Source: Bacteroidales bacterium
Lineage (GTDB): Bacteria; Bacteroidota; Bacteroidia; Bacteroidales; P3
DNA: 37,961 nucleotides
Assembly: GCA_031274555.1 (NCBI GenBank)
Contig: JAISPZ010000101.1
Coordinates: forward strand, 1 to 37,961
Reading direction: 5' to 3'
The translations under genes and the position numbers were made by a program. This document shows positions 1 through 37,961 of this stretch, piece by piece. The notes below the pieces were generated by a model that made no database searches, was not told where the DNA came from, and saw only the letters and a program-made list of their open reading frames with translations. Numbering within the stretch: position 1 is the first letter of the stretch; the number at the start of each line of letters is the position of its first letter.

Positions 1-4
1 CACA

Positions 5-88
5 TTTTGGCCCGCCGCAATGCTACGCATTGCTTTATGGGCGGGCCAAAACGTCATATACAGCCGGAACGTTATGCGACATAGAGGC
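5..88 (+). repeat. attC-like recombination site (upstream)
   Basis: A 12-bp perfect inverted repeat (TTTTGGCCCGCC at 5-16, GGCGGGCCAAAA at 40-51) encloses a second one (GCAATGC/GCATTGC, 17-33). It is followed by GCCGGAACGTTATGC (63-77). The sequence GTTATGCGACATAGAGGC (71-88) is the reverse complement, with one mismatch, of 743-760. Such complementarity between the start of a cassette and the 5' end of its own attC is the hallmark of integron cassettes. No integrase is in the window, so this is inference; the site may be cut by the window edge. Confidence 0.45.
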
Positions 89-169
89 TAAAATTATTTT
101 GAAATTATAAATAGAATATATTGACAAAATATAAAGTTTTAATATAAACTTTTTTGAAGGAAAAAATAA

Positions 170-463
170 ATGAATAAAGAAGAAAAGCAGAGACGAAAAA
201 TATTATTGGAAAATATTCGAATAAATACTAAAAAACAATTTGAAGATAATTTACCGATGAGCCTTGATAAATTTAAGAAACTCTTTGATTATTTTGATAA
301 AGAATTATCTGAGAACGAATGTGATGATACCAATAAATTAACACAAAATTATTTGAATAGTATTGGACAAAATAATATTGAAAATATTTTGGAATGGTTG
401 GCAAATCATAATGGATATTGTGATTGTGAAATATTAGCAAATGTTGAAGAATTATTTGAATAA
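170..463 (+). CDS. DUF2695-like small protein
   Basis: A 97-residue, charged, cytoplasmic-looking protein without signal peptide or membrane segment. The C-terminal part has a W-L-x-x-H-N-G-Y-C-D-C-E-I-L-x-N-V pattern (about residues 76-91), which resembles the DUF2695 family, often found near immunity-type genes. The start follows an AAGGAAAA purine tract. The next gene begins 3 nt after the stop, so the two are probably co-transcribed. Both lie between attC-like sites and are very AT-rich compared with the downstream locus, which fits a transferred cassette. The molecular function is unknown; the family call rests on the CDCE motif only. Confidence 0.6.
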   Translation: MNKEEKQRRKILLENIRINTKKQFEDNLPMSLDKFKKLFDYFDKELSENECDDTNKLTQNYLNSIGQNNIENILEWLANHNGYCDCEILANVEELFE

Positions 464-466
464 AAT

Positions 467-724
467 ATGGAAAACATACAAAAATACTTTCAAGAAAATC
501 CTCGTATATTTGGTATTGTTTTAATAATTTTTGGTTTGATAATATTTATAACAAATAAATTAAATGCAAAATTGTTTTTTGAAACAAATAAAAATACATA
601 TAATTTAAATAAACTGGACGGTTGGATAAATATATTTGGAAAAAGGGTTGGGAAAATAATTGGATATATTATGTCTATTGGAATAATAATATCAGGAATA
701 GTATTTATAATATTATGGAAATAA
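467..724 (+). CDS. Small two-TM protein, Imm17-like
   Basis: An 85-residue protein with two predicted membrane segments: residues about 14-29 (a G-I-V-L-I-I-F-G run) and about 64-83 (an I-I-G-Y-I-M-S-I-G run), joined by a polar loop containing N-L-N-K-L-D-G-W-I-N-I-F-G. The N-terminal N-P-x-x-F-G-I plus two hydrophobic helices resembles the Imm17 family of polymorphic-toxin immunity proteins. It follows the DUF2695-like gene by 3 nt. Inference: this may be an orphan immunity cassette, since no toxin gene is nearby. Alternatively it is simply a small inner-membrane protein. Confidence 0.5.
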   Translation: MENIQKYFQENPRIFGIVLIIFGLIIFITNKLNAKLFFETNKNTYNLNKLDGWINIFGKRVGKIIGYIMSIGIIISGIVFIILWK

Positions 725-742
725 TAATAAATAATGGTGTAC

Positions 743-816
743 GCCTCTACGTCGCATAACAGGACTGTTTACGCTTCGCCGCCAGTAGGCGGCTCGGGAT
801 ACGGAACGATATCTGC
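743..816 (+). repeat. attC-like recombination site (downstream)
   Basis: GCCTCTACGTCGCATAAC (743-760) is the near-perfect inverse of 71-88. It is followed by the hairpin GCCGCC-AGTA-GGCGGC (778-793) and then ATACGGAACG (799-808), which resembles the end of the upstream site. The architecture (GCATAAC, hairpin, GGAACG) is that of an attC site closing the cassette that carries the genes at 170-724. Confidence 0.45.
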
Positions 817-841
817 AATGTTACCCATTACGAATGATTCA

Positions 842-1426
842 ATGAAGATAAAAGTAAGAAAAACCAATATAGATAAAGAATTTATAATCAATAAATATCT
901 TCCCGCTAATTACTCGGATGCATTCGAGTGTATCGCTCCTCTTGCAGACGAAGTAACTCCGGACGATTTGCAGATTGCATTTTGGAGCATAGAAAAAGGA
1001 TGGGTAAAAAATTTATTTAAACTTAGAAATGTATTGGTAAAACCATTTGGATTAAAATCTACTGATAACAAAAACATTTCCAATTTTACCGAATGTATAA
1101 AACAAGGTGGAAGTTATCATATTGTATCTGTTACGGACAAGTCGCCAAATGAAACAGTATTATTGCTCAATGACAAGCATTTGAAAGCATATTTATCCGT
1201 TAGCATTTCAAAATTGGATAATAATTTGAAACGAATCACGTTAACTACTGTAGTCCATTTTCATAATTGGTTTGGATACGTTTATTTTTATTCAATAGCA
1301 TTGTTTCATACTTTAGTCGTAAAAGCAATGTTAGGAAACTCTATTAATGAATTATTAAGCCGGAATGTTATGCACAAGCAAAAAAGTAATCACCATATTT
1401 CAGATAAATTAGAAGTAAATTTATGA
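842..1426 (+). CDS. DUF2867-like protein
   Basis: About 194 residues from the chosen start. The frame is open from an ATG at 734, but codons between 734 and 817 lie inside the attC-like hairpin, so the native start is probably ATG 842 (or 818). Visible segments are a D-x-F-x-x (DAFECIAPL) start, R-N-V-L-V-K-P-F-G-L in the middle, G-G-S-Y-H, and a conserved-looking V-V-H-F-H-N...Y-F-Y-S-I-A-L-F-H tail, matching the DUF2867 pattern. The last ~20 residues (SRNVMHKQ onwards) are encoded by a copy of the GCCGGAAYGTTATGC repeat and look appended by recombination. The stop overlaps the next start (ATGA), implying translational coupling to the ABC exporter. Function unknown. Confidence 0.6.
   Translation: MKIKVRKTNIDKEFIINKYLPANYSDAFECIAPLADEVTPDDLQIAFWSIEKGWVKNLFKLRNVLVKPFGLKSTDNKNISNFTECIKQGGSYHIVSVTDKSPNETVLLLNDKHLKAYLSVSISKLDNNLKRITLTTVVHFHNWFGYVYFYSIALFHTLVVKAMLGNSINELLSRNVMHKQKSNHHISDKLEVNL
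1359..1373 (+). repeat. Copy of attC-end repeat
   Basis: GCCGGAATGTTATGC repeats positions 63-77 with one mismatch. It sits inside the 3' end of the DUF2867-like gene with no hairpin partner upstream, so it looks like a scar of a site rather than a complete attC. Confidence 0.4.
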
Positions 1427-2277
1427 TACAAGTTAAAAATTTGAATTTCACCTATACAAAAACGAAAAAGAAAGCCATCCATGATATGAATTTCGACATT
1501 CATAAAGGGGAAGTTTTCGGATTTTTAGGTCCAAGTGGCGCAGGTAAAACAACTACGCAACGGCTGATCATTGGCTTATTGAGAAACTATACAGGTCAGA
1601 TAGAAGTGTTGGGAAAGGAAAGAAACCAATGGGGCAAAGACTTTTACGAGCAAGTTGGTGTTGCTTTCGATTTTCCAAATCTGTATAATAAATTAACGGC
1701 AACTGAAAATCTAAAACTTATCGGTGCCTATTATCATAAAAAGATTAACAATCCTGACAAACTTCTTGACCGCGTTGGACTTTTACCTGATAAAAATGTC
1801 CGTGTAGAGAGCTTCTCAAAAGGAATGAAAATGAGATTAAATTTCATTCGCTCCATAATGCACCAACCCGATTTGATGTTTTTTGACGAACCAACTTCTG
1901 GGCTTGACCCTACGAACGCTCACATCATAAAAGACATAATTTTAGACCAAAAGAAAACAGGCAAAACGGTTTTTCTTACCACACACAATATGACAGTTGC
2001 CGAACAGCTTTGCGACAGAGTTGCCTTTATCGAAGACGGTCGTATCGTGGTTACAGGTTCGCCAAAGGAATTAATGATTGAACATGGAAAACGCAGAATA
2101 AAAATAGAATATCAATTAGACGGAAAACTGCTTGAGACGGAATTTGATATAAATCAACTTGCTGAAAATAAAGCCTTTTTTGACATATTGAAAACCGCAG
2201 ACGTAAAAACCATTCACAGCTGTGAGGCTACGTTAGAAGATATTTTTATTAAATTAACGGGAAGGAACTTGCTATGA
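1423..2277 (+). CDS. ABC exporter ATP-binding protein (ABC-2 type)
   Basis: A 284-residue ATPase of an ABC-2 exporter. Walker A GPSGAGKTT lies near residue 38, the signature S-F-S-K-G-M-K-M-R near 127, Walker B L-M-F-F-D-E-P-T-S-G-L-D-P near 148, and the H-loop T-T-H-N-M near 188. The C-terminal ~70 residues form the extension usual for DrrA/CcmA-type subunits. All catalytic motifs are intact. It overlaps the upstream DUF2867-like gene (ATGA) and the downstream permease by 4 nt, so the three-gene exporter is translationally coupled. Subunits of this layout (one ATPase, two ~230-residue permeases) are often annotated as fluoroquinolone or multidrug exporters; the substrate cannot be told from sequence. 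Confidence 0.9.
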   Translation: MIQVKNLNFTYTKTKKKAIHDMNFDIHKGEVFGFLGPSGAGKTTTQRLIIGLLRNYTGQIEVLGKERNQWGKDFYEQVGVAFDFPNLYNKLTATENLKLIGAYYHKKINNPDKLLDRVGLLPDKNVRVESFSKGMKMRLNFIRSIMHQPDLMFFDEPTSGLDPTNAHIIKDIILDQKKTGKTVFLTTHNMTVAEQLCDRVAFIEDGRIVVTGSPKELMIEHGKRRIKIEYQLDGKLLETEFDINQLAENKAFFDILKTADVKTIHSCEATLEDIFIKLTGRNLL

Positions 2278-2966
2278 GGCTGTTACACGCAGTTTGGACA
2301 GACATGCGTTTTCAATGGAAACATGGGTTTTATCTTGTCTATGTTTTGGTAACCATTATCTATTTAATCATATTATCATTTTTACCAAATGACATATTAT
2401 CAGTCGGTTTACCTCTTGTGGTTTTTTCCGACCCCTCAGTGTTGGGATTATTTTTTGTTGGTGGTATTATCATGTTGGAAAAAATGCAAGGTGTTTTGTC
2501 GGTTCTGGTTGTTTCGCCCTTACGAACAATTGAATATATATTGTCAAAAGTTGTTTCGCTGGCTTTTGTTTCGGTTTTGGCTGCTTTCGCCATTACGGGA
2601 TTTAGTTCTTACGGCAGTGTCAGTTGGCTACTGCTGTTTTTATCAACAGTACTCACATCAGGGATTTTTACTTTATGTGGCATCATGATTACTGCCGGAT
2701 GTAACACCGTGAATCAATACATAATAAAAACCGTTCCATATATGTTACTATTTGTTTTGCCTTGCTTTTCATTGACAGGATTTCCGTATTCAGATTTATT
2801 TACTGTTATTCCGAGTGTTGCCGCCTTACGACTGATGTTGGGGGCTTACATGGGAATCCCTCTTTATGAAGCAATTAGCTTGGTGATTTATTTAACAGGA
2901 ATGAATTATTTGTTTATGCGATGGGCAATACGTGTTTTTGAAAACAAAATTATTTATCAAAATTAA
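2274..2966 (+). CDS. ABC-2 type permease subunit 1
   Basis: A 230-residue integral membrane protein with about six hydrophobic segments (roughly residues 18-36, 48-66, 86-105, 112-135, 146-168 and 195-215). After a short cytoplasmic N-terminus (MRLLHAVWTDMRFQWKHGFY) it has the L-S-V-L-V-V-S-P-L-R-T-x-E-Y-I-L-S-K pattern of ABC-2 permeases. The start overlaps the end of the ATPase gene by 4 nt. Together with the next gene it would form the heterodimeric transmembrane pore of the exporter. Confidence 0.85.
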   Translation: MRLLHAVWTDMRFQWKHGFYLVYVLVTIIYLIILSFLPNDILSVGLPLVVFSDPSVLGLFFVGGIIMLEKMQGVLSVLVVSPLRTIEYILSKVVSLAFVSVLAAFAITGFSSYGSVSWLLLFLSTVLTSGIFTLCGIMITAGCNTVNQYIIKTVPYMLLFVLPCFSLTGFPYSDLFTVIPSVAALRLMLGAYMGIPLYEAISLVIYLTGMNYLFMRWAIRVFENKIIYQN

Positions 2967-2970
2967 TTTT

Positions 2971-3672
2971 ATGTTGCAAATCATTCATTTAAAAAACGAT
3001 TTAAGGCAAATATTGCGTGACCCCATAATGGCTATTTTGATGGTTGTTCCGTTGTTGTTAATTATTGCGTTCAAATTAATGGTTTTGTATTTAGTTCCTT
3101 TTATTCAGGCTCTTATAGAATTTGATATATTGCCTTATCTTTATTATGTATTCGTGTTTGTTGTAATAATGTGTGCTTCCATGCTCGGAATAGTTACAGG
3201 ATTTATGATGATAGACGACAGAGATGGAAAAATTTCTGAATTGATGTCGGTTACACCTTTGGGAAGAAATGGTTATTTAATAAATCGACTGCTGTTTTCC
3301 TCTGTTTTATCCGTTTTTTATAGCATTCTCGGTTATTATGTGTTGAATGTCGTGGAATTGCCATTTGTAACAATACTATTTGTGTCTTTGCTTTCATCGA
3401 ATTATTCCATTATAATTGGACTGCTAATTTTCACATTTGCAGATGATAAAGTAAAAGGTCTTGCTTTTGCAAAAGCCATAAATTCACTAACTCTGTTTGC
3501 ATTTACCGACTTACTTGCACTAAAATGGCTTACCGTATTATCATGGTTTTTTCCACCTTATTGGATTACATTAGTTGTTCAAACGCCTCATACTCTTTTA
3601 GTCTATGGATTGGCATTATTAGTAAATTTTGGGTGGTTGTTTTTATTAATCAGACATTATAGAAAGAAATAA
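2971..3672 (+). CDS. ABC-2 type permease subunit 2
   Basis: A 233-residue membrane protein with about six hydrophobic segments. The ATG at 2971 is preferred to the one at 2932 because it lies 4 nt after the previous stop and gives a normal N-terminus (MLQIIHLKNDLRQILRDPIM), whereas the longer form would overlap the upstream gene. The segment D-D-R-D-G-K-I-S-E-L-M-S-V-T-P-L-G-R-x-G-Y-L is the typical cytoplasmic coupling region of ABC-2 permeases. It is the last gene of the exporter; no clear terminator follows. Confidence 0.85.
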   Translation: MLQIIHLKNDLRQILRDPIMAILMVVPLLLIIAFKLMVLYLVPFIQALIEFDILPYLYYVFVFVVIMCASMLGIVTGFMMIDDRDGKISELMSVTPLGRNGYLINRLLFSSVLSVFYSILGYYVLNVVELPFVTILFVSLLSSNYSIIIGLLIFTFADDKVKGLAFAKAINSLTLFAFTDLLALKWLTVLSWFFPPYWITLVVQTPHTLLVYGLALLVNFGWLFLLIRHYRKK

Positions 3673-3869
3673 TCATAAAATTGTATTACATAAAAAACAG
3701 AAAGAAGTCTAACTATCTGTGACAAACCGCTTTGAGCCAAGTTTTGAGCAGAATTTTGAGCAAAGTTTCGAGTAAAATCTTGAGCAAAGTTTTGAGCAAA
3801 GTTTTGAGCCTGCAAAAAACCCAAAAATATCATCAAACAAAATATTTGTTTATAATTTATTGACTTCAT
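3657..3869 (-). CDS. Short ORF with signal peptide and AQ repeats
   Basis: About 70 residues. It begins with a convincing signal peptide (MKSINYKQIFCLMIFLGFLQAQ) and continues into five or so repeats of the N-F-A-Q type encoded by 12- to 15-nt units, then a hydrophobic tail. Signal peptide followed directly by A-Q repeats is also seen in the secreted protein at 29328. The ORF tail overlaps the end of the permease gene on the other strand. It may be a remnant of a secreted-protein gene rather than a functional gene. Confidence 0.3.
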   Translation of the reverse strand: MKSINYKQIFCLMIFLGFLQAQNFAQNFAQDFTRNFAQNSAQNLAQSGLSQIVRLLSVFYVIQFYDYFFL

Positions 3870-3903
3870 TAATTTCAATGTTTACTGTTGCAAGCCTCAT
3901 CAC

Positions 3904-3943
3904 AAAAAAAAGAGGCTAACTCGACTTTCGAGCCAGCCTCTTT
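3904..3943 (-). terminator. Rho-independent terminator of the SusE/F-like gene
   Basis: On the minus strand a 9-bp stem (AAAGAGGCT/AGCCTCTTT) plus an inner CTCGA/TCGAG stem is followed by a run of eight T. It lies 21 nt downstream of the stop codon at 3964. Confidence 0.85.
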
Positions 3944-3963
3944 CTAATAAGAAACAATAAAAA

Positions 3964-5370
3964 TTACTTCTTCACTATTTTTACGGCAGTTGAGCCGTTA
4001 GAGGAGGTGGTGCGGAGCATATATACACCTTTGGAGTATGAGGTCAAATCAATAACAGCGGATTTTGAGCCGACAAGAGTTCTATAAAGGTTGCGACCGT
4101 TCATGTCGAATAGTTCAACGCGCTTGATTTCAGTGTTTCCCTCAACCAAAACTTTGTCTGTTACAGGATTTGGGAAGACTTTTACTGTCGCCCTGCCACC
4201 CACTTGAAGCGTCATAATGGAAGAGCTTCCGGGTGCGACAAAATGAATTGTGTAATCACCATTGTCCCAATTGATATTAAAACGCACTGTGTCATATACT
4301 TTGGCTTCAATAACACGGATATTGCCACCAGCATTAGTGAAGTTGCCAGGGTCGCCCGTGAGTTGTCCCTCGGCATAACCCCAAGATGTTCCCCAATCAC
4401 CACAAAGACGTATTTTGAGTTCGTCAGCAGCAGCTACATCAATATTGGTCGCAACGTAAGAGGAAATGTCACCTGTTGTTCCGAGATAGGTCATCGGTAT
4501 ATCAGTCGCCCATGCGCTACCCATTAAAGTACCGATTACCGCAAGACATCGTTCCGCAGGATCAATGTTTACATCTGCTAACTTAATCATTTTTGCACTC
4601 CAACTCGCATCCCAACCGCTTACCGACCAAGTCATTATAAAACGATACATTCCTTTGTTTTCGGCAGGAAAGGAATAATTACTACCGCAGGGAGTGAGAG
4701 GGATAAGCCCCGTGTCGCCAGAAAAAGAGATGGCATCATTGTTTGAACCGAAACTTGTACCTACCGCTATCGTACCTGCTGTCGCTAACGTGTCGTCAAT
4801 TCCCAGAGAATACGCCCCGTCATACGTTAGTTGAAACTGCGAAGTAGCAATACATTCGATGTCGTCAATGGTCCATGTCTTAAAGTCCTCAGAACCTGTC
4901 ATCGGTAGCCATGTCCAACTTGAAGCCGAGCCGATGTAACCCCAATTTACTTCACAAATAACAACTTTGTTGAGATTACTTTCGTAAACAACGTGATACA
5001 GACCAGATTTTGATACTTCAAATGAAGAAAAACCCTCGTCCTGTATTCTTGACGAGGTGTAATAATAGGCTTTAACACCAGCAGGAGTATATCCAGTCCC
5101 GCTGCCATTGTAAACCATGTCTAACTTTCCACCTAAATTTGCCCCGGTGATACCATCGGAAACGGTGAGGTGGAATGTTTGACCAGCCTCAATAGGGAGA
5201 TAAGCCTCGTACAACGTTGGGCTGGTGTCTTTGTTGGGTGCTTTGAAATTACGCGCGTTGTACATTTTAACGACTGTTGAACCGCACTCAATAAGAACGC
5301 GCGACTCATCTTGAGCGAAAACTTGCATTGCTAATGAAGCAATAAAACAGAACAAAATAATTTTTTTCAT
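3964..5370 (-). CDS. SusE/F-like surface glycan-binding protein with T9SS sorting domain
   Basis: A 468-residue secreted protein. ATG 5370 is chosen because it starts a canonical signal peptide (MKKIILFCFIASLAMQVFAQ); an upstream in-frame ATG at 5418 would bury it. The middle holds repeated beta-sandwich segments with the W-G-Y-x-G-S-A-x-S-W and C-G-D-W-G-T-S-W-G-Y...G-G-N-I-R-V-x-E-A-x-x-Y-D motifs typical of SusE/SusF starch-binding modules. The last ~75 residues (V-K-V-F-P-N-P-V to V-K-I-V-K-K) form a T9SS type A C-terminal domain, so the protein is probably exported across the outer membrane and anchored. Known SusE/F are lipoproteins, so the T9SS route is unusual. It follows the PUL with its own promoter-like box (5397-5404) and terminator. 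Confidence 0.75.
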   Translation of the reverse strand: MKKIILFCFIASLAMQVFAQDESRVLIECGSTVVKMYNARNFKAPNKDTSPTLYEAYLPIEAGQTFHLTVSDGITGANLGGKLDMVYNGSGTGYTPAGVKAYYYTSSRIQDEGFSSFEVSKSGLYHVVYESNLNKVVICEVNWGYIGSASSWTWLPMTGSEDFKTWTIDDIECIATSQFQLTYDGAYSLGIDDTLATAGTIAVGTSFGSNNDAISFSGDTGLIPLTPCGSNYSFPAENKGMYRFIMTWSVSGWDASWSAKMIKLADVNIDPAERCLAVIGTLMGSAWATDIPMTYLGTTGDISSYVATNIDVAAADELKIRLCGDWGTSWGYAEGQLTGDPGNFTNAGGNIRVIEAKVYDTVRFNINWDNGDYTIHFVAPGSSSIMTLQVGGRATVKVFPNPVTDKVLVEGNTEIKRVELFDMNGRNLYRTLVGSKSAVIDLTSYSKGVYMLRTTSSNGSTAVKIVKK

Positions 5371-5396
5371 AAGTTTGTGATTTTTGGCGAAGTGGA

Positions 5397-5404
5397 CAAA
5401 TGTA
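5397..5404 (-). promoter_or_regulatory. Bacteroidetes -7 box upstream of SusE/F-like gene
   Basis: The minus strand reads TACATTTG, matching TAnnTTTG, 27 nt upstream of ATG 5370. No good -33 TTTG is visible at the right distance. It lies in the 129-nt gap after the MFS gene, otherwise without obvious features. Confidence 0.4.
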
Positions 5405-5499
5405 ATGCTGAAAAACACGATAGTTGTCCATTACGCCTGATTTTTTTAATGTGTTGTATGAAACTCACCGACAAACATTTGCCGCGTGTGCTTCACGGT

Positions 5500-6783
5500 T
5501 TAATTTTTTGAAATTTTACATCCCACAAGTGCATAATAAAGCAGATAAGCAAGTCCGGCAACAATTACCCAATAACTTGTTGCGTAAGAGGAAATATCGA
5601 CAATATAATTTTGCAACAACGGCAAAATAGCACCGCCACAGCAGAGTGTCATAAAGATACCAGACGCTTTTTCCGTCTGTGAGCCTAATCCTTCTACCGC
5701 CAGATTAAAAATTCCACCCCACATTACCGACATGCAAAGTCCTACTAAAACTAAATAGAACGCATTAATGGGGACAAGTGCCGTTCCGAACGTGAGCGCA
5801 CCCTCTGCCGACCTCATCAACACAGGAAGATTTACCTTGTTGTTCACATCCGAGAAGATTGCCAGAAGAACAAGCAACAGCCCAATGCTTGCAACCGTAG
5901 AGAGCATCACTCTGCTCGACACTTTTCCTCCGATAGCAGCACCGACAAGCCTTCCGATAAGCATTAAAAACCAATACGTGCCCGCAACGAAACCAGCAAT
6001 AGTAGCGGCTGTCAAGGGATCTCCAAGCAAGTTAAGGTCCTTGTCGGCTAACCATGTAAATAATACGTCTGCCGTACCGACCTCAATACCAACATAAAAG
6101 AAAATCGCTATAGCACCGAGCAGAAAATGACGGACTTTTAGCAAGTTTCGTTTTGCGGCGACAGCGACAGTTTTAAGCACAGGATTTTGTATGCGAGTGA
6201 ACAAAATCACTAAAAACGCAAAGGCAAATACACCGAGAGCGATGTACATAACAGGATATACGGAAGAAATACTTGCTTTCGTGATGTCCCCAACCAACAC
6301 TCCGACTAACATAATAACCGCAGTGCCTGCGAATGAATTGAACGCAGTGCCAAGCTGCACCAATTGGTTTCCTTTCTTTCCACCTCCACCTATGGAGTTA
6401 AGCATAGGATTTACTACCGTGTTTAGAAGACACATCGAAAATCCTGCAATAAACGCACCTGTGAGATAAATGCAGTACGCAGAAGTTCCGTCCCCCAGAG
6501 TCCCCGAAAGGGTCTGAATACCAACGCCGACAAAACCGACGCTGACAGCAAGAAGTGATGTCTTTTTGTACCCCATCTTTTGCAGCAGTATCCCACTTGG
6601 CACACCCAAAATGGCATAAGCAATAAAATTTGCGAATACTCCAAGCTGTGCGAGCCAGTTTGGAAGAATAAACTGATGTTTAAGCACATCTCCCATCGGA
6701 GAGGCAAGATTTGTAACGAAAGAGATAATTCCAAAGAGGAATATCATTACAATAATAGGCAGAATTTGTTTGTTTTTTGACAT
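5500..6783 (-). CDS. FHS-family MFS sugar permease
   Basis: A 427-residue inner-membrane transporter with about 12 hydrophobic helices. The N-terminus (P-I-I-V-M-I-F-L-F-G-I-I-S-F-V-T-N...L-K...F-x-L...Q-L-G-V-F-A-N-F-I-A-Y-A-I-L-G-V-P-S-G-I-L-L-Q-K-x-G-Y-K) has the layout of the fucose/glucose/galactose:H+ symporter (FHS) family. It is the last gene of the PUL operon: its start is only 1 nt from the stop of the GH127 gene. Role (inference): cytoplasmic uptake of monosaccharide released in the periplasm by the GH3 and GH127 enzymes. The exact sugar cannot be read from sequence. Confidence 0.85.
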   Translation of the reverse strand: MSKNKQILPIIVMIFLFGIISFVTNLASPMGDVLKHQFILPNWLAQLGVFANFIAYAILGVPSGILLQKMGYKKTSLLAVSVGFVGVGIQTLSGTLGDGTSAYCIYLTGAFIAGFSMCLLNTVVNPMLNSIGGGGKKGNQLVQLGTAFNSFAGTAVIMLVGVLVGDITKASISSVYPVMYIALGVFAFAFLVILFTRIQNPVLKTVAVAAKRNLLKVRHFLLGAIAIFFYVGIEVGTADVLFTWLADKDLNLLGDPLTAATIAGFVAGTYWFLMLIGRLVGAAIGGKVSSRVMLSTVASIGLLLVLLAIFSDVNNKVNLPVLMRSAEGALTFGTALVPINAFYLVLVGLCMSVMWGGIFNLAVEGLGSQTEKASGIFMTLCCGGAILPLLQNYIVDISSYATSYWVIVAGLAYLLYYALVGCKISKN

Positions 6784-6784
6784 A

Positions 6785-8785
6785 TTATTTTATTTTAAAA
6801 GTTGTCTGTCTTAATACCGTTTGTCCTATTGGCTTCAATTCTTTTTTTTCTACTTTCTGCCAAACGGAATTGTACAAATTCGCGAAGAAACGCCCATTTT
6901 CCAATACAGGCATTTCCCCCGCATATTCAAAGAGGGTGAAATTTTGTGGGATATATTCAAAATCTTGAAACCCCTCAATATATGTTCGTTGTGGGATTTC
7001 TGCCGCTGCGATAGGGAGTGACAACACTTGCCCATTGCAAGTAAAATACACTTCATCATTCACGAGATGTTTTTTTATCTCTGGCAACCACTCTATTACG
7101 ATGGACGTGTCGCCAGCCCATTTTTTTTCTAAGATAATATAATTTTCGGTTTCTTTGTATGCTGAATTGATAATAAATTCTTTCATCCAAGAGGGCTTGC
7201 GTATTTTTAGTGCGAACGAAACAGGTGTCGCCACAGAAATATCAAAAGTGATTTTTGACGTAGCAGGGTAGTCTGTCGTTTCTTTAATTGAAATTTTTTT
7301 ATTGTCAAAAATGGTGTTTAATTCGCAGCCGCCAAACAGAAGTGCGACAAATCCGTCTTTATCTCTAAGCCACATATTTTGAATGTAATACGGTGTGATA
7401 CGTCCCGCATTGGGAACACAGCAAACGGCGACATCCTGATGTGCAGGAGAGTATTTGTAGCGAGTTTGCTTATGGTTTGGCGCAAAGGAAAAGTTTAGTC
7501 CTCCTGTCATTTGGTATGAATTATCCGTTTTGCAATAGGCTATGGCACTTTTTTTGGGATGACGCGCACCAGCAGCTGCGTTGAAGAACGTGTTCTCTAT
7601 ATCATCGGCGTAACGAACATCACCTGTCTTTTTGACTATTTCTGTATAAGAATCAAGCAGTTCGTGCAGAGAGCAATATTCATAGCCCGTATTGGTCATA
7701 TCTGCCTTGCGACCAAAAATCCATTCATCCCCGACAGCACCGCCTGTAACAGTCGTAACTTCCTTTATTTTATCCAAATAAATCTGCAACGCAGCTTTCA
7801 ACTCTGGACTATCGGAAGCATAGCAGGCGAGAAGCAAAGGGCGAATATGTTCGTAGGTATGCACTCCATGTCCTTTAAGGTCATCTTTGAGATACAAGAT
7901 ATTATAAAGCTGAATATCAGGCTCTGACAATTCATGCGAAGAATAGTCTTTATAGAGAAACAGTGCATAGTCCAAGTAGGTGGACTTTCCTGTTTGTTGA
8001 TATAACCAGTCTAAAATATCTGTGAAGACAAGCCCGTGACAAAGCCCTGCCGAAGATTTTTTCACTCCGAACGGATGACTTGCATTGATACGATAATTTT
8101 CCATCACATTATCAACTCCTCGTCTTACTGCCTCAAAGACGTTTGTATCGCCTGTAAACTCGTAGTAGGCAATAAGTCCGCGATAGAGCGTTGCCTTGGA
8201 CCAGAGTTCGCCATTTTCGCCGTTTGCCGTATCGAACTTGTAGCGCAAGTCTTCATCATAAATGCCCAGATAGCCGTCTTCATCCTGTGTAGAGAGAATT
8301 TTTGCAACGTACTTTTTTATCTTTTCGATATGCGTTTTATCACCCGCAAAAAAAGCGTTTCGTATATAGCCGTCCCACCAATTTGATTGGGTTTCGCTGT
8401 TCCACCATAAGTACTGCACCTCCCATTCTGCCCCTTCGGGACTGTTACCCAGATTTTTTGAGCGATGTTTTTTCGTTAATCTGTCTTTTCCGTAAATATC
8501 GTCTTTTACAATTAAATCAGGCACGAGCGCGTCCAAATGCCCGACAAAGCCATTTAAATCAACGCGCAAGCGGTCTAACAGCGCACCTGTGGGCTTGATT
8601 TCGTTCAAAGGAATACGTGTAAAAGCATATTCTTTTTGTCCGATGACGGTTAGCGTTGAGGCGAGATTTGCTTTGTTAAGTTTGCGGGCTGGAGTATAAG
8701 CCTCCATCCGATCATTTTGCCCCACAGCAGCATCAACCCCAAAAACAAGAAGCCCCGCAACAATAAAATTTTTTATACGTGTCAT
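6785..8785 (-). CDS. GH127-type beta-L-arabinofuranosidase (DUF1680)
   Basis: A 666-residue exported enzyme; the signal peptide is MTRIKNFIVAGLLVFGVDAAVGQ. The body has the (alpha/alpha)6-barrel hallmarks of GH127/DUF1680: W-W-N-S-E-T-Q-S-N-W-W-D-G-Y, T-Q-D-E-D-G-Y-L-G-I-Y, T-G-G-A-V-G-D-E-W (E354), Y-E-Y-C-S (E369 and C371) and A-V-C-C-V-P-N (C455, C456). In the Bifidobacterium family member HypBA1 equivalent Glu and Cys residues bind zinc and a Cys is the nucleophile, so the active site looks intact, although one accessory Cys of HypBA1 appears replaced. The family removes beta-L-arabinofuranose, but DUF1680 is functionally broad (GH127/137/142/146). It sits 1 nt from both neighbours. Confidence 0.8.
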   Translation of the reverse strand: MTRIKNFIVAGLLVFGVDAAVGQNDRMEAYTPARKLNKANLASTLTVIGQKEYAFTRIPLNEIKPTGALLDRLRVDLNGFVGHLDALVPDLIVKDDIYGKDRLTKKHRSKNLGNSPEGAEWEVQYLWWNSETQSNWWDGYIRNAFFAGDKTHIEKIKKYVAKILSTQDEDGYLGIYDEDLRYKFDTANGENGELWSKATLYRGLIAYYEFTGDTNVFEAVRRGVDNVMENYRINASHPFGVKKSSAGLCHGLVFTDILDWLYQQTGKSTYLDYALFLYKDYSSHELSEPDIQLYNILYLKDDLKGHGVHTYEHIRPLLLACYASDSPELKAALQIYLDKIKEVTTVTGGAVGDEWIFGRKADMTNTGYEYCSLHELLDSYTEIVKKTGDVRYADDIENTFFNAAAGARHPKKSAIAYCKTDNSYQMTGGLNFSFAPNHKQTRYKYSPAHQDVAVCCVPNAGRITPYYIQNMWLRDKDGFVALLFGGCELNTIFDNKKISIKETTDYPATSKITFDISVATPVSFALKIRKPSWMKEFIINSAYKETENYIILEKKWAGDTSIVIEWLPEIKKHLVNDEVYFTCNGQVLSLPIAAAEIPQRTYIEGFQDFEYIPQNFTLFEYAGEMPVLENGRFFANLYNSVWQKVEKKELKPIGQTVLRQTTFKIK

Positions 8786-8786
8786 A

Positions 8787-11039
8787 TCAAATAAGTGTGA
8801 ATGTTATAGTCTGTGTGTCAGCACTGTTGCGCCCAATCATCAATTCAAACTCACCTTGCTCACACACATATTGCAACTGATAATTATAAAATTTTAATAA
8901 CGATGAAGTGATTTTAAAGGAAACGTTTTTTGTTTCGCCCTTTTTGATAAAAACCTTTTCAAATCCTTTTAACTCCTTGACAGGACGGACAGTACTTGCG
9001 ACCACATCTCGAATATAAAGTTGTACTGTTTCGTATCCGTCCCTATCGCCACTGTTGGTGATGGCGACAGTGGCAACGAGTGTGTCTTTTTCACTCATAA
9101 CAGTATCGTTAATAGCGATTTCACCGTAGTCGAACGTAGTATAACTTAATCCGTAGCCGAATGGATATAACGGCTCGTTAGGGACATCCAAATAGCCACT
9201 ACGAAATTTATGAAACCATTCCTGCATTGGCTTGCTTACATTTTTAATGTTGTAGTAAATCGGTATCTGTCCAACATTGAGGGACCACGTGGCTGTGAGT
9301 TTTCCACTCGGATTAACATCGCCAAACAACACATCAGGGATTGCGAAAGCGGCTTCCGTACCCGGAAACCAGACATTCAGAATGGCATCAACATTATCTT
9401 TTTCCCACAGTATTGTGAGTGGACGTCCTGTAAATAGAACGAGGACGACAGGCTTTCCTGTTGCGACTAATGCTTTTAACAATCGCTTCTGTGGAGCGGG
9501 AATGTTCAAGTCGGAACGGCTGCTGGACTCGCCACTCATTTCTGCGGACTCCCCCAACGCTGCCACTATGACATCTGCTTTTTTTGCAACGCTTAACGCT
9601 TCCCGCAGAAGTTCCGCTTCGCTGCGCGGATCTTTTTCAAAGTCCTTTGTAAGCGACAGATAGTCTTCCTGTGTCATATCTTCGTAGGGCTGACATCCCC
9701 TTGCGTATATCACAGAAGCGTACTCTTTCATGCCCTCCAACAATGTTGTTGCCTTGTTTATGTTGGCAGGCCACCCCCAAGAGCCGAGCATATTCGGTCG
9801 ATTATTCCCATGAGGACCGATAAGTGCTATCGTGCTTTGTTTTTTTAACGGAAGAAGATTGCTGTCGTTCTTTAACAAAACAAATGTTTCGGTGGCTATT
9901 TTACGCGCTGTTTCTCTATGTTTTGCGTTATATATGTCCCTTGCAGGACGTGTAGTGTCGCAGTATTTGTACGGATCTTTAAAAAGTCCAAGTTTATATT
10001 TTATTTTCAAAATTCTACGACAGGCATCGTCGATATGTCTTATATTTATATCGCCGTTGCTTAGTGCTTTTTGCAGATTAAAATAGTACGCGTAACTTTC
10101 CATATCCATATCAGTGCCTGCCTTTAAGGACATTATCGCTGCACCGTACGAGTTTCCCATTCCGAAACGCTGAATATCGTTTATGGAAGCGTAGTCTGTA
10201 ACGACAAAGCCCTGAAACCCCCACTCTTTACGCAAAACGTCGTCGAGCAGCCATGAATTTGCGGTTGCGGGCATTCCGTTAATTTCGTTAAAGGAAGACA
10301 TCACGCTCCCGACCCCTGCTTCTATTGCTGCCTGATACGGATACAGGTAGTCGTTCCGTGCGCGTTGCTCGCTCATATCCACAACGCTGTAATCTCGCCC
10401 TGCTTCACTCGCTCCGTAGAGTGCAAAATGTTTTACGCAGGCAAGAATATTCGTGTTATCGGCGTATGCAGGCTCGCCCTGATAGCCCCTCACCTGTGCT
10501 TTTGCAATTTCCCCGCCCAAGAACGGATCTTCGCCCGCACCCTCTGCAATCCTGCCCCAACGCGGGTCGCGGGCAATATCAACCATAGGTGAATAAACCC
10601 AATTAAGTCCATCAGCACTTGCTTCAACAGCAGCAATATGTGCGGCGGTTTCTATATTTTTAAGATTCCACGAAGAAGCCATGCCGAGAGGTATGGGAAA
10701 AATTGTTTCGTAGCCATGTAGAAAATCCATACCGAACAGTAATGGGATTTTCATACGGCTTTCTTCTACTGCAATACGCTGTAATTCCCTTATTTTATTG
10801 ACTCCTTTTGCGTTGATAAAAGCACCGACTTTCCCTTTTCTGATTTCCATTACGGTTTTGTTGCTGTCGCTGTACAGGTTTTCGCCTGATATTGCATCCG
10901 TACCCGAAATAAGATGAAGCTGTCCGATTTTTTCCTCTACACTCATTCTGCTCATCAAGTCGTCAATAAATTTGTCGGGTGACGGCTGTTTGCAGGCGAC
11001 AAAAAGGACAGACAGAAATAATAAACTAAATTTGTTCAT
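8787..11039 (-). CDS. GH3 beta-glycosidase (BglX-like lipoprotein)
   Basis: A 750-residue GH3 enzyme. ATG 11039 is preferred because it starts a lipoprotein signal (MNKFSLLFLSVLFVAC, Cys16); an upstream ATG at 11072 would add an unusual extension. Visible motifs are G-M-D-F-L-H-G-Y, D-P-R-W-G-R...G-E-D-P, K-H-F, the nucleophile region G-F-V-V-T-D-Y (D282), the likely acid/base in S-G-E-S-S-S-R-S-D (E504), and a C-terminal fibronectin-III-like domain (about 655-745). It is predicted to hydrolyse beta-glucosides or similar beta-linked oligosaccharides in the periplasm or at the outer membrane. The start overlaps the end of the upstream methyltransferase gene by 14 nt, so expression is probably coupled. 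Confidence 0.88.
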   Translation of the reverse strand: MNKFSLLFLSVLFVACKQPSPDKFIDDLMSRMSVEEKIGQLHLISGTDAISGENLYSDSNKTVMEIRKGKVGAFINAKGVNKIRELQRIAVEESRMKIPLLFGMDFLHGYETIFPIPLGMASSWNLKNIETAAHIAAVEASADGLNWVYSPMVDIARDPRWGRIAEGAGEDPFLGGEIAKAQVRGYQGEPAYADNTNILACVKHFALYGASEAGRDYSVVDMSEQRARNDYLYPYQAAIEAGVGSVMSSFNEINGMPATANSWLLDDVLRKEWGFQGFVVTDYASINDIQRFGMGNSYGAAIMSLKAGTDMDMESYAYYFNLQKALSNGDINIRHIDDACRRILKIKYKLGLFKDPYKYCDTTRPARDIYNAKHRETARKIATETFVLLKNDSNLLPLKKQSTIALIGPHGNNRPNMLGSWGWPANINKATTLLEGMKEYASVIYARGCQPYEDMTQEDYLSLTKDFEKDPRSEAELLREALSVAKKADVIVAALGESAEMSGESSSRSDLNIPAPQKRLLKALVATGKPVVLVLFTGRPLTILWEKDNVDAILNVWFPGTEAAFAIPDVLFGDVNPSGKLTATWSLNVGQIPIYYNIKNVSKPMQEWFHKFRSGYLDVPNEPLYPFGYGLSYTTFDYGEIAINDTVMSEKDTLVATVAITNSGDRDGYETVQLYIRDVVASTVRPVKELKGFEKVFIKKGETKNVSFKITSSLLKFYNYQLQYVCEQGEFELMIGRNSADTQTITFTLI

Positions 11040-12057
11040 ATAACGCTTCTGCAAAAGCAAGTAAATTTTCATGTTTTGTGAATTTTGGTATTTCGCACCC
11101 CGCGCTTATAATCGCTCTGCCGTTGGCTTCTTTTCTGCATTTGTAAACGGCGTTTTTCACGTCGCTTACAGAGCCATTCAGTACTACGGCAACAGGATCT
11201 ATATTTCCGTTTATGACAGCACCTGTGCCCTGCATTACTTCTACTGCGTGTTTCATATCCACCATCCAATCAATATCAACAATATCGAAACCGACAGTGG
11301 CAATATCTTCCAGAATATGATTGATATTTCCGCAAATATGCAGTCGCGCAATTCCCCCTGCCTGCTTTATTCCCTCTACGATACGTTTTTCGTAAGGCAC
11401 AATTTTTTCGCGGTATAAATCCCTGTTGATAAGCGAACAGGCTGCGTCACCGACACCGATGATGTGCGCCCCCGCTTCTACCTGCGCCTTTGCGCACCAA
11501 ATAGCTTCCTGCGTACATTTTTCTAACAGTTCATAGAACAGTTCTTCGTTGTCTTCATCAATAACGTCTATTAATGCGTCATTAATGCCGCGTAAATCAC
11601 TTGCTTCCGCAAGAGGTCCCTCTACCCAGCCGAGAATAGGATATTCGTCGCCTCTTTCTTTTTTGAACAGTTCAATTGCTTTAATTCTATCCAATATGCG
11701 GACAGATTTTAAGGGGTCAAAAAGTTGCAGGTTTTGCACATCTTCAATGTTTGGCAGCAGCACTCTCTTAGGGTGAGGCAGTTCGTCTTCGGGAATGTCA
11801 AGTTCAGTTCCGAAGTCGGCTGTTTCGCGCACAGGGTCAGACATAGTGCTAAGCACATCAATATCAAATTTTTCTACACAACGCAGGTTGCCCTCTACTA
11901 ATGTTTTGTAGTCGGTGCAGAATTTCCCGAACGGAGCGTTGATATAGTATGCCGCAAAAAACATCAGGATATTCAGGTTTGGGGCGCGGTCTAAATTTTT
12001 TGTGTTTTCGCCGTCAAGCACTGCTTTAAGACGGTCATAAGGTGTAAGTTTTGTCAT
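11026..12057 (-). CDS. mtaA-like: UroD/MtaA-type corrinoid:acceptor methyltransferase
   Basis: A 343-residue protein of the uroporphyrinogen-decarboxylase superfamily branch that contains MtaA/MtbA. The zinc motif of that branch is present: L-H-I-C-G-N (H240, C242) and S-A-G-C-E-I-P (C321). True HemE lacks this arrangement. In methanogens MtaA moves methyl groups from methyl-corrinoid protein to coenzyme M; in acetogens the acceptor is tetrahydrofolate. Bacteroidetes do not make CoM, so tetrahydrofolate or a thiol such as homocysteine is the likely acceptor (inference). It is cytoplasmic with no signal peptide, 13 nt after the activation-protein gene, and overlaps the GH3 gene, tying methyl transfer to the PUL. 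Confidence 0.8.
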   Translation of the reverse strand: MTKLTPYDRLKAVLDGENTKNLDRAPNLNILMFFAAYYINAPFGKFCTDYKTLVEGNLRCVEKFDIDVLSTMSDPVRETADFGTELDIPEDELPHPKRVLLPNIEDVQNLQLFDPLKSVRILDRIKAIELFKKERGDEYPILGWVEGPLAEASDLRGINDALIDVIDEDNEELFYELLEKCTQEAIWCAKAQVEAGAHIIGVGDAACSLINRDLYREKIVPYEKRIVEGIKQAGGIARLHICGNINHILEDIATVGFDIVDIDWMVDMKHAVEVMQGTGAVINGNIDPVAVVLNGSVSDVKNAVYKCRKEANGRAIISAGCEIPKFTKHENLLAFAEALYEQI

Positions 12058-12070
12058 GATAATTTATTTT

Positions 12071-12775
12071 TTATTCAATATTTTTCTTTGGTTTCAAATG
12101 GCGATTTTTGTTTCTTATGCAGTTTTTCATTTTACAAATAGCGCAACCGTAAGGTCTTTTCTGTACGTTTTTTCCAATTCCAACAATTCCGCTCACCGAC
12201 TTTATGGGTAGCATAAGGCAGGACTCGGTGAGCGAAATTCCTGTCACTCCAAAGGGAAAAAGGGACAGCAGCTTTTTCTGCTCTATCAATGCCCAATCGC
12301 AATATCCCGGGCTGTAATTGTTAGACATTTTTTCGTCCGTAAGAGTTGCCTCAAGCCTTTGCAACAAAAGGGAAACGGTTGCTTCTGCAATGATAGAGCC
12401 GAGAGTATTTGCTATATACGCCTTTACAATATCATCTTCTTTTTCCGTCCGTTTAAGCCAACAGTCGAAATCCGCGCCGACAGTTGCCGTAAAGACAGCA
12501 AATCGCTCGGACTCATGCAGTGCATACGTGATAATTTTTCCTGTGTTCAGCACCTTGTCTTCCAAGCGAATTTCTTTTTTGCTGATTGCCTCGCCGCGCA
12601 CCACTTTATACCCCATACGTGGCTTGCAGACCGGTTGCAATTCGAGCAGCATATTTTCTATCAACATTTGTACTTCTTCGTCGGGTGTTTTGTTATCTAT
12701 ATAACCCATCAGCGAATACAAATCATCGTATCGAAAAGGAATTTCAGAAAAAGAAGTGTCCTCAAAAAACATCAT
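12071..12775 (-). CDS. MetH-activation-domain-like corrinoid reactivation protein
   Basis: A 234-residue cytoplasmic protein resembling the AdoMet-binding activation domain of B12-dependent methionine synthase as a stand-alone protein. The clearest signature is S-P-G-Y-C-D-W...L-F-P-F-G-V-T-G-I-S-L-T-E-S-C-L-M-L-P-I-K-S-V-S-G-I-V-G-I-G (about 155-205). The tail has Y-G-C-A-I-C-K-M-K-N-C, a Cys-x2-Cys-x3-Cys cluster that could bind metal or iron-sulfur. Role (inference): reductive methylation of the inactive cob(II)alamin on MtaC using AdoMet, the task done by RACE/RamA proteins elsewhere. The start codon overlaps the mtaB stop by 4 nt (ATGA). Confidence 0.75.
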   Translation of the reverse strand: MMFFEDTSFSEIPFRYDDLYSLMGYIDNKTPDEEVQMLIENMLLELQPVCKPRMGYKVVRGEAISKKEIRLEDKVLNTGKIITYALHESERFAVFTATVGADFDCWLKRTEKEDDIVKAYIANTLGSIIAEATVSLLLQRLEATLTDEKMSNNYSPGYCDWALIEQKKLLSLFPFGVTGISLTESCLMLPIKSVSGIVGIGKNVQKRPYGCAICKMKNCIRNKNRHLKPKKNIE

Positions 12776-14145
12776 ATTCCGTATTCTTCGGGTTTGTACT
12801 TTGAAGTATCGACTTCCTCTTTCATTTCGGAGATAAACTGCTCTTCATCTTCGGGAATTTCTTCCAACTGCTCTTGCAGGTTGCCAATCCACGACAGCTC
12901 GCGTTCAGGCAACGACAATTCATTTTTGTTCACAGCACGCTGCAAAATATCAAGCGTGGTGCGGGCAACGCCCAACGTGCGCAAGAAAGGACTTTGTGTC
13001 TTGATAACTTCGGCACAGATTTCAAAAACAACGTCAGGACGTAAAATATATGCCTGACTGTCTAAGTAACAGTCAGACTCCACAAGCCAGTCCCGAAGCA
13101 ATAACGCACCCCCCTTATTTGCAGCGACGTTCATCAGACGACAGTCGTATATCAACTGTTCAGTGGAAACAGTTGGCGCAAAGCCACTTAAAAGTTTTAC
13201 GTGCTGTACCGACTCGTTGCTCCACAAATCAGCTACCGCCGCCGCAATATTTCCGATAGGGCTGAAATGGGCACAGGCAGCAGTCTTCCCCTCAAGCGAA
13301 ACAGGCATTCCTGTAATAGCTTTCAGATACACGTTTTCGTAGGCACAGTCTTTGCCCGGACCCTTAGCACCACACTCTATCGCAACCAACGCCCTTGCCA
13401 CCGACATGGTACGCACAACAGAAGCAAAGACTTTGGGGATAAAGCCCTGCTCGGCAAGCACCATCGCAGTGTTGGCAAATCCACAGGCGGAGTCACCCGC
13501 AGGGATAGAACCATTCTCTTCGGCAATCTTCACAAGATTTGTCCAGAGCCACTTCATATCTCGCGGAGCAAGCACACCAAGCGCAAAAATGCAAGTACGA
13601 AGGTCAGCGTTCATCAGTGCTTCGTCGTTAATTTCCTTTCCACCGGTGGACTCAATTGAGAGCAAATCAGCACCGTCACGTGCCGTCTGCGCAAAAATAC
13701 GCTCCATCCCATCCCAATATTTCCCCCCTCGCATAATCGGTGGGCGACTCATCTCGCGCATATCATTCGGTGTCATACGAATTACACTTTTTAACCCCAA
13801 CTTCGCCTCAAAATCCCACATCGTATCCCGCAATATTTTGTGAATTTCAATACCCCATTCAGGATTTTCGGTAAATTGCGGCAACGTTTCAAACTCAATA
13901 ACAAGCCCCGAAGCATGTAATTCATACGCTTTTTTCAGCACTCCCTCAACCATTTCTTTGTAGATAGCCTTTGCTTCCGACAGCGTTTCCTGAGTAGCTT
14001 TCATCGGGGGAAGCGTAAAATTGACTTCGGGATAAATTTCGCCGCCACCTATCACTAAGCCGTTTTTACAAACGACAGGATTAGAACATTTTCCATAAAG
14101 AAAATCGTCCAAAGACGAATAAGCAAGTTTTGTATATTCTCTCAT
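12772..14145 (-). CDS. mtaB: Methanol:corrinoid methyltransferase MtaB
   Basis: A 457-residue cytoplasmic protein with strong similarity in layout to methanol-cobalamin methyltransferase. The three zinc ligands of the archaeal enzyme (Glu164, Cys220, Cys269 in Methanosarcina barkeri) have counterparts at almost identical positions: E165 in S-I-E-S-T-G-G-K-E, C221 in G-D-S-A-C-G-F-A-N, and C267 in G-A-K-G-P-G-K-D-C-A-Y-E. Length also matches. MtaB activates methanol on zinc and transfers its methyl to Co(I) of MtaC. It lies 4 nt after mtaC and overlaps the activation-protein gene. An alternative substrate (another small methoxylated compound) is possible, but intact ligands and spacing favour methanol. 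Confidence 0.85.
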   Translation of the reverse strand: MREYTKLAYSSLDDFLYGKCSNPVVCKNGLVIGGGEIYPEVNFTLPPMKATQETLSEAKAIYKEMVEGVLKKAYELHASGLVIEFETLPQFTENPEWGIEIHKILRDTMWDFEAKLGLKSVIRMTPNDMREMSRPPIMRGGKYWDGMERIFAQTARDGADLLSIESTGGKEINDEALMNADLRTCIFALGVLAPRDMKWLWTNLVKIAEENGSIPAGDSACGFANTAMVLAEQGFIPKVFASVVRTMSVARALVAIECGAKGPGKDCAYENVYLKAITGMPVSLEGKTAACAHFSPIGNIAAAVADLWSNESVQHVKLLSGFAPTVSTEQLIYDCRLMNVAANKGGALLLRDWLVESDCYLDSQAYILRPDVVFEICAEVIKTQSPFLRTLGVARTTLDILQRAVNKNELSLPERELSWIGNLQEQLEEIPEDEEQFISEMKEEVDTSKYKPEEYGI

Positions 14146-14149
14146 GTTT

Positions 14150-14794
14150 TTATTTCCCCAGACCTAATAAATTTTTAACAGCAGTAACAGCCGAGTTTGC
14201 CGTTTCACCATAGCCGTCAGCACCTATTTCCGAAGCAAATCCAGCACTTATGGGAGCACCGCCAACAACGATTTTTACTTTGTCCCGCAACCCTGCATCT
14301 CTCAAAGCATCTATCACAGTCTTCATATAAGGCATAGTTGTTGTAAGTAAAGCACTTAGCCCAAGCACATCCGCATTGTGCTCGCGTACCGCCTCCACAA
14401 ATTTTTCAGAGTCCATATCAATACCAATATCAATAACTTCAAATCCGCAGCCCTCTAACATAGATGCAACAAGGTTTTTCCCGATGTCGTGCAAATCGCC
14501 TTTCACCGTCCCGATGACCACTTTTCCGATAGAAGTTTTTTGCCCGCTATTTTTCATAATGGGCTGAAGAATATTCAGAGAGGCTTTCATCGCCCGCCCA
14601 GCCATCAAAAGTTCAGGCACAAAAATTTCTTGATTTTCAAACCGTAGTCCGACTTCGCCCATCGCCTTAATCATATATTCGTCAATAAGCAATTTTGGCT
14701 CAACATTGTCGGCAAGCGCAGCATTAGTCAGTTCAACGGCACTTTTTTGTTTGCCTTTGAGAATGGCTTCATAGAGTAAATTCAAATCTGTCAT
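14150..14794 (-). CDS. mtaC: Corrinoid protein MtaC
   Basis: A 214-residue corrinoid-binding protein. Residues about 1-85 form the helical cap (M-G-E-V-G-L-R-F-E-N-Q-E-I-F-V-P-E-L-L-M-A typical of methyltransferase corrinoid proteins). Residues about 89-210 form the Rossmann-like B12 domain with G-D-L-H-D-I-G-K-N, where H102 is the expected lower axial cobalt ligand, plus L-S-A-L-L-T-T-T-M and V-G-G-A-P-I-S. It would carry the methyl group between MtaB and the MtaA-like enzyme. It lies 4 nt from both the GH13 and mtaB genes, inside one operon. Confidence 0.9.
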   Translation of the reverse strand: MTDLNLLYEAILKGKQKSAVELTNAALADNVEPKLLIDEYMIKAMGEVGLRFENQEIFVPELLMAGRAMKASLNILQPIMKNSGQKTSIGKVVIGTVKGDLHDIGKNLVASMLEGCGFEVIDIGIDMDSEKFVEAVREHNADVLGLSALLTTTMPYMKTVIDALRDAGLRDKVKIVVGGAPISAGFASEIGADGYGETANSAVTAVKNLLGLGK

Positions 14795-14798
14795 AGTT

Positions 14799-16607
14799 TT
14801 AAAATTTTATCACCAAAGAAGACCGAGCCGCAACTTCGGTTTCTTCCCCATTTGTAATTGTTTTTCCTGTTAAAATATCTATACCTGCGGTCTTTCCGTT
14901 CAATCGTTCGTCAAACCTTGCCCATTCGATAGACTGCACTTTGTCAGAAGCATTGATTATTATCATCACACAGTCGTTTTCGTCGTAACGAAAATAAGTA
15001 TATACACCACCCGAAGGAATATACTGCATTAGTTTTCCACCCTGTAAAACAGGCGTTTGCTTTCTGAAATTCAAAAGCGTTCGCAAATGCTTAAATACAT
15101 CTTGCTGTGCTGCCGCAGGCTCTGACGGAATGTGGAAATCCACCCGATTGGCGTGAGGACCTCCGCGTGAGTCGTCCGCAAAAAGCCATTCCGTTCCGTA
15201 GTAAATCTGTGGCAATCCGCGCGTTGTGGCGATAAATGTCATTGCTATTTTCACCAAAGAACTGTCTTTTTTCAGCATATTATAAAGTCGCATCATATCA
15301 TGATTATCTGCGAAAACCACTTGCGACTTTTCGGGATTATCATATACAAAATCAAGCGCGAGCGCGTTGTAAACAGTACGCATTTTTCCGCCCCAATGGG
15401 CGTTTTCTTTCGTCAAGTCGATAACAAGAGCTTCCTGCAATGGAAAATCCATCACCATCGGCAAGCTGTCGGACGAAAGCCAACGCGCAAGAATAGACGG
15501 CTCATTGCCCCAAATCTCACCGACAATGCCCATATTCGGAAACTCATCTCTTATAAGTTTTGTCCATTTGGCAGCCTCTAACCCCATGTAAAAGTAAGTA
15601 TCCACCCTAAGTCCGTCAAGATTGGCGTATTCTATCCACCATATTACATATTGCGCTATATATTTAAGCACGAAGGGATTACGCATATTCATGTCGGGCA
15701 TTTGCTTGTAGATAATCGTATTGCCTGTGAAGTCCCTGTCTATTTTTGACGAATGTGGGTCGCTTAGTGCTTCGAGTGAAAAATATTCGTAGTGCGGCGG
15801 CAGGTTCGTGTCGTTTAACCAATCCCTGAAAGGAGGATTTTTCACCCAGGCATGACCCACCCCGCAATGTTGCGGGGTAACGTCCTGTATTATCTTCAAT
15901 CCCTTCTCGTGAGCGAGCTGCACCATCTCTTTATAGAGTTCGTTAGTGCCGAAATAAGGGTTTATTTTATAGTAATCCGTGATACCGTAATTGTGATAGC
16001 TAAGGTCGTCGTCAAGCATAGGAGTTGCCCAGATAGCGGTAACTCCCAGATCCTGCAAATAGTCCAAGTGGTTTATTATCCCCTGAATATCCCCGCCGTG
16101 TCGAGCTTCGAGATGTGTCCTGTCAATTTTGCCAAAATTGTTAGTGGTGTCGCCGTCCGCAAATCTGTCGGGCATGATAAGATAAATTGCGTCTGCATTT
16201 GTAAATCCGCTGCGCTGCGCCGAATTCTCTGTGCGCGGAAGAATTTGGTACGGAATTTTTATTTTCTTCATCCCCGGTGCGCCCGGTGCGCCCTGTGCGC
16301 CCTGTGCGCCTTGTGCGCTCTGTGCGCCCTGTGAGATTTCTATCGTATAGCTTCCTGCACGTTGAACCTCCATATCTATAAACAGATAGTCGGGGCTATC
16401 CGCATTATAAACATTCTTTACCGACAGTCCATCTTCCAAAACCGTCACAGTACTGTTTTGCAGATTTTGTCCGCGTACCATCAGCTGCAAATCGTTTTTC
16501 ATGCCAGCCCACCAGCAGGGAGGATCAACTCGCTGCGCGAACAGTGGAAGCTGCACCGCCAGAAGCAACAGCAAAACGAAAGCTCTATTTGTGTTTGTAG
16601 AAAACAT
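14799..16607 (-). CDS. GH13 alpha-amylase/neopullulanase (SusA-like)
   Basis: A 602-residue secreted enzyme with signal peptide (MFSTNTNRAFVLLLLLAVQLPLFAQ). An N-terminal beta domain (about 30-125) is followed by the GH13 barrel (about 138-520) with I-M-P-D-R-F-A-D-G-D, G-L-R-V-D-T-Y (nucleophile D336), V-G-E-I-W-G (acid/base E364) and A-D-N-H-D (D437), so the catalytic triad is intact, then a C-terminal beta domain. It resembles periplasmic neopullulanase SusA and indicates an alpha-glucan component in the substrate. Oddly, residues 93-112 are a low-complexity run of A-Q-G and A-P-G repeats. The start overlaps the SusE gene by 23 nt; mtaC begins 4 nt after its stop. Confidence 0.88.
   Translation of the reverse strand: MFSTNTNRAFVLLLLLAVQLPLFAQRVDPPCWWAGMKNDLQLMVRGQNLQNSTVTVLEDGLSVKNVYNADSPDYLFIDMEVQRAGSYTIEISQGAQSAQGAQGAQGAPGAPGMKKIKIPYQILPRTENSAQRSGFTNADAIYLIMPDRFADGDTTNNFGKIDRTHLEARHGGDIQGIINHLDYLQDLGVTAIWATPMLDDDLSYHNYGITDYYKINPYFGTNELYKEMVQLAHEKGLKIIQDVTPQHCGVGHAWVKNPPFRDWLNDTNLPPHYEYFSLEALSDPHSSKIDRDFTGNTIIYKQMPDMNMRNPFVLKYIAQYVIWWIEYANLDGLRVDTYFYMGLEAAKWTKLIRDEFPNMGIVGEIWGNEPSILARWLSSDSLPMVMDFPLQEALVIDLTKENAHWGGKMRTVYNALALDFVYDNPEKSQVVFADNHDMMRLYNMLKKDSSLVKIAMTFIATTRGLPQIYYGTEWLFADDSRGGPHANRVDFHIPSEPAAAQQDVFKHLRTLLNFRKQTPVLQGGKLMQYIPSGGVYTYFRYDENDCVMIIINASDKVQSIEWARFDERLNGKTAGIDILTGKTITNGEETEVAARSSLVIKF
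16279..16332 (-). repeat. 9-nt in-frame tandem repeat in the GH13 gene
   Basis: Six units of GCGCCCTGT-type sequence (plus strand) encode A-Q-G, A-Q-S and A-P-G triplets in the N-terminal domain of the amylase. Changes in unit number stay in frame. Confidence 0.85.
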
Positions 16608-17703
16608 AATGTTTTGTTAAATCATTGAATTTGACAAAGTATTTTCCTGTTGTTACAGGAATATTTGAACCGTTCGCGTCCCCCTTTCCATAAGGAAACC
16701 CAGAGGCACTATAACTCGTTGTTTCGTCAGCATTAAATTTTACGCCGCCGGTGCTAATATCCAAACTGTCGAGATACCAGATATGCGGGTCGTAATGCGT
16801 TTGTTTCATGTTCAGATTTGCCCATTCGTTAAAGTCGCCACTTATGGACATGGTGGAATATACTGTGGCGGAAGATACGTCATATTGAGAAAAAGAGAAA
16901 GTCAGATTTAGAATATCCACTTCGAGCGTATAATAACCGACAGTATTGTGTACTTGAATATTGCCGTAAGATGCAGCGGGGATCATCAGATGTCCCTCGC
17001 CAGCTTCCCAATCATAACCATAAGCAGGTTTCGCCCAGCTGCCGAGACTTGCATCAGGGAACAACTGAAATTCCGAATTGGCAAGAAACGAGGAAGTGTA
17101 AACATTTAAGCCAAGATTGTCGTCCCTAAACATGACATATCTGTAATTGGCGACATCCCAACAATAGTTACCCGCAGTTCCAAAACCAGCAATATCATCA
17201 AACGCACTCCCTACAATATGCAGTGCAGGCGGCACAGAGGAATACGGCGTTACGGTAATGCTTACGGGCGAAGACAGGACTTTTATGTAGTAGTCTTGAC
17301 TGATAGCTGCTTCGAGGGTAAATTGTACCGATGTTGGGACTTCGGCTTGCGCTCCGAGAGATAGCAGAACAGCGTTCAAATCACCCAGAACGACAGACAT
17401 CGAGTCTTCGGAAGCAGGCACTCCCACAGGAGCGGGGTCGCCCAATTGCGCCTGTTGCCCCTGCTGTCCCTGCAGCACCGAAGCGTAAAGTCTGTAAGTA
17501 ATAGCTGCGGAATATCCGAAGTCTGCGGGTGTCCAATGAAAAGTCAGCACCGAGTCGCTATTTGACGGCGTAATTTCGATGGCGGCAACTTGTGATGTAA
17601 GCACAGGCGGGGTTGGATTGCTCAACGCCGTTGTTTTTTCCTCTTTTTTGCAGCCAAACGCCACCATAATGAGAAGCAGCAGTAAATAAATAATATTCTT
17701 CAT
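16585..17703 (-). CDS. SusE-like outer-membrane glycan-binding lipoprotein
   Basis: A 372-residue lipoprotein. ATG 17703 starts MKNIIYLLLLLIMVAFGCKKEE with lipobox A-F-G-C (the ATG at 17715 would add four residues only). After the Cys come P-P-V-L and I-E-I-T-P-S-N-S-D-S-V-L-T-F-H-W-T-P-A-D-F-G-Y, the usual start of the SusE Ig-like domain. Further modules have L-H-I-V-G-S-A-F-D and M-S-I-S-G-D-F-N-E-W patterns, which are glycan-binding SusE/F-type folds. It sits in the normal place after susC-susD, but separated from susD by a 248-nt repeat-filled gap. It should bind alpha-glucan-like polymer at the cell surface. Confidence 0.8.
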   Translation of the reverse strand: MKNIIYLLLLLIMVAFGCKKEEKTTALSNPTPPVLTSQVAAIEITPSNSDSVLTFHWTPADFGYSAAITYRLYASVLQGQQGQQAQLGDPAPVGVPASEDSMSVVLGDLNAVLLSLGAQAEVPTSVQFTLEAAISQDYYIKVLSSPVSITVTPYSSVPPALHIVGSAFDDIAGFGTAGNYCWDVANYRYVMFRDDNLGLNVYTSSFLANSEFQLFPDASLGSWAKPAYGYDWEAGEGHLMIPAASYGNIQVHNTVGYYTLEVDILNLTFSFSQYDVSSATVYSTMSISGDFNEWANLNMKQTHYDPHIWYLDSLDISTGGVKFNADETTSYSASGFPYGKGDANGSNIPVTTGKYFVKFNDLTKHYVFYKHK

Positions 17704-17713
17704 ACACAAAATC

Positions 17714-17954
17714 AATTACGAATTACGAATTACGAAAACAAACATCAACACTCTGCACAAACGATAATCAATTACGAATTACGAATTACGAATTACGAAT
17801 TAAAACCAACATCAGCACTCTGCACAAACACCATGCACTAACAGTAGGCACAAACATCAGGCACAAACAACACGTGCGTCAGCCGTAATTCGTAATTCGT
17901 AATTAAATCCGCGTCAGCCATAATTGACAATTAACAATTGACAATTAACAATTA
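17714..17954. repeat. Heptamer and 14-mer repeat array between susD and susE
   Basis: The 248-nt gap holds AATTACG x3 (17714-17734), AATTACG x4 plus a partial (17770-17802), the inverse CGTAATT x3 (17884-17904), and a duplicated 14-mer ATTGACAATTAACA (17922-17950). The phrase ACTCTGCACAAAC also recurs twice between the blocks, giving a ~56-nt higher-order unit. The 14-mer runs into the susD stop. Direct and inverted heptamers could pair into a long hairpin in the mRNA, which might act as a processing or attenuation point between susCD and the enzyme genes. Confidence 0.85.
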
Positions 17955-19529
17955 GTATCCAGCATTTTGCTTCAAATTCGGGTTTGCAATCATGTCGGCG
18001 GAGGGTATCGGGAAAAGGTTTAGGTGTTCGCCAACGCTCGTCCCCTCTTTAACTCCCCCTTTCCACTGCCACAAATAGTTTCCCGAAGTGTAGCGACCAT
18101 ATCGAACCAAGTCCGTCCGACGGAAACACTCCCACCAAAGCTCACGTGCTCTTTCATCTAAAACGTAGTCCAAATCGTAGCTGCCGATAGTCGTTAAGCC
18201 CGCTCGTGTCCGCAGGTCATTCAAATATCCAAGTGCGGTATTTTCGCTACCTCCCGTACCGCCACGTTTTACAGCTTCGGCGTAAATCAAATATATTTCA
18301 GCCAGACGAAAAAGAGGAAAATCATTATCCACAAACATTGCTTCAGGGTTAGAGCCTAAAACGCCTGTGCTCGTAACGTTGCGAAACTTCGCCCCCATTA
18401 ATCCGTCCTCAAATTCAGTAATGTCGTCTATATCCATCTTAGTTCCTATCAGCAGGCGGCGAGTGTCTGCGTTATCAAATTTTTCCGCCAATTGCTTTCT
18501 CGTTCTAAATGAGTACCATCCACCCATTCCCTTTGTGCCATAATAATTATTATAGTTTGTCGTATCGCCACTTCTCTGTGGCTTGTAGGACGAATTGATA
18601 ATATAAGTCAATCCACCATACCCCTGTGTATGAAATCCGTCATAATTGACAGAAAGGATGACCTCTGGATTATTAAGATTATTGTCTGCAAGGAAAAGAG
18701 ATGAATAATCGTCTTTCAGGTCATATCCCGCAGAGAGAACAGCTTGACAATAAGTGATAGCATCCGTATAACGTGCTGTACCTGTGTAAACTTCGGCGTT
18801 CAGATACATCCGCGCCAGCAATGCCCACGCAGCCGCTCTGTCAGCACGACCGTACTCATTTGTGCGCGGCTCTTTTAGCTCGTCTTTGATTGCCAATAAT
18901 TCACTCTCGACATAATCAAATATTTCTGTTCTCGTTTTTTGTTGCGGAAGATATTTTCCCCCGATGGTCGAATTTTCGTCTATAAAAGACGGATTACCAA
19001 TAAAATCCATCAACACCCAATATTGAAAGGCACGCAAAAAACGTACCTCGTAACGAAAGGAAGCAACCATGTCAGCCTCACTTCCTGTGATGCCCCGCAA
19101 TTCTAATTTTTCAGGTGTGGCTTCGCGTAAAAATTCATTTGCCAGTGTTATTTGATACATGGAACGATAATACAAGCCTGCAACAAACGGATTGCTTGTT
19201 GTCCAAGTCATAAAGTTTAGTTCAGGACAACCTGCGTCAGCCCACGTATAAGCGGCTTCTTCGGTTGTCAGGCATTGCAGATTAAACCAGCAGCGAATAA
19301 AGTCTGTCAATGCTCCGTCTGCCATTGGAATATCGTCTGCACCAGTGGTATTGTTTCCAATAGTAGCATAAGAAGCATATACTTTCGCAAACACTTGTTT
19401 ATAGCCGTTAAAATCAGCATAAACATCTTCACTCGTCTTGTCGTTAGCAGGAAATCTGTCCAAATCTTTTATGCAAGAGGCAAAGAGCGCAGCCACTAAC
19501 AGTATTGTAATTGTTCGCGTCATAGTCAT
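17952..19529 (-). CDS. susD-like: SusD/RagB-family glycan-binding lipoprotein
   Basis: A 525-residue outer-membrane lipoprotein. The signal MTMTRTITILLVAALFASC ends in lipobox F-A-S-C (a second ATG 6 nt inside is equally possible). SusD hallmarks are Y-R-S-M-Y-Q-I-T-L-A-N-E-F-L, R-A-F-Q-Y-W-V-L-M-D, A-A-W-A-L-L-A-R-M-Y-L-N-A-E-V-Y, F-P-L-F-R-L-A-E-I-Y-L-I-Y-A-E-A, and R-A-R-E-L-W-W-E-C-F-R-R-T-D-L-V-R-Y-G at the C-terminus. It forms the lid of the SusC transporter. The start overlaps the susC stop by one base (TAATG). Confidence 0.93.
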   Translation of the reverse strand: MTMTRTITILLVAALFASCIKDLDRFPANDKTSEDVYADFNGYKQVFAKVYASYATIGNNTTGADDIPMADGALTDFIRCWFNLQCLTTEEAAYTWADAGCPELNFMTWTTSNPFVAGLYYRSMYQITLANEFLREATPEKLELRGITGSEADMVASFRYEVRFLRAFQYWVLMDFIGNPSFIDENSTIGGKYLPQQKTRTEIFDYVESELLAIKDELKEPRTNEYGRADRAAAWALLARMYLNAEVYTGTARYTDAITYCQAVLSAGYDLKDDYSSLFLADNNLNNPEVILSVNYDGFHTQGYGGLTYIINSSYKPQRSGDTTNYNNYYGTKGMGGWYSFRTRKQLAEKFDNADTRRLLIGTKMDIDDITEFEDGLMGAKFRNVTSTGVLGSNPEAMFVDNDFPLFRLAEIYLIYAEAVKRGGTGGSENTALGYLNDLRTRAGLTTIGSYDLDYVLDERARELWWECFRRTDLVRYGRYTSGNYLWQWKGGVKEGTSVGEHLNLFPIPSADMIANPNLKQNAGY

Positions 19530-22432
19530 TAAAAATTAAAGTTTATACCTAACGCAAAAATTCTCGGACGTGGGTAGAAGTCCCTGTCTATACCGCCAGA
19601 AATTTCAGGGTCAAGCCCCGTATATTTTGTCAGCACAAAAACGTTCTGTACAGAAAAAGTCGCAACTAATCCTACTTTATTTTTCAGTAAATCGCTAAAA
19701 TCGTACGATAAACTCAAATTGTCCATACGCAGAAAAGAGGCATCTTCGAGGTAATAGTCAGTGAGTTGTCGCTGATTGTTAAACCCACTGTTTAACACAC
19801 TTTCGGGAGCATTACAGATAGATGTTGCGCGGAAAATATTACTGTAAAAAGCCATATTTGATGCCACATCATTATACATATAGTTGCCCAGACTTCCACG
19901 CAGAGAGGTAGAAAGTGTCCAGTTCCTGTAACGTAAATTCGTAGTGAAACCACCTGTCAAAAAAGGTTCGGCGGACGTGAGTCGCTGCAAGTCATCTTCA
20001 TTGATTTTGTTATCTCCGTTTTGGTCCACATACACACCCTCTATCGGTTTTCCGTCAGTGTCATAAACTTGTTCGTAAAGATAGAAAGTGTACATACTGT
20101 AACCAACGCTATGAACCTGAGCAGTAGCACCAAGCCCCCCACTAATCCATCCGTCCTGTACGCCCCGATAGGCAGGGTCTTCTACCAGCGTAAGTTTAGT
20201 TATTTTATTTTTGTTGTACGCCAAATTCACACCAATATCCCAGCTCCAATCTTTTGTCTGTATCAGTATGGCATTAAGGGCTATCTCCACTCCTTTGTTT
20301 TCCATATTTCCGATGTTGGTGAGGATTCTGTTACTGAAATTAGACCCCGCAGCGACAGGTATTGTGTTGAGCAAGTTGTCGGTCTTCTTGTAGTAAAAAT
20401 CGATACTTCCGTTTATACGATTATTCAAAAATCCGTAGTCAATACCGATATTGTAAGTGCCTGTGGACTCCCATTTTATATTACGGTCATAAGCATTTGG
20501 ACGAAGCACATCATAAAACTCATCACCAAGCTGATACCGTACCTGCGCCGTACCCTGTGTATATACTGCGAGATAAGGATAATAATTACCAATATCCTGT
20601 TGCCCTGTTTTACCATAACCGACACGCAGTTTTAACGCACTCACCACATCAATATCTTTCAAAAAGTTCTCATTTTTTATTTGCCACGCAAGAGCTATGG
20701 CAGGGAATACTCCCCACCTGTTTTCTGGCGCAAAGCGAGAAGATCCGTCTGTACGGATAGATGCCGAGAGCATATAACGATCCATAAATGAATAATTTAG
20801 CCGTCCGAAAAAAGACAGTAAAGTATAGCGGGGTTCATTAAACGGGAATGTTGGAGTTTTATAAATATCTCCGTTTGCCAACCGTTCGGGATAATTAGTA
20901 GTATGCTCTTTCCAATCCTGATAAGCATACCCTGCTGTAACATCAAAAGTGCTTTTGATAGAGGGGACTTCCTTGCTGTAATTAAGATAAAATTCGAGTA
21001 ATTTATTTTGATTATATCCGCCGTAATCGGTGTTTGTTCCACCCGGACGGGAAAGAACCTGCACAGGCATCGTTTCGGGAATAAAGGTATTACCGCTCCC
21101 TTGAGAATAGTCATAAGCGAGATTGAGGATGGCTCTTAGTTCGGGGAGAAAGTGCATCTTGTAGTCTATGCTCGCAGAGGCAATGCCACGCCACACTCTT
21201 GACTTGTTGGAGTACAGGTCGAGCAATAGAAGCGGGTTTACTCCCGCCTGTGCATCCGTCCACATAAAGTCTGTGCTCTGGGTAGGGTCGAACATAAGGG
21301 CAGAACCGATAGCAGAGGTGTTTGCAAAACGGTTGTTCATCATACTTCCTTTCAAAGACACATCTATTTTGAGATGATTTTTGAAAAAGCGCGGGTTGAG
21401 GTTTATTCCGACAGAGGCACGTTCCATATTGCTTGTTTTTAAAAGACCGTTCTCGTTCAAATAGCCCGCAGACACGCGAAACGGCACTACACCTCCCTTA
21501 GAAATGCTTAAATTATTGTCAGTCCCCATTGCGACACGATAAATTTCCGACTGCCAATCGGTGCTTGCCGTTCCTAACAGTTCGGGCTGTCTGGGGCTTA
21601 CAATATCTGTAATCTGTTCCGCCGAAAGCAGCTTGACACGATTTGCCGTTGTGGAAGCAGAGAAACGTGTGCTGAAATCAATTTTCACTTTTTTATCCAA
21701 ATCGGCTTTCTTGGTGACAATAAGGACCACTCCGTTAGAGGCTCTATTTCCATAGATAGCAGTTGCCGAAGCGTCTTTAAGAATTGTCATTGATTCTATC
21801 TCGTTAGGATTTATGGTGCTTAGCAGGCTTGGCGAGCCTGCGACACTGCGATTTTCTAAGGGAATACCGTCTATAACAATCAACGGCTCTTTGCCCGCAC
21901 TGATAGATGCCGAGCCTCGAATACGAATACGGCTGCCCGAACCGGGTGCTCCTCCGTTAGGTGTTACTACGACTCCCGCCACTTTTCCCATCAACATTCT
22001 ATCGGCAGAGGCACTGCCTTTGAGCAGGTCTTTTTCGCTTACAGAAGTTACAGCACCAGTGATTTTCTCTGTTGTGGCTGTTCCGTAGCCAATCACGACA
22101 ACCTGCGAAAGAGTTTTTGAACTTGTGGACAGAGTTAGAGTTGTTTGATTTGCCTCGCGTGCAGTGGTTTCTATTGATGACATACCAATAAAGCTGAACA
22201 CGAGTGTTACGTCAGGGGATGTTGCCTGCAAGGTGAAACGTCCGTTGATGTCGGTGGTAGTTGCTTGCGAGGAGTTGTTTTTCTCTACGATATTCACTCC
22301 TACAACAGGGTCGCCCTTGCTGTCTATGACAGTTCCAGAAATGGGCACTGTTGCATTTGCTGTTGCAGGGACAGACGTGAAAAAGAAAATAAGCAGGACA
22401 AAGATTTGATAGTTAAATCTGGGCATTTGCAT
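19529..22432 (-). CDS. susC-like: SusC/RagA-family TonB-dependent transporter
   Basis: A 967-residue outer-membrane porin. It has a signal peptide (about 1-28), a carboxypeptidase-like N-terminal domain (V-P-I-S-G-T-V-I-D-S-K-G-D-P-V-V-G-V, about 29-105), the SusC plug (V-V-V-I-G-Y-G-T, about 112; R-I-R-I-R-G-S-A-S-I; I-L-K-D-A-S-A-T-A-I-Y-G-N-R-A-S-N-G-V about 220-240), then the beta-barrel ending in a terminal Phe, with the standard end P-R-P-R-I-F-A-L-G-I-N-F-N-F. First gene of the ten-gene PUL operon, with a -7-like box 41 nt upstream. Imports oligosaccharide from the cell surface with SusD. Confidence 0.95.
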   Translation of the reverse strand: MQMPRFNYQIFVLLIFFFTSVPATANATVPISGTVIDSKGDPVVGVNIVEKNNSSQATTTDINGRFTLQATSPDVTLVFSFIGMSSIETTAREANQTTLTLSTSSKTLSQVVVIGYGTATTEKITGAVTSVSEKDLLKGSASADRMLMGKVAGVVVTPNGGAPGSGSRIRIRGSASISAGKEPLIVIDGIPLENRSVAGSPSLLSTINPNEIESMTILKDASATAIYGNRASNGVVLIVTKKADLDKKVKIDFSTRFSASTTANRVKLLSAEQITDIVSPRQPELLGTASTDWQSEIYRVAMGTDNNLSISKGGVVPFRVSAGYLNENGLLKTSNMERASVGINLNPRFFKNHLKIDVSLKGSMMNNRFANTSAIGSALMFDPTQSTDFMWTDAQAGVNPLLLLDLYSNKSRVWRGIASASIDYKMHFLPELRAILNLAYDYSQGSGNTFIPETMPVQVLSRPGGTNTDYGGYNQNKLLEFYLNYSKEVPSIKSTFDVTAGYAYQDWKEHTTNYPERLANGDIYKTPTFPFNEPRYTLLSFFGRLNYSFMDRYMLSASIRTDGSSRFAPENRWGVFPAIALAWQIKNENFLKDIDVVSALKLRVGYGKTGQQDIGNYYPYLAVYTQGTAQVRYQLGDEFYDVLRPNAYDRNIKWESTGTYNIGIDYGFLNNRINGSIDFYYKKTDNLLNTIPVAAGSNFSNRILTNIGNMENKGVEIALNAILIQTKDWSWDIGVNLAYNKNKITKLTLVEDPAYRGVQDGWISGGLGATAQVHSVGYSMYTFYLYEQVYDTDGKPIEGVYVDQNGDNKINEDDLQRLTSAEPFLTGGFTTNLRYRNWTLSTSLRGSLGNYMYNDVASNMAFYSNIFRATSICNAPESVLNSGFNNQRQLTDYYLEDASFLRMDNLSLSYDFSDLLKNKVGLVATFSVQNVFVLTKYTGLDPEISGGIDRDFYPRPRIFALGINFNF

Positions 22433-22472
22433 ATTGGTGGATTTTATAAATACAATATAGCTAATTGCTTAG

Positions 22473-22480
22473 CAAATGTA
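22473..22480 (-). promoter_or_regulatory. Candidate -7 box of the PUL operon
   Basis: The minus strand reads TACATTTG (TAnnTTTG), 41 nt upstream of the susC start. The -33 region (about 22500) has no clear TTTG, as often in regulator-dependent promoters. The rest of 22481-22684 holds one GCACCTC motif copy (22616) and nothing else recognised. Confidence 0.4.
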
Positions 22481-22615
22481 ATCAATAAATACACTCGGCA
22501 CACTGTTTTTTAAAAATAGTGTTAAAAACTTACAAAATTGTACTAATCATAGCACCTTAATGAAAAAGGCAGATATACCGCCAGAGTGCTAATAGCAAGT
22601 TATTAACAATATGTA

Positions 22616-22634
22616 GCACCTCAATTTGCAAATG
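22616..22634 (+). promoter_or_regulatory. GCACCTCAAnnTGCAAATG motif, copy 1
   Basis: GCACCTCAATTTGCAAATG lies in the intergenic region upstream of susC. Related copies flank the AraC-type regulator gene (27937-27955 and, inverted, 28894-28912). It could be a regulator site or a dispersed promoter-like repeat. Confidence 0.4.
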
Positions 22635-22684
22635 TGTCAAAAAATCCACTTTTGATTTGGTACTTACCACCATAATCAACCAAT

Positions 22685-22726
22685 AAAAGCCAACAATATA
22701 CCATGTTGTTGGCTTTTGTCATTTTT
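22685..22726 (+). terminator. Orphan terminator-like hairpin
   Basis: A perfect 12-bp stem (AAAAGCCAACAA/TTGTTGGCTTTT, loop 22697-22705) is followed by GTCATTTTTTT. It is oriented for plus-strand transcription, but no plus-strand gene ends here. It may insulate the restriction-modification island, or be the end of a lost gene or a small RNA. Confidence 0.65.
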
Positions 22727-22856
22727 TTACTAAGCACAAACTATGCCAATGCTGAAATGCTAAAATTTCGACACTTTTAACTATCTGCCTGTCAGGTAAA
22801 AACTACTATTTTGATACAGATAAACTTTTTATGTTATATTTATTGTGGTGCTAATT

Positions 22857-22918
22857 ATAGTATGTTGTTTTGCTACGTTTAGAGTTGTACTTTTGCACAC
22901 TAAAATACTCCATACTAT
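22857..22918 (+). promoter_or_regulatory. Promoter of the R-M regulator with flanking inverted repeat
   Basis: TTG (22865-22867), a 20-nt spacer and TACTTTTG (22888-22895) fit the Bacteroidetes promoter. Arms ATAGTATG (22857-22864) and CATACTAT (22911-22918) form an 8-bp inverted repeat around it, the second covering the start codon at 22917. This is a plausible autoregulatory operator for the C-type protein. Confidence 0.5.
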
Positions 22919-23129
22919 GAGTGGCAAAAATATCTTAGAAGTTTTTGGCGGTAACGTCCAAAAATACAGGAAAGAACGCAAAGTTTCGCAAGAGAAACTT
23001 GCTGAATTGGCGGGCGTTCATCGTACCTATATTGGTATGATTGAGCGTGCGGAAAAGAATATTACGCTTCGCAATATTGAAAAAATTGCGAAAGCGTTGA
23101 ATGTGGATATTAAAGATTTACTTGTGTAA
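22917..23129 (+). CDS. XRE-family regulator (R-M controller-like)
   Basis: A 70-residue single-domain DNA-binding protein. It has a lambda-repressor-type helix-turn-helix with S-Q-E-K-L-A-E-L-A-G-V-H-R-T-Y-I-G-M-I-E-R and the N-I-x-L-R-N-I-E-K-I-A-K-A-L-N-V helix-4/5 segment. ATG 22917 is chosen because the promoter ends at 22895; an upstream ATG at 22845 precedes it. Size and position immediately before an endonuclease gene match controller (C) proteins of type II R-M systems, which delay endonuclease expression on entry to a new host. The endonuclease follows after 42 nt. Confidence 0.85.
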   Translation: MSGKNILEVFGGNVQKYRKERKVSQEKLAELAGVHRTYIGMIERAEKNITLRNIEKIAKALNVDIKDLLV

Positions 23130-23171
23130 CAAAATGACTAATAGAAAAAACAAAATCAATACTTTGTAAAT

Positions 23172-25118
23172 ATGACTAAAAGATATTTAAGAATACATGG
23201 CGATAATATCGTGGAATGTGAAAGAACGCTACTATTGCTTTCTCAAGCATTTGGAAAAGAAGTTCAGTTAATGCCCGAATCTTCTTTATATATGCCTGTT
23301 TATGAATTAGTAATAGACGAAGAAGAAACATTACAAATAGACTTACTCGCTGGACACGGTCGTTGGGGCGTTGACATTGCAACTGCAATAATGAACAGTG
23401 GCGGTGTTTTGCGCGAGGGTGCCGACTCTTACCTCACAGAAATTATTAACGGCAAAGAACAAATTTTATTGGCAATGGAATATTGCTCGGCACTACCTGC
23501 TGGCAATAATGCTTGGCAAAGAAACGGTCGGGCATATTCAAGTCTTTTAGCAGGTGTTCCATATCTGTATTATGCCGAAATCGGCGGTGTAGAATTAGAC
23601 GAAAACAGAGCCGTAAAGGCACCTCGGTTTCCTAATCCTGTTGTGCCATTCTCTTATCTCACGGCAACAAAAAGAATGACCGTATTTTGTATTCCTGTTT
23701 ATACAGCCCACCCATCAATTACAGAGGTTTTGAACAATAAGTTTCAAAGCATTTTTGGTTATTCGGACAGTTTGGAAATAGTTAAAGGTGTCATCTTAAA
23801 AACAAATTTTTCAAAAACAATCACAACGCTAATACAAAAGGCATTATCATTGGTTACTTTACTATCAAATGAAAGACGGGCAACTGATACACTGCGTAAT
23901 GACGAATGGGCAAATTTATTGAACACACAATCTTCTGGCGAATGGTTGAAAAAGAACAGTTCGCACTTGATTTGGAAAAAGAAAACGGCAGACAAAGTGA
24001 TGGTGTCTAATACATTCAGGCAGTTATTTGCATCGGTTTTGGCTTTTGATTGTTTGACTGTCGGCGCAAAAGATTTACCAATATGCCTAATTCCTACCAA
24101 TAAAAGAAAAGATTTTGAGTTGCTATTGAAACGACTATATCCAAAAATGAAGTTTACATTTGACCCAAAGAAACAACTCGCTATTGTATGGATTACAGGA
24201 TTTAAACCGCGTGGCGACGATTCTCGACCTGACAGAGGTTTAACACCTTTGGCAAGAATGGTTTTAGGGAATGATACTGATATTTTAACCGTTGTTTATG
24301 GTCCTGCCAAACAATCAACTTGGCAAGCATTTATAAATTCGCCTGCTCAAATAGCAAAAGATAATGGCTTATGGCAATCTATTCTCAATGTTTGTGATTA
24401 TGTTTTAGTTGATAGTGCAACTTGCAATGATAAACTGTTTTACAAAACAAACTCACAACGCAAAGAAAATGCCGCGCCTATCGTTTTCCCATATCAGAAA
24501 CCCGACATTGCTTTTTCCGAACACGATACCGATTCGGCAATTCATCTGATATTTTCGAGAAAAGAACAGTTTGGGATTTACGAAAGTTTGTGCAATCCGC
24601 CAGGTGGTGATTGGTCTGGTATCAGTTATTTTGAAAGTGGTAAAAATGAGTATCGTTGGACTTCGTTACCTCGTGTTTCGGCTGTCGGCGGAAAACGACC
24701 TGACCACATTATTCAACTTATGGGCAATACGCAAAATATCTTTCTTTCTATTGAGTCAAAGCAAAAAGGCAAAGATTTAGAGGACAACATCGGTGTAAAT
24801 CTCAAAACATACATCAATGATTTATTCAAAGACTTGCCAACTGCATACAGAACTGCAACGAAAGATTGGCGGCTTTTTGACAAAGATAAATTGAACATTA
24901 AACAGTATTCGATAGTATCAATAGGCGCATTTATATACTCCAATGAGGCGGATTTGCACACTCAACTTCAGAGGGGAAAATTGGATATTATCTTTGCATT
25001 TGAGTTTGGCAGAGACACGATTTTGCACATACTTTCAAACGCAAGCGGCAACTTCATCAAAGACCTCTTGAAACAAATTTGTGCCGAAATTAATGGGGTT
25101 AAAATTCAGATACACTGA
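23172..25118 (+). CDS. Type II restriction endonuclease, PD-(D/E)xK
   Basis: A 648-residue protein in the endonuclease position of an R-M locus. A nuclease motif is visible in the C-terminal third: R-P-D-H-I-I-Q-L followed by S-I-E-S-K-Q-K, that is PD...ExK with typical beta-strand spacing. The N-terminal ~400 residues, presumably recognition and helical parts, are not assigned by eye. Large size and pairing with two different adenine methyltransferases suggest an enzyme for an asymmetric site (type IIS-like), but the site is unknown. Codon use is AT-rich compared with the PUL, consistent with transfer. The last 84 nt overlap, tail to tail, the end of the convergent methyltransferase gene. 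Confidence 0.7.
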   Translation: MTKRYLRIHGDNIVECERTLLLLSQAFGKEVQLMPESSLYMPVYELVIDEEETLQIDLLAGHGRWGVDIATAIMNSGGVLREGADSYLTEIINGKEQILLAMEYCSALPAGNNAWQRNGRAYSSLLAGVPYLYYAEIGGVELDENRAVKAPRFPNPVVPFSYLTATKRMTVFCIPVYTAHPSITEVLNNKFQSIFGYSDSLEIVKGVILKTNFSKTITTLIQKALSLVTLLSNERRATDTLRNDEWANLLNTQSSGEWLKKNSSHLIWKKKTADKVMVSNTFRQLFASVLAFDCLTVGAKDLPICLIPTNKRKDFELLLKRLYPKMKFTFDPKKQLAIVWITGFKPRGDDSRPDRGLTPLARMVLGNDTDILTVVYGPAKQSTWQAFINSPAQIAKDNGLWQSILNVCDYVLVDSATCNDKLFYKTNSQRKENAAPIVFPYQKPDIAFSEHDTDSAIHLIFSRKEQFGIYESLCNPPGGDWSGISYFESGKNEYRWTSLPRVSAVGGKRPDHIIQLMGNTQNIFLSIESKQKGKDLEDNIGVNLKTYINDLFKDLPTAYRTATKDWRLFDKDKLNIKQYSIVSIGAFIYSNEADLHTQLQRGKLDIIFAFEFGRDTILHILSNASGNFIKDLLKQICAEINGVKIQIH

Positions 25119-25904
25119 TTCTTGAATTGCATCTTTTTTGCTGTCCATTACTTTGGTAAATGCAGAATTGCCTGTATTGATAAAAAATTTGTACTTGTAT
25201 ATTTCGGTTGGTGGGGCATAAGAATATTTCCTTTCGCCTGCTGTTCCGTCGAATGTAAACAACCACTTTGCACCAACGGAATTTAAGCGTTCTAATTCGG
25301 CATAAAAACTATTGAGGTCAAATTCAGTACGAGAGTAACGGTCTTTTGTTCCACCATACGGCGGGTCTAAAAAAACAAAATCGCCCTCTTTTACATTTGA
25401 CAAGCACTCTCGATAATCAATATTGTGAAAATCAAATTTGCGTATGCACTTGCCCCACAAAAGAAGTTGAGAACGTAGTGTGTCGGGGTTTATACCGGGG
25501 CGTGACAAATGGAATGAATTATTAAACTCGCCTTGTGTGTTGTACCTAATCAATCCATTTACACAAGTTCTTGTTAAAAACAGAAAATCAAAACAATTCT
25601 TGGTTTGATTAAATCTGTCGCGAACTTGATAATAAACCTCCTGCCCTTTTTCCTGCAAATCGTCCCAACGATTTTTATATTCATTTGCCACCAACGTGGG
25701 ATTATCTTTTATTGCATTCCAAAGGTCTATCAATTCTGGAATAATATCGCTTGCAACTCCCTTATTTGTGCGAGCAAAAGGCATCATTGCACCTCCGCCT
25801 ACAAACGGTTCGTAATATGTATCACAATTTGAAAAATACTGTGCAAGTTGATTTGCAACCAAACGCTTGCTACCTGACCATTTTATTACTGTTGGAAAAT
25901 TCAT
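25035..25904 (-). CDS. DNA adenine methyltransferase, D12/Dam class (alpha)
   Basis: A 289-residue N6-adenine methyltransferase. Motif order is K-W-S-G-S-K-R with Y-E-P-F-V-G-G-G-A-M-M (AdoMet-binding motif I) first, then a central target-recognition part, then F-L-D-P-P-Y-G-G-T (catalytic DPPY), the alpha/Dam order. R-Y-N-x-x-G-x-F-N is present as in Dam. The start overlaps the upstream methyltransferase stop by 4 nt. The C-terminal ~20 residues beyond the usual end overlap the endonuclease gene on the other strand. Confidence 0.9.
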   Translation of the reverse strand: MNFPTVIKWSGSKRLVANQLAQYFSNCDTYYEPFVGGGAMMPFARTNKGVASDIIPELIDLWNAIKDNPTLVANEYKNRWDDLQEKGQEVYYQVRDRFNQTKNCFDFLFLTRTCVNGLIRYNTQGEFNNSFHLSRPGINPDTLRSQLLLWGKCIRKFDFHNIDYRECLSNVKEGDFVFLDPPYGGTKDRYSRTEFDLNSFYAELERLNSVGAKWLFTFDGTAGERKYSYAPPTEIYKYKFFINTGNSAFTKVMDSKKDAIQESVYLNFNPINFGTNLFQEVFDEVAACV

Positions 25905-26737
25905 ATTGCTTGGAATAATTGTGTTCTTGTATCTTGCAAAGCGTGTTCTAATCGTGCTTTTGCCAAATTATAATATTCGTTTTCGATTTCAAAGCCAAAA
26001 ACGGTCATTCCGTATTTGAGACCTGCGACCATTTCTGTACCCGACCCTACAAAAGGAACTAATAAGTTGCCATTTTTTACGCCTGCAATAGTTAAAATTC
26101 TTTCTGTAACTCGAAGTGGCTTTTGTGTTGGGTGCGAGCCAAATTGCATTTCTTCTTTGGCTTTGTTATTGGGAATATCCCAAACGGTACGCATTTGTTT
26201 TCCCTGCTCTTTTAACAAATCACTTGACGAAAAAAACGCTTTTGATTCTTCATAATTAAAAACATATTCTCGTTTTTTCTCACACCCTTTATGTACCCAT
26301 AAAATGGTTTCATGGCTTGCTGTCAATCTACGACCCGAAAGATTGGGAAACGCATTGCGTTTGTACCAAACCACTTCGTTAATAATTTCCAATCCTAAAA
26401 GTTGGCAACAAACATTCACAAAGCCCGAATTATGATAAGTTGAATGTATCCAAATTGACCCTGTTGGTTTGATTACTCGCTTTAATTCTTTTAGCCAAAA
26501 GTATGTACTTTGGAAAGAATCATTTTGCGAAAGCAAATCCCAAACCTCGCTTGTTAGTTTCCAATCGCCACCAAACCCTTTTAATTTTTGATTTCCATCA
26601 TAATTCCATTTTTTTGTTGTTGAGGCACCATAAGGGGGGTCAACTATACAAAGGTCAAAGAAATCATTATTGAAGTTGGGCAATTCTTCAAAAACATCTT
26701 TTTGTTGCAAATTTATTTTATTATCTACAGATCTCAT
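25901..26737 (-). CDS. DNA methyltransferase N4/N6 class (beta)
   Basis: A 278-residue DNA amino-methyltransferase with the beta-class motif order: catalytic D-L-C-I-V-D-P-P-Y-G near residue 33, then the recognition part, and AdoMet-binding V-P-F-V-G-S-G-T-E near the C-terminus. P-T-Q-K-P precedes it as in this family. With the alpha-class enzyme it would protect the two strands of an asymmetric recognition site. It starts 2 nt after the XRE gene and is coupled to the next gene by ATGA. Confidence 0.9.
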   Translation of the reverse strand: MRSVDNKINLQQKDVFEELPNFNNDFFDLCIVDPPYGASTTKKWNYDGNQKLKGFGGDWKLTSEVWDLLSQNDSFQSTYFWLKELKRVIKPTGSIWIHSTYHNSGFVNVCCQLLGLEIINEVVWYKRNAFPNLSGRRLTASHETILWVHKGCEKKREYVFNYEESKAFFSSSDLLKEQGKQMRTVWDIPNNKAKEEMQFGSHPTQKPLRVTERILTIAGVKNGNLLVPFVGSGTEMVAGLKYGMTVFGFEIENEYYNLAKARLEHALQDTRTQLFQAI

Positions 26738-26739
26738 AT

Positions 26740-27033
26740 TTATTTCGTTCTTTGGTATTCAACAATACTTTCTGCCACAATATTCAATACTTCGTTTGCA
26801 CCGTTTTCTTCGCCGACAATTTCATATACTTTATCTGCCAACCAAAGTTTGAGTAATTCCTCTTGGTCGGTGTCCAATAACTCGGCAAGTTTAATAACTT
26901 GTTCACGCCTTGCAATGCGGTCGCCACGTTCTATTTTACAATAAAGTGCGTTGTCCATTTCGAGCGCAGCAGATATTTGTCTTTGCAATAACTGCTTATC
27001 TTCACGCAACTGTCTTAATTTTTCTGCAAACAT
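26740..27033 (-). CDS. XRE-family regulator upstream of the methyltransferases
   Basis: A 97-residue protein with an N-terminal helix-turn-helix (about 5-60: L-R-Q-L-R-E-D-K...Q-R-Q-I-S-A-A-L-E-M-D-N-A-L-Y-C-K-I-E-R-G) and a C-terminal helical segment. ATG 27033 is chosen since the promoter (27065-27094) predicts transcription from about 27058, excluding the ATG at 27075. This type of XRE protein often precedes methyltransferase genes in Bacteroidetes R-M loci. The island thus has two regulators, one per divergent arm. Confidence 0.8.
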   Translation of the reverse strand: MFAEKLRQLREDKQLLQRQISAALEMDNALYCKIERGDRIARREQVIKLAELLDTDQEELLKLWLADKVYEIVGEENGANEVLNIVAESIVEYQRTK

Positions 27034-27064
27034 ATTTGAATTATTTTGACTTGACAATTTTCGA

Positions 27065-27094
27065 CAAAAGTACAAATAATAATTGATATGGCAA
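27065..27094 (-). promoter_or_regulatory. Promoter of the xre-methyltransferase operon
   Basis: On the minus strand TTG (27092-27094), a 19-nt spacer and TACTTTTG (27065-27072) fit the Bacteroidetes consensus. The -7 box is identical to that of the controller gene (22888-22895). Confidence 0.6.
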
Positions 27095-27152
27095 GTAAAA
27101 AAGAGAGAAAAAAGTTATCAACAACAAAAGAGCAACTGTTAGATTGCCTTTT

Positions 27153-27356
27153 TTCTAAATGACACCATTTACGCATCTTTCTATGGTCATATATCGGATA
27201 GCGATTGCCATTATCTTCAATATAGTCATATTTATAATGCAATTTTACAAATATTTCTTCGCTTAATTCATCGCTTGAAACACTGGACACTTCCCATGCC
27301 GTATTTATAGGCAATAAAATCTTTTCCAACACACGTTTTTCTACGTCTTTTTCCAT
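27153..27356 (-). pseudogene. Truncated ISL3-type transposase N-terminus
   Basis: The first ~68 residues resemble the start of Bacteroidetes ISL3-family transposases: I-L-L-P-I-N-T-A-W-E-V, E-I-F-V-K-L-H-Y, and N-G-N-R-Y-P-I-Y-D-H-R-K-M-R-K-W-C-H-L. After that the similarity stops and the frame runs through unrelated sequence into the promoter of the R-M island. Only a 5' stump remains, so it cannot encode an active transposase. It marks the junction between the island and the neighbouring T9SS gene remnant. Confidence 0.6.
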
Positions 27357-27387
27357 ACAGCAAAATTACATTTTTTATTTCCACACA

Positions 27388-27562
27388 AATAACGGTAGAA
27401 CCCAATATATTAAATGTCAAAGCAGCAAATATGCCAAACAGTTCACCTGTTTACATTAGAAACTTGTTGGGCGTAATCGTATATGAGGGAAGAATTTTAG
27501 AGGGGATAAATTCAATAGATGTATCCAAATTAAAAAGTGGTCTGTATGTACTTTCATGGTAA
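27388..27562 (+). pseudogene. Orphan T9SS C-terminal domain fragment
   Basis: Reading the plus strand from 27388 gives I-T-V-E-P-N-I-L-N-V-K, then V-Y-I-R-N-L-L-G-V-I-V-Y-E-G-R-I-L, and I-D-V-S-K-L-K-S-G-L-Y-V-L-S-W before a stop: the pattern of a type A T9SS sorting domain (x-PN..., N-L-L-G, V-S-x-L-x-S-G-x-Y). There is no start codon or passenger domain. It is the 3' end of a secreted-protein gene cut off at the transposase stump. Confidence 0.65.
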
Positions 27563-27639
27563 TACTGTAACGGAAAAAGTGCAAATTATGAAGTAAGTTG
27601 GTGGGCGGTGCGGGGGGCTGCGCGATAATGGGGCAGTGC

Positions 27640-27839
27640 TTATAATTCGTGAGTGATAGTTCGTGATTGTGTCTGACGGTGGGTCGCGTTAGGGATAGGA
27701 GCGGAAATCCTTTTGCATAGCGTTGGTATGTGACGGCTTGGCGGGATTTTATGAGGGGTTTTTGTTTTTTGTCCGAGTGCAAAAGATTATAGCGGATAGC
27801 CCGACCCCGCACCGAGCTTGCGAGGGGCGGGGGAACGCC
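27640..27839. repeat. Dispersed intergenic repeat, copy A
   Basis: About 200 nt nearly matching 31656-31917. The core is GGGTCGCGTTAGGGATAG, then AAATCCTTTTGCATA, TTTTGTCCGAGTGC, AAAAGATTAT and AGCGGATAGCCCGACCCCGC, ending GCGGGGGAACGCC. No credible gene lies here. The gap 27563-27974 otherwise holds only the GCACCTC motif copy at 27937. Confidence 0.85.
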
Positions 27840-27936
27840 ACTAATAAGCAGGTAGGGGTCGCAAGACTATGAAAGGCGAAACGACACTTTCGTTTTGACA
27901 GACTGATTTCAAGTTACTAACAGTTTGCAGTTTGTC

Positions 27937-27955
27937 GCACCTCAAAATGCAAATG
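27937..27955 (+). promoter_or_regulatory. GCACCTCAAnnTGCAAATG motif, copy 2
   Basis: GCACCTCAAAATGCAAATG lies just beyond the 3' end of the AraC gene; related to 22616-22634. Confidence 0.4.
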
Positions 27956-27974
27956 TGTATTAAAAACTTAATCG

Positions 27975-28856
27975 TTAGAATTTTGCAAGTACTTGCTGTA
28001 TGCTTTCTCTGTATTCGCTTGGAGTAATGCCTCTTGCTCTCTTAAAAATTCTGTTAAAATACGAAATATTGTTAAAGCCACAGGCACAGGAGATTTCGCC
28101 AATGCTGTATGTTGTGTCGAGCAGCATTTTTGTTGCGTGCCCAATGCGAATGTCTGTTATGTAATCGACAAGATTACGGCGTGTGTGTTTTTTGAAAAAA
28201 TGGCTCAATGTGGAATCGCTCATAGCGACTTCTTTTGCCAATTCGGGCAGGGAAATTCGCTCGTTGTAGTGTTTGTTGATATACGAACAGATTCGTGCTA
28301 TACGGCGACTTTTACTTTCGCGAACAACGCTTTCGCTGTCAAAAGAGCTTCCTGTCAAAAGTCGCTGCTTGGGGTAAGTTGCGAGGTCGTAAAGTAGAGA
28401 GATAAAATTAAGAGTTGCGTTAATATCGCTCATAGAATACATCGCGATAATCTTCTTGCAGAGTGGCGACCGCTTGTCAATAGTAAAAGAAATGCCACGT
28501 TTTGCTCTCGCAAGCATATCTCTTACAGGTTTAAAGACGCGCTTGCCTATTATAACATAGTCCATTAAATGTTCGTCGAACTGAATTGTTACAACGCGAC
28601 TGCCCTTAATCTCCTCACCATTCCAAGCGTGCGGAATGTTTGGTCCGACAAGCACCAAATCACATTCTCCAAAATTCTCAATGCAATCGCCCACGATACG
28701 CGTGCCTTTCGTATTAGTCACTAAACTCAACTCATACTCCGAATGAAAGTGCACAGCATAGTCAAATTTAGCATCTGTATAATTCAAAATAACAAAAAGG
28801 TCGTCTTTATCAACCTGCGTTATTTCTTGCAATATCGTTTCCTTGCCCATGACCAC
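27975..28856 (-). CDS. AraC-family transcriptional regulator
   Basis: A 293-residue regulator with an N-terminal cupin-like sensing domain (F-H-S-E-Y-E-L-S-L-V, G-P-N-I-P-H-A-W-N) and a C-terminal AraC DNA-binding domain of two helix-turn-helix motifs (about 190-285): I-S-L-P-E-L-A-K-E-V-A-M-S-D-S-T-L-S-H-F-F-K and I-G-E-I-S-C-A-C-G-F-N-N-I-S-Y-F-N-R-I-F-K...P-S-E-Y-R. A TAACTTTG box (28858-28865, minus strand) abuts the start, so translation may begin at the second ATG (28850). Effector and targets are unknown; shared GCACCTC motifs hint at a link to the PUL promoter region. Confidence 0.9.
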   Translation of the reverse strand: MVMGKETILQEITQVDKDDLFVILNYTDAKFDYAVHFHSEYELSLVTNTKGTRIVGDCIENFGECDLVLVGPNIPHAWNGEEIKGSRVVTIQFDEHLMDYVIIGKRVFKPVRDMLARAKRGISFTIDKRSPLCKKIIAMYSMSDINATLNFISLLYDLATYPKQRLLTGSSFDSESVVRESKSRRIARICSYINKHYNERISLPELAKEVAMSDSTLSHFFKKHTRRNLVDYITDIRIGHATKMLLDTTYSIGEISCACGFNNISYFNRIFKRARGITPSEYRESIQQVLAKF

Positions 28857-28893
28857 GCAAAGTTACGAAATTCAGAGGAACTTAATTGTTTTC

Positions 28894-28912
28894 CATTTGC
28901 AATTTGAGGTGC
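28894..28912 (-). promoter_or_regulatory. GCACCTCAAnnTGCAAATG motif, copy 3 (inverted)
   Basis: The minus strand reads GCACCTCAAATTGCAAATG, upstream of the AraC gene. A more degenerate relative (GCTCAAAGTGCGAATGTGC) lies at 28942-28960. Confidence 0.4.
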
Positions 28913-28964
28913 TGTGGGGAAGTTATGAACAATTTTCAGCCGCTCAAAGTGCGAATGTGCTCAA

Positions 28965-28996
28965 TTTGCAAGTTCCGTTAATTGTTTGTACATTTG
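28965..28996 (+). promoter_or_regulatory. Consensus Bacteroidetes promoter
   Basis: TTTG (28965-28968), a 20-nt spacer and TACATTTG (28989-28996) match the consensus exactly. It faces the T9SS/FGE operon at 29328, implying a ~325-nt 5' leader (29005-29327). The leader contains CAGTTCAAAT-type short repeats (29260-29300) but no convincing gene. Confidence 0.7.
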
Positions 28997-29327
28997 CGCA
29001 CTAAAATTACGTGAATGCAGTCCTGCAACCCCTTTTTAATTGCGCAAAACGCGACACAAAAAGCACACAAAAACGCTTGTAACGCGATGTGTGTCTGTGC
29101 TTTACGCCGCGCCTCGCGCCAAAACACCCTCTCACTTAATGCTTTAAGCACATTCTACCACCACAGTTTCTTTTTTGCTTCAAAGCGAGTGAAACAGTCG
29201 CTCTATGGGCTTGTTTTGCGCTTTGTTCTTTGCTCCCATTTTACCAATTACGCCGTCAATTCAATTCAGTTCAAATCAGTTCAAATCCATTCCATTCAAT
29301 AAAATCAATCACTAAAAAAATATTATT

Positions 29328-29882
29328 ATGAAGAAACACCTTTTAGCAATCCTCTGCTTTTTATGTTTCGGCTTTATTGTTCAGACCCATGCCCAAAGTA
29401 TCCAAAGTGCCCAAAGTGCCCAAAGCACGAAGGACACACAAGGCAACAACTATTTGTACGTGCACTCAAAAGACGGTACCGCGAAGTCTTACGAACTGTC
29501 CAAATTGCAAAAAATGACTTTCGCACAGGCAGGCATGACACTTCATCTTTTAAGCGGTGGCACAGAAATATTTTCACAGAACGAAGTGTCCGTATTAACT
29601 TTTGAAGATGAGCCGTTAATCCCTGTAAAAAATGTTGCCACCGTACAGTACGACAAAATCAATATCTATTACAACTCTTTATTGAACAGTGTAACAATTT
29701 CGAGCACATCTCAAATAAGGGAAGTAAGTCTGTTCAGTATGCAGGGCATATTATTAAAAAAAATAAATGCCAATTCCCTGTCTGTTGAAATGTCCCTGTC
29801 GGGCTATTCTTCGGGCATATATTTAGTTCGGGCGACCGATATTCAAGGCACTGTTGTAAAGAAAATCATTAAGCATATATAA
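29328..29882 (+). CDS. Small secreted protein with T9SS sorting domain
   Basis: A 184-residue protein. The signal peptide (MKKHLLAILCFLCFGFIVQTHAQ) is followed at once by a 9-nt repeat encoding x-Q-S-A-Q-S-A-Q-S. Next is a short beta module Y-L-Y-V-H-S-K-D-G-T...L-S-K-L-Q-K-M-T-F, also found at the start of the next protein. The C-terminal ~75 residues (I-N-I-Y-Y-N-S...V-S-L-F-S-M-Q-G-I-L-L-K...S-G-I-Y-L-V-R-A...V-K-K-I-I-K-H-I) are a T9SS type A domain. The FGE-like gene follows after 2 nt. Passenger function is unknown; a surface partner of the FGE-like protein is plausible. Confidence 0.75.
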   Translation: MKKHLLAILCFLCFGFIVQTHAQSIQSAQSAQSTKDTQGNNYLYVHSKDGTAKSYELSKLQKMTFAQAGMTLHLLSGGTEIFSQNEVSVLTFEDEPLIPVKNVATVQYDKINIYYNSLLNSVTISSTSQIREVSLFSMQGILLKKINANSLSVEMSLSGYSSGIYLVRATDIQGTVVKKIIKHI

Positions 29883-29884
29883 AA

Positions 29885-30775
29885 ATGAAAAACATTAATT
29901 TTAAATCATCATTGTTGATATTGTCCCTTTGCATAGCGGGAACAAGCACTTATGCACAGCAGCAATATATGCAAATTTATATTGGTGGCAATATTGCACA
30001 TCGCCTCCCTGTATCTGATATAGACAGTGTCACTTTTTCTGATGGTGGTTATAGTGATTTTACCGAAACGGGTGGTGGTTTAAATTTTGATATGGTAGCT
30101 GTAGAGGGTGGTACTTTTACTATGGGCTGCACTTCGGAACAGGGCAATGCTTGTCCGGGTAATGAAAGCCCCTCTCACAGTGTAACGTTGAGCGACTTTT
30201 ATATTGGCAAGTATGAAGTGACGCAGAAGTTGTGGTGGGATGTTATGGGCAGCTGGCCCGGTACCGCACCTTCAAGCAGTTACGGTGTTGGTGACAATTA
30301 TCCTATGTATTACGTCAGTCATGATGACATTCAAAGTTTTTTAACAGCACTCAATCAGAAGACAGGCAAGACTTACCGTTTGCCCACCGAAGCCGAGTGG
30401 GAATATGCTGCGCGTGGTGGTTCGCAGAGCCAACATTACAAGTATAGTGGTAGCGATAGTATAGGCGACGTTGCCTGGTATTGGGACAATTCTAGTGAAA
30501 CATCTCACGAAGTAGGCACAAAGGCTGCGAACGAGTTAGGTATTTATGATATGAGCGGTAACGTTTGGGAGTGGTGTAGCGATTGGTGGGGCAGTTATAG
30601 TAGTTCTTCGCAGACAAATCCTACCGGTCCTGCTTCAGGCTCGGGCCGCGTGCATCGTGGTGGCGGCTGGCACCACGATGCGCCTTACTGCCGTGTCGCT
30701 TACCGCTACAACTTCGCGCCGTCATACAGCAACAACAGGCTCGGCTTTCGGTTAGTTCTGGTTTCTGGTTTCTGA
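29885..30775 (+). CDS. Secreted FGE-sulfatase (SUMF1)-domain protein, DGR-target-like
   Basis: A 296-residue protein: signal peptide (MKNINFKSSLLILSLCIAGTSTYAQ), a short beta module ending I-D-S-V-T-F, then the formylglycine-generating-enzyme-like C-type-lectin fold (about 68-293): V-E-G-G-T-F-T-M-G, Y-E-V-T-Q-K-L-W, Y-R-L-P-T-E-A-E-W-E-Y-A-A-R-G-G, L-G-I-Y-D-M-S-G-N-V-W-E-W, and R-V-H-R-G-G-G-W...C-R-V-A-Y-R...L-G-F-R-L-V. In Bacteroidetes such secreted proteins are usually binding proteins, not true FGE. Codons near the end behave like a DGR variable region (30661-30745). Second gene of an operon with the T9SS protein at 29328; it has no T9SS tail of its own. Confidence 0.85.
   Translation: MKNINFKSSLLILSLCIAGTSTYAQQQYMQIYIGGNIAHRLPVSDIDSVTFSDGGYSDFTETGGGLNFDMVAVEGGTFTMGCTSEQGNACPGNESPSHSVTLSDFYIGKYEVTQKLWWDVMGSWPGTAPSSSYGVGDNYPMYYVSHDDIQSFLTALNQKTGKTYRLPTEAEWEYAARGGSQSQHYKYSGSDSIGDVAWYWDNSSETSHEVGTKAANELGIYDMSGNVWEWCSDWWGSYSSSSQTNPTGPASGSGRVHRGGGWHHDAPYCRVAYRYNFAPSYSNNRLGFRLVLVSGF
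30661..30745 (+). other. DGR variable-region-like 3' segment
   Basis: Between G-G-W and L-G-F-R the polar and aromatic residues are encoded almost only by C-ending codons reachable from AAC by changing A: CAC, CAC, TAC, TAC, TAC, AAC, TTC, TAC, AGC, AAC, AAC. Upstream in the gene Tyr, Asn and His are mostly TAT, AAT and CAT. AAC-derived codons at the ligand-facing end of an FGE fold are the signature of adenine mutagenesis by a diversity-generating retroelement. No template repeat or reverse transcriptase was found in the window. Confidence 0.45.
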
Positions 30776-30872
30776 GTTTGGTCGCCTTGCCAAAAACCAA
30801 TTTGTTGAAGCAATCGGGAAGCGGCGGAGCGTCAGCGTAGCCGCCTCAGTTGCGTAAATAAACGGCAGGCTC

Positions 30873-30924
30873 AAGCTAACGCAAACGCAGGCGGGCACGA
30901 ACCGCCTGCGTTTGCGAATAGCTT
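30873..30924 (+). other. 52-nt strong hairpin downstream of the FGE-like gene
   Basis: AAGCTA/TAGCTT (30873-30878, 30919-30924) and, inside, the perfect 14-bp stem GCAAACGCAGGCGG/CCGCCTGCGTTTGC (30881-30894, 30902-30915) with a 7-nt loop. There is no T-tract, so it is not a standard terminator. The remaining sequence 30776-31149 shows no gene. Confidence 0.75.
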
Positions 30925-31149
30925 GTGTCAGCAAACGGTTAGCTCAATCTGTCTTATATCCTGTCACCTATTCTGTTACCTATCTTGCCACCTGCAACAG
31001 CAAAGTCGAGAGCCGTACGGACATCCCTTAAAGCCTCTACCGAGAAAGGGCTTCTATATGCTGGCAAGCAATAGTATAGTCCATTTTTAAGATAATTTTA
31101 ACATAAATCATAAAAAATCTTAACGTTTAAGAATTTTTATAAGAAAATA

Positions 31150-31181
31150 TTTGGTGGCTTGACTTGCCTGTGTTATTTTTG
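31150..31181 (+). promoter_or_regulatory. Consensus promoter upstream of the three-hairpin element
   Basis: TTTG (31150-31153), a 20-nt spacer and TATTTTTG (31174-31181) match the Bacteroidetes consensus. No plausible coding sequence follows. Confidence 0.6.
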
Positions 31182-31187
31182 TTTTAT

Positions 31188-31378
31188 TAAACCATAAAAA
31201 TTTCCGTCAGGATATATTATCAATCTCAATTCAGATGAATGAAAGGTTTTGAAGTCGAAAATTTTGATTTCAAAGGTGAAAGAGGATGAAGATAAATCTC
31301 TAAGGTCAAAAACCTTGACCTTAGACACTAATGAAGAAGAAAAATCTTTGAAGTGAAAAATTTCCACTTCAAAGATCG
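31188..31378 (+). ncRNA. Candidate small RNA with three tandem stem-loops
   Basis: Downstream of the promoter are three hairpins about 50 nt apart: TTTGAAGTC/GATTTCAAA (31248-31274, one mismatch), TCTAAGGTCAA/TTGACCTTAGA (31299-31325, perfect 11 bp) and ATCTTTGAAGTG/CACTTCAAAGAT (31344-31376, perfect 12 bp). Stems differ in sequence but loops 1 and 3 are A/T-rich. A diverged ~50-nt palindromic repeat array is the alternative. The 31379-31539 stretch after it shows nothing. Confidence 0.35.
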
Positions 31379-31550
31379 GTCGTGGTGGAAAAGCATACCG
31401 TAAGACACAAGCAGGACAAACAGGGCAGAACTATTGACCGTTGTTGTTTTTCGTTGTTAAGTATCTGTATTGATTTTCGGATAGTGTATTTTATATTTGG
31501 TGAATAGTCATACGTGGTGGTATAGACCTCACGTTGAGCGTAGGTGCGGA

Positions 31551-31620
31551 CAGCATTAGGGATGGCGCGGAAAGCCCACAGCCCGCCTGTTCCCTCGGCG
31601 GGCGGGCTGTGCGGGGGCGG
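31551..31620 (+). repeat. Dispersed intergenic repeat, related copy C
   Basis: TTAGGGATGGCGCGGAAAG (31556-31574) parallels the core of copies A and B. It is followed by an 11-bp hairpin CACAGCCCGCC/GGCGGGCTGTG (31577-31611) and a G-rich run. GGGCTGTGCGGGGGCGG here (31604-31620) recurs at 37931-37947. Confidence 0.6.
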
Positions 31621-31655
31621 TGGGGATTAGAGTTGTGGGCGGAAGTTGTAACTGA

Positions 31656-31917
31656 TAATTCGTGACTGCGTAGAACGATGGGTCGCGTTAGGGATAGCAG
31701 CGAAAATCCTTTTGCATAACGTTTGTGTGTGACGGTTTGAGGGGATTTTATGAGGCTTTTTTGTTTTTGTCCGAGTGCAAAAGATTATTGCTTCGCAATG
31801 AAGTCGCTCTCGCTCGGCATAGTCCGCGCAAGCGCGTCCTCTGCCCTCGCTTACTCGCGACTTTGTAGCGGATAGCCCGACCCCGCACCGAAGCTCTGCG
31901 AGGGGCGGGGGAACGCC
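31656..31917. repeat. Dispersed intergenic repeat, copy B, with 78-nt insertion
   Basis: Matches copy A (27640-27839) over its length but contains an extra 78 nt at 31789-31866 between AAAAGATTAT and AGCGGATAG. The insert is bounded by AAGTCGC (31801-31807) and GCGACTT (31857-31863) and begins with the palindrome TGCTTCGCA. It looks like a small palindromic element that moved into this copy, or was lost from copy A. Confidence 0.8.
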
Positions 31918-31962
31918 CAAATTAATAATGTGAGAAGTCATCGCCCGAAGGGGAAAGACTGC

Positions 31963-33120
<1,158 letters not shown>

Positions 33121-33275
33121 TAATTTAAATTTATGTATGTCAAATCGCCCGCTTAAAATGTCTTGCACCCATATTGCAAGAAGCACAAATACAAAGATAT
33201 AACTTTTCAAATTAATTTCTCATTTTTACGGCATAAAAACTTCATTCATCCGTGCGTAAATTTGGGCATTTAGTG

Positions 33276-33283
33276 TATATTTG
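33276..33283 (+). promoter_or_regulatory. -7 box upstream of the DUF5674 gene
   Basis: TATATTTG matches TAnnTTTG, 20 nt before ATG 33304; no good -33 element at the usual distance. Confidence 0.4.
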
Positions 33284-33303
33284 CACGTATAAAATATAAA
33301 ACA

Positions 33304-33642
33304 ATGATTTTAGTAGAAAAAAACATAACGAGAGAACAATTAAAACCCCTTACGCAAAACTTTTTTTCGGAGATGGTAAAAGGTGTGATAGACATCCAGA
33401 AAGGCGTTTTGGCATTAGATGCGGAATTGCACAGCGATCTTGAAAAAATGTTATTGGAAAATGGTTCAGACCAAAGTGATTTATGGGGAATTAATCTGTA
33501 TCCATATAAGGACGGTGATGATTTTGTTGAATTTGAGTCTCTCATCAATATTCGTCCCTGGCAAGGAAACAGAAGCCGTCTGATAGAAGACGAAACTTTG
33601 CAGGCAAAAATAAGACTTGTTTTGAAAGACAGAATTATATGA
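33304..33642 (+). CDS. DUF5674 family protein
   Basis: A 112-residue cytoplasmic protein with the pattern of DUF5674: I-T-R-E-Q-L-K-P-L, M-V-K-G-V-I-D-I-Q-K-G-V-L-A-L-D-A-E-L-H-x-D-L-E, L-W-G-I-N-L-Y-P, F-V-E-F-E-S-L-I-N-I-R-P-W-Q-G-N-R-S-R. The end region with I-N-I-R-P-x-Q-G-N-R-S-R is highly characteristic. Function unknown. The next gene overlaps by 4 nt (ATGA), so they form a coupled pair, a layout reminiscent of small two-gene modules such as toxin-antitoxin, but nothing in the sequence proves that. Confidence 0.8.
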   Translation: MILVEKNITREQLKPLTQNFFSEMVKGVIDIQKGVLALDAELHSDLEKMLLENGSDQSDLWGINLYPYKDGDDFVEFESLINIRPWQGNRSRLIEDETLQAKIRLVLKDRII

Positions 33643-33977
33643 TACAGCACAAGAGTTTATTTGATGGGCGGTGGGCAAAGATGACACTTATGGAGCAGAT
33701 GGCAAATATTGGGAGTGAGATTGACCGTGTCAGGAGTTGGAAAAGAAAGGGTGATTCTGCGCAAAGCGACAGGGCTTTTGACAGGGCGATTGAGCTTCTT
33801 GATATGAGCAAGATGTCGGCACAGGGGGCTGCACTCAAAGAACTTTGCCGACTAAAAGAAAATGTCTGTTATCACTATTTGAATTATGACGAAACGGAAT
33901 GGAACAGGTTGTGCAAATATTTCGACTTTTTCGCAATTGCGTGGCGGATGAAGTCCCACCGTCCGAATGACGTTTAA
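33639..33977 (+). CDS. Conserved hypothetical protein coupled to DUF5674
   Basis: A 112-residue helical, soluble protein: W-A-K-M-T-L-M-E-Q-M-A-N-I-G-S-E-I-D-R, D-R-A-F-D-R-A-I-E-L-L-D-M, A-A-L-K-E-L-C-R-L-K-E-N-V-C-Y-H-Y, and K-Y-F-D-F-F-A-I-A-W-R. This pattern is familiar from small proteins of unknown function found beside DUF5674-type genes. It starts inside the previous stop. The following 282 nt (33978-34259) show no gene. Confidence 0.7.
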   Translation: MIQHKSLFDGRWAKMTLMEQMANIGSEIDRVRSWKRKGDSAQSDRAFDRAIELLDMSKMSAQGAALKELCRLKENVCYHYLNYDETEWNRLCKYFDFFAIAWRMKSHRPNDV

Positions 33978-34259
33978 TTCAATGCGATGTTCTTGAAAGT
34001 GGTTTTTGGATGTGGGGATGCTCGTCAAAAACATAGATAGAAGGGTGTAGTGCTGTTGTATATTTAAAATTTCGACAAAATTTTTATTTGTCTGTGTAAT
34101 CAAGAATTTCGCGTAAATTCGCAGGGTCTTTTCGGTTGGTAATTGTTGTATCGGTTTTTGAATAGCAGTTGAAATGTGGTGGGTTTATGTCGCGGGTAGC
34201 ATTTCCCAGAATAAGGTCCGTGTGAATTTTTTATTAATAATCAATAAACAGGATAAAAA

Positions 34260-35795
34260 ATGAAATCAAACTTAATTTCTTTCTGTCTGACAGTGCTATT
34301 TTCTTGTAGCGCAGCATTTGCACAAGTGTCCTACACTTACAATTCTACCCAAGCGGGGTAAATGAACGTGGCAACAGTGCCGAATTATGCCACCATCACC
34401 GACCTCACCGTTACGGGAAACATTGATGCCCGCGATGTCAAGTTTATGCGTGATAGTATGACCGTGTTGGCGAGATTGGATTTAAGCGGAGCAACGATAG
34501 TAGCATATAGCGGTTCAGGCGGAACATATCCCTATATTTACGAAACTTATTCTGCCAACGAGATGCCGAGATATTCGTTTTGCAACCCCAGCAATTGGCA
34601 AGGCAAAACCTCACTTGTTTCGGTGCAATTACCTGCGGACTTGACTTCTATCGGTGACAATGCTTTTTCCAGCTGTATTGGTTTGAGCGGTTCTTTGACT
34701 TTTCCTGCGGGCTTGACTTCTATCGGCGACTATACGTTTTTATCTTGTTATGGTTTGAGCGGTTCTTTGACTTTTCCTGCTGGCTTGACTTCTATCGGTG
34801 GCTCTGCGTTTAAAGACTGTACTGGTTTGGGCGGTTCTTTGACTTTTCCTGCGGGCTTGACTTCTATCGGTGCCTCTGCGTTTCTCAATTGTAATGGCTT
34901 CACGAGCATAATCAATCTTAATCCTGAGCCTGCGAGCATTACATCCGATATTTTTAGTGTGTATAGCACTTGCACACTTACTGTGCCGGCTTGCGCATAA
35001 CCTGCTTACGAAAGTGCCGATGTGTGGAAAGATTTCAGCACGATTATCGGCGATAATTCACTTTTATGTGTTGGTGTATTGCTCAACAAAATTGCCACCA
35101 CGCTTGTTATAGGTGAAACAGAGCAACTTATCGCGACAGTTCTGCCCACCAATGCCACAAACAAAGCCGTAACATGGAATAGCACAGACATAAGCGTTGC
35201 AACAGTAAGCAATGCAGGCTTAGTAACAAGTGTATCTGTTGGAATAGCGACCATAACAGTAACCACAGAAGACGGAAATTATACGGCTACTTGTTTGATA
35301 ACTGTCGTAAGAGCAGTAGAGGGTGTACAACTTAACAAAACGTCTGATACGCTTGTTATAGGCGAAACAGAGCTGCTTACCGCGACAGTTCTGCCCACCA
35401 ATGCTACAAACAAAGCCGTAGCATGGAATAGCACTGACACAAACGTTGCAACGGTAAGCGATTTAGGCTTGGTAACAGGTGTATCTGTTGGAATAGCGAC
35501 CATAACAGTAACCACAGATGACGGAAATTATACGGCTACCTGTTTGATAACAGTTATAAATAGAAATTCAGGTGTAGAGGTTTTGCAGACAACGTCCTCT
35601 TTGCATATTTACCCCAATCCTACCTCTGACAGAGTATATTTCAGCAATCCTGATGGGACAGAGGCAGTGCTTTACAACGCACAAGGGAAGCTGTTGCTGC
35701 GCACACGCCGCGACAGTATTGACTTGTCGTCCTATCCTCAAAGTATTTATCTGATAAGGGTTGGTGCTCGCACAGCCAAAGTGGTGAAACATTAG
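34260..35795 (+). pseudogene. BspA-like LRR/Big2 protein with T9SS tail, two in-frame stops
   Basis: One continuous frame: signal peptide (MKSNLISFCLTVLFSCSAAFAQ), a T-I-T-D-L-T-V-T-G-N-I-D-A-R-D-V segment, four LRR_5-like repeats (L-T-F-P-A-G-L-T-S-I-G units, nearly identical DNA), Y-E-S-A-D-V-W-K-D-F, two ~80-residue bacterial Ig-like (Big2) domains that are near-copies, and a T9SS type A domain ending K-V-V-K-H. The frame is broken by TAA at 34359-34361 and again at 34998-35000, with no frameshift. ATG 34362 directly after the first stop would give an export-less LRR fragment (to 35000). The domain plan is that of surface adhesin BspA relatives. Probably a decaying gene; readthrough is the alternative. 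Confidence 0.8.
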
Positions 35796-35821
35796 TGCTT
35801 GCGAGGGTGCTGTTGGGGTTG
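35783..35821 (+). repeat. Direct repeat flanking the AbiE module, left copy
   Basis: 39 nt, beginning GGTGAAACATTAGTGCTTGC, identical to 37874-37912. It covers the last codons (V-K-H-stop) of the T9SS gene and its 3' flank. A shared GGGGTTGGGTGA follows further on in both copies. Confidence 0.95.
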
Positions 35822-35882
35822 TGTGAGGCGGGCGGGGTTGGGTGAGGGGGCGGACGGTAGGAGTGATGGTGGAGTTGCGAGT

Positions 35883-35994
35883 GGGCGTTGGTTGGGGGCG
35901 AGGGGCGGAGCGGTTGTGATTTGGGGTTGAGGGTTTGTGGTGGTGTAGGGCGTTGGTTGGGGGCGAGGGGCGGAGCGGTTGTGATTTGGGGTTG
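35883..35994 (+). repeat. G-rich 47-nt direct duplication
   Basis: A 47-nt unit starting GGGCGTTGGTTGGGGGCGAG occurs at 35883-35929 and 35948-35994 with an 18-nt spacer. The whole 35796-36081 gap is G-rich on the plus strand and has no credible gene. Confidence 0.95.
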
Positions 35995-36081
35995 GTGGAA
36001 ATTAAAGGACTTGTTTCCCTGTTTCCCTCTCCCCTCTCAATTCCGAACCCATCAATCCGATATTGAAACGAAAGTGTCTTT

Positions 36082-37086
36082 TCAAAACTTAATTCTATTT
36101 ATCTGCTCGTTGAGATGCGTTATCTTGTCTATAACCGAATTAAATGCAAGATATTCGCCGTAAATCATTGTTTGCATCTTTTTATAATCATCTTCCCATT
36201 TTGCAATGATACTTTTAGGCGGGACAATGTTGATTTTTTCGGGTAAAAGTGTGTCGTAATCAAAATTTTTCATCGCAATAAATATCCGGCGATGAGCAAT
36301 GATTGATTTATACAATTCTTTGTTGTTTAACGCCTTTTTTGCGACAGGTGTGTCTATCATTCTTGCAATATCATACAAATGGCGACTCATCCGCTCTACT
36401 CGCACCAAATTGCTTTGTTTTGAAAACTCTTCATGCAATAAACAAACTTTCTCTAAAAAGGTGCGTTCGGGTGAAACAACCTGAATTTCAAATGGCTCTT
36501 CGACAAAGTGTTGATTGGCAAAAACCTCATCAATAAACGACCGAATTTTGATCTTTTCCAAAGGCTCTTTCATTGAACGTCCGTTGATTTCCAAAACCAC
36601 AACATTTTTAATATAGGCACTCCCGTCGAAAACAGATTTGTATTCCACAAAAATCTTTTCAGGGTCAATGGTGGTAATGTCTGTAACATTCATTTTGATG
36701 GCAAACAAATTTTCAGGAACATTGTTTGCAAGCATTTGTTTTGCCAAATCGTACTGCAAAGTGTTGCGACAAAACTTGCAACAGGCTTTCCGCATCAGTT
36801 TGCTGACCTGTTTTACAGTAAAAGTTTCGCCCATAAAACCGAAATATTCACGATTTATCGCAATATCAATATCTTCGCTGAAACGTTCAATCAAATTAAA
36901 GCACTTGCTCAACGAAGTGCCCCCCTTGAACGAAATGTTTTCGGAATATGGCAGCTCAAATAAAGCACGGAGTACGGCTGTTACCCAAACGTCTTTTTCG
37001 GCAGCAACTTCATCTAACCCTTTTTTATTGCGAATTTGCCTAAAAATTTCGGCTCTTTCCTGCTCGGGTAATTTTAATATTTCCAT
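36082..37086 (-). CDS. abiEii: AbiEii-type nucleotidyltransferase toxin
   Basis: A 334-residue protein of the AbiEii/DUF1814 nucleotidyltransferase family. Motifs: I-S-F-K-G-G-T-S-L-S-K near residue 54, R-F-S-E-D-I-D-I-A near 69 (metal-binding Asp residues), V-V-S-P-E-R-T-F-L-E-K-V-C near 204, and S-R-H-L-Y-D-I-A-R near 234. All four canonical motifs are present. Members are toxins of type IV toxin-antitoxin and phage abortive-infection systems; targets proposed for relatives include tRNA 3' ends or GTP. The start overlaps the antitoxin gene by 13 nt. Adjacent direct repeats suggest acquisition as a module. Confidence 0.9.
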   Translation of the reverse strand: MEILKLPEQERAEIFRQIRNKKGLDEVAAEKDVWVTAVLRALFELPYSENISFKGGTSLSKCFNLIERFSEDIDIAINREYFGFMGETFTVKQVSKLMRKACCKFCRNTLQYDLAKQMLANNVPENLFAIKMNVTDITTIDPEKIFVEYKSVFDGSAYIKNVVVLEINGRSMKEPLEKIKIRSFIDEVFANQHFVEEPFEIQVVSPERTFLEKVCLLHEEFSKQSNLVRVERMSRHLYDIARMIDTPVAKKALNNKELYKSIIAHRRIFIAMKNFDYDTLLPEKINIVPPKSIIAKWEDDYKKMQTMIYGEYLAFNSVIDKITHLNEQINRIKF

Positions 37087-37700
37087 AATTTTAGCACTAT
37101 TTCACGTATCCAAATGGGCATCAAATCAATATCTCTGTCAATATCTTTTAGAGTTGCATATTTCAATTTTTCTTTGATAATTTCCAATTCATGCTCTTGC
37201 ACTTTTTTCTCGCCGATTTCACGTAAAGCACTGTCAATAAGCATTAACAACTCTGATTTAAACGATAATCGCCGTATTTCCGAAGTATGCTTAAACAAAA
37301 TTCCTCTGCCACCGCCCACTTGAATTTGTCGCGCCGCACCATCGGTTATATATACTACATTCATAACAACCTGTGTAGAAAGCCCTAATGCGTTCAGCGC
37401 ATACAAGCCTGTGGGAACAATGCGGATTTTGTCGCGTTTGGCAATGGCGCGGGCGATTTCGTCAATTGTAGGCAAAATGTATTTATCGTCCAACCATTCA
37501 AATTTATTGAGTTTAGGGTAAGCATAAACGCCTGTGGCAACACGCACGAGTAACCCAGATTTTTGCAGATTTTGCAGGGCTTGTCTTATAGAATCTGCTG
37601 AGCCGAGTAATGCAAAATCATCAGCGAAAAAGATATTTCCACGTCTGTGATTCTTTATTTTTTCAACTATTTTGTTTTCAACACTTTGTTTCATTTTCAT
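37074..37700 (-). CDS. abiEi: AbiEi-type antitoxin/repressor (DUF6088)
   Basis: A 208-residue protein with an N-terminal winged-helix (F-F-A-D-D-F...I-R-Q-A-L-Q-N-L-Q-K-S-G-L-L-V-R-V-A-T-G-V-Y-A-Y-P, about 20-62) and a C-terminal domain seen in DUF6088/AbiEi antitoxins (I-V-P-T-G-L-Y-A-L-N-A-L-G-L-S-T-Q, R-I-L-F-K-H-type G-I-L-F-K-H-T). It precedes and overlaps the AbiEii gene. AbiEi proteins repress their own operon by binding inverted repeats in the promoter; exactly such a repeat lies at 37709-37741. Confidence 0.85.
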   Translation of the reverse strand: MKMKQSVENKIVEKIKNHRRGNIFFADDFALLGSADSIRQALQNLQKSGLLVRVATGVYAYPKLNKFEWLDDKYILPTIDEIARAIAKRDKIRIVPTGLYALNALGLSTQVVMNVVYITDGAARQIQVGGGRGILFKHTSEIRRLSFKSELLMLIDSALREIGEKKVQEHELEIIKEKLKYATLKDIDRDIDLMPIWIREIVLKLWKY

Positions 37701-37708
37701 ACAGCTTA

Positions 37709-37741
37709 TTTTTCACAAATATGTTATATATTTGTGAAAAA
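37709..37741 (-). promoter_or_regulatory. AbiEi operator: 14-bp perfect inverted repeat
   Basis: TTTTTCACAAATAT (37709-37722) and ATATTTGTGAAAAA (37728-37741), 5-nt spacer, 9 nt upstream of the antitoxin start. A TAAATTTG box on the minus strand (37752-37759) places the transcription start near the outer arm, so a bound repressor would block initiation. Confidence 0.7.
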
Positions 37742-37873
37742 AGTTAGAATGCAAATTTACATGAAATTCTCGAATTATATACAGACTAATAAAAATCTTC
37801 TCAAAATTCACAGAGGAAAATTAGTACTAAATTTCTAATTGAACACAAACGCATAAAAAATTTTTGGTAAAAC

Positions 37874-37912
37874 GGTGAAACATTAGTGCTTGCGAGGGTG
37901 CTGTTGGGGTTG
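37874..37912 (+). repeat. Direct repeat flanking the AbiE module, right copy
   Basis: Identical to 35783-35821. It is preceded by F-G-K-T-V in frame with V-K-H-stop, i.e. the end of another T9SS tail. It is followed by a 13-G homopolymer (37921-37933) and GGGCTGTGCGGGGGCGG, shared with 31604-31620. Confidence 0.95.
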
Positions 37913-37961
37913 GGTGAGGCGGGGGGGGGGGGGCTGTGCGGGGGCGGGCGGGGTTGGGTGA

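Follow-up and report, generated by a model that had tools for sequence, protein, structure and literature searches.

A predicted methanol methyltransferase cassette within a Sus-type polysaccharide utilization operon of Bacteroidales

Why should genes predicted to move the methyl group of methanol lie inside an operon for the use of polysaccharides? The question is raised by a stretch of 37,961 nucleotides, hereafter the window, from an uncultured gut-type Bacteroidales. As the first-pass annotation had claimed, genes for an MtaA-like protein, an activation protein (Act), MtaB and MtaC lie at 11026-14794 on the minus strand, flanked with short gaps or overlaps by the GH13 and the GH3 gene of a SusCDE-type polysaccharide utilization locus (PUL). 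Judging from the sequence, we lean towards a hybrid operon, in which a glucan-type Sus part carries an embedded methanol:thiol methyltransferase cassette and methanol may be a methyl source for methionine and SAM.

Layout of the operon

The genes of the locus are as follows.

31963-33210 (-), secreted alpha/beta-hydrolase esterase (PF00756); 69% and 58% identical to the susC-adjoining esterases of two related loci (L006 and L036)
27975-28856 (-), AraC-family PUL regulator; 88% identical to the AraC gene that lies immediately before esterase-susC in L006/L035
19529-22432 (-), SusC-like TonB-dependent receptor, with which the contiguous run opens; Pfam Plug/TonB barrel/CarbopepD_reg; orthologues 74% and 51%
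17952-19529 (-), SusD-like glycan-binding lipoprotein; PF07980 4e-31; orthologues 77% and 60%
16585-17715 (-), SusE-like outer-membrane protein; PF14292 1e-13; orthologues 44% and 31%
14799-16607 (-), GH13 neopullulanase/cyclomaltodextrinase (SusA-like); signal peptide-like start; top solved relatives cyclomaltodextrinase 1h3g and SusA 9fyz, E ~1e-110
14150-14794 (-), MtaC-like corrinoid protein, 214 aa; B12-binding Pfam 2.9e-32, B12-ligating H102 in GDLHDIG, tree
12772-14145 (-), MtaB, predicted methanol:corrinoid methyltransferase, 457 aa; PF12176 2.9e-172, 2i2x_A 3e-87, zinc ligands E165/C221/C267, tree
12071-12775 (-), Act, predicted stand-alone MetH-type (SAM-dependent) corrinoid reactivation protein, 234 aa; Met_synt_B12 1.8e-9 (partial), solved MetH activation protein 1j6r 5e-6
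11026-12057 (-), MtaA-like UroD-family methyltransferase, predicted thiol acceptor, 343 aa; URO-D 2e-58, zinc site H240/C242/C321
8787-11072 (-), GH3 beta-glucosidase (BglX type); lipoprotein-like start, NF011678 BglX over cutoff, periplasmic beta-glucosidases 5xxl/5tf0
6785-8785 (-), GH127-like six-hairpin glycosidase; PF07944 1e-23, 6ex6/4qjy weak
5500-6783 (-), MFS sugar permease (gluP/NagP type); PF07690, TIGR01272 4e-28, under cutoff

Tandem susC-susD genes and glycoside hydrolases on one strand mark this as a Sus-type PUL, and its GH13, GH3 and SusE genes give it an alpha-glucan-like look. With SusE and the GH127-like gene counted, susC through the permease make eleven genes and not the ten of the first-pass annotation; the run has one gap of 236 nt, between susD and susE. 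An R-M insert now separates the AraC gene from susC; in both relatives the esterase adjoins susC. In the reading direction the gaps are 4 nt (GH13-mtaC), 4 (mtaC-mtaB), -4 (mtaB-act), 13 (act-mtaA) and -47 (mtaA-GH3), a spacing that agrees with our inference that the mta and sus genes are co-transcribed. A scan for promoters and terminators was of no use for setting operon limits, with counts near or moderately above those of shuffled sequences. No B12 or SAM riboswitch reached Rfam gathering scores in the window, in its two relatives or in the MetH/MetF regions.

Conservation and origin of the cassette

The first-pass annotation had proposed looking for the mta quartet beside susCD elsewhere in Bacteroidota, and two further MAGs proved to carry it. 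In both, Cd354_bin43 of the same genus (L006/L035) and Pc512_bin106 (L036), the order esterase-susC-susD-susE-GH13-mtaC-mtaB-act-mtaA-GH3 is found again. Across the MAGs MtaA, MtaB and MtaC are 79-89% identical, whereas SusC falls to 51% and SusE to 31%; the three are among the most conserved genes of the operon, with low dN and saturated dS. Since the same operon recurs in two other genomes we regard the hybrid as real and under selection, and because its order is kept despite the drift of SusC and SusE, the presence of mta genes in a PUL cannot be put down to chance or to faulty binning. Mis-binning or a chimera is ruled out by the identical gene order in three MAGs.

MtaB matches PF12176 with 574 bits (cutoff 25) over positions 2-460 of 460, but stays short of the stricter methanogen equivalog NF040651 (411 versus 720 bits). 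E165, C221 and C267 align with the zinc ligands E164, C220 and C269 of Methanosarcina barkeri MtaB (2i2x), and the residues that had been read from the sequence for MtaB, MtaC (H102) and the MtaA-like protein (H240/C242/C321) are all exact. In the tree, where a non-methanol grouping would have told against the initial reading, MtaB nests inside a Lachnospiraceae MtaB clade (99), to whose members it is 70-76% identical, and that clade sits among the methanol enzymes of acetogens, Moorella included. The mta genes of Moorella are induced by methanol (PMC13391211). Methanol is likely the substrate of MtaB.

A vertical Bacteroidales origin of MtaB is ruled out, as other Bacteroidales MtaB proteins are about 50% identical and form a separate clade. 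MtaC is placed apart from the Lachnospiraceae donor clade of MtaB (AU test, p = 3.5e-6), which equally rules out that Lachnospiraceae passed on mtaC and mtaB as a pair. Because the origin of MtaC differs from that of MtaB, the set was assembled in pieces. That it was taken over whole from methanogens or acetogens is not supported, as the nearest relatives differ between MtaB, MtaC and probably also MtaA. What stands of the original proposal is that a Sus PUL contains an MtaB/MtaC pair of the methanol type; tetrahydrofolate as acceptor is not supported.

The methyl acceptor and competing readings

The MtaA-like protein scores under the curated cutoffs of all named subfamilies, for example 157 bits against mtaA_cmuA TIGR01463 (cutoff 235) and 116 against NF040654 (cutoff 400). 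Its structure model (pLDDT 85) has the UroD fold and finds MtaA 4ay7 of M. mazei as the top PDB match (TM 0.86). The histidine and cysteines line up with the motifs LHICG and GC in that enzyme, and the His-Cys-Cys zinc site is invariant across nine relatives. Such a site marks S/Se-methyltransferases (PMC10418091), and because the protein carries it, a thiol acceptor such as homocysteine is favoured. That the acceptor is a thiol is likely; that the thiol is homocysteine we hold only a little more probable than the contrary. Of the two acceptors first considered, tetrahydrofolate and homocysteine, the former is not supported, as no free-standing pterin-type methyltransferase and no formyl-THF synthetase (FTHFS) was found in the three genomes.

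The genomes searched for partner genes, G000, G001 and G414, are incomplete MAGs (two at 78% and 86%), and absences rest on family searches. In these three, FTHFS, the RACE activator, MetE and a free-standing pterin-type folate methyltransferase were not found, PF00809 occurring only in FolP and MetH. MetH is present in all three and MetF in two, which counts against our preferred reading, since methyl-folate already offers a route to methionine. The idea that MetH strictly accompanies MtaB was also considered; it was weakened by the MetH activation domain in four other family members. Act has an SPGY motif and a C-terminal CxxCx4C, both kept in eight relatives; its structure model (pLDDT 35) is unusable.

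Taken together, a possible course of events is that the Sus part binds a glucan-like polymer, takes it up and breaks it down, while methanol would be activated on the zinc of MtaB and methylate Co(I) on MtaC. The methyl group would then pass from MtaC to MtaA and on to a thiol bound to zinc; methionine would result if, as is most likely, that thiol is homocysteine. MtaC oxidised to Co(II) would be re-reduced and re-methylated by Act with SAM, Act taking the part that the ATP-dependent RACE plays in acetogens. The methanol would probably come from neighbouring pectin degraders; the lack of a pectin methylesterase remarked on in the first-pass annotation extends to all three genomes. On this account methanol would supply methyl groups for methionine and SAM during growth on the glycan, and would not be an energy source. 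The fuller picture, of a PUL with a built-in methanol-dependent methionine synthase that combines a UroD-type enzyme with a SAM-dependent activator, ties sugar import to methyl supply and takes gut methanol from methanogens, is more tentative and to us somewhat doubtful.

It is also conceivable, if unlikely, that the product of MtaA is a different methylated thiol or selenol (methanethiol, methylselenol or a cofactor thiol) and that the system serves the disposal or detoxification of methyl groups or sulfide. A His-Cys-Cys UroD protein from one type 1 mlp cluster methylates selenide, and sulfide weakly (PMC10418091), and homocysteine is already covered by MetH. However, the RACE of mlp clusters was not found, a single UroD methyltransferase stands where they have an Mlp2/Mlp3 pair, and the equivalent slot in other bacteria (L034 and L113) holds a homocysteine S-methyltransferase (HcyMT). 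The first of these reads SusC-SusD-mtaB fragment-mtaC-HcyMT-act, its mtaB being a piece of 98 residues only. A further locus, L136, has an MtaC/Act/MtaA-like set without MtaB that includes a homocysteine S-methyltransferase.

Acetogen-like methylotrophy, with the methyl group passed to tetrahydrofolate and from there either oxidised or incorporated into acetate or biomass, is quite improbable: the acetogen/Lachnospiraceae type of MtaB and the MetF of two genomes would suit it, but the pterin-type enzyme, FTHFS and RACE were not found and MtaA is a UroD-family protein with a thiol-type zinc site. At acetogen mtaB loci the pterin-type methyltransferase adjoins, and here the UroD-family protein fills that slot. 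We give no more credence to an MtaB of shifted substrate, or an MtaA acting as a second donor enzyme, that would demethylate the imported glycan or an esterase product and send the methyl group via MtaC to MetH or another acceptor. The place of the cassette inside the PUL beside a conserved secreted esterase, and an MtaC from outside the donor clade of MtaB, agree with this, yet MtaB has the methanol zinc ligands and its close Lachnospiraceae relatives, and GH13, GH3 and SusE indicate an alpha-glucan, which has no known methyl source. Least probable is a passenger cassette that landed in the PUL and was kept with no functional tie to glycan use, for although the PUL substrate seems unrelated to methanol and the pieces differ in origin, three genomes keep the position even where SusC identity has dropped to 51%, spacing with the PUL neighbours is tight or overlapping, dN is low and dS saturated.

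Significance and comparison with known systems

Gut methanol is usually ascribed to methanogens and acetogens. If the methanol:thiol reading is correct, saccharolytic Bacteroidales that take up its methyl group while eating polysaccharide would be a third methanol sink that would matter for methane output, and one-carbon metabolism would join the functions that a PUL can carry. The predicted route from methanol to a thiol, using neither folate nor coenzyme M, would also give bacterial UroD-type MtaA-like proteins a testable acceptor.

The acetogen MtaABC systems (Acetobacterium, Moorella and Sporomusa) are alike in MtaB (55-62% identical), in an MtaC-type corrinoid protein and in methanol as the predicted donor. 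Their MtaA, however, is a pterin-binding folate methyltransferase, unlike the UroD-family protein with a thiol zinc site in this operon, and they use RACE where Act is found here; the Wood-Ljungdahl FTHFS was not found in the three incomplete MAGs. Methanosarcina MtaABC shares the three-protein plan and a UroD-type MtaA with His-Cys-Cys zinc, the 4ay7 enzyme that the Bacteroidales model matches. In contrast, the Bacteroidales protein falls under the MtaA family cutoffs, and its operon, a PUL, has Act in addition. Type 1 mlp clusters (Kountz and Balskus, PMC10418091) likewise pair His-Cys-Cys UroD-family MtaA-like proteins with a corrinoid protein in anaerobic bacteria, without a folate methyltransferase. 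They have several Mlps (Mlp2 and Mlp3 for type 1) and RACE, whereas our operon has one UroD gene together with MtaB and Act, and RACE was not found.

Finally, SusC, SusD, SusE, a SusA-like GH13, an AraC regulator and an MFS permease are shared with sus and other Bacteroidota PULs. No PUL containing mtaB came up in the literature searches, which bears out the earlier remark that none with a one-carbon arm had been described. What sets this operon apart from sus PULs is the four cytoplasmic one-carbon genes between GH13 and GH3.

Layout of the operon

The contig studied here (C139) comes from a metagenome-assembled genome (MAG) of 2.76 Mb that is 78% complete. Gene calls and family matches place a cassette of mtaC, mtaB, act and an mtaA-like gene inside a Sus-type polysaccharide utilization locus (PUL), where the genes of the run are as follows.

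22432 down to 5500, minus strand: eleven-gene run, in the order susC, susD, susE, SusA-like GH13, mtaC, mtaB, act, mtaA-like, BglX-type GH3, GH127-like, MFS sugar permease
22433-27812: type II restriction-modification set, between susC and the AraC regulator
23172-25118: REase of this set
25035-26737: two DNA methyltransferases of this set
26740-27075: HTH control protein of this set
27975-28856: AraC regulator of the PUL, adjoining the susC region in relatives
31963-33210: secreted esterase, adjoining susC in relatives

The genes around the cassette are tightly packed, with spacings of 4 nt (GH13-mtaC), 4 nt (mtaC-mtaB), -4 nt (mtaB-act), 13 nt (act-mtaA) and -47 nt (mtaA-GH3). The first-pass annotation had proposed a methanol methyltransferase set embedded in a PUL and listed its active-site residues; a residue check and alignment to solved structures bear out every one of them. 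In a congener, the MAG Cd354_bin43, the mtaB-act gap is 230 nt (L006:13937-14166) and is full of degenerate TAGTGTGT-type repeats.

The restriction-modification set separates the AraC regulator and the esterase from susC. As regulator, esterase and susC are adjacent in the congener (locus L006), this set appears to have been inserted into the PUL. Two further features were observed in the window, a match to the Flavo-1 RNA family beside the AraC regulator (50 bits, 27683-27810) and an AbiEi/AbiEii-type toxin-antitoxin pair (36082-37700). A second Flavo-1 match lies at L125:16826-16968.

Conservation and origins

MtaB occurs in 2 of the 190 genomes of the family, both from one genus; across the order, 17 of 393 sampled genomes have it. 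The order esterase-susC-susD-susE-GH13-mtaC-mtaB-act-mtaA-GH3 is intact in two further MAGs, namely Cd354_bin43, from the same genus as the window genome, and Pc512_bin106, labelled Prevotellaceae. Between Pc512_bin106 and the window, the PUL proteins share 51% (SusC), 60% (SusD), 31% (SusE), 57% (GH13) and 73% (GH3) identity, and the cassette proteins 80% (MtaC), 80% (MtaB) and 79% (MtaA). FolP is 44% identical between the two genomes, about the distance that separates the window genome from another genus of its family. Synonymous sites are saturated and dN is low. Taken together, the conserved order, these identities, the FolP distance and the substitution pattern indicate that the operon is either old or has been transferred whole, and that it is under purifying selection.

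The individual parts of the cassette have different relatives. In the MtaB tree the window protein is nested, with support of 99, in a Lachnospiraceae clade; the clade itself branches amid the Acetobacterium, Clostridium, Sporomusa and Moorella enzymes, a long way from the MtaB that other Bacteroidales carry. MtaC does not follow MtaB; it is sister to the MtaC of Anaerolineae and Verrucomicrobia, and a tree constrained to group it with the Lachnospiraceae MtaCs is rejected (p-AU 3.5e-6). The best relatives found for MtaA, at 40-44% identity, are in Opitutaceae and other Bacteroidota, and those found for Act are in Bacteroidales. Judged by these relationships, the cassette was put together from separate pieces.

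Methyl donor and reactivation

Where does the methyl group come from? The MtaB family, its zinc ligands and its clade suggest that the donor is probably methanol. The PUL seems to target an alpha-glucan, a glycan from which methanol would not obviously arise. Methanol and sugar use may therefore be connected ecologically, through methanol released from pectin nearby, and not chemically. We found no pectin methylesterase in the window genome, Cd354_bin43 or Pc512_bin106, all incomplete MAGs.

Act, the predicted SAM-dependent reactivator of the corrinoid system, is similar to a MetH activation protein from T. maritima that also stands alone (1j6r). The MetH of the window genome (L124:716-4189, 1157 aa) has an activation domain, and that of the congener (L126:7299-10295, 998 aa) terminates behind its B12 domain and lacks one. 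It is therefore tempting to speculate that Act might serve both the cassette and MetH in the congener.

The methyl acceptor and known systems

In acetogens, a pterin-type methyltransferase adjoining mtaB makes methyl-folate (PMC13391211), and a gene of this type adjoins mtaB in the acetogen loci that we compared. In the window, however, the corresponding slot holds a UroD-family protein. The neighbours of Lachnospiraceae mtaB are a CobW-type gene and an AraC/PocR regulator.

The predicted model of the MtaA-like protein best matches the coenzyme M methyltransferase MtaA (4ay7, TM 0.86), and its His-Cys-Cys zinc ligands are invariant in nine relatives. This ligand set is a mark of S- or Se-methyltransferases, whereas O-methyltransferases have carboxylates or other substitutions at the zinc site (Kountz and Balskus, PMC10418091). 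No folate methyltransferase other than MetH, no FTHFS, no MetE and no RACE activator was found in the same three incomplete MAGs. In another Bacteroidales genome (L034:1378-9543), a SusC-SusD pair is followed by a 98-aa piece of mtaB and then by mtaC, a gene for a homocysteine S-methyltransferase and act, a PUL-side methyl system that is either independent or decayed; at L113, a locus from another bacterium, mtaB occurs together with a homocysteine methyltransferase. Given the UroD slot with its His-Cys-Cys ligands, the failure to find folate-side, MetE and RACE genes and the homocysteine methyltransferases at L034 and L113, we favour a route in which the methyl group would pass from methanol via MtaC to homocysteine and Act would reactivate the corrinoid protein with SAM. 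The cells do not need this route for methionine, as all three genomes encode MetH and two of them encode MetF.

A related corrinoid system is the Bacteroidota operon at L136:8626-12974, which has no mtaB but combines an mtaC-like gene and act with genes for two UroD proteins and a homocysteine S-methyltransferase. Each protein of the cassette and the PUL belongs to a known kind. In open-licence PMC papers we found no report of a PUL combined with MtaB/MtaC, a thiol-type MtaA and Act.
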